Shown: positions 1 to 64,000 of the stretch, one piece after another
Numbering within the stretch: the stretch's first letter is position 1
Layout: each line of letters opens with the position of its first letter
Origin: Owenia fusiformis
Lineage: Eukaryota > Annelida > Polychaeta > Sabellida > Oweniidae
Assembly (NCBI GenBank): GCA_903813345.2
Contig: CAIIXF020000012.1
Span: 20,968,184-21,032,183, forward strand
DNA length: 64,000 bases
Direction of reading: 5' to 3'
Program-made: the position numbers and the translations under genes
Notes under the pieces: model-generated
What the model was told of the DNA's origin: nothing
The model's database searches: none
Seen by the model: the letters and a program-made list of their open reading frames with translations, nothing else

Positions 1-20
1 TTTCTCAATCATTTTGTTGT

Positions 21-1240
21 GCATAATCTGTTCTGATTTAGTGAACGTGATCTAATTCATCGATATTTTTACTTAGAAATGAATTTTCTCTCATAGTTTT
101 GGCTTGAAATGACTTTTTGCAAAAAATCTTGAAATAAGTTACAATTTTACGTATTTTTCAGTTTTTTCTCATTTTCATGCAAATTATACGAGAATAAGAT
201 GCATAATGCACATAGAAATGATCGTGAGACAGTATCCCGTGATTCTCAGTTGCTAGATTGTCCCTACATAGCTTTTGTAAGATGGAGCGAGCTGATTTGT
301 AAACTGGCTCCAAGTTGGAGCCAGTTTTGAAAAATGAGCGGTGCGTTTTTATTAAACGGAAATGCAATGCATAATCTGTTCTGATTTAGTGAACGTGATC
401 TAATTCATCGACATTTTTACTTAGAAATGAATTTTCTCTCATAGTTTAGGCTTGAAATGACTTTTTGCAAAAAATTTGAAATAAGTTACAATTTAACGTA
501 TTTTTTCAGTTTTTTCTCATTTTCATTTTCTCTCATAGTTTTGGCTTGAAATGACTTTTTGCAAAAAATCTTGAAATAAGTTACAATTTTACGTATTTTT
601 CAGTTTTTTCTCATTTTCATGCAAATTATACGAGAATAAGATGCACAATGCACATATAAATGATTGTGAGACAGTATCCCGTGATTCCCAGTTGCTAGAT
701 TGTCCCTACATAGCTTGTGTAAGATGGAGCGAGCTGATTTGTAAACTGGCTCCAAGTTGGAGCCAGTTTTGAAAAATGAGCGGTGCGTTTTTATAAAACG
801 GAAATGCAATGCATAATCTGTTCTGATTTAGTGAACATGATCTAATTCATCGATATTTTTACTTAGACTTCAATTTTCTCTTATAGTTTTGACTTGAAAT
901 GACTTTTTGCAAAAAATCTTGAATTATGTTATAATTTTACATTTTTTTCAGTTTTTTTTCCTTATTTTCATGCAGATTATACGAGAATTTGATGCATAAT
1001 CCACATCAAAATGATCGGGAGACAGTATCTCATGATTCCCAGTGGCTAGATTGTCCGTTAATAGCTTGTTTTTAATGGTGCGAGCTGATTTGAAAACTGG
1101 CTCCAAATTGGAGCCAGTTTTGAAAAATGAGCGGTGCGTTTTTATTAAACAGAAATACAATGCATAATATTTTTGGAATTGATGAACGTGAGCAAATTCA
1201 TCGATATCCATGCTTAGAATTCAATTTACCCTTATAGTTT
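21..1240. repeat. Tandem array, about 350-bp unit, three full copies plus a partial
   Basis: Each unit starts with GCATAATCTGTTCTGATTT or a variant, at 21, 369, 811 and (diverged) 1162, giving units of 348, 442 and 351 bp and a truncated fourth. The second unit is longer because about 90 bp around TTTTCTCTCATAGTTTTGGC is duplicated inside it (near 432-620). Every unit holds an inverted repeat centred near 313, 756 and 1110, with arms AAACTGGCTCCAA and TTGGAGCCAGTTT. Short minus-strand reading frames recur in each unit only because the DNA repeats. I see no gene. Confidence 0.9.
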
Positions 1241-1303
1241 TGCAAAAATATGACAATATAAACTATATTCAAAAGCCATCTTCTGCAGTACGTCAGTAAG
1301 TAA

Positions 1304-1505
1304 GAAGCCAGTTTTAAAAGCCGGCTTCTTGGTGACTCCAGAAGCCGGCTTCTGTTGTCCTTCAGAAGCCGGTTTGTAAAAGCCGGCTTCTTGGTGACTC
1401 CAGAAGCCGGCTTCTGTTGTCCTTCAGAAGCCGGCTTTTAAAAGCCGGCTTCTTAGTGACTCCAGGAGCCGGCTTCTGTAGTACGTAAGAAGCCAGTTTG
1501 TAAAG
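1304..1505. repeat. 62-bp tandem repeat rich in AAGCCGGCTT palindromes
   Basis: About three 62-bp units each contain two or three copies of the self-complementary core AAGCCGGCTT. Units begin near 1321, 1383 and 1445. Diverged relatives (AAACCGGTTT, GTCGGCTTCTGCAGTACC) reappear at about 2766-2870, on the other side of the inverted-repeat element at 1784-2699, so the array was probably once longer and was interrupted by it. Confidence 0.85.
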
Positions 1506-1783
1506 TGGTTTTTGCCTTCGAGTACTTCTGAGATTTATGCGAGATGCGAATACGTTTTAGCTATTAGCTTTAATTTTGTGCGAAACGTGTATACAATACG
1601 TGCAAATATTCAATTGAGGTTAGTCTATCAAACCAGATTAATCAATGAAAGGTCCAACATTTTAGAGAAAAATACAATCGTACTAAAGATACAAAAACGT
1701 TGTATCTTCGATCTAAATATGGTCTGATGGACCATAATCCTGGAAATATGGTTCTATTCTATAAATGGTGCTACCTTATTCTA

Positions 1784-2699
1784 CAGTGCGTATCAAAAAA
1801 ACGCAACAGATTGCTATCTCGGAAAGCATAAAAACAATGATAACAGCATTGATTTCATTCAATGTACCATAAAGCCATGTGTCTCCTCTTTCCAATGGTA
1901 TATCATGCGTTGATATCGGGTAATGGTTTGGCGAGTAATCATTGCTTTTGCAAAGTGGGCTAAAATTAGCTTGGGACCAATTTATAACCATCGCGAAAGT
2001 CAGTGTACGGGGCCCAATACAATATTGGAAGAAAACATGAAACCAATGATGACGACTACATCAATTTCATTCAATGTACCGAAAAGCCAAACTACTCATC
2101 TTTGCAATGGAATGTCATTCATTCACAGGGAGTCATGGCTGGCCGAATAATCATGAAATTCGCAAAGTAGGGTAAAATTCAGCTCGGACCCAAGTTTTAA
2201 ACATTGCAAAAGTCAGTGCATGGGGCATAAGGGCATTTGGAAGAAGGTGTGGCAGGTGTGGCATAGACAGTAAAGTGTTCATACTCATACCCTTACAAGA
2301 ATACATCCTATACCCCTCCAAATTGCCACCACTTCTTTGCACATAAAGATACGCTCATCTCTCCATGTCATGCATGGTTCAGCGGAGTCATATGTGGGTT
2401 AAAGCGGAGAAAAGCAGCCCATTGACTATTCTTTCTCCATATTTTGCAATATCTGGTGGAGGAATTGTGAACACAGATGCTCCTGAGATAGCTCCAAAAG
2501 AAACTTGGTCCAGAGCCGATTTTGACACACTGTGCAAATGGAAGGATTTCTCACCCAACCATTACCACATGTGAATGAATATATCATTGCAAAGAGGGGG
2601 GATGTGGCTTCATGGTAAATCAAATGAAATTGATGTAGGCATCACTAGTTTTGTGATTTTACGAGATAACTGCTTGTTGCGTTTTTTTGATACGCCCTG
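1784..2699. mobile_element. 916-bp non-autonomous DNA transposon with long inverted repeats and TA target duplication
   Basis: The ends are inverted repeats: the left begins CAGTGCGTATCAAAAAAACG and the right, read on the minus strand, begins CAGGGCGTATCAAAAAAACG. Both are flanked by TA (1782-1783 and 2700-2701), as in Tc1/mariner-type insertions. Similarity continues inward for about 200 bp (roughly 1784-1985 against the reverse complement of 2500-2699). A third copy of the same module lies in direct orientation at about 2036-2215. No transposase is recognisable, so mobility would depend on a partner element. The family assignment rests on TA and the end sequence only. Confidence 0.8.
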
Positions 2700-2887
2700 T
2701 ATATAATGTCTTAGAACCATTTTCCTTGGGGAACAAAAGCCTTGAAGTTTCCCGTTTCCCTTTTACACCGGTTTCTATAGTACCTCAGAAACCGGTTCGA
2801 AAACCATATGAAGCAGGCTTCTACCAACCTGATTGCAAAGTCGGCTTCTGCAGTACCTTAGAAGTCAATACAGACAATATGAATAGA

Positions 2888-3002
2888 AACCAGGGTTTAT
2901 TCCCTGCCAGGACTGTAATCCCGGGAATGTCTCAATCGTTTGCCTGTACAAGCAACAGATTGAGACGTTCTCGGGACTATTGTCCTGACAACGGCTAAAC
3001 CA
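2888..3002. repeat. Imperfect palindrome, arms about 50 bp
   Basis: The left arm includes CCCGGGAATGTCTCAATC and the right arm GATTGAGACGTTCTCGGGA, separated by a short loop around TGCCTGTACAAGCA. The two strands therefore encode near-identical short reading frames, which explains matching open frames on both strands here. It looks like a small fold-back element. Confidence 0.75.
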
Positions 3003-3442
3003 GAGTAATAACAACTCGCGGACAGTTGGCAAGCCACAATCAAAAATCGGAAGTCGGCAATTTCTAAAGATGGTGTCCATATGCCACCAAAAACGTCAAA
3101 ATTAGAAGCAAGTTTTTTACACAGTGCAAGTGAGAACATTTTCGTTATGGTTTTGTTGTAGTTGTCGTACCGTTTGAACTGGTCCGTTATATTCGGCGAA
3201 TACCATTTTGTTCCCAGGTGCTCTATAATACAACATCGGCTGTGCTCGGGGATGGGTCCGTGCTCGTTCTCGTTGTCTCTTAGCCTTAAGTCTTGGGTTT
3301 GGCACCTGATAAATGCTGTCGGCTCCCCGTGGCCTGGCGTGGCAGTACATTGTGTTGAACTCTGAAGTGGATGAACGAAAGTGAGAGTAAATAAAGTGTG
3401 AAGATTGCAAATGATCGTTGAAGTCTGTGTTTCTAACGTCAT
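2897..3442 (-). CDS. Unrecognised minus-strand open frame, possibly an exon
   Basis: A 181-codon open frame sits in a locally GC-richer stretch (about 3160-3360). On the minus strand, a pyrimidine tract ending in CATCCACTTCAG at about 3361 would be a good splice acceptor, leaving an exon-like frame of about 120 codons downstream. Two overlapping frames are open across the same DNA and I cannot decide between them. The C-terminal part runs into the palindrome at 2888-3002, which argues against the full frame being one protein. No family is recognised. It could be a decayed transposon-borne frame. Confidence 0.22.
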   Translation of the reverse strand: MTLETQTSTIICNLHTLFTLTFVHPLQSSTQCTATPGHGEPTAFIRCQTQDLRLRDNENEHGPIPEHSRCCIIEHLGTKWYSPNITDQFKRYDNYNKTITKMFSLALCKKLASNFDVFGGIWTPSLEIADFRFLIVACQLSASCYYSGLAVVRTIVPRTSQSVACTGKRLRHSRDYSPGRE

Positions 3443-3806
3443 TTAAGACGTTTATACTGCATTGTTTTCTCGTTTTATGATGTGTTCATTCGGTGGCGAA
3501 TACGATTTTACCCTGTGGTAGCAAAAATAATACATGCAAATGAACGTAGGTTTTAAAACATAAACATATAATTATCATATTTGTGACCGATTTTTTTGAG
3601 AAAGGGTCGATGGCAAATATAGAAAGTCGGCTTTTAAAGTCGGTGTAAAAGTACAGTAATGGTAGTCCCACATTAAGCTTGTATTCGCGAATGCAAATAA
3701 CGGCTATCGGCTACCGGATCAACCATCTATTTTATGGGCAACTCATTTAAATATGAACAGAACCTGCAATTATTCCATTCATAGTTAAATGAATTAGTCA
3801 ATTTAT

Positions 3807-4011
3807 CATTGTTAATATCTATTACTTGTAATCCATGGTGCTATTTTCATTGTTAATATCTATTACTTGTAATCCATGGTGCTATTTTCATTGTTAATAT
3901 CTATTACTTGTAATCCATGGTGCTATTTTCATTGTTAATATCTATTACTTGTAATCCATGGTGCTATTTTCATTGTTAATATCTATTACTTGTAATCCAT
4001 GGTGCTATTTT
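3807..4011. repeat. Minisatellite: five copies of a 41-bp unit
   Basis: Units start at 3807, 3848, 3889, 3930 and 3971, each beginning CATTGTTAATATCTATTACT and ending GGTGCTATTTT. They appear identical to one another, which suggests recent expansion or an assembly-sensitive locus. No open frame runs through it. Confidence 0.95.
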
Positions 4012-5880
4012 TCAAGGTTACACGTCCCTACAAAAGTTTGGCATTTGATGATTTTTTGAAAATCGTCATTACCATGCAAACAAGTGCGAAATTTTGACTT
4101 CGGGACAAATCAGGTTTCACAGTATATATTCATTAAAAGATTTTCAAAACTTCATACCTTGGTAATCCAAGATGCCTATTGAAATTGTTGAAAAATTGAT
4201 AAAAATGGAGGTTTAGAAAATAATGTCTGTTTACATTTCAACAATAACAATTACCAGCCCTAAAAGTAGATATTTCTTTACATGTTATGCAAATAAGAAT
4301 TAGAACACAAAGAGGCTATAACACGTAATCCAATGGGTGAAACGTGATTACGTTATCCCCAGGTTTTAACTGAAAACAATCATGTTGAGAACATGTGCCT
4401 AACGTTTCATTTTAGCTAGCGCATTCATTGTCCTCGGGGTAGGCATACGTCTTTGGATATATAAAGAAAAAAACTATTTTAATATGTATGTATTGTATGT
4501 GTGAGATTTTAATAAAATATTTTACTACTACACTTTACTACTGGCAGTTAATAAATATGCATTGCAATTTTCGCAAATCAGATTGAATATTTAACTGTAG
4601 ATTTGGTGACTGTTAGACTGAATATTTGTAGAAATCGTTACAGGGGACAAATAAAACAAGATTGGTGAAATTGAACAAAGTTCACAATTCAAGACTCCAG
4701 CTTCAAGATTTTATATTCAAAAAATGATTTTGACATCTGATATTGATGGGAAAATGAGAAAGAAAATGTATATGTTCTATTCTTACCTTTAAAAGCAAAA
4801 TATTGAACAGTGGTGTGGTAAAAACGAAAATTAGGAAAATGACATCGATTTTGACCTTGACCTTTGAGACTCAAAAATGTGAGTTTACTGACCTTTTAAG
4901 GACCTCTTAGATTGCCTTATATTAACATATTTTAAAGGTCAACGGGAGGTCGGATCTCAATAAACGAAATGAACCTTGAAATCCTAGTATTTTAGATCCT
5001 TTTGGGACCCGTGTCCTCCCCCTATGCCATTTTGAAAAGAGGCACGCGGTTTGACGTTTCAAAATGCGTGCCTTGTAGGCTTGTAGCTTGACTACAGCAC
5101 CGTGAAATCGATGTCCCGTTTCATTAAATGAGGAATATAAATAACATTACAATAGTCTACCTCTATATCTACAGTTGGATATTGGATATCCTGAATGCAT
5201 ATTCAATTTATATAGCTGGATCATTCTGGTTTCCTTGGCACTCAAGGTTATCAAAAAATGTTAACAAAAACAGTTATATAAAATATATATAAATAATTTT
5301 CGCATTAAATTGTTGTCAATCAGTCAACATTACATAAAGGACCGTATTTTTACAGAATGATTTCAATGATTGGTTTAAGAGAAAAACATTGTTGAATTTA
5401 GTTCACCATATCGATACGAATCCTTTGCAAAAACAGCATTCACAAGAAGCTAATGAAATATTTTGTTTTTGCGATTGAATTAACACCAGTAAAAAATAAC
5501 TTCATATTTCTTGTTTTATGCGTTTCTGCGTCAGATCGGGCATTTTTGCGAATAACACCTGATTTTACGAAATCGCATTTGCGATCGCAGAAAAAATTAC
5601 TATGGGATTAAAGCTGATAAGTTTATAATTCGATTGTCGCAATCTGATACAAATGTAAACACCATATTGGAAACCGATAGAGGATAAGATTCCGCCACAT
5701 TATTGCATCCTTGCTGCAAGGGTATTTTACAAGTATATACAAGTGAATTTAAGCATAAATGAAGTCCTTTGAAGAAGGATGCATTATTGGTAAACATCTA
5801 GCTTTATTTACCCTTTATTGGACAATAACATGGTTGCTAGGATTGATATTTAAGCATTCCTTGCATGCTGAATGCCCAGT
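4012..5880. other. Non-coding stretch, no gene seen
   Basis: AT-rich DNA without a credible exon. The segment CATACCTTGGTAATCCAAGA (about 4155) recurs at about 53,665, marking a dispersed repeat. Several TGACCT/AGGTCA-like half-sites cluster at 4850-4945, but nothing ties them to a promoter. Confidence 0.6.
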
Positions 5881-5883
5881 GGA

Positions 5884-5946
5884 TAGGTGACTGGATAATG
5901 TTGCTGGGTGGATGGGGTGGGTGGGTGAATGGATGGATGGATATGA
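5884..5946. repeat. GGAT/GGGT low-complexity run
   Basis: The purine-rich run GGGTGGATGGGGTGGGTGGG followed by GGAT repeats is a degenerate tetranucleotide microsatellite. The reading frame on the opposite strand (PSIHSPTHPIHP) is an artefact of it. Confidence 0.8.
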
Positions 5947-6735
5947 ATTGTTTTGAAAACCCATTAAATGGTCATGGGCTATGGATACAGTATATACTAA
6001 TGAGACGTGCAATTCAGTTCATACAATGGTGATACTAAAGAGACAGATCGAACTTCCAAAGCCGATAAGCATTATTTACAAGCGATTTAGAGGTAACCAA
6101 AATAAAAGCAAGAACCTATTTTCTTATCAATATATTGGGATTGATTTTAATGCCCAGTGACATATTTCTACTGGTGAAAGGCTTGAAGAGAAAATGAAGG
6201 TTCAGCAAGGGTGTGTTAATCAAACATCGAGTTATCATCATTTTGCTAGGATATAGACCAAATAACATGTGAAGATATATTTACACCCTATGCAGACTGT
6301 TCTACGAAAACAAGTGGTACATGGTGTGGATATCATGTGCGCACTGTGCGGATATTAACGGTCATCGTTGAATCTGAATTCGTGATATTTCACAAAATAA
6401 GGCAATTATACTCAATTATATCCATACATGTGTACAGGATCCCTAATTAAAAGGAAATTGTGTAAATATGTGAATATAGTAGGTAAACAGGCGAATTGTA
6501 ATTTTATCATGATTATGCTATGATAGAGACAGTGTATGTCATAGAAATCTGTGCAATAAGCGAATGCGTTTGGTCTCTGTGATGAACTTGTATATGTATT
6601 GTTGAATTTTTGATGTTATACAATAAAGATATAGTCTGGTTTTTGTTTCATACAAAAATCAGATATGGATTTTGAACTAATGATTTCATGTGGACACTTA
6701 TGAATAACATGGGATAAAAAACGTATTTACTGGTC

Positions 6736-6845
6736 GGGATTGAATATGGGTTTATTTCTCGTGACAATACGATATTTCCCCCTGGCCCTCTTGGCCGTCA
6801 GGAAATATCATATTGTCCCTCGGAATAAAATCCATATCCAATCCC
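6736..6845. repeat. 110-bp palindrome with arms of about 50 bp
   Basis: The left arm begins GGGATTGAATATGGGTTTAT and runs to CCCCCTGGCC. The right arm begins GGCCGTCAGG and ends ATAAAATCCATATCCAATCC. The loop is about 5 bases. The structure resembles a fold-back MITE remnant and would form a long hairpin. Confidence 0.85.
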
Positions 6846-6857
6846 TTTCAGTTAATA

Positions 6858-7535
6858 ACGGGTGTTCCAAAAAGTGACAATTTCTGTATTAGGTGATAGC
6901 ATCTATCAATCATTTTCAGTCTTGAAAGATTGAATTGAAGAATGTTTATGAACGAAGTAGCTAATTATTTTAGACATATTTCCCGACCACAGCTAGATTG
7001 AGCCCGTTTTACGACGTTTTCGTAGGACTGACAAGAACGGATAAGAACTAGTTTGGTGTGATAGGGGGGTAAGAGTATCGTTAGCAAGGTACACAAATAT
7101 GAAAAAGATCAGGTAAATTTTATGTGAAACCTAAGAAATTCAAGATGGTATGTCATAATATCCCATACCAAATTCTTTGAAAACTTTACTTGAGGCATTT
7201 TAGGGTAGAGGGTAGAGATTGGCCTCATATTATGTGTGTATTTTTGAATTAAAAAATCAATGTAAAAGTCACTTATATTATTAGTCCATTTCCCAGCAAA
7301 AATATTATTCCTTATTATTCTAACAATATTACCTCCAATGAATTTTGAGAATGACATTGGATATTTGGGAAGAATGAAACGAATTAATTATACATGACAT
7401 ACAGACGAGCTATTTTGACTGATTGACAGATGCTATCACCTGATTTTTACAACTTGCTAATGATACTGTTAGGCTACTTTGTACAAATGTTCAGTGAATT
7501 TGGTTCATCAGTTGTCTCATTTTTGGGACACCCGA
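6858..7535. mobile_element. 678-bp TA-flanked element with mariner-like ends
   Basis: The left end ACGGGTGTTCCAAAAAGTGA matches the reverse complement of the right end (TCGGGTGTCCCAAAAATGAG). TA flanks both sides (6856-6857, 7536-7537). A second inverted pair lies inside, GGTGATAGCATCTATCAAT at about 6892 and ATTGACAGATGCTATCACC at about 7422, so the terminal repeats reach about 70 bp or more with gaps. No transposase is visible; the 82-codon minus-strand frame inside is not recognised. Confidence 0.7.
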
Positions 7536-9111
7536 TATAAAAAGAAAAACTGCTTCATTCCAATTGCCTTACCATCTACATGTATAAAGTATAATATTCA
7601 ACAGTCGCGCGTAAATTGGTATATAAAAGCACCTGATTCTGAAGCTCATCTTTCTGTTTTCAACTAGAAATATGCTTTCTAGAAAGGGGTATAATAGAAG
7701 GCCATGATTTCCCATGATGCAGGTCAGCTTTTCATCTTCTATTAATTGAAGTAGGTAACGAAAAAGGGCAAGCCAACATGATTCTTGACTGAAAAGTAGT
7801 CCATACAATCGTTCTTGTGTTAGTTCAGACCTTGCTGATTTTTTGTTATTGCTATTGATGGGGCACTCAGCAGTGTTAGCACTTTATGATTTGTTCTTAG
7901 AACGCCATTGTGATGTAAATATAAGGCATAATTAAAGGTTACAATAAACAATTCATTGTGCTTTTCCATTAGCAGCATTTGTCGAATGAACGTATTATAA
8001 AATGAAATACTCATTTCTTCCAATAGAGTGATACTTTGTAAGTATATCCAATAAAGTATTGGACAAAAACATAAAATGTCCAAACGACTTTTTCAAGTTA
8101 TCAACACGACAACTGCTTCCCTTTTTAGCTCACATGGTGAGCTATTGCAATCACTCACTTGTCCGCCTGTCTGTCCGTCTGTCAACAATTGGACAGTTTT
8201 AAAACCTCTGCCAATAGGATTCCCGTTTAAAGTTATTTTTGTTCAACATCAATATAGAATTCGACCCCCCCCCCCCCCCCTATGACTCCTGGTTCAAAAG
8301 CTCGCCTATTTTCAAAATAGTCGCAATTTTTGTCTCGCGAAATTCACTTTTGGTCCATTTCCTAGTTTAATAAATAATTTCAGGTTACCCCCCCCCCCTA
8401 TGACTCCTGGTTCAAAAGCTCGCCTATTCTCAAAATGGCCGCCATTTTTGTCTCGCGAAATTAACTTTTGGACCATTTGCTTTAAAACCTATTTTCAAAA
8501 TCTCTCGCGATATTCACGTTTGGCCCATTTCCTAGCTTTACAAATAATTTCAGGTGTCCTGCATTGTAAAAAGCCATGTCACTGTAAAGAGTAGTTGTAT
8601 GAAATTTCAATTTAAAACGGATTATTATTTTTATTTTCAGCCATTTAAGTTAACATTGATTTGTCCATCTATCTCGCGAAATCCACTTTTGGACAATTTG
8701 CCTTAAAACCTCTGTCGATAGGACTCCCGATTTAAGTTATTTTTGTTCAACATCAATGTAGAAAACTCCTCTATAACTCCTGGTTCAAAAGCTTGCCTAT
8801 TTTCAAAATGATCAATTTCCTAGCTTTACAAATAATTCCAGGTGCCCTGCATTGCAACAACCCATGTCATTGTAAAGAGTATTTATATGAAATCATTTTG
8901 TTACAAAAAATCGGCAAAAAGTTATATCCATTTTTTATTTTCAGCCATTTTAGTTAACATTAATTTGTCCATCTCTCTCGCAAAATCCTTTTTTGGAGCA
9001 TTTGCTTTAAAACCTCTGTCGATCGGATTCCCGTTTTAAGTTATATTTATTCAACATCAATACAGAAAACTCCCCTATAACTCCTGGTTCAAAAGCTCGC
9101 CTTTTTGTAAA

Positions 9112-10115
9112 ATGGTCGCCATTTTTGTCTTGCGAAATTCACTTGTGGCCCATTTCCTAGCTTAACAAATAATTTCAGGTGTCCTGCATTGTAAAAACCC
9201 ATGTCACTGTAAAGAGTAGTTGTATGAAATAATTTTGTTACAAAAAATCGGCAAAAAGCTATATCCGTTTTTTTATTTTCAGCCATTTTAGTTAACATTA
9301 ATTTGTCCATCTGTTTGGACCATTTGCCTTAAAACCCCTGACGATAGGATTTCCGTTTTAAGTTATTTTTGTTCAATATCAATACAGAAAACTCCCCTTT
9401 ATGCTAAGATTGCTTAAAAACAAAGAAAGTTACAGTCCAAAATGTTTTTATTGCCTAAATTACTGAAAAGTTCATGGTAACCATGGCAACGAGTTTTTAT
9501 GTTATTCTAACCAACATGCAGCCTTCAATATCAGTATATCTGAAAAGCCGACATACTCTTGCTTGTATTGGCACTACATATACCTACTTTTATCCATTTT
9601 TAGAAGTGTAACTATGGTCGCCATTTTTGTCTTGCGAAATTCACTTGTGGCCCATTTTCTAGCTTAACAAATAATTTCAGGTGTCCTGCATTGTAAAAAC
9701 CCATGTCACTGTAAAGAGTAGTTGTATGAAATAATTTTGTTACAAAAAATCGGCAAAAAGCTATATCCGTTTTTTTATTTTCAGCCATTTTAGTTAACAT
9801 TAATTTGTCCATCTGTTTGGACCATTTGCCTTAAAACCCCTGACGATAGGATTTCCGTTTTAAGTTATTTTTGTTCAATATCAATACAGAAAACTCCCCT
9901 TTATGCTAAGATTGCTTAAAAACAAAGAAAGTTAAAGTCCAAAATGTTTTTATTGCCTAAATTACTGAAAAGTTCATGGTAACCATGGCAACGAGTTTTT
10001 ATGTTATTCTAACCAACATGCAGCCTTCAATATCAGTATATCTGAAAAGCCGACATACTCTTGCTTGTATTGGCACTACATATACCTACTTTTATCCATT
10101 TTTAGAAGTGTAACT
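9112..10115. repeat. 502-bp perfect-register tandem duplication
   Basis: Bases 9112-9613 and 9614-10115 are almost identical. I see only a couple of substitutions (CCCATTTCCT versus CCCATTTTCT; AGTTACAGTCC versus AGTTAAAGTCC). The junction falls at TAGAAGTGTAACT followed by ATGGTCGCC. This is the youngest large event in the composite repeat and also a place where an assembly could have duplicated or collapsed a copy. Confidence 0.93.
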
Positions 10116-10894
10116 AATAAAACACTGTTACTTTGTTGTAACTATGTGGAAAATTGAGGCCAAAAGAAGGGTTATGACGTCATAATGGATATGCAAATGA
10201 GCGAATTAACATAATTTATGCTTGAGGTGAAAGAACTCATTATTACGCTTCAGCAGATACCAATAATGTGAAGATTTGTTAAAAATCGAGAAAGTTACAG
10301 TCTAAAATGTATTTACCATCAAGTAAGAAATTTAAAAAGTAGGCGTGGCTTTTGCGTCCCGTTTCCATAGTGATCGGCCATTTTTCAATTTTTATTATTG
10401 TCATTTTTGAAATCTACATATTCATATTATGATAGTCAGGTATGATTCATGCGGTTGCAAGCTATCTTAATTAAGGTCAACAAATAAGGCCTTTTTGCTG
10501 GATCTCCCACTCGCCTAGTAGTTGTATGAAACAATTTTGTTACAAAAATCGGCAAAAAGTTATATCCGTTTTTTTTATTTTCCGCCATTTGAGTTAACAT
10601 TAATTTGTCCATCTGTCTCGCGAAATCCACTTTTGGACCATTTGCCTTAAAACCTCTATCGATAGGATTCTCGTTTTAAGTTATTTTTGTTCAACGATAA
10701 TACATAAAACTCCCCATATAACTCCTGGTTCAAAAGCTCGCCTTTTTTCAAAATGGTCGCCATTTTTGTCTTGCGAAATTCACTTGTGGCCCATTTCCTA
10801 GCTTTACAAATAATTTCAGGAGTCCTGCATTGTAAAAACCCATGTCACTGTAAAGAGTAGTTGTATGATTCTTCAATTTAAAACGGATTATTAC

Positions 10895-11690
10895 CAATGA
10901 TCTGAATTTACAGTTTGATGACCCTTTTGATACAACTATGAATAAATTGATCGATGTTCAGTTCACCTCTTGCTTGGAGAGAAAATATCTGGAATGATAC
11001 CCGACGGGATCCTAGACAGGGGTCCGTTTTTGAAACCATCGTAACTTACGATTTGGTCGCAAGTCATTGTTCATCAAAACAGAGACAAATGGTTTTCTCG
11101 GAATCGTAAGTTACGATCGTACGAAAAACGAACCCCAGCGTAACAAATTGAGAACATTTAGATTGTTTAAGAACGACTGTAATTGTGAACCATATCTGAA
11201 GTCGAGCCTGTCTATCATGGACCGGAGAGCGTTGTAGCCCCGATTAGGATCGAGACGGGAAGACATGAACGTTTGCCTCTTGAGGAGAGACAATGTGTTA
11301 TGTGCAACGATGGAATAGAGGATGAATACCATGTATTGATGACGTGTTATGCTTATAATTGTGTCAGACTTGAGTTGCTTGAGAAAGTAACAAATATAAT
11401 ATGCAATTTTCAGGCATTAGACTCTGACATTCAATTTTTAAAACTCATGAGTGATTCACGCATCTACCTACACGTTGCCAGAGCCTGTGGTCGGATGTTA
11501 AAATTAAGAGAATGTGCTATTTTTAGATAATTTTACAGACTTTTAATTAATGTTATGACTATTGCTATTTATTGAATTTTTACATGCCAGTGTCTTATAG
11601 GTCGATGACGGCCTGGGTTATTGTTGTTTTATGAAATTTTAGTGTATTTATTAACCATGACACTTAAATGAAATAAATATAAAAATGAAA
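10895..11690 (+). pseudogene. 3' fragment of a non-LTR retrotransposon (LINE) ORF2
   Basis: From 11,232 a plus-strand frame reads APIRIETGRHERLPLEERQC, then the Cys/His pattern C-x2-C ... IEDEYHVL-x3-C typical of the C-terminal end of LINE reverse-transcriptase polyproteins (RxCxxC...EDExHxLxxC). The frame ends at 11,528. Upstream (11,141-11,230) the peptide KLRTFRLFKNDCNCEPYL also fits this region but lies in another frame with a stop, so there is at least one frameshift or deletion. A 118-bp inverted-repeat element interrupts it at 11,019-11,136. The 3' tail ends in ATGAAATAAATATAAAA, a plausible polyadenylation end. It is dead and 5'-truncated. Confidence 0.8.
11019..11136. mobile_element. 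118-bp MITE nested in the LINE fragment
   Basis: The ends GGGGTCCGTTTTTGAAACC and (reverse complement of the right end) GGGGTTCGTTTTTCGTACG are inverted repeats, each followed by ATCGTAACTTACGA. It separates two pieces of the LINE reading frame, so it inserted after the LINE arrived. Its short length and hairpin form indicate a non-autonomous element. Confidence 0.8.
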
Positions 11691-11799
11691 TAATTTTGTT
11701 ACAAAAAATCGGCAAAAAGTTATATCCGTTTTTTTATTTTCTGCCATTTTAGCCATCATTCACTTTTGAGCTACACCATGTGAGCCCAGTACCCACGGT

Positions 11800-14087
11800 A
11801 CTATTTATTAAAGTTATAATGGCTCGTTTTTTCTATAATACCCTGTTCTAGCGTTCACCAACGTTAATTAAATTGATACCTGTACCACTGTTGTTCAGTT
11901 TATGGGTAAGTTTTTATATATTTGTAAAAGAACTTACATACGTTTATGTGTCTATGTTATCGCATGATAGTTTAAACATCATGGAACTTTTCAATAATAT
12001 ATTTTGTAAAGTATTATTGTCAGTACTTGTAAACTCTCGAACTTGTAAACTGCGCATGCAAGCGAGCCACGTTCCAGGTATCACGTTCGCTCGTGTAGAG
12101 AATAAATGAAATTTTCATGCTATATGGCAAATTATCAACACCACAAGGTAAAATTGAGCGAAGCATTTCAATAGTTCAGTCATAAACATATCTATGCAAC
12201 GGACCATACCAATAAGGTTTTATATGTATTTTTCTTATTGACATCAAAGCATGACGTAGGCTATTAATCTATGTGCAAAATCATAAAAATAGTCCTGACC
12301 TGGTACACTATACCGTTCTCTATTGGTCACGACTGCCATCGTACCGATCCCATTCGGAGGTCTCATCTTTATATCTTTCTGTGTTACAACTCCACTGTAG
12401 TGAGAAGGTAATAAATAGTATCAGTAACTATGGTAACTGCAACTGCATCATCAGGTTTCATCTGTATAGCTGATAATAAAAACATCAAGCAGACGATTTC
12501 CTGAAATAAATAATGAAATCCTTGTGTCTTAAATTCACAATTTTATAGAACTCAGACACCTAAGCTTTATCTATCTTATTGATATTTCAAGCATGAATTT
12601 GTTTGCTTTGTGTGGCAACGTCGACCTTCGTGCGTGAATATTGATCGGAACTATCCTTAGTTATGCGTTAATATTAATTGATGATTTCAACTCATGAAAT
12701 ATATCTTTGATATACCTGAGATAATCCCGGTAAATAATCCAATAATCCTTAATTACATCAGTTGTTAGGAGCCGATGATCAACATGTGTTCACTGGGAGC
12801 CATTATTGACCCGTATATATCATGATGATAATTGTTTCCGTATAATTTGTGTTCTCGTTTGGTTGATAAAAAGAGGATCTGAGTTTGTTCCATTACAAAG
12901 TCTCTCCCTCGGGTAGATATATTGTATTTCTCTCAGGATATACCTTGTATCCAAAACCACCTGTTAAATAACCCTCATAAATGTCACCAAACTGTATATG
13001 GCTATATCGGTATTTCATAAATTATAAAAATGTCAACTTACCTGCAAAATATGCACTTCAAAATTGCAACTCCATCATCTGAATTTAGTTTCTCTAAGCG
13101 GCCATTTGTATTACAATCTTTGTTAAATAACAATATGCGTATAATGACAGTGGGTTTTCTTCGACCATATCCTATTACTACATATTTATGTAAGTAATAG
13201 GATTTCTCCAAGCTCTTATTTTCTTTTGATTTTTAATACATAATGCGTTTAGTTTGCTCATCTTTCGAGTCATTTGAATGCTAGTACTGTTTTATCAAAA
13301 CATTACATTAAAATGTCCTTCATTATACTATATACGTTTCCAAAACAACAACGCATCATTTCAATGTAAGTCAACACGATCAAAAATCTCAATGTTGTTG
13401 AAAAACATATTTTTTGTAAAATACTACGCCAGTCTATTGAGCGACTGTTATCATATTCATGATCGCGATCAACTCTCAATGAGCCCCAGGATAAGCTAAC
13501 CCATCCAAAGTATGAACCTAATCATGTCAAGACTTTATATTCTTTTATCTTAAGTTTTGATAAAAGTCAATTTTTCATGAACTTTTAAACCTCACGAATG
13601 TGATCTAATTAGCACAGATCTTAAACTGAAACTATCTTGTTATATTGAGCAAGAAAATGTTTGTGTTCGTTATATTTCATTCACAGGAAATTGAACTTCA
13701 TTATTGATAGATATATAGTGAGTAAATTGTACGTCAAGTTGCTAAGGGGTGCTAAGCTAGGTTGCTATTATCAAAAGAAATGCATTGTCTCGATTATAAA
13801 CCCTTCGTATAAACCCCAATCTAATTGGAGATGATTTTTATCTTTGTTTAATCCAATTAGATTATTTTGCAGAGAACCAAATTCATTGCATAACTTCCTT
13901 GAAAGGCAAGGAAAGTACATTTCAGATCGATTAGATGGTAATTGTAAGAGAGTAGTGTATCTAGATGGTTATGATTCAGGGTATTTGTAGAACTCACCTA
14001 TCTTTATAATATGGGTATAAGAGGTATGTGTCACTTGTTTCATATTCCATGGGTGTTTTGTTCATTTTTACTTGGCTGTCTGTTGAA
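11800..14087. other. No gene or clear repeat seen, apart from two small hairpins
   Basis: AT-rich DNA with only short open frames that show no family features. Small inverted repeats occur at about 13,168-13,202 (ATCCTATTACTACATA and its complement) and 13,818-13,862 (CCAATCTAATTGGA and TCCAATTAGATT). Confidence 0.55.
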
Positions 14088-14605
14088 AGAAGGAGAGAAA
14101 GTATCGCAACAGATTTTCGACAGTCATATGTTGGATTTGGGATGTTTTCTGAGGATTTAAACAGGTGCATATGTTAGATCAATGCATTACCTCCAGGAAA
14201 AGCACTCATAGAGATAATAAAATAATTTCGACTTTGAGACAGGGAAGAAGCAAACAACCCACCCACATGTTTTTTCTGAAATGTTGTTCTGATTTTCAAC
14301 CCCTTCCACCCCTCCTTTTTCAATTTTTGTTTCATCAATATGTTGCGTTTTGACACACAGTTAGACCCCTTTGGGGGTTTTAAAGATATCCATTATGGGT
14401 GACCAAAATTAGCTGAAAGCAATGGATCGCACGAGTTTTCCCTATGGGAAAATAACATGGGACATATTGTTTTCCACTTTATCTAAAAGGATTGGTCTTA
14501 AATATGCATTGGTCTTACATATGCACCTTTTAAATCCTCAGAAAATAGCCAAAATTCAATATGTGACTGTCAAAAATCTGTTGCGATACTTTCCCTCCTC
14601 CTTTG
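14088..14605. mobile_element. 518-bp inverted-repeat element, family shared with 60,340-61,030
   Basis: The left end AGAAAGTATCGCAACAGATT through CTGAGGATTTAAACAGGTGC matches the reverse complement of the right end (14,519-14,603), giving terminal repeats of about 85 bp. The interior (TAACATGGGACATATTGTTT; GATATCCATTATGGGTGACC) recurs at about 60,640-60,730 and, more diverged, at 63,660-63,770. Open frames on both strands here derive from the repeat. Confidence 0.8.
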
Positions 14606-15079
14606 GAGCCATTTAGAAGAGATGGACGAAGCAGTACACAGTACAATTGTCTATATTCAAACGCATAGTATTTGTTATTCGACCGGTAAAACCCCTTTTT
14701 GTTGACTCATAGCATTCAGTTATGACAATAAGTAAGCCTCTGAAGCCTCCTGAAGGGCCATGTGACCGGGCTGTATTACAAAAATGTTCCTACTTGCTTC
14801 TCAATGTTCAAAAGTTTCAAGTTTCTGCAGGTTCTATCACGAGAACTATATGACAGAAGAATATATGCAATTATAGTTAAAACGTCATTTATTTTCGAAA
14901 TCCATAAAATAATTAAATAATTGGCCAAAACCATTGTCCAATAGCATCCAGGACTCAATCTGCTAAAAGGTGGCATAAACGATGATTTCCTGTAAATAGT
15001 GTTTTGTGTCAATTGTGATTTACTCTGATGTACACGTTTCCAATGTGATCCATCGTTATCAGATTCCAATGCTGTCTTA

Positions 15080-15775
15080 ATGTTATGAAGATCGATCAAA
15101 ATATGTCTGCTCCAAATTATCACTGATTATGTCCGACATCCGGGCCGACATCCATGGTTGAGATCCATTGTTGTCGGCTTCAATTTAGCACTATATGTCC
15201 ATGAGATCCATAGTATTCAGCTCCAAATGATCACTATATATTTCTAAGAGATCCTTAGTTGTAAGCTTCCAATGACCACTAAAGCATATCTATGAGATCC
15301 ACAACTGTCAGCTTCATGTGATCACTAATGTTTGAGATCCATAGCTATCGGCTCTAATTTAGCACTACATGTCAAGGAGGATTGGCTCCCAGGATCGAAA
15401 CTCGATATTTTCCAACAATGAAAACGTCGAAATGTCGTTATTTTCTGAAATTAAAACCGACTATAAATTCAAAATAAACAGTTCAAAAGATTCGAACCAA
15501 TATCTCGATCATTTCTTGTGAGTTTTGGAATTTTTCGTTTGGAAATAAGACCAAAATTCACGATTTAAATGTTGAAGTGAACAAAATGGCGGCTGTTTGA
15601 ATTCGAATTTTGTATTACGACATACCCATATATGGGACAGAATATCGGTGGTGCACTCTGGGAGCCAATCCTCCTTGACTACATGTCTAAGAGATCCGTA
15701 TTTGAGCTTCCAATGATCATTGTATGTGTCTATGAGATCCATATTTGTCAACTTCCAATGATCACTGAATTAGGG
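15080..15775. repeat. Degenerate minisatellite, about 57-bp unit (AGATCCATAGTTGTC-like)
   Basis: Recurring blocks pair GAGATCCATAG or variants with CTTCCAATGATCACTA, at roughly 57-bp intervals, in at least eight copies. The array is split by the MITE at 15,371-15,679; the flanking halves join as one unit when that insert is removed. Confidence 0.75.
15371..15679. mobile_element. 309-bp MITE with perfect 22-bp terminal inverted repeats
   Basis: The left terminus GTCAAGGAGGATTGGCTCCC (plus AG) is exactly complementary to the right terminus. The flanks share TACAT on each side (15,366-15,370 and 15,680-15,684), a likely 5-bp target-site duplication. No coding capacity is credible. Perfect ends and a clean target duplication suggest a fairly recent insertion into the surrounding minisatellite. 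Confidence 0.85.
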
Positions 15776-16083
15776 AGCTGGAAAGTTGAATAAAGATGAA
15801 AAAATATATGTCCCCGATTGTTTTGATTTGTTTTGTTAAAAACCTGCAATCAGGCAATAGTCACTCAATTGATTTATCAAAAAAGCGTTGATTGAAGATG
15901 CCTTAATCTCGATTGGCATATTATGTTATTGTACAAATTGTGATTAATCGTGAAAATTCTGCCTGTTAAAACGGATAAATCAAGGTTCAATCTAGCATCA
16001 ATGGATATTTGGCTCACACTTATTTAAAATCAGTGCTAGAATTTCGTTCAGTTCAATCGTAACTCCTTTTTTACAGTGAGGTC

Positions 16084-16208
16084 ATTCTCAAAATTCATTT
16101 CGTTCGTTGCGTACCTTCACCAAGCACAGGCACAGGAGGTACGGATGGCACTGGACGAAAGGCTCGGAGACTGCAGTGAGGTGCGCAACGAATATTTAGT
16201 CATTATTA
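16084..16208. repeat. Palindromic element; partial direct copy at 17,240-17,295
   Basis: ATTCATTTCGTTCGTTGCG at the left is complemented by GCGCAACGAATATT at the right. The segment ATTTCGTTCGTTGCGTAC ... GAACGAAAGGCTCGGAGA occurs again at 17,241, so two copies bracket the hairpin array between them. Confidence 0.65.
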
Positions 16209-16300
16209 ACAAAAATATTCCGGCGATATAAGGTGCATTATGGGTAAGGACTGCTGTGAAATAATGAATGTAAGTGACATCTATATATCATCAAAAATCA

Positions 16301-16460
16301 AAAAGTGGTTTTGGGCACTATTAATTTAGTGCCCAACTTTTAAATCTTAGTTTTTTTCATAATTTTATATTTTCATTAATACGTAAATACTGCCCAAAGT
16401 ATGTTAAATACACATTGAAAATTGTATTTTGGGCACTATTTATTTAGTGCCCAACTTTAA
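16301..16460. repeat. Two diverged GGGCACTA hairpins
   Basis: TTTTGGGCACTATTAATTTA followed by GTGCCCAAC, and a similar pair at about 16,430, are outlying diverged members of the array that starts at 16,633. Confidence 0.75.
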
Positions 16461-16632
16461 ATCTTCGTATTTTTCTTAATTTTCTATTTCTTTTCTCCCA
16501 AAAATACCATGCCCCTTTTTTATTATAAGGCCCCTCAAATAAATCCCTCTTTAGAATGAAAGGGCAATTTAAGAATCATAAAATATTGTTTGAAAAATAA
16601 AAAAATGAATTAAAATGTATATAAAACTGTCT

Positions 16633-17075
16633 TATATATAACTCGGCGAATAGTGCCCAACCCATGTTAACTTCCCATTGAAAAATGTGGTTTTGGGCAC
16701 TATTCGCCGAGTTATATAAGACACTAAACTGATCCTTCCCTATATATAACTCGGCGAATAGTGCCCAACCCATGTTAAAGTGCCATTGAAAAAAGTGGTT
16801 TTGGGCACTATTCGCCGAGTTATATAAGACACTAAACTGATCCTTCCCTATATATAACTCGGCGAATAGTGCCCAACCCATGTTAAAGTGCCATTGAAAA
16901 ATGTCCTTTTGGGCACTATTCGCCGAGTTATATAAGACACTGAACTGATCCTTCCCTATTTATAACTCGGCGAATAGTGCCCAACCCATGTTAAATTGCC
17001 ATTGAAAACACTCCTTTTGGGCACTATTCGCCGAGTTAATATAAGACACTAATAAGACAGTTTTTTAGAAATTTT
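16633..17075. repeat. Array of four 108-bp units, each a hairpin
   Basis: Units start at 16,633, 16,741, 16,849 and 16,957. Within each, ACTCGGCGAATAGTGCCCA and its exact complement TGGGCACTATTCGCCGAGT flank a loop of about 33 bases, then a linker containing CTGATCCTTCCC leads to the next unit. The outer flanks (AAAACTGTCTTATAT and TAATAAGACAGTTTT) are also complementary, so the whole block is symmetric. The 101-codon minus-strand frame across it repeats every 36 residues because 108 is divisible by three; I do not regard it as a gene. Confidence 0.9.
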
Positions 17076-17678
17076 TTATATTTATTTTGCAAATCAGTTA
17101 CATATATTTTTTACTAATTTAAAGCAAATTACAAATATTTTTTACTAATTTAAAGCAAATTCCATAAAAAGACCCCTTAGAATGACAGAAAACTTGGGCA
17201 TTCAATTTGGGCACTATTCACCGAGAATGCCTCTAGTAACATTTCGTTCGTTGCGTACGGATTGCACTGAACGAAAGGCTCGGAGATTGAGTAATTGCAG
17301 AAGGTTGAAAACTTTTAAATATTTTGGAAACGAATCTATCAAGCATTTCTTCGGTAAGTTTAACTATAGCTTTATTTAGATATAATAATTTTTGTGTTAA
17401 CATAATTAGTCATCACTACGGTATAGAACGGGAGACGTGTTTGCTCTAACAGTTGTACAAATACATGAAAACTAAAAATGTTTCCGGCAGGATTTTTTCG
17501 TTTTTTGGTTTGTTTACAACAACATCCATTTACTAAACACACCTGTCTTTCTGTTTCCAGTTCAGAAAACATCTATAGTCCATTGACCTAAGGGCCATCA
17601 TACAAATTTAAACTTCTCAATGTCATGTTGATCGGAAAGTCCTCTTCAAATCTTTTGTATGATATGACATGGGCCATG

Positions 17679-18822
17679 GATATGAGATGCTTATGCCAGA
17701 TCTGAGTCAATATATCTATCGTATATTATAGTGTATTTATTGCATCAATATTCGTAACATTAATATCTTCGGTTTTTACCCCACGGAGTAAGTTAAACCG
17801 AACATAAACAAAACCAGTTACAACAAATGGTACCTACTATCCCACATATAATTGATTGCCTTACGCAACAAATATGTAAAATGCTTCAAAACTGTATTCG
17901 ACCCGATCAAATATAAATTTGATAAGTATTTTAAATATGTGCGATGCCAAGTACCATTTGTATTGGGTAAACATATTCATTTGTGGTAAACATATTAATT
18001 TGTGGGGTAAATCACGTGACTTACCGAATGCTTTTATAAACCAATGTTCACTGTTTTGATGTGGGGTAAGTCACGTGACTTCGACCATGTGACTTGCGCC
18101 ATCTATATATTCAAAGAGCTCTGGTGTGATTCTCCAATCGCGAAAACGTATCTTCTATTAAGAAAGGATCTCTTGTAGCCTCATGCCTGTGATCTAATAA
18201 CTTCTCAATTTCCTCTCTGAATTGTGAATATGAATCGTATTCAAATTCTTTTTCTTTGCTTGTTTTATCCATTTTGAAATAATTTCTACGTCACTGGTCA
18301 CATGATTTACCGAATGGTTTTATGCTACATGCAGCATGTATCATTTATGTGGGGTAAGTCTTACCCCACATAATTTTATGCGAAAGTACATGTCATTAAT
18401 TATGTGGGGTAAGTCACTATATGTCCGTGCTATTTTGTACTCTATGATTGTTCGGTAAATGAACATTGTTTGGGTCTAAAGTGTATTTGTATTTGATGCG
18501 TGTTCTAAATATATGTGTCAACCGTCTTTGTTCGTGTGTGAACATGAACTTAAATATGTGATATTTTACCAAACACTGAACAACATAAACCGCATATACA
18601 AGTGCATTTACCGCATATATAGGTACATAAATCAAATATAAATGTGTAAAAACAAACAAATTTATTACGTGATTCGAATTATTTTAATAGAGTGGAATAT
18701 CGAATGGTTGTAATCAAATACAAAAGTGTGAAAATCGAATAAAGATGCAGAAAAAATTCCATAGTATATAGGCTATTGACTCAGATCTGGCATAAGCATC
18801 TTATATAAGCATCTCATATCAT
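17679..18822. mobile_element. About 1.14-kb element with inverted ends and GTGGGGTAAGTCAC motifs
   Basis: ATGAGATGCTTATGCCAGAT at the left and its complement at the right (about 18,783-18,815, with a partial duplication of CATAAGCATCT) define terminal repeats of about 45 bp continuing through CTGAGTCAATA. Inside, GTGGGGTAAGTCACGTGACTT-like sequence recurs (about 18,000, 18,060, 18,300, 18,345, 18,400). No transposase is recognised; the 80-codon minus frame at 18,417-18,659 looks spurious. Confidence 0.65.
18345..18373. repeat. Perfect 29-bp palindrome
   Basis: TTATGTGGGGTAAG, one T, then the exact complement CTTACCCCACATAA. It lies inside the 1.14-kb inverted-repeat element. Confidence 0.9.
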
Positions 18823-19003
18823 AGTGCTACATGTTCCTGTGCTTCAAATGATACAATTTCATTGAGGTAATTTAGTCATAAAAATCAAAACATCTGACTT
18901 GCTTATCTATAGTCTAGTGCTTAGACTATATCCTATTTAGTCAACTAGCTTTATTTCCACTTGACAATATGCTGTGTTACTTTTTATTGCATTTATGAGA
19001 CCC

Positions 19004-19760
19004 TATCTGTTGCAAGACTTATGCCTGGCACAACCAGTACCATGTTATTAAGGACGTGGTAGTGTTATCGTGATAGCCTGATATAACCGTGACAATGCTA
19101 TATTACATTTATATTGCATGGCCTGTCATAACCGTGGTAATGTTAAAACCTGATATGACCGTAACAATGCTATACTATATTGCAAGGCCTGTCATGACCG
19201 TGGTAATGTTAAAGCCTGATATGACCGTGACAATGGTTGCAAGGCCTGTCATGACCGTGGTAATGTTAAAGCCTGATATGACCGTGACAATGGTTGGAAG
19301 GCCTGGCATGACTGTGGTAATGTTAAAGCACAAAATGACCGTGACAATGGTTATATTAAGTGACATTTAGTAGCATGAGAATACTGCAATGAAAAATTTC
19401 ATGGTTTATCTACCTTAAATATGTAAATCTAGACTTCTACTACATGTACTACTACTTTAACTCATAATTCATTACCGCAAACTATAATTCTAATCTCATT
19501 CAAGAACTTGAACATTGTCAGGGTCATATCAGGCTTTAACATTAGCACGGTCATGATAGGCCTTACAACCATTGCCACAGTCATATAAGGCTTTAACATT
19601 ACCACGGTCATAACAGGCCTTGCAATATAATATAGCATTGTCACGGTTATACCAGGCTTTCACGATGACAATACCACGGTCATGGCAGGATCCTTGCAAA
19701 ACTTAAAAACACTTAATAACATGGTGACAGTTGTGCCAGGCATAAGTCTTGCAATAGATA
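19004..19760. mobile_element. 757-bp fold-back element made of a mirrored minisatellite
   Basis: The left end GCAAGACTTATGCCTGGCAC is complementary to the right end (GTGCCAGGCATAAGTCTTGC). Each arm is filled with a 57-bp repeat around GACCGTGGTAATGTTAAAGC and TGATATGACCGTGACAATGG. About four units point forward (19,085-19,355) and about three backward (19,515-19,690), around a loop of roughly 140 bp. Met/Thr/Val-rich open frames appear on both strands purely from this symmetry. Confidence 0.85.
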
Positions 19761-20091
19761 GCATGTGGCATTTATTGTACCTTTGTTAGTACTTATTGAA
19801 TTTTTGTACAAAAAGAATGTTTATTTTATTGAAGAAATGGTTCCTCTAATTGATAATTTTGTGCAAAAAATTTCACTGCAATTTCCACAGGAAAGTAGTA
19901 CATCATAACAGACTGACTTCTAGGATACATACTACTATAGTGCTGATACAAAATAATAAAGGGTGAGTTTTCAAACTTAACAGAGTTCTCCTGCCAAAAT
20001 GAATTTGCCTACATACCCCTGAGACTCTTATCTGATAGATAGAATGCATATAAAACAAAAGTTTTGCTATTATAGGTAAAAAAGTTCTCTT

Positions 20092-20572
20092 AAATAGACT
20101 AGATGCGAGTAGACATAATCTTGATTAAATATTCAAAATTCAGTCAAAGTGATGTCATATTTGAAATCTACATGTAAAAGTACATCTAGAAATATGGTTT
20201 TGAAAATTGTTTATTAACTTTGAAAATTAATTTTTTTTGAAAGTTAATTAACTTCTCGATTGACTTCTTGTTCGGGTTGATTCCTCATAGACCCAATGTT
20301 ACAAAATCACAAAAAGTGAAATATCTTTTCTTGTATTCAACAGACAACATTTTCTTTTACTGGACATATTTTAATTTGCATAACTAATAGATACATAAGC
20401 ACCCTTGGTATACGCAGCTAACGAAAATTGACCGGTACGGGTCAAAAGCTGGACCGGTACGGGTTAACGGTTTTATTTGCTATATTACCCGCTATACCCA
20501 CCATGCTATCTGACACGAGCGAGCCACCTAGTGGTGAAACTGGTAAATACCTACTCGCATCTGCGTTATTTT
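20092..20572 (-). mobile_element. 480-bp inverted-repeat element; second copy at 42,951-43,390
   Basis: The ends AGATGCGAGTAGACATAATC and CTACTCGCATCTGCGTTATT form short terminal inverted repeats. The reverse complement of this block matches 42,951-43,390 along most of its length (shared landmarks: GAGCGAGCCACCTAGTGG, AAAAGTGAAATATCTTTTCT, TTGACTGAATTTTGAATAT-like). The stretch around GACCGGTACGGGT (20,430-20,460) has no clear counterpart in the other copy. Confidence 0.8.
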
Positions 20573-20849
20573 GAAGTGATTTTACCTGTTAATTCTGTCA
20601 TTGGTCCGCCATTTTTGCGGAAGTTACACTGAAACACAAACTCCAAGAAACGAAACAAAATCACTAGAAAAAAACATGGCACACATCATGTGATTTACGG
20701 TGTATACTTTTCTGCAGTTTGTGGGAGTTTAGGACATTAAATGTTTAAATTCAAGAAAATATGCCAACTATACGACTTATCAATTAATTTGTATCAGCAC
20801 TGTATTCAAATTTATGCTAATTTACGGTTGTTTACATTTTATATGTTGA

Positions 20850-20955
20850 TGCCTAGGGACAAACAAGCTCTGCTCAAAAAAGAATTCCAATAATAATCAA
20901 AATATGTTTTGTTCGGTGGGATTTGCTACTCTGTGGAGTTGCTGTTTTTCTAGTT
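20850..20955 (+). repeat. 3' fragment of the AAAATGGCC/TCCGTCCGTC repeat family
   Basis: TTGATGCCTAGGGACAAACA and GGGATTTGCTACTCTGTGG followed by TTGCTGTTTTTCTAGTTC match the 3' end of the full copy at 56,423-57,085. Confidence 0.7.
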
Positions 20956-20959
20956 CTAA

Positions 20960-22760
20960 TTGGTATTATTTGGTATTCATGAACATAATTGATTAAAAGC
21001 ATGCCTATCAGTCAAATTTGAGGATATGATAACATGAATAATCATGAGCACATGATTTTTGAAAGCTGTGCATAGGCAAAGGAAAACACCATTATTTCTA
21101 AACTATGGTAATACTATTTAAATTGCGCCATCCAAATTTGTAGAGAATAATCATAAAACAATAGTGAACATTGAGAGATCAATTTCAATGGCAAATGAGG
21201 CCTGTTTATAAAATTGGTTATTGAATGTGCTAGTACCAACTTTCATCTTTGGGAAATCTCCCTCCTGCTCACATAACCCTGGGGTCATCTCTTATTCGAT
21301 AGTTGTCCAGACATGTAGATTCAAATTATCTGTAACATTTTATAATGATATGTTCTCAAAATGTTAACTCAGATTGTGTCATTAATATTTCCTTTTTAAA
21401 TTCACACATTCAAACATCTCCATCTCACTGTTGGCCTTTTGGAAATGAGATTTGCTAGATTATATATGTTTGCCTATGTATATGAGTGTATACGAGGTAT
21501 ATATCTAATTTGATAATGGAGTAAAAACCTGACTGGAAATGAAATTAAAATGTAATTCTTATTATATTACTAGTCATATTTGCAAGGGAAGGTGACAGGT
21601 ATAGTTAAGTCAAATAAACATGTTTACCTGTACATGCTCAATACAATACACTTCTAACAAAAGTGATGTGAACCCAAATAAGTAATTCAACACCAAGCAT
21701 TTGAAAGAAATCATACTCATTGTTCCATTCATGTGATATAAACATTGCAACTCTGAATATTTAACCATTTAAGTCTACCCAGTAATTCCCCTCATGGGGG
21801 AAGGTGGGGGACTTTTTTGATGTTGCATGTCACATTCTTGATAAGACGGAAAATTGATTAATTTTCATACTCGATTCAGTGTTGAGTCCTGCTCCACTTT
21901 TGTATGGTACCTGGTATTCAATTCTATCATGTGAAGCTGAATTCACAGCCAAAAGTTGAATATTTCTTTAAATATTGTTATTTTTCTTTTCGAAAAATGA
22001 GGTTTCAAGATCAGCTTTCAATATGAGTATGATGTTGCTAGAACAGACCATATTATCTTGCATGTTCATCTATTATTTTTTATTGTTTTTTTTCATTTTC
22101 TGTGCCTATGAGTTGATTCCTTGCTACGCATTGGTGTAAATTACTTAACAATGTGCGTGACAACTAAAATTTTATTTAAATATATTTGACACAATTTTTA
22201 TTGTACCTGCGATAAAGGTACACTTTGTCAATATTGTTGTCAGCTTGGTGCATGGGCAGGCGGCTTCTCACTTTTCTTGTCATCGAAATTCCAGGAAAAC
22301 CACTTATAAAAATAGAATCTGTCGACAGCGACCTTTTTTGCTCATTTTTTGTTACCTTTAACTTTTTGGAAAAATATTAAAACAAAAAATACGAGACCAA
22401 CTTTATATAAATCATATATGATTCTTTTGCTCATCGACTCTAATTTTCAAATATATTGTTGATTTTGTAAGCAAATGTATGTGTTTTCTGTTATGTCGAA
22501 AAGCGAAGGACGAAAGGTTTTCAAAATTCATTAAAATAGGCCTTTATGCCATTCACCTATTTTCAAACATAGCAATACATATGTTCTTTTCACCTAAAAT
22601 ATCAAATCTTTTTTGTGAAAATGTGTAACAATATGTGCAGGAACTTTTTGCTACGTGTCAAACCATTTGCATATGTTACATGGTAAGAAGTTCTAGAGCA
22701 TGATTAACTTTTGTGCCTTGTTTAATAAGAAAACCTTCAAAATCAACTTTTTGAAATTAA
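20960..22760. other. No gene or obvious repeat seen
   Basis: AT-rich sequence with no frame over 60 codons that resembles a protein. ATTGTACCTGCGATAAAGGT near 22,200 contains a short inverted repeat, but nothing more can be supported. Confidence 0.5.
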
Positions 22761-22765
22761 TTAAG

Positions 22766-24114
22766 TTTCACAACCCAGCCTATCATCAGGTTTTTGAGGC
22801 GTAGACCAAAAGTTAACCTTAAATGCGCCTTACTTTCAGGTCTAGACTAAAAGTATGCCTCTTTTACAGGTATTTTTAAGGCTTAGACCAAAACCTAGCC
22901 TCATTTACTCACAATAATTCCAGTTATAGACCTTATTTTCAGGCGTATAGACCAAAACTGCGCCTTAAAAACCAAATCTAAACCACATTTACTTAGAAGA
23001 TTTTAGAATAGACCTCACTGTAAGGCGTATAGACCAAAAGTGCGCCTGAAAAACTTGAACAATTTTCAAAATGACCAAATCTAGACCTGATAAACTAAAA
23101 ACATTTTAGAATAGACCTCACTGACAGGCATATAGACCAAAACTGCGCCTTAAAAACTTAAACATTTATAAAATGACCAAATCTAGACCTGATAAACATT
23201 GAATTTTTTTAAAAACTTAGAAAACATAAATCTGAAAAAGCCACACTTACTGTAGTATTTTGACAGAATCACGAAGGAGACAGATTATAATATATTAGGT
23301 TAACAGACCAGTAAACTGTATTTTCAACTCCTATTAATGGTTTTTATCAGAACTTAAAAAAATAATCAAAATCTGGGAAACCTAAAGAAGGATGTCTGAA
23401 AATAATAAAATATTGAAATATTGTTAAATTTAAATGATGAAACAAAAATACATCATATTAGAAGCCTACATATAATTTATATAAGAATACTGTGTAATTT
23501 TTGCTTCATCTTTCTAATGTGTTCATAGATCTGTATCTTATCCATGAGACAAGTTAATCCTAGAAAGCAACACAGCAATTCAAAATAAATGCAATTTATT
23601 TAACAACTATGGAGGGAACTGATATGTACTAAGTACTTTTCTACTTTGAAACAACAAAACATGACCTGACCTTACTTACAGGTATGTGAGGCTTGTACCT
23701 GAAATGAGGTCTAGACCAAAAGTAGACCTTAAGGCTTAATTTCCAAAATTGAAATGTGCCTTAACGTAAGGTGTACACCAAAAGCAGAAGAGAAGTTGAC
23801 CTGAAAACCAATAGTGAACCTCAAATAAGGCGTAGACCAAAAGTATACCTCAAATATAGACCTGATTTACAGATAGTTGAGGCTTAAATGAGGTCTAGAC
23901 CTCAAATATAGACCTGATAAACCTGATGAGGTCATTAAATGAGGTCTACTTCTGGTCTACTTTTGGCTTAATTTAAATATTTGAAACGCGCCTGACTATG
24001 GGGATTTAACACAGAGAAAAACCAAAAGTAGACCAGAAGTACGCCTCATGAGTAGACCAAAAGTAGACCTCAAATATTGACCAATATTGCGCCTGACGAT
24101 AGGCTGGGAAAGCA
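22766..24114. mobile_element. 1.35-kb inverted-repeat element filled with TAGACC/GGTCTA motifs
   Basis: The left end TTTCACAACCCAGCCTATCA and the complement of the right end (GTGCTTTCCCAGCCTATCGT) match. The interior holds a very large number of GTAGACCAAAAGT, AGGTCTAGACC and TGACCAAATCTAGACC blocks in both orientations, irregularly spaced at roughly 30-110 bp. No open frame runs through it. It resembles a DNA element that captured or grew a minisatellite. Confidence 0.7.
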
Positions 24115-24117
24115 CAT

Positions 24118-24185
24118 TTTGATAACATTGGGATGGACTATAATATAAAGCCAAAGTGGCTTAAACTTTATATGGACCAGATGAA
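24118..24185 (-). repeat. Fragment related to the TTAA-flanked MITE at 26,978-27,251
   Basis: The reverse complement of this segment resembles the left part of that MITE: GCCAAAGTGG, ACTTTATATGG and TTTGATAACA occur in the same order and spacing. Confidence 0.6.
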
Positions 24186-24189
24186 ATGA

Positions 24190-25130
24190 AACATTTTGCC
24201 TTACAGTACTTCTGATTTCTTTGCAGAAGAGATTTGGACTTAAAATGTTTATTAGTTTATTAAGTTTGAACCACTTTATACCAATTCTCAATACCTCAGA
24301 TTCTAGCACTTTAGAAAAACATGACCTTAAACTTTTTGCGAGACGGTCTCCTGTAAAAATGAACATATTTATGCTACCAATAAAATTACTTTTATATTCT
24401 TGACACAACTAAAATAGATATAACATGTGTTTTGAAGATTGGTATTATTTGTGATTTGATTTGTGACAATATAAAATCTGATGCAACTTTTTGGTCAGTT
24501 ATATTACAATATCCTTCACTTTGCGTTTCTGATATATATTGCGTTTTTATGTGATACAAATCTTGTGTGCAATTTGCAAAAACTTGCTCTGTGTTGTGGT
24601 GCAATTACGAATCTGCATTGCAGACAATCGATACCCTGCGTGCAGAGTCTAGTTAAACTACAAGAGTGAAGACGGAGCTCTCTTTTAAGAAGTGAAGTCG
24701 AACGAATGCAAAGGGTAGACAATCGATAAAGATGTCTCAGGACATAATTATGCTTAATAATCAAACAAAAGTTTGTGTCACCGACTTCTTATCCTCTCTA
24801 CTACTTGTATTTCCTTTTTAATCAAACCTCTTTGCCATGCATTTGTCTCAAGAAGGATAAATAAGACATGTTATCCAGTTATAAGAAAATTATCTGATAG
24901 CATTAAATATTAACCATATAAAATTGGACAAGCTGATAATTGGTCCTTCATATCACAGTGCATAGGATTAAATTAGTTAAGAATCAATGGAACAATTGAA
25001 GAAGTTCAACAGGGTCTTAAACATTGTTACATTTGTACTATATCAACTGTCTAAGACTCTTCACATATACCGGACACCACTAAAATTAGATCAAACACAT
25101 CTCAGTATAGTATAGAAGTTAGGATAGCCA
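24190..25130. other. Upstream flank of the large gene; no exon identified
   Basis: Short open frames on both strands show no family features. I cannot point to a core promoter or an untranslated first exon with confidence, although one could lie here. Confidence 0.4.
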
Positions 25131-25137
25131 TAAGGAA

Positions 25138-25200
25138 TTATGGTCATGTTTTGAAATGGAAAATAGAGTGACAAAGAGTGGAATCAGCAAGGAATAAAGT
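25138..25200 (+). repeat. Dispersed repeat (AGCAAGGAGTAAA family), copy 1
   Basis: AATAGAGTGACAAAGAGTGG followed by AATCAGCAAGGAATAAA recurs at 42,522-42,590, 49,727-49,795 and 59,478-59,540, each preceded by TGGTCAT or similar. All copies are on the plus strand. Confidence 0.75.
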
Positions 25201-25296
25201 AAACAAGCTGAATTGTCTCTGCATTGTCTCTGAATTTTAAGAAATGGTACAATTGTAATTATAAATGCAAAGATTGGCACTAAGTGGAGGGTAATC

Positions 25297-26353
25297 ATGA
25301 ATGAATTGAACACAAGTGATGATACTAGCAGGAATGTAACTTTATCTGTATATAAGAGGGAGAATGAGTCCTCTGATGGCTCACACCATGAGAATGTATA
25401 TAAGAGGGAGAATGAGTCCTCTGATGGCTCACACCATGAGAATGTATATAAGAGGGAGAATGAGTCCTCTGATGGCTCACACCATGAGAATGTATATAAG
25501 AGGGAGAATGAGTCCTCTGATGGCTCACACCATGAGAATGTATATAAGAGGGAGAATGAGTCCTCTGATGGCTCACACCATGAGAATGTATATAAGAGGG
25601 AGAATGAGTCCTCTGATGGCTCACACCATGAGAATGAACAATTTATAGTTGAAAACAACTGTTATGAAGAGACAGATATGAAAAAAGTTGACAGGGAGGA
25701 TGATCATGAATCAGATAATCTTGGAAATGTCTTAATGAGATCCAGAGTGAAGCATTCACCTGGACATATGTCTGATAACAGGAAAACTTTAACAAATGTT
25801 AAAGGGAACAATGTCAAATGTGGAAACATGGACATGAATTCAAATGCTAAGAATGGCAATTTAAAGACAAGCATAGATATTGATGTGAAATCTGAAAATG
25901 TTTTGGAGTCTGTTGAAAACAATAATGACAGAGAAAGAAAGAACAGGAACCCTTCAGTAAAGTATGAGGATACTCCATTAGATGTCAATGATACATTAGC
26001 AGAAAATATAGATGATATGCAAATAAATGAAACAGTTTTAAAGGTTAACTATAAAGATACCCAAGGATCCAAAAGAGAATCTGATAACAATTCAGCCAAG
26101 ACAAACAACTCCAACAACATTCCTCCATACACACTCATTGATGATGTCATTCGTTCAGACAAAGCCATTCATGATCTCAAATACGATCCTTTAAGTATTA
26201 TTGATGCCCAAGGTGAATTAGGTGAAAGAATTGCTGAAATAGTTAATGCTAGTAGAATGCCTGTTTCCATAGAGAGGATCCCATCTCAAAGGCATAGTGC
26301 TGAACTTGTCTCAGACTGGTTGTTAAAGTTTCCTAAATGGCCATGTACTGATG
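25297..26353 (+). CDS. Exon 1 of the large gene: 16-residue repeats and acidic region
   Basis: The start is placed at ATG 25,297; an in-frame TGA lies about 66 bp upstream, so if this is the first coding exon this is its first Met (an upstream exon joined at an acceptor in between cannot be excluded). Residues 18-113 are six copies of VYKRENESSDGSHHEN. Residues about 114-270 are Asn/Asp/Glu/Lys-rich and look disordered. From about residue 271 the sequence (PPYTLIDDVIRSDKAIHDLK ... LVSDWLLKFPKWPCTD) is more hydrophobic and regular, like the start of a folded domain. The donor is GATG|GTAAGT, phase 1. Confidence 0.75.
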
Positions 26354-29300
26354 GTAAGTATATTGATAACTCATAGAGAGTGGATCCGTATGTCTGTATG
26401 TACAGAAGTATGTCCGGGCAAGAACTCAATACCGTTGGCCCAATATTGTTTATATTTTATATGTATATGCCCCATATGAGTACAAGATAATTTTTTAAAA
26501 TGCGGGTGGTCACTGGTTTCAAAATGGCCACCATCTCGGTGTTAATTTTACAGTATTTTAGGTACAACATATAAAACTGCAATATTAATATAAATCCTTA
26601 AAATGTATAGATGAATAAACACAAGGATATTTGTTAAGTTTAAAATCTAATTATTTTTAAACAATGGTGACCATCTTGAAATATAGTTTTTGCTGTAAGT
26701 GGAAAATAGTAGAGTGATATTGTTCATATTTGATATGTGAATACTCATAACAGACCTCGCGCTTAGCTTTTTTATCAGGTAGTTGTTCCACTAATTGGTG
26801 AATTATCTCATTTGAGAGAAGCAGGTAGTGATGATTTTGATGAGAGTGATCTTCTTTTGACTCACTGTTTTACATTTGCCTTGAGTGATGCCCATGTGAA
26901 AAACCATCTATTTACTGCAGGTGTTGTATCAAAATCTCATATGTTGATGTTTACCTCTACTTATGAACATTAATTAAAGGCCCCATATAAAGTTCAAACC
27001 ACTTTGGCTTATATTGCAGTCTTACCCATTGTTATCAAAGTATATGAAATGTGAATTATATATTAATTATATATTAATTTCAAAAAGTGGTTTTGTTCGA
27101 AAAATCAGAAATTTATTTAAAACTTTTAGAGGTCACACTTGTCTTTTAATAAGCGAGAATTCACACCAATGCATATAGTATTAATTCACACATGTTCTTG
27201 CCAAATAGTACATGAATGATAAAAACATATTTTCAAACTTATATGGGGACTTTAAATATTCTTGTATATCATTAATTAGAGCTGACCAGTCACTCTCCAC
27301 ATCTGGGTGCACATGGTCAGTGGTCGCTGTCTGTATTTTACATGAAGATGAATAGATTTCAAATTAGAAGAGGAAAATAAAACTAAAAACTAGGAATCCA
27401 ATAACTAAAGTACCTTTACAAGGTTGTGATTAAAATGTGTTAAACCAATTTAAATCACGATGAAAAACACACATGAAAAATGTAACATCGTCGTGGTCTA
27501 TAATGTCCTATTTTTAGATGATGTCTCAGTTGTTAGAAGACCAATGTTATTTTGGTTATAGTCACTTTGGATCATGATGAGAAAATGCTTTTAAGATTAC
27601 ATTGTGTTCATACTAGTTTGTAGCATAGTATGCAGTATATAAGTCTATTGTAGCTATTTTCATGTGTTTAACATCCATCTATTTTGTACCATAATATGTA
27701 CATAATGTAGCAATTTTTGTAAGTCTATGGTACCAGTATGTCAATAACATATTTGGTGTTTCATAGTTTTACATATAACTGATGACTGTATGTAGACAAA
27801 AAACATGTGACCCATATGCAAAGCGTCATCATTTTAGCTAGGTTAAAGCGTCTCAATTCGTTGGAAAGCTTGAGAGTCCTTCATGAAAGTGTAACAAAAA
27901 GTGTCAGATATTGATGAAAGCGTCTGACCTCGTGTCAGATCTTCCTGCCAGATCGTAGCAAATCTTGAGACATCTTAACGAAGCGTGTCAAGTGGTAACA
28001 AACAGTGAAGAGACCGGGGTCCCCGCTTTGAACCAATCTCTGTAAAGCTTTCCTACGCTTTGGGTCAAGCTTTGCTGAGCTTTGTTACGGTTTGTTAAGC
28101 TTTGATACGCTCTCGGCGCTTTTATCAATTCGTAACTGAGCGCCCAAAATTTTTAAACAGTTTAAATTTTTTGGCGCTCTTGCCGATTATCCCGCTTTTC
28201 CCCGAGCCTTTCTACGACCTATTACGACCCCGACGCTTTAATCAAGCTTTGTTACGCTTTGATGCCGCTTTATAAGCTGCTTTAAAGGGTGACGCATATC
28301 GTTTAGCAAATCGAACGCTCGTTTCTGGTGTTGCTCACCGTTTAGTATAAAAGGCCCGATCCCGGAATAATACTCAAGGGTTCACAGGTTCGAGGTCGTT
28401 GTGTCAACACCTCTAACTGTTATATAGCATAAGTCTATTATAGATCGTCACACATTTATAAAAGGGTGATTTTTATTTTGACAAATCAATTCCACATTTA
28501 TGGGTGAAGTTTCAGGATCTTCTATTTGTGTATAATAAGGAAAAATTGGCTTAAAACTTAATGTTTGATTTCTCAATTGTTAAACATCAATCTGGTAGAA
28601 TTACTTTCAATATGACAAAAATCGCTTTCCAATGGTGTGCTTAAATGGTTAGTAACTTTTGATCCTGACAAGATAATGCATGTAACATTAAATTGTGTTC
28701 ACAGTATGACAATTTCAAATCATTTTTATTAAAAGTGTTTGCTTGCCTTTCATTTTAATCATTTTAAGTTAATTGAAAAGAACAAAATAGATAAAAAATG
28801 TTGCCTACCAAATCATATAAATAGTCTAAGGCTACAAATATGATCAGTCTTTTACACATGATATGGTCGGTCTTTTACCGTTTTCCTCAAACCCTGTTTT
28901 GAGGCTACCTGTGGAAAACACTGACCAGTAGGTGGTGGGTAGGGTCAGTCTTTTTCGTAAACCTTTTACAGATTCTCAAAAGGTAAAAACATGTGAATGA
29001 ATAAGTTAGCACTCCACAATATCAAAATGAGTAATGCCTCAACAGGAGAAAACAGCTTAACTGAAGTTCATTTGAAAATTTCCTTAAGCTCTAATATAAT
29101 CGTTCAATCTCAATATGTTCCAAACTCAAAACTGTTTGGTAAAACTCAATACCATATATGCTCTTATATGAAACATTTGAAAAATTCTCATAAAATGACT
29201 CTGATCTACAATGTAAATAAAAATTATGTACAAATCTTTTGAATTTCAAAGAATTTCCCTCTTTAGTAAATTTCTAAACTCCATTGTTTTGTAGACTATA

Positions 29301-32300
29301 ATACCCATGCTTAAAAGGTACCTATTGTGGCTTTTTGTTATGAGATTATCCAATTTTACAGTATTATATTCTGTTGGGGAAACTATTATTTACTTCTTCT
29401 TGTTGGTTTTATTGCAAGCACTGTTATTTTAGCACCTTAAAGCTTCCTTGTAGCAACTGCAAAATGAGTATTCTACATGTATGTACATGTACTATAATTG
29501 CATTAGATTTATGAATTTGGAACGACTTCTGGTCATTTATATACAGTAGATATTCCTAGCCTATAGGCCATCTTAGTTTATGAAATCATTTGGTAATATT
29601 TATAAGCTGTTTTCATAAGATAACTGAGTAGCATATAGTGTAAACCCTGGTGTTAACCAGTTAAGGTTTTTTTTCTGGTTGTATTCCATTGTATTTTTTA
29701 TTTATTTTATTTTGGACATTGTAGGGAGCCAGATTGTGGTAAATTGTAACCAATCAGACAAGTTTCAGACAAGGGGAATATAATATGACTGGGATGTTGA
29801 AGGGCAAAAACTTTGCATAACTTTAGATTTTCCATTTTTTACCAAGCATTCCAAATTATTACTGACCTATAGTAAACACCTTTAGAGCCATAACATGTGT
29901 TCATTGTAGGTAGGTGTTCACTACAGAGAGGGGATTTTATACAAAAGTCAGTGAAGTATGTGGTACGAACAAGTGTTCACTAGACACAGGTATTCACTAG
30001 AGAGAGGTGTTCACTAAGACAACTTTTACTGTTCATGTACAAGAGCTTTATTTGATTTTGTCATTGAATTTTAATTTCCTTAGCATGATATAAATGGTAC
30101 GATGTTTCCTACCAAAGGGAGTGGGTCTGTAAGATGGAATGAAAATACCTGTGCCTACAAATCACGAAGATGTCTCATTTATAAATTAATTACATGTACC
30201 TGTTTGTTACTGTTCAAATATAAATGATTGAGCCATTCCAATCATTGTAATCTGCTCTTATCATATTCTTGTTCTGGCCCTCATCACATGATCTCATGTC
30301 CCTTATCACTGTTCTCATTAATGGCCGAAGTTTAAAAAATGATGGGTTTACAACAATTTTGATATATGATCAGTTTTATATCATTCATCAACTCTATTAG
30401 ATTTTGGATAGGTTTACATTATAAGTGTACAGTAGTTGGATTAGTCACTGTTAGTGTGTTCATTGCCACTAGGCCTTGTGCAAATTCAAAATCACATTTA
30501 TGCACACTGTTGCAATATCTTTACTATACAAGATTATTGTGTCTGTTATTTCTGCAATTAACATTATCCAAACTGTTTCAAAGACTTTTATCATAGTTTA
30601 AAGTCTTCTTAAACACTTAAGCCTTTCATAACCCACTTACCCATTATGCCAATAGAAAATCTTATTAAAATTAGCTGGTTATATGTGTATTGTCACAGCG
30701 GTTAGTATTTGCAGGGATAAGAAATGCAAGAACCGTTAGTAACTAGTTCTTGCTAAACTTTGAATCCAATTTAATTATTGTATTTTGAAATAAATGTAAT
30801 GTTGATAAGAAAATAGGTTTAAATGAGTAGAGGGGAATAACAAAAACTACAAAGGAAAACTACAAGGAAATCACATACTTCAAACTCATTCTTTATATTT
30901 CTTTATTTACAAATAAAGACTTCAGAATTTCCGAAAATAAGGGAAAAAACTCCAAGTCCACATTGATGTGAACGATTCCCAGTACAATTTGCTCAAATTA
31001 TTGACCTAAAGTGGGAAAATAAGTTGAACAGATGAAGGACAGAAACAAACACATACGCAACTGACCTTTACAAGGAAACAGGACCATATATTGAAAGTGC
31101 ATGGAAGCCATTGAATTAATAGTGATAAATTGTTGATTACAGAATTGTTAATAGTTGCACCATTAGAGAAATCTACCTGCTGCAAATATGTATCAATAAT
31201 TTGTATTTTTTAAGGCAAAATGACATACTTGTAGAAAAGAAATGAATAATCCTGACAAAATCAGGAACACATGAAACAGACTTCCAAGCAACTAGAACAT
31301 TAACAGATATTTTATTTGGGTTGATATAATAAGGATTGGAAAATCCAGCAGGTTGCACAAATTAAACAGATCAATAGATTAAAGTGCGAACTGCGAACAA
31401 GAAAGTCTGGAATCCCAAGATCCATATTTCAATATTACAAATTGGCTATATTGATGATAGATTAAAGGTGGAATGTGAAATGACATAAAGTAGTCAGATT
31501 AATTGTTAGATCATATATTAATCAGGAGGTTGTGGGCTTCATTCCCACCAAGGTGGAGTGACTTTTGTACCTCAGCCCTTACCATAGGGTTTAATATATT
31601 GACTTGGATTTTTAGGCTAATGTTGGGTAGTCAGATTTAACCAAACATCCTAGTTGATAGCAATTTATAGGATCAGGACTTCAAACCTGAATCTTAGATG
31701 GTTAACTGAAAATCATAATCAAAATATTAATGTTTTAATCTTATACATTAATTACCTCATTAGAATAGTATGGAATAACAGGGATGGATTATTCATTCTA
31801 CAGCTCATGTACAGGTTAGTATACAGTTGTAGTTCTAAAGCAAAATTATGAATGTTAATACAGTTCTATTGAATGTATAAATACAGTTCTACAGCGCAGT
31901 GAGTACAGATCTAAAGTAAGTGAATACAGATCTAAAGTATGAGAAAGATATTAACGTCCAAGTGTTAGATTCAGCTGACAAGATGTTCTATTAAAAACTC
32001 AGGCCCGTAGCCAGGTGGGGGGAGGGTTCGATTTGATCGAGTGAACCTCCCCTGGCCAAAAATTCTTTCAAAACATGCAGTTTATCATTTTCTGAGTACT
32101 TTTTAAGTGATTTTTGCCATTTTTGGACCAACATTGTCAAAATTGAACCCCCCTGGAATTATTTAAAAAGTGATCCCTCTTGAGAAAAGCTGGCTATGGG
32201 CTTGAAACTGCAATGTTTATATTGATATCAGCATCATAAACTGTATGCTACCTTAAATAACAATGCAAAATTTAATCATTAGCATAAAGTATTAAGATAT

Positions 32301-35300
32301 TGCTTATTGTTTCCTGAATTTAGGATAACATAAAACTTGAACACTTGTTGGTATTGCTCACTGTTCACAGTACAATCCCAGAAAATACTCAATGGTGCAT
32401 GTACACTGGTTGAAGTCATTGTGTAAAGATGTCTGCCTGTTATGAAGTATTTATGAAGCATTCAACCCCACTTAGGAAGCAACATATTAGAATGAACCTA
32501 TTTTAAAGAATGTACAGTTGTAACAAAGAAGAGTGCATTTCTTTTTTTATTGTTTTAAATAATAGAAAATTGGCAAAGCTATCAAAATTGAGTGTGGCTC
32601 AAAAGACAATTGACAGTGTTTTTGATAGTTTCCATCATTTAAAATCAATATACAAACACTTACTTATGACAATGTCTAGTGAGCAGCCATTTTGAAAATA
32701 GTGGCCATTTTTATTTGTGCTATTTTGCATTGTAGTAGAGCGATTTTGTTGAAATTTTATTTGTGAATACTTAGATGAATTTGTGAAGAGAAGGAACAAC
32801 ATTCCATCATATCATGTTCGATGAACTACTTTATTGTTTTTTGACTGTCATTCTACTTGTGAGTCATAATATCATCACTCTTTGAATGATACTGTTAATG
32901 GTGATGTCATTATATATGCGATTGCAGATGTAAATGAAAGAGACAAAGCTGCAGGTGATTGTTTTGCTGCAAATGATGAAAGATACATAGAAGGTCAATT
33001 GAAGAAACATCAGGTATATTCTGTTGAGAATGTTTATAATTAAAGAATTGTTAATGTTGTTCTTTTAAATGAATTTACACAACATAAAAGTACTTGTAGA
33101 ATATAAAAAGTACATGCAGTATAATGCTGCTGTTTTAGACCTAGGGAAATTTAGTTTTTTAGCATGTATGGAAAAATAGGACATCCTGGACACAATGTTT
33201 GATGTATGTTGTTTTTTGTTTTTGAACAAGGTGGAAAGTGAAGCAATGGAGGAATGTATGGCTGATGGGGAGTGGAGTGAGGAGTCTGAGTCTGATGAGT
33301 CTAATACAGGTATGACAAAAATATATGTTCTTACACATATGCCCTATGGGGGTAGAAGTTCTGCTAGAAAGCAGATTTTCAAAATGGCCGCTTGTTTAAA
33401 AATGGCAGCCATTTTAGTGCCGATTTTAGAGTACAGTATATAAAACTGTAAAATCATTATGTTTTAAATGTAAGAAAATTATATAGGACATAAATATAGC
33501 TAGAAATGTAGATATTTAAGAAGCGCATGGCAACCATCTTGAAAAATGGTTGCACTTCCACGCTATTTTTACGATTTTTGCTGTAACTTAAAAAGTAGTG
33601 GAGTGATTTTGTTCATATTTGATATGTGAATACTATATACATGGCCACTGTCTAATGGCAGTTTTGGTAGAAGGCAAATTCAAATGGCTGCCATTTTTAC
33701 GTGTGTTATTTTCTGTTTTTACTATAACTCATAAAGTAGTAGAGCGATTTTGTTCATATTTGATATGGGAATATTGAAAAATGGCTGACATTTTTACGTT
33801 TTTTACTATAACTCGAAAAGTAGTTGAGCGAATTTGTTCATGTTTGATATGTGAATACAATAAGGATGGCACACTGTCTAATGACACTTTGGGGAGTAGT
33901 TTGTTTTCAAAATGGCCACCATTTACCATGTATGTATGTGCGATTTTGTTGAAATTTTATACATGACACATTGATATAGCATGTACACAGGGTGTTTCAT
34001 AAGAGCCAATTACTAAGGGTCTAACAGTGCACCGAAACCATGGTGCTCCGCAGTTCTTAGGCCTGGGTCGGTACATTCGGTTCGAAAACATTATGGTTGG
34101 TTTTTAACCTTTCGTTTATTCAGAATAAGATTGCTGTTCGCAAAAATATTGACGTTTGCTAAAGTGATAAATTCCATTCATAAAGCTTTTTATTCTACTC
34201 AAAACATGATCAAAATAGAAGAATATAAAGCCACCTACCTTAGAGAAGAACAATTTGAAGTGAAATAGCCAGATAAACATCAGTATTTGGAAAAAAAAAA
34301 CACTGAAAGATCATTTAAATTTTACTGTGTGCAGAAACTTACGGAGCTAGCACTTCTCCATCGTGGTAAGCCACGCCCTCTCCATCTCTATCCTTCTGGA
34401 GAGAACGGGGTCTTATGTGGACTTAGTTTTGATCTCTGCGATCCTCAAATCAAGCTTTTTAGAGCTGTCCAATCAGAAGCATGAAACACAATGACGTATG
34501 TTGATTGACATGAGATTTAAGGGTGTGGTAGGTGCGGCACCTCAGTCCAACACAATACACAGAATGGCATCGCTAGTGAGTCTATCCCATCGTAAAACTG
34601 AATTTTAGTCGGGATTGTAGTTTAAACTTGACTTCGGTGGCATTTTGAACTGAGATTATACTTTAAGCTTATGGAAAGTTGAATCTCGCTATGAAAAAAA
34701 TTTGTTGAATAAAAACGGCTTAAAGGGTGACGCATATCGTTTAGCAAATCGAACGCTCGTTTCTGGTGTTGCTCACCGTTTAGTATAAAAGGCCCGATCC
34801 CGGAATAATACTCAAGGGTTCACAGGTTCGAGGTCGTTGTGTCAACACCTCTAACTGTTATATACCATAAGTATATTATAGATTGTCACACATTTATAAA
34901 AGGGTGATTTTTATTTTGACAAATCAATTCCACATTTATGGGTGAAGTTTCAGGATCTTCTATTTGTGTATAATAAGGAAAAATTGGCATCTAAATTTCC
35001 CCATAACGTAATAGCACACAGCTTGGCATATGAAATATCCTACAAATGAAACAAAGCAAGACAAACCGGTTTCTAATACAAGGATTTATATTGGCTGTTG
35101 TACATGTATTCTTTGAACGCAATCACTTTTTGGATAACGTTTTCAAAATCATTATTAACAAATTACTTTATCTCAAAGACAATTTCAATAAACTGGATTT
35201 AACAGAACTCCCCTTATTTCTTAAAAATGGACTGATCCAGTTGATTTGCCTGGAGCCGCCATATTGTTTTTATACGGGATGCTAATCGGAACCCTTTAAG

Positions 35301-38300
35301 CACTTAAATATCCTGGTCTAACTTTATCTAAATCATACAGTTACATTACATGAGATTTATAGATAGCATTTAATCGATGAATAAAACGAAGAGATTTGAA
35401 ATGTATGAATTATAAAGACATTAACGAATTTTTGGATAGCTATGGAAGGTCACGTGACTCACTTAGAAAACAATTCATGGGATTTCTTTCGTCCAGTTGG
35501 AATTCATCCGATAAAACTTTGACTGTGGTATGTTTATTCAATAGGGCTTCTTATCGCGGTTTAGTCAAAATGTGTCTTAATCAATATTATGAATATTTTG
35601 GCCCGCCCCTTTGATCGGCATTTCAACCTCGAAATATCAGAGCATCTGCGATGCAATAGAGAGAGATGCTATGAGTATCAGAATGTTTATTCAATAGGGC
35701 TTCTTATCGCGGTTTAGTCAAATTTATGTGTCTTAATCAATATTATGAATATTTTGGCCCGCCCCTTTGATCGGCATTTCAACCTCGAAATATCAGAGCA
35801 TCTGCGATGCAATAGAGAGAGATGCTATGAGTATCAGAATGGCACTTCTCAGTATTTAGTACTTTTTGAATTGATCACGAAAAGTCAAAATTCATTCATA
35901 TAACTGATAACAATCAGACACCTGTTTACAACTGCTTAAAAGTAATTCTACAGATATATTTGAATAATATATATTGATTTATTTTAATGTACATTAATAA
36001 TTAATTGATATTGTATTATTTGTTCATCCTCATTGTCAATAGACTTAAGAAGTTCATTATGTTCCTTTTAAAGAGGATCAATTCAAAAGATGCACAAAGT
36101 TCCCTTTTTAAGATACTGATCCCTACAAACTCTGAAATAAAAGCGTGTAAAGTGATACATAGTCTAGCAGTATGACATTGTTAAATAAAATCAAAAGTGA
36201 ATTCTTTTTCATACCTAGTTTATCATCGTAACCCCCTTAAAATGTTAGATTGACTGGATTTCCATGTACAGTAAAACCTGTGTATAGTGAACATTTTTTT
36301 GCCGAAGAAAAATGTTCACTATTGGTAGGTGTTCACTACAGCAAGGATTTGATTTCGCGGCATTTTGCCATATTATATTTAAGAGCCCAGTTATTAAACG
36401 AGCCTAAATAATAAAGGAGGGAATAACTGATTTAATTTGTATTTTATACCTATGATAACCCATGACACTTGCAACAATTTTTTGTTTTTTTTTGTTGTGT
36501 TATACAAACTTACTTATTTTAGACTGCCTGAATGGTTCATCCTTTTATTGTCAAATTTTAATCTCTTCATAATTCTTTGGAATTCTTAACACATTTGAGT
36601 CAGTTAAAGGACTTGATTGAATTAATTAAACTACAAGATGGAGTCAGTTAAGAATGATCTTATAATTTTAACCTTATCTGGTTTTTAAAATGATGGAGAT
36701 GAGAAAAAGATTTAGTTGGGACTTAGCAGATAGAGATAGAGGTAATAATAGTTAACCAGATTATCTCCAATTAAAGCAATCAATGCTTCTAGACACTGCT
36801 AAACACATATCCTGCCTTACAAAAACAAAGCTTACTAAGAATTATAATTAGTCACACCTTACTCGAGTCTCTAGCTTACAGCTAGACGTAACTTCATTGA
36901 TTTTGTATGTACTGTGCTACACGCACCTACACGCACCTAGAATTCATTTTTAATAAATTTTATAAATATTTCTAAGAATATTAATCATATTTAGGATGAA
37001 GCGTTGCTTGTCTGGATTAAGATATTTCAAAATTTCATTTCGGAGTTTGACACATGGTGGAATTTTCTCGCTGTAGCTAAAAATGGCTTCCGGTTCTGGA
37101 CGTGAATTCAATATTTGAAATTATTCTCGCTAAAGAAATCAAATATAACAATAGATTCAGACGGGGATGTGAGCTGATGTTCTTCAAATCTATACATAAA
37201 GGTATATTTCATATTATTATGCCATATTTACTGTGCGTGTGACACAATGATTTACAATATTTATAATACTAAGGCAGCTCAATCTTCCTCCTCAAAGCCG
37301 GAATATAGAGAAGGCTTTGGACCGAAGTAAGTCACACCTGTTTCAATACAAGAGATCAAAATCTCAAATTGACCTTTTAATAATTATTTTTGACAGGTAA
37401 TTTTAACATTAACTGCTTAACTCTGATAAGGCAGTTGCAGAAATCTTATGTATCAGATTCAATGTTCACTAGAGACAGGATAATTCAATTAAATTTGCCA
37501 AGATTTAATGTTCACTGTTCACAGTAGGTAGGTGTTCACTATAGGATTGTACTTTAACATGGGAGTCAATGGGGGAAAAAGGTTTTGCCGAAAAAAAATG
37601 TTCACTGTTGAAAGGTGTTCACTAGAGAGATGTGTTCACTAACACAGGTTTTACTGTATGTGGTATCTTAAGTTCGATCAAGTTCAAATCTAGTAAGTAT
37701 AACCTCTCAACTCGGGGGAGTAATTGAACATACTTGGTGAGAACTCAGATAGATCGTGAGCCATGGATAAATCTACTGCGCAATGCTTCTGCGCATCGAG
37801 AATCAGGGAGCTGATCATGATCAAGAATGTAATTTACTTGTGAACTTATTAATGCATAACGAAGCCTTCTGTTCAAGGTAACTAAGATTTTTAAACCCAG
37901 TGGTTAGATAATTCAAGGTTTTATTCAGTAATATAAGAGAAATTTCTGACCAGTATGAACTTATGAAGCATTTATCAACCTTAGGTTTGTTTGATACATT
38001 CCCGGGACTTTCATTTGAGAAAACAAAGGCAATAAAGTACGTCAAATTTTATTGGCCTAATTTCGCTTAAGTGACTTAACATTCAACGAAAATACCGGTT
38101 CTTTGCTGAATCGAAATAACAATAACTTTGAAATATGAATTTATTTTCTTGAAATCGGGCAGTTTGTTACGATATGTACTCTATGTTGACCAAGAGGTGG
38201 ACTGGTCAACCAGGCTGGTGACATTTGAAAGTGAACTGGTCCATATCAAAAGTAACTGGTAGTGGGCGCTCGGGCTGACGCTGATGAGGCACCCTGCATG

Positions 38301-41300
38301 TACACTGTTTTACTGTATCATTCTTTTCTCATTAAAATGTTGGCATGCTGGTCTAAAAAGTTTGGCAAAATGTTTTCCTTGTTCTGAAAGAACAATTTAC
38401 GATTAAAAATTTCATTGAATTTTTCAGCATTTGATTCCCAAGCAGAGAATACCCTGAATGATCTCACTACCCCTGAAACCAGCCCAGAGTCTGCTAAACA
38501 ACATGCAAAGTCAAGAAAACTTACTAGTGAGAATGCAGGATCATCTAAACCAACCAATTCTACATATAGGTTAACCAAACAAAACAAAGCAAATAGCTCA
38601 CTGACCAATCAAAATGGAATTACTTCAAAATTGGCCATTCAGAATGGAGTTGACTCTCAATCATCCAACCAGAATGAAGGAAGGAATCACATTGATGGTG
38701 TAGATTCTATATTAGACAGGATAGATGAAGAGCTGTACTGTCTCATAGGAACTGAACCTGTACAGGTACAACCTTTTTAGAATCAGTTTGCTGATCAGTT
38801 TGCTGTGTGGTATGTCAGGTGGTTGGGGGCGGGTGGGTATCCTGATTAACCTTGTCTACATGTTTCCAGGCAAACTATTGTTAATCAATGTATATTTCCA
38901 GAAAACAGTTTGCTTGGAAAGATGAACAAACAAGATTTAAGGACAGGAAATCTCAAAAGCTGCCTTAAAGAATACCCAGCATGTCCAAAATTTGAGATTT
39001 TTAGGGATGTTTCTTTGTATGAAAATCTAAAAAGGAACCAATTTTGGACATTTCAATTACTCCATTACAATAACATATGACACCATATGATCATTGCCAA
39101 ACTTAGTAACCCTTCTTGATTCAAGAGTGCTTTTTTCACCCTGCATCTCATTGTCTTAATTGTATGCACATAGATTTTAAAAAATAAGAATGTATTATTA
39201 TCATGATGATGTTGTGATATCAGAAGCTCATGCTAATCCATGACTTGCAGATAGGATTGCACTTAAATTACAAATGAGCTGCTTAAATTTTATCGCTGTT
39301 TGTATAATTTGCTGACTACATATAGCTATTTTTACTTTATTACTTGTTACTTTAATCTATAATTTGCAATTTACAATCCTAACAAAATATGACAATAGAA
39401 CTAATGTTATTATGATGTGCAATGCATTTTGAATAAATGAATTTAAATATTAACATATTATATGTATGCGCTTCCTGGTTTCTGCTGGCCAAGATGTTTA
39501 TGTAATATTCAACAACATGTATATTTTATTTCACTAGAAATTACATGTATGTTCAGCAAATGAAGTGAAAATTAAACACAGTGAATATTATATCATACTG
39601 GTCCCATTGAAACCCTTAAAACGAGGCAGCGATTATATTGATTTTCAATCTAAAAAAAGCATTGTCGTACAATGTCTTCAATGATGGAATAAATCCAAAT
39701 TTAATTTATATTCTAGGAGGCTCCCTTAAAAATTAGCAAGCCAGTCAAGGTTAAGAAAAACGTTGCATTGTCTAAAACAGATAAGGACAGGTTGAAATCA
39801 CTTGGAGTTGAGTTTGATACTGGAGACAAAAAGAAAACTAAAAAATGTAAGTTTATTTATTATTTAAGGAATAAATAATGACAGGCCATTCAATATGGTG
39901 AAATCCAGCATGAGTTGGACAAAGCATGAACTGAAGGTGAGTGCATTTGCACTGACATTCTGTCCAACGAGTGTAGAATTTCACCATATTGAATGGCTTG
40001 TCATTATTTATTTCTAATCAAAAATAAAAAATGAAAACATTAATCCATAGTTAATCCTTGAAAATGGGGAATATCTTTTGGAATTATACGGTGTAATCTT
40101 ATAGTCAATAAAATGTTTTAAAGTGTATTGATGTTTTTTTAGATGAAAAATACAAGCAAATTGCATGAAAACCCCCCCAATTCATTCTACAAACAACTTG
40201 TGGTCCTTTGTATTCTCTCATGCCTTTAGGGATCCACAGCCAGTATTAAAAACAAATTGACTTTTACATTTAAAGTTATTCTCAACTAACCCATTGAGTA
40301 GAATGATAAAGCAGTTATACATGAGATGGCTCAAACTGATATGTTATTAAAAGTTAGTCTAATTCATATGAGCACTTCATAGCCATTTATCCCATTGATG
40401 TTAATTTAGAATACAAACACCCTTCTGATTGTAAAAAATCTTGTTAAACACAGATAAGGGGATATCTCTTTATATATTTTTCAAAGTGTATGTTGAAGTT
40501 TACCATTTGGTGTCATCTTACAAATTGCATTTCTATTTGATAACCACAAGTTAACAAATATGGATGTTTTATATAGAATGGAGGTGACATATTCAGAGGC
40601 AGAGAAGGGAAATAAAACATGTGAAGCTGAATAGTCTCAGAATTTATATAAGTAATAAGTAATCCAAGGCCAACAAACATTGAAAGTTGCTTTTTGAGGA
40701 AAAAATTATCAAAATCATTAGTTTTGATAATGTCAATATTATCAAAAATATTGCTAAAATATTTTTGGTCTTGGGCATATGACGTTTGGTTTCAATGTAT
40801 TTCCAAACATTTGCCAATATTCTGTTATAAATCAAGATCTCTGTTACACCATAATATATAAAAATTAGATTCGGGTCTATAGTTTTTGATTGTGACATTT
40901 TGAATACATTTGTAAAATCTTTATCCCGCGTTTATTATACAGGATTCAACCTTTTCTTGGGAGGACTTCCTGAAACAACTTCACCGTCTGTCATATCGGA
41001 TACAAATACTTTTTACTAAATTCCCGGGAATTAAGTGATGTGACGTCATTTTAATTGAATAAATAGTGGTATTCACTAAAAATGACATCATTGCCGGTGA
41101 ATACACAATTCACACGTTTTCTAAGCAGGGAGACATTGCAATACATGTACCTCTATATATTTTTAGTCACATGGTATCTAATTGACCAATGAGAGAACGA
41201 GTATCACGGCATGGAAATAATAGTACAATAACATCATATCTAAGGGCAATATAGTGAAATATTTGACCGAGGGCCGAAGGCCAAAGGTCCAATATTTCAC

Positions 41301-44300
41301 TATATTGCTCGCAGAAATGACGTTATTAGTATTATTACCACCGTTAACGACCAGGACTGAAACAGCAAGAAAATCTTACGCATTGAACGATATGTAATTT
41401 CCCGGGGAAAATTGCCGGTCCAGAATATATTCTAGACCGGTCCATATGGACCACCACTATGACGTCACACATTTGTCAGGTCGATATAGTAAAATCAACG
41501 CCTTCTAAACTAGCACTAAAACCCCTAGAACTGGCCCAGCAAGGTGGTAATAATAATGAATAATATTGCTATTATCAGTTATAGCAAAAATATTGATATT
41601 ATCAAATTTTTGCTAACAGTAATTTCCACACCTACATGTAAATGGAGCTTTTCCTATCAAAATTAGAGTTCAAAATTAATCAGATCAGCCTAATCAGAAT
41701 CGGACTAGTTGCATTCATTTGTCTTAATAAGGGTGATATTACATGTAATTTCATTACTTATTTTTGTTTTATTTACGTTTAAAAGGGCAGTATTATAAGT
41801 GCACAAGGGCAATCTTTTAATTTTGACGATCTGGGCACTATAACATAAAAAGAGTAAATGAAACAAAATAAATGCAATGTGCAATGATAATTCATCTAAA
41901 TAACACATGCAAACACAATCTGAGCGGGTTTGTTATACGAAGTGATCGAAACATATGTTTTACAATCACTGATCAGAAGGGACGGGTAATAAAAGATGTA
42001 TTTAAACAAGGTAGACAGAGAACTAAGCAGGACCATTATTTGAACTGAAAACATGAGAGTCAATATTGAATATTTGCTTGACTTTCCTGTAGAGCAAGCT
42101 GGTCTAAATGGCTTGTAATGATTGCTGAATTGAAAAGAGAAATGTTGCTTGTAAATCTTATGTAAATGATGAATATATAACCTTGAATTCTGCTGTATAA
42201 TATTGGAATATAGCGACCAATTCAAGATAGCTTCAGAACATGAGTTTTTTAATTGTATGGGATGCTCTTATAATAATTCTTCGAGATAATTGCAAGTAAT
42301 TCACTGGAATCACTGTGCCATAAGTGGAGTCATAGTGGAGTTTTTAAAGTCTGTGGAAATATAACTCTGGAACATGACTACATCAAGGCCACTTATTACT
42401 CTATGAAATCTATGTCTGCTTATGGATTATAAATGTCATATTGAATCAATCAAATTCAAACATAATGTAATGATGCAATGCAATAAATTAACAATTACGT
42501 CGTTAGAGAAAGAAAATTGTCATGTTGGTCATGTTTCAAAATGCAAAATAGAGTGACAAAAAGTGGAATTAGCAAGGAGTAACATATACAGACATATGGT
42601 CAAGACTCTCATGTGTGGAGGAATGCTAGAAAGTAAAGGCAGATGGTAAATGTTTTGGAGTAAAAGGTGTTGATAATTTCCCTCCATTTCCGCATAGGGC
42701 AAGGATCTGCACTACAACCACACATTCATTATTTTGCCAGATTCTAAAACTGATCATATATCAATTATATATTGACTTATAGGTACTTACTCGAAGGATA
42801 ATGATAATATGACAATTACATGACAAGTATCATATTTATTCTGAGGAGGACATCAGAGAGGAAAATATCTTAACATGTCAATTTTGAAGTTTGGAACAGA
42901 TTGGGGTCTGGTGTATAATATAGGTAGGCTTTTACAATAAATGTACCTTCAATAACGCAAATGCGAGTAGGTAGTAACCAGTTTTACCACCAGGTGGCTC
43001 GCTCGGGTCAGATAGCATGGTGGTTATAGTAGAAAGTTCCCTTTAACTTAAATTACATAGGTTTTAGTGGTTCAATTTTCATATAGCCCTTATGTATCAA
43101 ATAATTATGCAAATTAAAGTATGTCCAGTAAAATAAAATGTTAGATGTCCAATACAAGAAAAGATATTTCACTTTTTGTGATTTTGTAATATGGGGTCTA
43201 TGGGGAATCAACCCGAGCTAGAAGTCACATTTTTAAAAAATATTAAATTTTCAAAGTTGATAAACAATTTTCGAAACCATATTTATAGATGTATTTTTAC
43301 ATGTAGATTTCAAATATGACATCACTTTGACTGAATTTTGAATATTAAATGACGTAAATCAAGATCATTTCTACTCGCATCTAGTCTATTAAAATGTGGA
43401 GAATTTTGTACCAAATTCAAATATTTGTTGTATATTTTACTAAAAACTATCAAATTCTTGATAATGCCTGAATCTTAAATCCAAGTTATAGAAAAGATCT
43501 CTGTTCTGTGACTGTATTCAATACTTCCCTGCTCTAATACAAGCATTGTTACTTAAACACGTCATGGTTGCATCCCAACTGTTATTTTATTTAAGAGTTT
43601 CAAATCTTCTTTGTATTTGTAACTTGTTCTATAAAAAGGCTTTTTGAGAATATTTTTGTTTTTTTTGCTACCTACTTTACATCTGTCAGATATGATATAT
43701 GAATCACCGGATCAATAGTTTTTCAAATCATGTTTCATTCATTCATTACCCTTACATGAGATTTCCCCCTAATTCTTAGCTATTCCTTAGATCATGATGA
43801 ATTACAATTTACATGCATTCATTATGAGTGCACAATCTAGAAACATGTAGATTAATTGCAGCCTTTAGGTGTTTTTACTAAATTTTAAGTATTAAGATTA
43901 TGAAATATGTGAAATAGTTCACAATAGCCAATGAAATTTACATGTTTGATAAGTTTTGTTAGATCAAGGTGATGTTTACTTGAATCCTTTTTTAGGTAAA
44001 TATAAATAGTAAATTGTATGGTTTGATTTCCAAAGGCTAAAAATTAGCTTTGAATTGCTGTTAAATACTTGACTTTATTTACTAAGAAACTTGATATTCT
44101 CAAAAGGTTTGAACCCCAGGGCTGGTATTGAGAAAATACATCTAAAATGTGAATATAACAGTTTAATTTCAAATGTATACATAATCAGTTACAAAGATAT
44201 TGCAATTGATCAAATACAATTTCTGCTATACAGTTTACATACTTAATATATACAGTAAAACCTGTCATAGTGAACACCTCTCTTGTAGACACCATTCCTC

Positions 44301-47300
44301 CACACATACTCTACTAACTTCTGTATTAAAATACCCTCTGTAGTGAACACTTACCAACATTTAACGCTTTTCTTGGCAAAAAATATTCAATACGCTCAGG
44401 TTTTCTGTAGATCATGGGAGATCATATATCAGACAACCAGATTCCATTTTTTACCTAATTTAAGCTATTTTAATTAAGAACCCCTGTGTTTAATAAATAA
44501 TATATATATATCTATAAAAGTATCATTCATATTTAGCTAACATTATGAATGTTTGTCAAAAGTTGAATAAACATTATAACAAAAATGGAAATCTGTAATG
44601 AACTTGAAAGAGGCATTTTGTAAATTAATTTGGTTTTCAAAATAAAGAAGCTAAGTTGTGATATCTTGTCACAGAGAATACAAAATTAAATGGACAAAAT
44701 CTTGATTCAGTTTTTGTTTGGCTGATTTTATGTGATTATAAATTGTTTGCAAACATGTACTATACTGTATAATTCAGGTAGGCCTGATTATAGATTTCAA
44801 AATAAGATGTTTTGGATTTATTTGCTGACTTCAAACAGGATTAATTAAGTATTAAAACTGCTTATCCCATTCTTCAGAATAAAAGAAGATGTTTTCTAAT
44901 ATTTATAGAATATAAATATGCCGGAAATTATCAGAAATAGTTGTAAACTTTGGTGTTTCCAAGTTTTACTCATATAACAGGTATGGATTTTCAGAGCTTT
45001 GCTACAATTTTTCGTGTAAACATACTCTTTGATAACTCAAATACCAGTGGACATATTTTGTATGCTGATACCTTAGGGACAAATGAGCTCTGTTCAAGAA
45101 GACATTCTCAAGGTGCTGCTATTTATCAAACAAGTTTTGTTCGCTGGAATTTGCTACTCCGTGGAGTTGCTGTTTTCTAGTTTGATTTGTAATTGACTTA
45201 TAATTCACAATTGATTTTTCCATTTCAGTCGTGGCCATTTGGTTTTAATAAATCATCACTTGGGACAGTATTCATTTTATATGTCCTTTGCAATATTTTT
45301 CTGTTTTCTGTTCAAAAAACAAACCAAACAGATTTTGAACTGAAACATTCTGAGGTTAAGGTGTACTTTAGCCCTAGTTTAATTCTATGGTCATTCTTTC
45401 TTTCAGGGTGTCCTTTTGCGATCTAATCACTAACTTAGCACATGTGGTTATTTTATACATAACATGCCAATAAGTGCATTCCCAGCAGTGAATCAACTTG
45501 ACAAAATGCAAAAAGCTGACAATCTACAAATTACTCTGTACCCAGTTGAAAATTCTTTTGAAATTTAGACTTTCTCTGATGCAACCTCAGAGCGTATCTG
45601 AGCATGATATTACAACATTGAATTCCTATTAAAAATCACATCTAAAAATTTAATGAAGAACAAAACATTCATGTAGCTTAAAAATTACAATAATTGCCGC
45701 TTCATGAAGTTCAGGAACAAAGTCATCATGATAAACCATGACATCTCATTTCTTCTCAGCCCTGAGATGTTGCAGGTGTAACAGAAAGATGCTATGAGTA
45801 TCAGAATGGAACTAACTAGAAATGACCAAGTATTAAACTAACAATATTGCAAGCAATATGTACAATTGATGTTCCATTGTATTCCTTACAGGCTCAAATA
45901 AAATATCTCCCAAAAGATCTGTGATATGTTATCAGTTGGTGAAGTTATTTTGGATTCAAAGTGCAAAAATTTGGTAAACGTATTTGAATTCTCCCAAATA
46001 ATAACATGAATAAGAATGGTTATAGACAAATAATTGTATTATTGTAAAAATCTTTTTTATTCAAATAAAGTATATATACTTGGGGTATTTTTAGAAAATA
46101 GACATGACAATGAATGATATGAGCCCTAAATATATTAAATTTGAAACAATTTTTGTCAAGGTGATGCGACAAAGTAAGCAACGTAAAAAAGCTTCTACAG
46201 GTTTCCTGCGCATATTAATCTCTCCAATCTTTTTGCTATATGAAAATGATGATCTATCATTAAATTAAAATCATAAGGCATGGGCGTAGCAAGCTTTTAG
46301 TCAGTGTGGTGCGATCATGGCATAAGCGAGCCAAAAACATTTTATAAAGATTTGTTTTGAATTTTAAATACGAGCATAGGCCCTGGGAACATGTATAAAA
46401 ATATTACTCGAATTTTTATATTTGTTCCCAGGGCTTATGAATATGAGTCCCTCAATTCAGGGGCTCCTGGGGATTTACAATATTGTTTATCTTGGTTCAT
46501 TTTAGCGATCTTTACCAAAACTCCCCGTACACTTCTGAAGTGACTTCTAGGGAGAATATTTGGTCACTACAAGGTTGCTTTCAATACAGTGTTCCTTTAT
46601 GGTGCATTACGTACAATTGACTCATGTGACCTATGATTTTCAACTATGTGTAACTTAATATAATAATCATGTTATAATACTATATGTCAATAATAATTTT
46701 GTGCACTGCAATTCTCATAAGTTAAACCGACTTTAATCTCCTGTACTGTACATGCATATGAGATCTTAGCATTATTAAAAAGATGGCATTATTTGCGATA
46801 GAGCTAATTTCTTATCTTCATAGTATCTGATGCTTTGAATTACCTCTGTAGTATTGTCAATATGCATAATTGCTAATCAACAGGATTCATATTGTCTTTC
46901 ATGTTTATCATATCATAACAAGAGATAATGTGTCCTTCCCTTACATTTAGCTAAAGTTTCTGCAGGTTAGAGGGGATTGTATTAGATTTCAGTCTTTGAA
47001 TAATGAATGAAAGTTATACATGTATTCATTCACCTTTTACCTGTACAATTGGATGTTAAATATCAGGTAGTTGTTCTATTTATTGTATCACTGCATTGTA
47101 GTGTGATGTACAATACATTGCTGTTAGCGTATATTTCCCCAGGGTTATGAAGTAGATTTGTAGTAAAAGACAGGTAGTTGAATATACACATGTGCCAAAG
47201 TTCACATATTAACCCTCTTTTGTGAAAAATCAAGAGACATACTTTCATGCACATGTATTTAATATTTGAGATGACAAACGACTTTCCTTTTCAAAGTATG

Positions 47301-50300
47301 AAATTTAACTGATCTTCAAATCAACATAATGGTAGAATAGTACATTTATTGTGCTAAATATATGAAATTCTTTCAATTCAGTTTTGAAGTAGTTTATGCA
47401 TGTTGACTTTCTAAGTAAAAGATCTGACATTTTCAAACAATGGGTTAACTTATCATCTCAATCCCATGTGTAAAATTTCATAGGGGTTGTAATTAAAATA
47501 CAAAATTTATGAAAAATTATTAGATTAGCAATGACTAAAAACAGCCATGTAGCTAACACTCTGCTTGCCTCTTAAATGCATGGAAGTTGAAATATCATTC
47601 AGACTTTTAGTGAAATTATAAAGCCTTAAAAAAGTGTGTGGAGAAAATATTTTAAGTTCTAATGCTATTATTTACATTGTTTTAATAGATCTTAAATTTT
47701 CACTGTGTGTTAATCTATGACTCTGTTACTAAAGCACACATACTTTTGAGTTTAGACGATTAAGTCATAAAACAACGGTTGTTTGGATTTGAATTTTGGA
47801 AAACCATTTCCTGAGTCAACCATCAAGTCAGTAAGCTGAGTTGTTTTATTTAGAGTATTAAAGACAGAAGTTTGGAACTTCTGTATAATGCTGAACAATA
47901 GGAACATTAAGGTTTAAATCAGTAAGGATATATGAGGAAAGAATAAGATCAACTTATTGAAGATGGACAACTGGTTGTGGCTGAAGAGATTGGAAACAGG
48001 TAAGAGTCAACAGAGGGATTGACTGAGGCTGTGTTTTTGAACTGCCCACGGAGCAAGTCAATTGCATACCCGCGCTGGATAGTCACTGGTGCACCATGGG
48101 AGTTCCATTGATCATTGTGACACTGCAGGGAAAACTCATTAAACACACGCAATTCACCTGCTCCACTGTTAAAAAAATAGTAAAATAGAATAAAAAAATT
48201 CACTCTCTCTGTGTACAGTTCAAAATGCAGCCTGATTTTCAGTACTGCCAAATAAGACTAGTACATGTATATGCATTGTTAAGTAGTAGTGTTCGAAATT
48301 ATAACTAATTGGCAGAATTGGAATATATGATAAATTACTTTTTGAAGAATATGTTTTAAATCACATGATTAAGGTTGTGTTCTCACTCTGTTTGTAATGG
48401 TCAGGTGTATAAACTAGTTTGCTCTTAATTCTACTGAACAAACTACAGTAGGGTATTAGAGAAGCCATCCATCTAATAGTCCATCCATTTGTTCTTTCGT
48501 GTGTCCGGACAATAACTCAAATACTGGTTGATGGATTTGGCTCTAATTTTATATGCATATGCCTCATACTCATAGGACCTGTTGTCGTAATTTTTTTGTT
48601 ACTAAATACTATCATAGAATTTGGTCCAAACTTTATGGGCTATGTCTCATGGGCAAAGGATCTCTACTTGAGACGTCACTTTCTTCAAGGCTGCTCATTT
48701 CAAAATGGCCACCATTTTTGGAAAAAATATAATCTTAGATGCTGATGCCTGGGGACATTAAGGACTTTGTTCAAGAATTAAGTTTTTCAAATTTTATACC
48801 GGACTGATTTCTTGACTTTGCTCATGAAAGAATTCCCAAGAAGGCAATTCTGATCAAATATAGAAAATTGCACAGAATTCCTATACTGGAAACATCATTT
48901 TCTAGTGTAACTCTATACAACGACAGATGATATTGTGTGAAATTCATGCTAAAATGTGATGCTCCAGTTCCTCACCAAAATGACATGTTCCTACACTTTG
49001 CTGCTAAAATGTTGAACATATGCATGTATTTTGATTACCGCAACAGAATCCCCCTGATATAGAGAACCCCTTGTTCTAGATATTTCCATGAATCCACTGT
49101 CTTAGGAATCCTCTTGTTATGGGTCTTGTATTGCACTGACATTGTTTGGATTTTCTGTTTCTCTACAGGTTTAAAAGATACTACTGAATGTCTCCAATAA
49201 TTTAACCCATACTAGATTCAAAAAGAAACTTGGCTGAGGCCATTCTAAGTTGAAAAGAAATATATTCAGTAAAACCTGTTTTAGTGAACACCTCTCTCTA
49301 GTAAACACCTGTGTCTAGTGAACACCTCTTCACACCACATACTTCACTGACTTCTGTATAAAATCCCCTCTCTGTAGTGAACACCTACCTACAATGAACA
49401 CATTTTTATGGCTCTATAGGTGTTTACTGTACACAGGTTTTACTGTAATGACTTTTTAGAGTCTATATATTTGGTAATAGTATTCACTTTGCATTGGGCT
49501 TTAAACTATTTAAGGTTAGGTATGTTTTATTATGATTCTTTCTGTAATAGTTATATGCAATCACAGAAAATACAGAAATAGCATAATATATAGAAATGTA
49601 TGATTAATTTTATATTCCAGATTTATACAGAAGAATGCCAGTTTTAGCTGTCTTTAATAACATTAGTTATTTCAATAAACTATACTTTGATCCAATAGAG
49701 GATAAATGTGAACCAGTATGTGAAATGCCATAATGGCCACCTTATAAAATGCAAAAAGGAGTGAAAAATAGGAGTACAAGCAAGGAGTAAAATAAATAGA
49801 TAAGTGTTAAAACATTAAATCATATAGAAACTTATGAAAATTTATGTATTTAGTTTTTAGAGAATGCACATGTTTTTTACGTCATTTTGAACAAGGGTAA
49901 TTTTATTGAAAGCTTAATCCATTGGAAAAATATTAGTTCTGTGTTTTATTCATTACTGTATGTAAAATCTAGGATCAAAATAACATTACATGTACAGTCC
50001 TTTCAAAAATCATGTCGGATCATCTTTGATATTTACCGAAAACACAAAGGAGGACCGTGAAATCTGATGAATTTTGTTGAAATTATATATAGACATATAT
50101 TAAGCAGTGTGTTGCCTAAATATAAAAGAATAGTGAAAATTATTTTGCATTTTATATTTAAGAATGTTTCAATTATAGTAGCAGGATTTAATGTAAGGTA
50201 TTTGCAGGTTCATGCTGCCCTTTTGAGATTTAGATTTAAGCTCTTTGACAGTTGGGAAATAAATTCTTAGCTGCAAGAACATAAAATCAATTATTGCATT

Positions 50301-53300
50301 GAACTTAGCTTGAACATCAAATACTTTTGAGGAAGTTGAAATGTTGAAACTCGGATTATGTTTCTGTATTTTCAAATATTTTCCAACAACAGTAATAGGA
50401 CGTCAATAATTGTAAATGAATATTTATAAATTGGTGCATACAGTATATATACCATTTTCAAATAACATACTGTTAGAAATACTTGTTAATATTGAGTTAG
50501 TCAGAACCTGGATTTAACATAACTTAAGATAAGTTCATAAAAGTGTAGTCAGAAGATACCTGGATTTAAAGTTACTTGTAATAAGTTCATAAAAGTACAG
50601 TCAGAAAGTATCTGGATTTTATGTTACTCAGAATACTCATAAAAGTGTAGTCAGAAGATACCTGAATTTGGCATTAGAAGCTCGTAAATGTGTGGTCAGG
50701 AGTCACTTGAATCAAACATTACTAAATGAATTCTCATGAAAGTATTTGGATTTAATAATACTTGGAATATTCATAAAATATAGTCCTGTGGTACTCCTAG
50801 TTAATGTGGCAGTAAAATGGATTATTCGAATTGGACAATTGCTAGTTGGAGAAAACGGGCAGGTACTGTTTGTCATGTCCTCATTACATTTTCATGTTTG
50901 TTCAATTTATTTGCTATAGTTCTGATTTTTATTTCATATGTTTTTTTTTATTAATAACCTCATGATTTAATCTTTTTTGGCATTTTCAGGTCTTTGATAA
51001 ATGAACAACTTTTGTAGAAAATGACCATGCAGTCTGTTGTTGTATTATGTACAAATCAAGTAAACAAGTAAATTAATTAGGTTGATAGCTAATGAACATA
51101 GGATTGAAGATCAAAAAGAAAAATAATGCTTTACAAGCACCAATTTAATAGCTAGAAATCACGTCTTATTCAATAGAGGAGTTCCATATAGCTTTGAAAT
51201 CTTGCTAATTCTTGTTTTTTCATGAGATTTTAAGAGATTTGCACTTTTAACCTCTAACAACTAACCTTTCTTTCTTTTTAAAAGCATACTTGAATTCAGT
51301 GAAAAGTTTTCCACAATAATAACTTTGATTTGATTTATACAGTTATGTCATTTAATAATTATCCCATTGAACGAAATTTTATAGTAATTTAGGTACAATA
51401 TGTAAAACTGTAATAGGAATATGTTTTAAATGTAAAAAATTTATATAGTACATTAATAAAGCTAGATATGTAGGTATTTAAGAAGCAGATGGCAGCCATC
51501 TTGAAAAATGGCGGCCTTTTCTCGCTATTTTACGATTTTTGCTGTAACTCAAAAAGTAGTGGAGCGATTTTGTTCATATTTTGTATGTGAATAATATAAG
51601 CATGGCACACTGTCTTATGAAAAATATGCCATTTTAACATATTTTACTATAACTCGAAAAGTAGTGGAGTGATTTTCATATTTGGTATGGGAATACTATA
51701 AGCATGGCACACTGTCTAATGACACTTTTGGTAGAAGGTGGCCATTTTTGCTATATACTTTTTTGTATTGATGTGATGATGAAATTCTCTAACCTTGGTT
51801 TATTCGTGTGACAACCAGCAATTTCATGATTAATCACAATAGGCACATTCATACCATAGTATTTTATTTGAGTTTCAGACAGATTCAACCATAATCATAA
51901 ATCATTAAAAGTGACTTTTGCAAGTTTATAACATGGACAGCTATGGCAGTCTAGCCCAAGCAAAACGAAGAATGACAAGGGTGACATCTATTATGTCAGC
52001 TTTATTCAGCTATTTAGAAACTATACTATTAATCAATATTGATCCTCTGTCTATAATAATTTTTTCAAATCAGCTTACCCGTAGAAATTAGTAGAAGACC
52101 CCGAAATTGGCAGCAAAACTTAAGTAAAATTTGAAATTCAAAACTTTTTGAAGAGGGACTAAATCTGGATATATGACACGCCAAATTTTGTGATTCAAAC
52201 CAAATATAAACTTTCTGCAGTAAGCTTTATTTTATAATTTCAGTAATTTTGCAGACATTCATTGAATAATTTTCATGTTATCGAGATGTATCAAATAAAA
52301 AAAATATGACGTACCATGTCTACCACATGACCTTTGAACTATAGGAAATCTCCTTTTGCTCAAGAAGGAATTTTCAAGATGACTGCTAAATTCAAAATCG
52401 CCAACTTTTTTTCAGAGTGAATATAATTTCTGATATTGTATTCTCTCTAATAGACACACACCCTACTTTTTCATGAAATACTCTGGCAACTTGAGTGAAG
52501 AAATGATATACGATTTTGGTCTTTTAACAATGAACAGAACAAAAAATTTCGGTCATATTTTACGCCATAAATCATTAAATCCCGGTCTTTATTCTTTAAA
52601 TATTAAATAAATTACAGGGCCAACATTCCAACCAGGGAATGCCAAAAGTCCTACTGAAACAGAAGGTAAAGAAACAGGACTGGCCAGGATGCAAGAAGAA
52701 GATCTCAATGAAGCCGGCCAACAAATCAAAGCACTAACAAAAGATAAGAAGAGACTAAGCAATGATGGACCATCGGAGAACCCCAGTGAAGGTAGGATTT
52801 TTACTATATTTGTAAAAACACAAAGCCCAGTACGATAATAAGATGGTAGTTCAGGTAGTTCAACTTTGATTGTGAATATATCACTGTGGTGATAGTCAGC
52901 ACCTGACCTTTCTTGAACTTGCTGAAAGTATTTCACGATTAAGAAAGAAAAGTGCAATGTTGAAATGAACCAAAGTTATACCATTTTGTATGGCCATGAA
53001 ATGCCCAGATTAGTGTATAATTGGCACATAGGGATAGGGTTCTTTACTTTTGAAGATGCCAACGAAAATGCAATAACTGTCGACATCAAACGCTATGTTG
53101 TGATTCTCAGGAAGTTCTAGGGGGCTTTAGGTAAACTCAGGGGGAGGGGGGTGGATAGGCAGCAACAGTGGTTCAACAAGACAGAGCCATGTCCCATACA
53201 TCCAATGATGTACTGGAATGGCTTTGGGACCATGTCGATGACCACATTATCAGCAGGATAACAGATAATTAATAGGTGCCCCATAGTCCAGATATAGCCC

Positions 53301-56300
53301 CCATTTATCTTTAACCAGTGGGGATACCCCAAATATAGAGTGTAGGAGAATAACGGCAGAACATCATAAGACCTCAAAGTGAGATCACATGTGTCATTCA
53401 GGCCATACTTGCTTTGCAATGCAGTTAGATCATTGACAACTTTCGGAAAATGTGTGCAGGTTTGCCTACAGCATTATGTTGGCCAACTGGGGCACATTGT
53501 TTAAAGTACTGAAAATTGAGACTATCAGTCCAATGTTCATGAAATTAGCTGGATACAAAATTGAATGATGTGCAGATATGGGCAAAAACAGGGTTGCTGT
53601 TTTTTTGACCACCCTGTATTACAGACTCGCTTACACGTTTGATTTTCAAGTATGAAAAGTTCATACCTTGGTAATCCAAGATGGCTGTACTATTATAAAA
53701 CCATTAAGTATGTACCATAATATGTCAAACATCCCCAAAATTTGAGAAATTTAAACAGCTTCGCCTATTAGGATAATATCAACTCCAGTAGATGCTGATA
53801 CTAACTTATAATTATCCACCATTATTACCACCTTGCCGGGCCAGTTCTAGGGGTTTTAGTGCTAGTTTAGAAGGCATTCGCTTTACTATATCGACCTGAG
53901 CAATGTGTGACGTCATAGTGGTAGTCAATATGAACCGGTCTAGAATATATTCTGGACCGGCAATTTTCCCTGGGAAATTAGATATCGTTCAATGCGTAAG
54001 ATTTTCTTGCTGTTTCAGTCCTTGTCGTTAACGGTGGTAATAATACTAATAACGTCATTTCTGCGAGCAATAAATTTTTTATTGAAAGTTTAAATATTTC
54101 AAAGAACAACAGAATATTAAGGTTAAAAGAAAGACTAAAATGTTTTACTGAAAAATTACAAAATCCAAATATATAAGGATATGTGTACATGATCTAAAAT
54201 ATTCTTGATTTAGAACATCCATATATATTAATATTGTACAGTGATCTCTCACATATTTTTGTAAATTGTAATCCATGCCTTGTATATATGTTTATGAAAT
54301 AAAATTTATTTAAAAAAAAAAAAAATTTCTGCGAGCAATATAGTGAAATATTGATGTTATTGTACTATTAATGAAACGAGTCAATATGTATTATCCTAAA
54401 CAAGCTGTTTTCTTTAAAACCCTCTGATTTTGGATGATGTTTGAGCATTTTTCTGTCGTTGTTTACAATTAAAACTTAATTAGTTTGTATAATGATAGTA
54501 GAGAGAAGTAAGGCACATTTAGGCACATTTATTTATTTGTAGATGAAACTATAGAAGGGGAAGATGAGGAGGAAAACCACAGTGATCTAGATTCTGTGGC
54601 CGCTGAACTGCTGGAGGAAAAATTCATTGAAATTATGAATAAAAAACAAGGTATATTCATATTCAAACCAGGCCTTTTGTTTTGAATTTTTGAAATATTG
54701 CCCCTCAGGGACCTGACATTGCAAGCATGAATGATTTGTTTGTGTCTTGCCTGAGTGTGCATGATTTGCTCTTTTTAATTTTAGATCTTGACTGATGCAT
54801 CTTTTATTCTTGCTATGGATCATATTCTTTGAAGTGATATTATAGTCGTTTCTCTTACTAATGAGTTCTATGATATTAATTACTTCATATTACATTTTAT
54901 TACATAGTTTACATCTGCATGGCTTATTTTAAATAACTTATTTTGCATGGTTTATAATCACAATGACTAAATTAACCTTCAATCTGCATGCTTTTATTCA
55001 CTTAGGTGGCTACCTTAGGGACTTCAAGGCTAAGACTCCAGTTGATCTAGAGTCAGTGCGAACTGAGGACTTTGAGGCGCAGTTTAAAGACCATATGTTT
55101 CCTTCCATTAAAAATAGGGGTAAATTGTTCAACTTTTTGTTAAATCTCATCCACACTGGTATTTCGGGTCTGTGTTAAAACACTGATGTCTCTCATCACA
55201 TTTTAGGCCACTCCCTCCCTCTTTCCCTCTTTTCTTCTTTTACTGGAGGCATATGCAAGCATTACAGGAAATGGCCTCATCTATCTCAATATGTTATTAT
55301 AAGGACATTCCTTGCTTGACCATCCCTCCTGATATGGTATCTATAATCATATATATACTTTACATATTTAGCAAAACACGAAAAAATGTTATAAAACAGT
55401 CAATATTGATCATTTTTTAAAGATGTAGTGCTGATTTCCAGTGCCATCTTTTAAGATTTCATACAGGAACTCATGCCATTGACTCTCAACTTATAACTTT
55501 GCCTATAACAGTATAGGAAAGCACAGAATTTCTTCTAGACAAGTGGTCCAAACTTTCTGTGCAAAGATATTATCGGGGCTTGTCAACTTGGAATAAAAAG
55601 AGATTTTTAGAAGGATTAAATGAAAATAGACAATTCCTACTGGAATTGAGCACCACGTTTTTAAGTGATCAATATTGACCATATATGGAAACATTTTTCT
55701 GTGTTTTGCTAAACATGGAAAGTATTATATGATTTTGACTACCATATCTGGAGGGAAATGGTTTGACATTGACACATCAATGCTGCTATGATACTTTGCT
55801 TAATGACTGGTAGAGATAGAATTCTTCTTACATCAAAGTAATATATGTGTACCTATAGTTTGTAGTTATGGCCATTTTACAAAACATGCTCAAAATGCTG
55901 GTCTCGACTCTGGAGGCAAACTTGAATGCATCAGGTGAAGTTGTCCTTACTACACATTCACAGATATGTCTTCCTTCTAATCTCTTGTTTCAACTCTCTG
56001 ATGCTTTAATGGTTGTTAGTGTAGACATTGGATAGTTTAAGCTTGCTTTCTTCACAACGTAACTGTTTTTTTATAGATTAAATATATGTTTATGATTAGC
56101 CTAGAAAATAAGTTGCTTAAATGACTCCAAATAAATGTTGTCTTCATCCAAAACTTGAATTCTGATCTGCCAAATCTAATATTCCATATTTATGAGCAAC
56201 AGTGTAGTAATGTATAGCTCACATACAGAACAAGCGCTAATTAGTCTACTTCAGATACCCATTCAGCTTCAGAGTTCCGTGTTTAGAAAGCAAAATTCAA

Positions 56301-59300
56301 AATTTCGCATTGGTGTCAACAGGAATCATTAAAGTTGTGTCTATTGCAATACTGTGCTTGTAATCTTGATTTCTTTACAAAGTAAAATTCTTTCTGAAGA
56401 AGATGACGCTTGTCATGTATGTTTAATTATCCCATCGAACGAAGTTCGGAGGTATATAGGGAATGCCGTCCGTCCGTCTGTCCGGGCAATAATTCAAATA
56501 CAGTTGGCCCAATTTTGTTCATATTTTGTTCACATATGCTCTATGGGGGTAGAAGTTCTGCTTGAAAGCAGATTTTCAAAATGGCCACTCGTTTCAAAAT
56601 GGTGGCCATTTTAGTGCCGATTTTACAGTAATTTAGGTACAATATGTGAACCTGTAATAGGAATTTGATTAAATGTAAAAAATTATATAGGACATTTATA
56701 AAGCTAGAAATGTAGATATTAAAGAAGCTCATGGCAGCCATCTGGAAAAATGGCGGCCTTTCCGCACATTTTGTGATATTTGCTGTAACTCTAAAAGTAG
56801 TGGAGCGATTTTGTTCATATTTGGTATGTGAATACTATAAGCATGGCCAGTGTCAAATTACACTTTTGGTAGTAGGTTGCCATTTTGAAAAACGGCCACC
56901 ATTTTTACGTTTTTTACTATAACTCGAAAAGTAGTACAGCGATTTTGTTCATATTTGATATGTGAATACTATAAGCATGGCACATTGTCTAATGACACTA
57001 TAGGGAGTAGGCGCCAAATTTGAAAATGCCAGCCATGGCTGTTCGTTGGGATTTGCTACGCTTTGGCATTGCTGTTGTCTAGTTCTGACATCTTACCAAA
57101 TGAGCTTGTTAAAATATATATCAGAAAACCAGCTATAGAACTACCAATGACGTAGTAGATGTTGCATATCACATTCTGCGGAGTAGTCTTTTTAAGTGAA
57201 GAAGCTACATGTACAGTATTTGTATATGGGCGATTTATATGTATAAGTTGCTGTTTTGATTTACATACAAGCTTAAACTCTCCATTATCTTTGAAATAGC
57301 CACAAAGTAAAAATCTGGGGTTCATTCATATCAGGTAAGTTTGGCATGTTCTGCATTTGAAGCATGTTTTGTTAAATGGCCATGAGATTGCGACCATTGA
57401 GAAATGACTTAGTGGAATGAAAGAACATTGGTCAAGGTTCAATTGTTCCAAATATAATTTTAAACCCATGCTAGTTGACTGAGTTATTAGCATTTGTTTT
57501 AGTTACTTTTTTGGCTCACCTTGTATTTACAACAATAAAAGCACAACTGAATAAGATATTGCATGGGGCTTTCATTATCAGCAGGAAACCTTTGGTCAGA
57601 AATTCTAGAAAACCTTGGATATGACATGACAAGCATTTATCTAATGTTAATTAATCCCTTTATGCTTTCCAACTCTTGTGTTTGAATTAACCCCTTTGTG
57701 TCTGTAGATAAACTACATGCTAACCTTAGACTAAAGAGGAAAGACAGTGATATTGACTCCATTCCTACAGAGGACTTGGAGAAAGCCTACAGAGCATCAA
57801 TGATCTCACACATATTAGCACATAATACTCACGCCACAGGTACTTGTACACACCCTAATCATACCATAGAATAGAGAAGGCATGTCTTGATTTTCTTCAT
57901 ATTTGCTAGAAAGATTAATATTGCTGCTACTTTAAAGATGGCAGGAATTTTTAGTTTTTTCCATATCCAAAGTAATAAGTATTACAAAGTGTCCCTCAAG
58001 TATGGGACACCCCTAGGCAAACATATACCAAAGTCTCCATAGTATGTGTCATATATTATTTTAAGGCTTATTATGTCACCTCCAAAATGTGGTGACATAT
58101 TGTTATGTCACCTCCAAAAAGTGGTGACATATTGTTATGGTCTCCGTTTTTTTTTTTTGGTGATTGGCGCCTGTAACAAATTCTTAAAACTTTCAAAAAC
58201 TTAACAAATACTGTTTAGACTGACTTCAATTTTTTTCAAAATCATCTACATGTTTTCAGAAGTTCAAATCTGACTTTATATTCAAGATTTGACCTTCAAT
58301 GACCTTTTCAAGGTCAAAAAAGGTCAAAAAGGTATTTTTTCAACTTGCTTTGAATTGACCAATTTTTTTTTCAAAATCATCTACTAGTTATCAGAAGTTC
58401 AAATCTGACTTTAGATTTGAGATTTGACCTTCAATGACCTTTTCAAGGTCAAAAAAGGTCCAAAAGGTATTTTTTCATCTTGCTTCAAATTGACCACTTT
58501 TTTTCAAAATCATCTACATGTTCTCAGAACACCCTGTAATATTTGAAATTTTGCAGCCCAACCGACCCCCATGGGATGTATATGGGTCAAGAAAACAGAA
58601 TTTTATTTATTTAGATCTCTGAGGTTTGGGACCAAAGATTAATGATTATATAAGGCTGCATAATCAGGATTATGCGCTTTCATTTTGTAACATTATCTCA
58701 TGGTTACGTAATAGCCGTCTTCCCATGCCAAAAAAGTTATGTAAAATATTTTATATTTATATAATAAATTCTATAAAAGCTCACACGTGTTTTTTGGTAT
58801 TACTGGCACATTAGTCAGAAAAATATCCATTTCACATTTTGTACATGTTTTTTAGGCTTTTTCAGATCTCAACGATGTATATATATATATCTTTTATTGA
58901 CTCTCTGATGTCATTGCAATGACATATTAGTCACTACAAACTACAATATACAAAATTAAACTAAGACTAAACTAACTACTTCATAGGAAATATACAAAGT
59001 TGTAAAATACAATTACAGCATCACAAGATGTAAAATACAAAAATATGAGAGAGTTGTAAAATACAGATACAACATGACAGAATTTAAAACATCAGTGTGA
59101 TGTATAACTTTCCTATGAATAATTTCTTTGTTCAGATTTGCGATTCCACCTTGCTCCTCACATTTTCTTGATTCACCACTCAACATGCCATGTGTTTTTG
59201 CAAACTAATAAATTTAAAAGCCTTGATCAAACCATCTCATTTTGTTGTAGAACTATCTCCACTTGCAAGGAGACTTCTCCGGAAGGCAGAAACAGAGTCT

Positions 59301-62287
59301 ATAAAAACAGAAGATTTTGGTAGGAAATTTCGTCAAGAGCTTATACCAAAAGTCAAAGGTACTTTTTCTCCTGATATATTATCATTCCCTTTATCATAGT
59401 TTTTGTGTGAATTATTGAATGTTTCCATTTGTTTTTTTTGTTGAGTTTGATACACCTACTGTCTATTTTGCTGAAATGTCATTGTGGTCATACTTTAAAA
59501 ATCAAAAAAGAGTGGAATTAGCAAGGAACAAAGCAATAGGCATGAAGTGAAAGCTTCTAATGTAGAGTAATGTTTGAAATTAGGCAGTTCATCCTAATTT
59601 TAGAGGGTGTGGAATAGGGCATGACCTTGACTGACATTTAAAGCAAAATTTTTATGTTGCAGTTCATTCCCGTTTTTGTTATGTCACCACCAAGAAGTGG
59701 TGACATATTGTTATAATCTCCGTTTTTTGTGGTGGCGGTTGGTGGTTTGCGGTTGGTGATCGGCGGGTGGCATTTGGGGTCTGTAACAAAGAAGGTGAGA
59801 AAGCATCGCAATAGATTTCGGTAGTGTTGTCGCGATTAATCGATACATCGCAATAAACATCGCGATATACATCGCCAAAGCTGGTTCTGGCGATGCATCG
59901 ATGTCTGAAACAAAACATCGATGTTTTTAAAAAATTTTAATTTGCTAAAAATCGCCCTTTCTTATCTTATTTTGACGCAAATTGCTTACCTTTTTTCATG
60001 TCTTATTTCATTTTCAAATGTTTTCTGATATTCTTTCGCTTTAAAACTGTTTTAGCTAGTCGAAATGAACCATTAACCAAAGAAAAATTACTTTACTTTC
60101 ATTTCACCGTTACTATGTTCCCAGATGTACCAGCGTACTCTTATTAATTTATTCTGTTCGATATTTTAGTGCATTAGCGTTCGGTATTTCAGTGCACTTT
60201 TCTCGAACTTTTTCTCGATGTACATCCCCGTGTACATCGCAATGTGCATCGATGTTTACTACTGAAAATTGCCGATGCATCGATGTACGATTATGGCACA
60301 TCTGGCATTTGGGGTCTGTAACAAAGAAGGTGAGAAAGCATCGCAACAGATTTCGGACAGTCATATGTTGGATTTTGGCCATTCTCTGAGGATTTAAACA
60401 GGTGCATGTTAGATCAATGCATTACCTCCTGGAAAAGCACTCATAGAGATGATAAAATAATTTCGACTTTGAGAGAGGGAAGATGCAAATAACCCACCCA
60501 CATGTTTTTTTTCTGAAATGTTGTTCTGATTTTCAACCCCTTCCTTGCTTTTTAATTTTTGTTTCATCAATATGTTGCGTTTTGACACACAGTTATCCCC
60601 TTTAAAAGAATAAGTGATTCCTTCGGGGGTTTTAAAGATATCCATTATGGGTGACCAAAATTAGCGAAGCAATGGATCGCATGAGTTTTCCCTATGGGAA
60701 AAATAACATGGGAAATATTGTTTTCCACTTTATCTTAAAGGAATCACATATTCCTTTAAAGGGATTAACTGTGTGTCAAAACACAACATATTGATGCAAG
60801 AAAAATTAGGGGTGGAAGGGGGTGAAAATCAGGAAAACAATTAAAAAAAACACATGGGTTGGTTGTTTGCATCTTCCCTGTCTCGAAGACGAAATTATTT
60901 TATCATCTCTAGGAGTGATTTTCCTGGAGGTAATGCATTGATGTAACATATGCACCTGTTTAAATCCTCAGAAAAAAGCCTAAAACCAACACAAGCCTGT
61001 CCAAAATCTGTTGCTATACTTTCCCTCCTCCTCTAAAACCTCAATAACTTAACAAATACTGTTTAGACGGACTTCAATTTTTTGAGAATATCTTCATTCC
61101 TTTCTGGATCCTTTGGAGGATTTATAGTATTTCAAAATGTTGCTTTGTTATTCTCCGTTTCATGTTAGATGTCTCTCACACAATATTTACAGATTTTGAC
61201 TCTGAATCTATTGTGACGGAAGATTATGAGAATAAATTTCAGAAAACTTGCATCCATCACACCCAATTACAAGGTGCCAGTGAATTTTGCAGTGCATGTT
61301 CTCATGATTTTTAAAGTTTAGAATATAAAATTGATTTATGATTAAATTAATAAGGAATTGATTATTAACATAACATGGCTCGATCAATCTATAACTCTAA
61401 CAGTATCGGCTTATTGCACCACATTCGCAACTTTTTATGCCACCACAAAGAAGTAGTGAAATATTGTTATAATCACTGTTTTCATTTCCATTATTAAATG
61501 TAAAAATTTATAATAAAAACTTCTGGGGAAAACAATTTGTTTATTTTAATAATACAATAATAATACCATACAATTCTGTGACAAGCAAACATGATTTGTA
61601 TACTTTAACACATTCTCAACACATCCTACAAATGGAACTGGATGATGTAAAAATGGAACTGGATGACGTACATTGTCCAATTAAAATTAATTTCTCTAAA
61701 TTCTTCCATTTATTTTGGAAACTGAAGTGCCTGGATGAGTTATAATGATTTTATTAAAAAAAAACAATTTTTTCAAGAAATTGTCGTGCTTTCTAGATGA
61801 GTTGAGAAGTTTTATATTGTGTTCAGAAACGCAGCATGGGTGTTGTTTCTGTGAGATAGAAAGGCTCATATTCTGTCAAAATGTTGAAGTAAATGAGTAT
61901 TTACAAACTTGGCAGCAAAAGCACATCGTCCAGTTCCGTTTGACAAAAGTTTGGGAACCAAATTTTGTATTCCTGATAGTAACCTTTTGACTTTAATGTT
62001 TTGTGATATCATGTAGTAATACATTTACAGAGTTACTATAGTATTGTGTTGAGGTTTGCTTGAATTAAATCTTGTATTCTTGATTCAAGGTACTAGTATC
62101 GTTTTAATTTTTATGCTTTGTTGGATTTGTGTTTTGATTTAATTTGTTTTATTTTGTTTGTAACTAATAGGTGGCATCACACCACGATCTCAGAAAACAG
62201 ATTTTGATCTAGAGTCCATCCAAACTGAAGATTTTGAGCAGAAATTCAAAGAATGTCTACTTCGAAACAATAATAATAAAAATACAG
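25297..62287 (+). CDS. Large multi-exon gene (13 exons assembled), protein with 16-residue and exon-encoded repeats; unrecognised
   Basis: Coding exons join as 25297-26353, 26783-26920, 32928-33013, 33231-33309, 38428-38765, 39717-39846, 52618-52791, 54543-54650, 55006-55119, 57708-57839, 59251-59358, 61193-61273 and 62171-62287. All junctions obey GT-AG and the reading frame stays open for 887 codons. Twelve of the 13 donors are followed by an acceptor of matching phase within the window, and all twelve match. The protein is hydrophilic and mostly acidic, with no signal peptide or membrane segment visible. It has an N-terminal 16-residue repeat (6 copies), a more compact region across exons 1-3, acidic and lysine-rich middle segments, and six copies of a 14-residue motif, one per exon. 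I do not recognise a family. Intervening symmetric phase-1 exons could be missing, especially in the long introns of 6.0, 5.1 and 12.8 kb. Confidence 0.72.
25348..25635 (+). repeat. Six identical 48-bp in-frame repeats
   Basis: Each unit begins GTATATAAGAGGGAGAATGA and ends CACCATGAGAAT. All six copies appear base-identical, including synonymous sites, so homogenisation is recent. The unit length is a multiple of three, which keeps all frames open and yields shadow frames on both strands. Confidence 0.97.
26387..26755 (+). repeat. AAAATGGCC/TCCGTCCGTC repeat family, intron 1 copy
   Basis: It begins near TATGTCCGGGCAAGAACTCA, continues through TTTCAAAATGGCCACCATCT and ends in TTGTTCATATTTGATATGTG. 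It is a diverged relative of the fuller copy at 56,423-57,085. Confidence 0.75.
26783..26920 (+). CDS. Exon 2 of the large gene
   Basis: Two AG dinucleotides lie four bases apart (TTTATCAG|GTAG|TTG). Only the downstream one (exon start 26,783) keeps the frame from exon 1; the upstream one meets TGA after seven codons. The product reads VVPLIGELSHLREAGSDDFD, then ESDLLLTHCFTFALSDAHVK and NHLFTA. Hydrophobic residues are regularly spaced, as in a helical folded domain continuing from the end of exon 1. Donor GCAG|GTGTTG, phase 1. Confidence 0.7.
26978..27251. mobile_element. 274-bp piggyBac-like MITE flanked by TTAA
   Basis: TTAA at 26,974-26,977 and at 27,252-27,255 flank termini AGGCCCCATATAAAGTTCAA and its imperfect complement (AGTCCCCATATAAGTTTGAA). 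TTAA target duplication is characteristic of piggyBac-type transposition. No coding capacity. A related fragment lies at 24,118-24,185. Confidence 0.8.
27256..27820. other. Intron 2 sequence, nothing identified
   Basis: AT-rich intronic DNA with no credible exon or repeat beyond ordinary low complexity. Confidence 0.5.
27825..28282. repeat. GC-richer block of AAGC(TTTGTTACG)CTT-like motifs with a hairpin
   Basis: The motifs AAGCTTTGTTACGCTTTGAT, TACGCTTTGGGTCAAGCTTT and related words recur through 28,030-28,270, and AAAGCGTC/GAAGCGTGTC words through the first half. A hairpin at about 28,137-28,181 pairs GAGCGCCCAAAATTTTTAAA with TTTAAATTTTTTGGCGCTC. The block stands out from the AT-rich intron and directly abuts the duplicated segment at 28,283. 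It may be the body of a transposable element, possibly an LTR-type repeat, but I cannot prove this. Confidence 0.5.
28283..28550 (+). repeat. 268-bp dispersed repeat, copy A (second copy 34,721-34,989)
   Basis: The segment from TAAAGGGTGACGCATATCGT to GGAAAAATTGGC matches 34,721-34,989 with only a few differences (for example AGCATAAGTCTATTATAGAT versus ACCATAAGTATATTATAGAT). It contains a TATA-like word in GTTTAGTATAAAAGGCCCGA and a box-B-like word in CACAGGTTCGAGGTCG. Sequence outside the 268 bp is unrelated, so it is a mobile unit or solo LTR-like segment. Both copies are on the plus strand. Confidence 0.85.
28551..29860. other. Intron 2 sequence, nothing identified
   Basis: One 81-codon frame (28,997-29,242) has no recognisable features. 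GGTCAGTCTTTT/GGTCGGTCTTTTACC words repeat at 28,850-28,960 and may mark a small dispersed repeat. Confidence 0.45.
29861..30031 (-). mobile_element. MITE of the CAGTAAAACC...GTGAACACC family, intron 2
   Basis: The reverse complement reads ACAGTAAAAGTTGTCTTAGT, then GAACACCTCTCTCTAGTGAA, and ends GGTGTTTACTATAGGTCAGT. It corresponds block by block to the plus-strand copy at 49,267-49,445. Confidence 0.8.
30040..31500. other. Intron 2 sequence, nothing identified
   Basis: AT-rich. The frames at 30,366-30,596 and 31,173-31,358 show no family features. Confidence 0.45.
31515..31600 (+). repeat. Possible tRNA-derived SINE fragment
   Basis: AGGAGGTTGTGGGCTTCATT followed by CCCACC resembles the anticodon-stem to T-loop part of a tRNA-derived SINE (box B consensus GGTTCGANTCC, here GGCTTCATTCC). 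The following GGTGGAGTGACTTTTGTACC is non-tRNA tail. The box A region is not clear, so this is a decayed piece at best. Confidence 0.4.
32002..32212. mobile_element. About 210-bp MITE with GCCCGTAGCCAG ends
   Basis: The left end GGCCCGTAGCCAGGTGGGGG and right end GCTGGCTATGGGCTTG are inverted repeats with one mismatch over 12 bases. The interior pairs GGGTTCGATTTGATCGAGTG and AATTGAACCCCCCTGGAATT. There is no coding content. Confidence 0.75.
32928..33013 (+). CDS. Exon 3 of the large gene
   Basis: Acceptor GCGATTGCAG|ATG, phase 1 in; donor CATCAG|GTATAT, phase 0 out. It encodes DVNERDKAAGDCFAANDERY then IEGQLKKHQ. The charged helical character and shortness suggest the end of the compact region begun in exon 1. 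A fragment of the AAAATGGCC repeat family lies about 200 bp upstream (32,670-32,765). Confidence 0.65.
33231..33309 (+). CDS. Exon 4 of the large gene: short acidic exon
   Basis: Acceptor TTGAACAAG|GTGG, phase 0 in; donor ACAG|GTATGA, phase 1 out. The product VESEAMEECMADGEWSEESE then SDESNT is strongly acidic and serine-rich, with potential casein-kinase-2-type sites (inference). The polypyrimidine tract is a T/G-rich run (TGTTGTTTTTTGTTTTTG). Confidence 0.62.
33325..33950 (+). repeat. AAAATGGCC/TCCGTCCGTC repeat family, intron 4 copy
   Basis: It runs from ATGCCCTATGGGGGTAGAAG through several copies of the internal unit TTGTTCATATTTGATATGTG/TATAACTCGAAAAGTAGT to CAAAATGGCCACCATTTACC. The internal unit is itself repeated four times at about 80-190-bp spacing. 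Confidence 0.85.
33990..34720. other. Intron 4 sequence with an isolated mariner-like end and a promoter-like patch
   Basis: ACACAGGGTGTTTCATAAGA at 33,985 resembles a Tc1/mariner terminus but I found no matching opposite end. At 34,465-34,600 GTCCAATCAGAAGC, AATGACGTATG and a following ATGGCATCGCTAG look promoter-like, yet the open frame stops after about 15 codons. Neither can be called. Confidence 0.3.
34721..34989 (+). repeat. 268-bp dispersed repeat, copy B
   Basis: Near-identical to 28,283-28,550, see that entry. Here the flanks are unrelated and the AAGCTTTG-rich block is absent, which defines the unit boundaries at TAAAGGGTGACGC and GGAAAAATTGGC. Confidence 0.85.
35530..35841 (+). 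repeat. Tandem duplication, about 155-bp unit, two copies
   Basis: TTTATTCAATAGGGCTTCTT to GCTATGAGTATCAGAATG occurs at 35,533 and again at 35,686. The copies differ by a small insertion (CAAAATGTG versus CAAATTTATGTG). The terminal word AGATGCTATGAGTATCAGAA also occurs alone at about 45,788. The 72-codon frame starting at 35,396 runs into the first copy and is not recognised. Confidence 0.9.
36269..37656. mobile_element. 1,388-bp TA-flanked element of the CAGTAAAACC family
   Basis: It starts CAGTAAAACCTGTGTATAGT and ends in the complement of CAGTAAAACCTGTGTTAGTG, with TA on both sides (36,267-36,268; 37,657-37,658). GTGAACATTTTTTTGCCG and GTAGGTGTTCACTA blocks follow inside each end (36,290-36,345; 37,505-37,640), giving terminal repeats well over 60 bp. 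The interior has no recognisable transposase. The short MITEs at 29,861, 44,253 and 49,267 share its ends and are probably internally deleted relatives. Confidence 0.8.
37660..38425. other. Intron 4 sequence, nothing identified
   Basis: No exon or full repeat is recognisable. TGTACACTGTTTTACTGTAT near 38,297 is a solitary end of the CAGTAAAACC family. Confidence 0.45.
38428..38765 (+). CDS. Exon 5 of the large gene: Ser/Asn/Gln-rich
   Basis: Acceptor AATTTTTCAG|CATTTG, phase 1 in; donor GTACAG|GTACAA, phase 0 out. The product starts AFDSQAENTLNDLTTPETSP. It then has a loose 12-14-residue repetition of the type (L/I)T(N/K)QNG: LTKQNKANSSLTNQNGITSK, LAIQNGVDSQSSNQNE. It ends DGVDSILDRIDEELYCLIG. 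That last segment resembles the ESIxTEDFE motif of the downstream exons in its DSI and hydrophobic spacing (tentative). The body is probably disordered. Confidence 0.72.
39717..39846 (+). CDS. Exon 6 of the large gene: lysine-rich
   Basis: Acceptor TTATATTCTAG|GAGG, phase 0 in; donor AAAAT|GTAAGT, phase 1 out. It encodes EAPLKISKPVKVKKNVALSK, TDKDRLKSLGVEFDTGDKKK, TKK. The strong basic character contrasts with its acidic neighbours and could serve nucleic-acid, lipid or intramolecular binding (inference only). Confidence 0.68.
39868..40018. repeat. Fold-back MITE just downstream of exon 6
   Basis: AATAAATAATGACAGGCCAT with TCAATATGGTGAAATCCAGC on the left is complementary to GAATTTCACCATATTGAATG with GCTTGTCATTATTTATTTC on the right. 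Arms are about 65 bp and the loop about 20 bp. It begins 22 bases after the splice donor. Confidence 0.88.
40020..41220. other. Intron 6 sequence, no exon identified
   Basis: The frame at 40,644-40,898 (minus) is unrecognised and AT-rich. A small hairpin (ATTATCAAAATCATTAGTTT) lies near 40,705. Confidence 0.45.
41222..41560 (+). mobile_element. Dispersed inverted-repeat element, copy on plus strand
   Basis: It starts with a hairpin (GGGCAATATAGTGAAATATT and AATATTTCACTATATTGCTC around GGGCCGAAGGCC). It then passes CGTTAACGACCAGGACTGAA and AATATATTCTAGACCGGTCC, and ends at ACTGGCCCAGCAAGGTGGTA. The reverse complement of 53,815-54,068 (continuing at 54,325) matches it along its length. Confidence 0.8.
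41562..42515. other. Intron 6 sequence, no exon identified
   Basis: The minus-strand frame at 41,896-42,225 (109 codons) has no recognisable motif and no supporting splice sites that I trust. Confidence 0.4.
42522..42590 (+). repeat. Dispersed repeat (AGCAAGGAGTAAA family), copy 2
   Basis: AAATAGAGTGACAAAAAGTG followed by GAATTAGCAAGGAGTAA; same family as 25,138, 49,727 and 59,478. Confidence 0.75.
42951..43390 (+). mobile_element. 440-bp inverted-repeat element, plus-strand copy
   Basis: The ends AACGCAAATGCGAGTAGGTA and TTCTACTCGCATCTAGTCTA and the interior match the reverse complement of 20,092-20,572. Confidence 0.8.
43395..44250. other. Intron 6 sequence, nothing identified
   Basis: AT-rich DNA without credible exon, repeat or RNA gene. 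Confidence 0.45.
44253..44407 (+). mobile_element. 155-bp MITE, CAGTAAAACC family, TA-flanked
   Basis: It starts CAGTAAAACCTGTCATAGTG and ends in CTCAGGTTTTCTG, with TA on both sides (44,251-44,252; 44,408-44,409). GAACACCTCTCTTGTAGACA and CTCTGTAGTGAACACTTACC match the copy at 49,267. Confidence 0.85.
44985..45185 (+). repeat. 3' part of the AAAATGGCC/TCCGTCCGTC repeat family
   Basis: TATGCTGATACCTTAGGGAC and GGAATTTGCTACTCCGTGGA followed by GTTGCTGTTTTCTAG match the 3' end seen at 20,850 and 57,040. Confidence 0.75.
45190..46270. other. Intron 6 sequence, nothing identified
   Basis: The only marked feature is AAGATGCTATGAGTATCAGA at 45,787, a word shared with the tandem duplication at 35,530-35,841. 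Confidence 0.45.
46278..46500. repeat. Likely MITE fragment with an internal hairpin
   Basis: GGCATGGGCGTAGCAAGC resembles the terminus of a widespread invertebrate MITE type. At 46,380-46,437 CCCTGGGAACATGTATAAAA pairs with ATTTTTATATTTGTTCCCAG. I could not find a matching right terminus. Confidence 0.5.
46505..47940. other. Intron 6 sequence, nothing on the plus strand
   Basis: No exon or repeat was recognised. On the minus strand an AATAAA word (TTTATT at about 47,845) lies about 100 bp beyond the stop of the antisense exon candidate at 47,949. Confidence 0.4.
47949..48165 (-). CDS. Candidate antisense terminal exon, product unrecognised
   Basis: On the minus strand a strong acceptor (TACTATTTTTTTAACAG) precedes 72 open codons ending in TGA at 47,949. 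The segment is GC-richer than the surrounding intron and its peptide has balanced composition (GAGELRVFNEFSLQCHNDQW, NSHGAPVTIQRGYAIDLLRG, QFKNTASVNPSVDSYLFPIS). A polyadenylation-type AATAAA lies about 100 bp downstream. I could not find a partner exon upstream at higher coordinates and do not recognise the peptide. It may be the last exon of a gene nested in intron 6, or a relic of a retroposed or transposed gene. Confidence 0.4.
48437..48800 (+). repeat. AAAATGGCC/TCCGTCCGTC repeat family, intron 6 copy
   Basis: GAGAAGCCATCCATCTAATA, GTGTGTCCGGACAATAACTC, TTTCAAAATGGCCACCATTT and GATGCTGATGCCTGGGGACA follow the family order. Confidence 0.75.
49267..49445 (+). mobile_element. 179-bp MITE, CAGTAAAACC...GTGAACACC family
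   Basis: The termini CAGTAAAACCTGTTTTAGTG and the complement CAGTAAAACCTGTGTACAGT are inverted repeats. The interior is made of GTGAACACCTCTC/GTAGTGAACACC words. TA follows the right end; the left flank is TT, so one side of the duplication may have mutated. Confidence 0.85.
49450..50490. other. Intron 6 sequence with one dispersed-repeat copy
   Basis: At 49,727-49,795 AAAATGCAAAAAGGAGTGAA and ACAAGCAAGGAGTAAAAT form copy 3 of the AGCAAGGAGTAAA family. Otherwise nothing is identified; the open frames around 50,067-50,375 are AT-rich shadows. Confidence 0.5.
50496..50790. repeat. Degenerate minisatellite, about 58-bp unit
   Basis: CATAAAAGTGTAGTCAGAAG followed by ATACCTGGATTTAAAGTTAC recurs at least four times with drift in both length and sequence. 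Confidence 0.8.
51385..51765 (+). repeat. AAAATGGCC/TCCGTCCGTC repeat family, second intron 6 copy
   Basis: TTTAGGTACAATATGTAAAA, CAGCCATCTTGAAAAATGGC, TTGCTGTAACTCAAAAAGTA and GCATGGCACACTGTCTAATG occur in the same order as at 56,630-57,000. The 5' end with the TCCGTCCG tract is missing. Confidence 0.82.
51770..52615. other. Intron 6 sequence upstream of exon 7, nothing identified
   Basis: CTTTTGCTCAAGAAGGAATT and TTTCAAGATGACTGCTAAAT near 52,350 may be another strongly diverged piece of the AAAATGGCC family. Confidence 0.4.
52618..52791 (+). CDS. Exon 7 of the large gene
   Basis: Acceptor TAAATTACAG|GGCC, phase 1 in; donor GTGAAG|GTAGGA, phase 1 out. It encodes PTFQPGNAKSPTETEGKETG, LARMQEEDLNEAGQQIKALT, KDKKRLSNDGPSENPSE. 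The MQEEDLNEAGQQI segment may be a degenerate relative of the 14-residue motif in the next six exons, and it is the first exon of the phase 1-1 series. Confidence 0.7.
53010..53625 (+). pseudogene. Dead Tc1/mariner-type transposase relic with 3' terminal repeat
   Basis: Reading across frames, 53,030-53,115 gives FFTFEDANENAITVDIKRYV then VILRKF, and 53,155-53,205 gives a WFNKTEPCPIH-type segment where mariner elements have W-F-Q-Q-D-G-A-x-x-H. From 53,197 follow DVLEWLWDHVDDHIISRITD and, after stops, PHSPDIAPIYL in the position of the W-P-x-x-S-P-D-L-x-P-x-D signature. Many stops and shifts make it non-functional, and the catalytic aspartates are not all preserved. GTTTTTTTGACCACCCTGTA at 53,603-53,622 looks like the right terminal repeat; no left end was found. 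It sits in intron 7. Confidence 0.75.
53815..54068 (-). mobile_element. Dispersed inverted-repeat element, minus-strand copy, split by a retroposed insert
   Basis: The reverse complement matches 41,222-41,560. Landmarks are ACCACCTTGCCGGGCCAGTT, GAACCGGTCTAGAATATATT and TTGTCGTTAACGGTGGTAAT. The match resumes at 54,325-54,362 (GCGAGCAATATAGTGAAATA) after the insert at 54,073-54,325. Confidence 0.82.
54073..54325 (+). mobile_element. Poly(A)-tailed retroposed insert with 16-bp target-site duplication
   Basis: The 253-bp insert ends in GAAATAAAATTTATTT followed by 14 A residues. It is flanked by ATTTCTGCGAGCAATA on both sides (54,057-54,072 and 54,325-54,340; one A is shared with the tail). 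The polyadenylation signal, tail and long target duplication are hallmarks of LINE-mediated target-primed reverse transcription. The body has no coding sequence I recognise, so it could be a 5'-truncated LINE 3' untranslated region or a processed transcript fragment. Confidence 0.9.
54543..54650 (+). CDS. Exon 8 of the large gene: repeat-motif exon 1
   Basis: Acceptor TTATTTGTAG|ATG, phase 1; donor ACAAG|GTATAT, phase 1. It encodes DETIEGEDEEENHSDLDSVA, AELLEEKFIEIMNKKQ. The 14-residue motif here is DLDSVAAELLEEKF, the most diverged of the six clear copies (A-E-L-L in place of T-E-D-F). The preceding acidic run is unique to this exon. Confidence 0.72.
54660..55000. other. Intron 8, no feature seen
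   Basis: A short AT-rich intron with no repeat recognised. Confidence 0.5.
55006..55119 (+). CDS. Exon 9 of the large gene: repeat-motif exon 2
   Basis: Acceptor ATTCACTTAG|GTGG, phase 1; donor TAGGG|GTAAAT, phase 1. It encodes GGYLRDFKAKTPVDLESVRT, EDFEAQFKDHMFPSIKNR. The motif DLESVRTEDFEAQF fits the consensus fully. The basic tail SIKNR parallels PKVK at the end of exon 11. Confidence 0.78.
55319..55762. mobile_element. 444-bp fold-back element in intron 9
   Basis: CCATCCCTCCTGATATGGTA at the left mirrors TACCATATCTGGAGGGAAAT at the right. Pairing continues inward through TTTAGCAAAACACGAAAAAA and GTCAATATTGATCA on the left (to about 55,422), matched from about 55,665 on the right. Arms are about 100 bp, imperfect. 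The 63-codon minus frame inside is not a gene. Confidence 0.8.
55765..56420. other. Intron 9 sequence, nothing identified
   Basis: No exon with the motif series and no clear repeat was found in this part. Confidence 0.45.
56423..57085 (+). mobile_element. Most complete copy of the AAAATGGCC/TCCGTCCGTC repeat family
   Basis: The 5' end TAATTATCCCATCGAACGAA and the complement of the 3' end (GTAGCAAATCCCAACGAACA) form short imperfect inverted repeats. It proceeds through GCCGTCCGTCCGTCTGTCCG, several NAAAATGGCCxCCATTTT palindromes and two to three units of TTGTTCATATTTGATATGTG, and ends TTGCTGTTGTCTAGTTC. No coding capacity. Fragments lie in most introns of the large gene and upstream of it. 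Confidence 0.8.
57090..57700. other. Intron 9 sequence, nothing identified
   Basis: AT-rich intronic DNA; the minus frame at 57,056-57,325 overlaps the repeat end and is not recognised. Confidence 0.45.
57708..57839 (+). CDS. Exon 10 of the large gene: repeat-motif exon 3
   Basis: Acceptor TTGTGTCTGTAG|ATA, phase 1; donor CACAG|GTACTT, phase 1. It encodes DKLHANLRLKRKDSDIDSIP, TEDLEKAYRASMISHILAHN, THAT. The motif is DIDSIPTEDLEKAY. It is the longest exon of the series because of the extra C-terminal segment. Confidence 0.77.
58068..58145 (+). repeat. Tandem pair of a TATGTCACC(T)CC...GGTGACATA hairpin
   Basis: TTATGTCACCTCCAAAATGT followed by GGTGACATATTG occurs twice in a row (about 58,072 and 58,107); each unit is a hairpin. 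A single variant (CACCACCAAGAAGTGGTGAC) is at 59,681-59,715, marking the start of the composite element there. A related CACCACAAAGAAGTAGTG lies at 61,440. Confidence 0.8.
58196..58520 (+). repeat. About 134-bp tandem repeat with AGGTCA-like direct repeats
   Basis: TCAAAATCATCTACATGTTT, AGAAGTTCAAATCTGACTTT and TTCAAGGTCAAAAAAGGTC recur at 58,236, 58,371 and (partial) 58,504. AACAAATACTGTTTAGACTG at its left also occurs at about 61,053 after the fold-back element, so this unit belongs to the same composite transposon family. Confidence 0.8.
59251..59358 (+). CDS. Exon 11 of the large gene: repeat-motif exon 4
   Basis: Acceptor TTTTGTTGTAG|AACT, phase 1; donor TCAAAG|GTACTT, phase 1. It encodes ELSPLARRLLRKAETESIKT, EDFGRKFRQELIPKVK. 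The motif is ETESIKTEDFGRKF (Glu at the first position). The leading ARRLLRK is basic, as is the leading LRLKRK of exon 10. Confidence 0.77.
59478..59540 (+). repeat. Dispersed repeat (AGCAAGGAGTAAA family), copy 4
   Basis: AAAAGAGTGGAATTAGCAAG followed by GAACAAAGCAAT; same family as 25,138, 42,522 and 49,727. Confidence 0.7.
59681..61045. mobile_element. Composite fold-back element in intron 11
   Basis: A left arm of about 310 bp (60,340-60,655) is mirrored by a right arm (60,720-61,030): TTAGATCAATGCATTACCTC pairs with GAGGTAATGCATTGATGTAA, and GAGGATTTAAACAGGTGC with GCACCTGTTTAAATCCTC. The centre is GATATCCATTATGGGTGACC and TAACATGGGAAATATTGTTT. The same family, with most of one arm missing, is at 14,088-14,605. 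A 482-bp insert lies near its left end. Confidence 0.82.
59822..60303. mobile_element. 482-bp insert with CATCGATG-rich inverted ends, bracketed by 53-bp direct repeats
   Basis: It starts TAGTGTTGTCGCGATTAATC then GATACATCGCAATAAACATC, and ends CCGATGCATCGATGTACGAT then TATGGCACATCT. The ends are imperfect inverted repeats, and ATCGATGT words dominate both. The TAGTGTTG start is reminiscent of hAT-type ends. The host sequence GGCATTTGGGGTCTGTAACA ... GATTTCGG (53 bp) is present on both sides (59,769-59,821 and 60,304-60,356) with one mismatch. Confidence 0.7.
61193..61273 (+). CDS. Exon 12 of the large gene: repeat-motif exon 5
   Basis: Acceptor CAATATTTACAG|ATTT, phase 1; donor TACAAG|GTGCCA, phase 1. 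It encodes DFDSESIVTEDYENKFQKTC, IHHTQLQ. The motif is DSESIVTEDYENKF. At 81 bp it is the shortest motif exon and carries almost nothing but the motif. Confidence 0.72.
61290..62160. other. Intron 12, nothing identified
   Basis: The repeated phrase AAATGGAACTGGATGA(C/T)GTA occurs twice near 61,630-61,675. The 81-codon frame at 61,745-61,990 lacks suitable splice sites and is not part of the motif series. Confidence 0.4.
62171..62287 (+). CDS. Exon 13 of the large gene: repeat-motif exon 6
   Basis: Acceptor TAACTAATAG|GTGG, phase 1; donor TACAG|GTACAT, phase 1. It encodes GGITPRSQKTDFDLESIQTE, DFEQKFKECLLRNNNNKNT. The motif DLESIQTEDFEQKF is closest to that of exon 9 (DLESVRTEDFEAQF), and both exons open with Gly-Gly. 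The open phase-1 donor shows the gene continues. Confidence 0.78.
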
Positions 62288-62299
62288 GTACATGTACAT

Positions 62300-62985
62300 A
62301 CATTAAAGTAGGGGATATTTCTCTTGTCGTTTTTTCACTTATGTAATACAAAAGAATATACAAGTTGGGTGATGTATTAGGAGTCGCAAATCATATGCAA
62401 GAGAGAATAGTGAAACTATCAAGCCTACCTGTTGAATTCAGCTCTGCATATTTTGCAAATTGTTTTTTAAAAGTCCTTCTGTGTTTTCCCTTTTGGTTTT
62501 AATTGGGGAGTGTCCAAAGTGGTATCCAAAAAGTATATTGCAGAAGGGCTTTTACATTGAATTACGAGATTATAGAAGACACGAGTAAATACTGATGAGA
62601 ATTTATAGTTTCTCGAGGTACCATGTATTTTTACATTATTTTGATGTATCGATATTTGATACTCTGTATCAATGTGTTCGTACCGCAGCAAACAATACAA
62701 TATATCTATTATCGATATATTGAGCAATTATGGGACTCCTAATTTTGTACAATTTTTAGGCATAGATTTTGCATGGGATGCAGCATTCAAGTAAAAAAAT
62801 TAATCTCAAAGTGGCATTATTATATTTATATAGGTATTTGAATGAATAATGTTAAAAGAGGTGCATGTTGGTAATATATAACAGGTTAATAGTGATTTTA
62901 GTTATATGTCCAATATATTGGAACCCAATAGACATCTTAAACAGTCTATCATAGAGACACATTATGAATGATGCTTAAACCTTTG
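62300..62985. other. Intron 13, nothing identified
   Basis: AT-rich; no further motif exon was found in the window after 62,287. Confidence 0.45.
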
Positions 62986-62987
62986 TA

Positions 62988-63345
62988 ATCATCCCACCGA
63001 ATGAAGTCTGAGGGGGATATTTAGGAAAGCCATCCTTCCATCTGTCCAAGCAATAACTCAAATACCGGTTGGCAGCTCATTTTCAAAATGGCCACCATTT
63101 TTCGAAAAAAAACGTTTTCTTTGATAACTCAAATACCAGTTGACGGGTTTGGTTCAAATTCTATATGCTGATGCCTAGAGACAATGAAGTTCTGCTCAAG
63201 AAGTCATTTTCAAGATGGCCACTGAATTTCAAAACCATTTTTCATAAAAAAACGTAATCATTGATAACTCAAATACCAAAGGATGGATTTGGTTCCAATT
63301 TTATATGCTGATGCCAAGGGAAAAAGGTGATCTGCTTTAGAAGAA
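62988..63345 (+). repeat. AAAATGGCC/TCCGTCCGTC repeat family, intron 13 copy
   Basis: ATCATCCCACCGAATGAAGT, TCCATCTGTCCAAGCAATAA, TTTCAAAATGGCCACCATTT and GCTGATGCCTAGAGACAATG follow family order. The segment AACTCAAATACCxxTTG(A/G) is repeated three times. Confidence 0.8.
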
Positions 63346-63455
63346 AGGTCCATGTGCAGTATGGCAAATGGTTTTAGATAGTCATATCTTTAACCATGAG
63401 TACTTTCTGGGCATAAACACAGTGGTTTTTATTAAAACAATATGTTTTCTTTCAG

Positions 63456-63595
63456 ATGAAGTACCCATAATGATAAAAATATCAATCGAACAATTCAAAA
63501 AATTATTAATAGGGACCCCATGTCAACATTCTTTTCAAAATGTTGAACCTATTTACTCAAAAGAGGATCTTCTTTTTCTAGTTTTTATTGCATGA
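63456..63595 (+). CDS. Possible terminal exon (or repeat-derived frame)
   Basis: GTTTTCTTTCAG at 63,444-63,455 is a strong acceptor and the frame is open in the phase required after exon 13, with 46 codons to TGA at 63,593. The peptide (DEVPIMIKISIEQFKKLLIG, then TPCQHSFQNVEPIYSKEDLL) only loosely recalls the motif. The segment overlaps a palindromic repeat (about 63,500-63,880) related to the element at 14,088 and 60,340, so it may be accidental. Confidence 0.3.
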
Positions 63596-63880
63596 AACGA
63601 TTGTTCAACAAGGGTCTAAAACTTCTTCAAAAGTAGAATGGTATTGAAAGTCTAGTTTTGAAGATATCAATTTTCGATGACCAAAACTATGCTGAAAACA
63701 ATGGATTACACAAGTTTTCCCTACGGGAAAATAACATGGCATATGTGGTTTTTAACTTTAACGCATTTCAATACACATCCCCTTTTAAGAAATTGTTAAT
63801 AACGTGTAGAAGAAACTTTCGATATGTTCAAATTGAGAAAAACAAGATCCTCTTTTTAGAAAATGAGCCTATCATTTTTA
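63500..63880. repeat. Diverged relative of the 14,088/60,340 fold-back family
   Basis: TCAAAAGAGGATCTTCTTTT on the left mirrors GAAAAACAAGATCCTCTTTT on the right. The centre ACAAGTTTTCCCTACGGGAA and AATAACATGGCATATGTGGT matches the centre of the other two copies. Confidence 0.65.
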
Positions 63881-64000
63881 AAAAAGTGCCAATGTGTGGT
63901 CCTAATCCATAATTTTTCAGAGAGTTGGATTGATATTTTACTTCCATGGGGACTTCACTTGAAAGAAAATATATTGTTTTAATAAAAACTACTCTATTGA

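Follow-up and report, generated by a model that had tools for sequence, protein, structure and literature searches.

One short motif in each of seven successive exons of an Owenia fusiformis gene: a possible docking array built by exon duplication

The stretch of Owenia fusiformis DNA analysed here (64,000 nucleotides, G000:C12:20968184-21032183; hereafter the window) carries part of a gene in which, according to a model assembled by hand, seven successive exons each contain one copy of the same short peptide motif. Six copies lie in the window and the seventh, at 64649 (L003:649), lies 649 bp beyond its end, in the exon following exon 13. Our tentative reading, to which we give a little less than an even chance, is that exon duplication built a seven-copy array of short, putative docking motifs in a presumably mostly disordered part of a large protein.

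The motif and its exons

An earlier note on this DNA had proposed six exons between 54543 and 62287, each 81–132 bp long, bounded by phase 1 on both sides and encoding one copy of a motif. Exons 8–13 were re-derived from splice borders and reading frame and checked by script: all six peptides are present, AG/GT borders are found in six of six, the lengths and phases hold throughout and every length is divisible by three. The search for further motif exons downstream, which the note had suggested, was extended over the next 60 kb and then 30 kb further, and found exon 14 with its copy (Table 1). The motif exons are symmetric (1-1) in six of seven cases, exon 14 being 1-0 in the hand model. Eight successive phase-1 junctions have a frequency of 0.0004 under an assumed 45/30/25 phase mix; permutation of the 16 junction phases found in this gene, however, gives 0.187, and such a run is not rare because 12 of the 16 are phase 1. 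Coding bias, measured with a codon table taken from exon 1 and the large downstream exon, is clear in exon 8 and modest in the other motif exons: a coding score threshold of 12 was exceeded by exons 8 and 11 but by none of the other four in the window.

Table 1. Exons of the hand-made gene model and the large exon farther downstream, with the motif copy that each contains
Feature	Position	Strand	Length (bp)	Phase in	Phase out	Motif copy	Copy position	Basis or remark
Exon 1	25297..26353	+			1			From first ATG of open frame; open frame and donor
Exon 2	32928..33013	+		1	0			Splice borders and frame
Exon 3	33231..33309	+		0	1			Splice borders and frame
Exon 5	38428..38765	+		1	0			Exon scan
Exon 6	39717..39846	+		0	1			Top-scoring phase-0 candidate in the interval from exon 5 to exon 7
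Exon 7	52618..52791	+		1	1			Exon scan; acceptor 52618 or 52636, scores equal
Exon 8	54543..54650	+	108	1	1	DLDSVAAELLEEKF	54584-54625	Most diverged copy
Exon 9	55006..55119	+	114	1	1	DLESVRTEDFEAQF	55044-55085	
Exon 10	57708..57839	+	132	1	1	DIDSIPTEDLEKAY	57749-57790	
Exon 11	59251..59358	+	108	1	1	ETESIKTEDFGRKF	59289-59330	
Exon 12	61193..61273	+	81	1	1	DSESIVTEDYENKF	61198-61239	
Exon 13	62171..62287	+	117	1	1	DLESIQTEDFEQKF	62206-62247	
Exon 14	L003:554-711			1	0	DPDSVKTEDFERDF		Past window end
Exon 15	L003:1645-1759							After exon 14
Exon 16	L003:3338-3448							After exon 15
Exon 17	L003:4859-4997				2			Strong donor CAA|GTAAGT, score 5.4
Large downstream exon	L006:758-7355 (94758-101355 in continued coordinates)			2				Open up to ~2,200 codons

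The motif as it had been written, D-x-[DE]-S-[IV]-x-T-E-D-F, fits literally only two of the six window copies (exons 9 and 13) and three of the seven overall. The 14 residues first assigned to it stand as a shared core, but the likeness runs on to residue 19, giving a motif some 19 residues long: D-x-[DE]-S-[IV]-x-T-E-D-F-E-x-K-F-x-x-x-[LM]-[IVL]. Every copy has S4, E8 and an acidic residue at position 1, and six have threonine at position 7. Positions 5, 10, 14 and 18 are hydrophobic in all seven (position 18 being M, L or C), and position 19 is so in six.

These copies stand apart from the surrounding DNA. When 124 kb were scanned on both strands with a matrix built from the six window copies, the seven came out at the top (35.8–50.3), the next match scoring 24.5. 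Under leave-one-out scoring of 154 kb (124,643 stop-free 14-mers), exons 8–14 scored 29.3, 42.3, 35.3, 37.0, 39.7, 46.2 and 40.8, and the best non-copies 24.5–28.2: all seven exceed every other stop-free 14-mer, exon 8 narrowly (29.3 vs 28.2). The exon 8 copy, which is without T7 and D9, would be marginal judged by its sequence alone and is counted as a member by its place in the series.

Agreement among the copies at codon positions 1, 2 and 3 is 69.4, 75.2 and 35.7%, figures to be read with the fact that the copies were selected by peptide likeness, which alone lowers third-position identity relative to positions 1 and 2. It appears to be the peptide, not the DNA, that has been kept among the copies, and the picture is one of old duplications. 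Some cores can still be aligned as DNA (all E below 0.01): the core of exon 13 matches those of exon 9 (78% over 49 bp), exon 12 (76% over 51 bp) and exon 11 (85% over 26 bp). The remaining matches under this limit fall in intron flanks or represent a flank shared by exons 8 and 9.

The earlier proposal of exon duplication is supported by the presence of one motif per exon in an unbroken series with predominantly symmetric phases. It is supported further because the motif begins at a similar place in most of the exons (41, 38, 41, 38, 5, 35 and 95 bp from the start of exons 8–14, that is, within 35–41 bp in five of seven) and because third codon positions are 36% alike. The related suggestion of older, decayed copies fared otherwise. 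Ten exons were compared with 2000 shuffles each, the counts being uncorrected for exon number; for exon 8, the positive control, no shuffle scored as high. The supposed copies at the end of exon 5 (DSILDRIDEELY) and in exon 7 are unsupported, 804 and 796 shuffles scoring as high. No decayed copy rises above shuffles in exons 1, 2, 3 and 6 (934, 1491, 1932 and 971 as high) or in exons 16 and 17 (1464 and 476). Among exons 15–17 a signal appears in exon 15 alone, and it is weak (25 of 2000 shuffles as high, uncorrected).

Interpretation and rival explanations

AlphaFold2, run on the peptide of exon 13 with an alignment of the remaining five window copies, predicts a single helix at residues 21–34 of the peptide, beginning at motif residue F10 (mean pLDDT 74.9, pTM 0.34, blocks 67/81/88/61). 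The motif can be outlined as a predicted helix with two mostly aromatic anchors, preceded by an acidic arm and an S-[IV]-x-T stretch; the hydrophobic moment of the helical part is not above permutation (joint 0.141), so that by this measure the helix is not significantly amphipathic. Judged by exon lengths the units are spaced at 27–44 residues, and the linkers between the motifs are of unequal length and do not align to each other, which would favor separate sites over a stacked repeat.

On our reading, a single small phase-1 exon was duplicated again and again, which would have produced seven copies of a putative docking motif of ~19 residues, in a region of a large protein that is presumed to be mostly disordered. 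Each copy would begin with an extended, acidic arm (D-x-[DE]-S-[IV]-x-T), after which comes a short helix (E-D-F-E-x-K-F-x-x-x-[LM]-[IVL]) that probably becomes ordered upon partner binding. The array could therefore hold several partners simultaneously, and since six exons are symmetric, skipping or duplicating one of them could change the number of sites without loss of frame. A repeated short binding element, as the earlier note had proposed, is the likeliest reading of the motif. Binding, multivalency, splicing control and the join to the large downstream exon are all matters that we infer.

Such arrays are known as a kind. The KNL1 MELT repeats and the Sfi1 centrin-binding repeats likewise consist of many diverged copies of a short motif with unlike linkers between them, and both arrays, on scaffold proteins, are read as multivalent docking. 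Their motifs are not known to resemble the present one in sequence, and the present array differs in that each copy occupies its own small exon, symmetric in phase 1 in six of seven cases. Should orthologues keep the motif, this would be a countable array with valency set exon by exon, in which the link between splicing and binding strength could be studied by experiment; should the motif be confined to one lineage, it would be a case of ordinary exon duplication in a scaffold protein.

The observations bear on four other explanations, taken here in falling order of probability. If the array were controlled by phosphorylation, the working positions would be S4 and T7, which have acidic surroundings and a spacing of three residues, and the aromatics would contact a kinase or reader. 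The acidic first position and S4, kept in all seven copies, and T7, kept in six, agree with this; the acidic residue, which precedes S4 by three positions, may suit a casein-kinase-1-like priming relay. Phosphorylation by itself leaves the hydrophobicity of positions 10, 14, 18 and 19 unexplained, and we regard the explanation as unlikely. Somewhat more doubtful is the notion that exon duplication left the copies as passive relics, alike through shared ancestry and slow drift and without binding function. That exon 8 has diverged, that exon 15 is perhaps further decayed and that no partner or relative is known would all accord with it; yet third codon positions are 36% alike against 69% and 75% at the first and second, and the linkers of the same exons do not align, whereas drift would not spare the motif alone.

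A helical solenoid or coiled coil formed by stacked units, with the motif serving as structural glue and not as a ligand-binding site, could draw on the helix predicted in the unit and on the coiled-coil-like open stretches far downstream. The range of unit lengths (27 to 44 residues), the unalignable linkers and the failure of the motif copies to match any Pfam family argue against stacking, which we consider quite improbable. That the exons are chance open frames and not a gene at all is very improbable: coding bias is modest in most motif exons and the gene is known here from DNA sequence alone, but seven copies, their order, frames and splice borders, and the codon pattern speak against it.

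Searches for relatives

The motif was sought elsewhere in the 498-Mb genome assembly (525 contigs), and the hand-joined protein found no paralogue there: its matches are its own exons only (17 of 17). A degenerate DNA pattern that fits five of the seven copies gave 25 genome matches, of which five fall in this gene inside a 10-kb span and form the sole cluster; the other 20 are scattered, 11 (by hand count) being near-identical copies of one repeat, and the reversed pattern, as control, gave five. A 24-residue consensus recovered from the genome only three of the seven known copies and nothing else, so that distant paralogues may escape it; a search with the exon 9 peptide recovered two of seven, again a limited reach.

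No Pfam family matched above its cut-off when exons 1–17 (without exon 4), the large downstream exon, coiled-coil pieces from farther downstream and the motif copies were searched, the result for one coiled-coil piece covering the best 25 of 31 families. A match of CALCOCO1 to a piece from ~138.6 kb (2e-05, 24.1 bits against a cut-off of 36) was taken as coiled-coil noise. Searches of the PDB gave nothing convincing. An immunoglobulin variable domain (2znw), in which NSVETEDFGMYF resembles motif residues 3–14, was taken as a chance match (domain E-value 16, whole-sequence 0.12). Literature searches with motif strings found no paper, and one combining exon duplication with short linear motifs listed none on the present array. 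The statement that the motif belongs to no known family therefore holds for Pfam, PDB and the literature as searched, and the motif is unnamed in the profile libraries searched. FFAT, AKAP, LC8, B56 LxxIxE, MIM1, calmodulin 1-5-10, MELT and AP2 appendage motifs were considered and set aside, their spacing or charge seeming a poor match. Outside the motif, the tail of exon 1 gave 163 pattern matches in bacterial/archaeal contigs and nine in viral contigs, with no relative at E 1e-3.

The gene around the motif exons

Exon 1 has a coding score of 127, obtained with a codon table trained partly on exon 1 itself. The exon scan gave no convincing candidate for an exon 4; joined directly, exons 3 and 5 are in phase. 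Within exon 1, at 25347-25636, a 48-bp unit is repeated in tandem without mismatch (6.0 copies, 100% match); the repeat is in frame and encodes six identical 16-residue units, and it is probably recent and perhaps variable in length. The fold predicted for the tail of the exon (mean pLDDT 52.6) is too low in confidence for use. The minus strand is open and codon-biased at 18150-18275 (KMDKTSKEKEFEYDSYSQFREEIEKLL...), where a neighboring gene may have an exon.

At the other end, the motif exons may make up the N-terminal region of a gene that continues into the large downstream exon, because the donor of exon 17 and the acceptor at 94758, which opens the next strongly coding exon, are both read in phase 2. 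Two observations allow other arrangements: another open stretch, which has an ATG at 83699, likewise reaches a GT in phase 2 and may be an alternative start; an in-frame TAA directly follows the exon 17 donor, and the gene may stop there.

The large exon contains EDVLANLGF..FLPERFL once and TFEEVESLD[LF]G twice, which to us are reminiscent of ITPRID proteins. The former resembles EEVLINLGF..KLPERFL in the genome's own PF14722 (KRAP_IP3R_bind) gene on contig C7, PF14722 being the IP3-receptor-binding core of the ITPRID/KRAP proteins, a group that is considered here together with TESPA1 and whose members would be expected to bind the IP3 receptor and actin. The alignment of the two spans 27 columns, six of them gaps, at 48% identity and a weak E of 0.051. 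PF14722 itself was reported neither in the large exon (E up to 1) nor in its NLGF segment (E up to 10), and a genome search with it gave a sole match, on C7, and none at the present locus (one candidate scored). The likeness to the ITPRID/KRAP core is a weak lead, not family membership. On the most far-reaching reading, the gene would be a scaffold of ITPRID type, long and divergent, and the motif a helical docking element not described before; through splicing, its seven copies, mostly in skippable exons, would tune the number of partners held beside an IP3-receptor-binding segment. We consider this full version improbable.

The PF14722 match on C7 (L012; G000:C7:29263221-29269388) scores 50.3 bits, over the cut-off, and the open frame of that gene runs into a low-complexity stretch rich in Asn, Asp and Gly. 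Beyond the large exon, a series of coiled-coil-like open stretches follows on the same strand from 109183 to 148975 in continued coordinates (L007–L011). It is broken at ~129.6–133.5 kb by open frames that look, by eye, like those of a retrotransposon.
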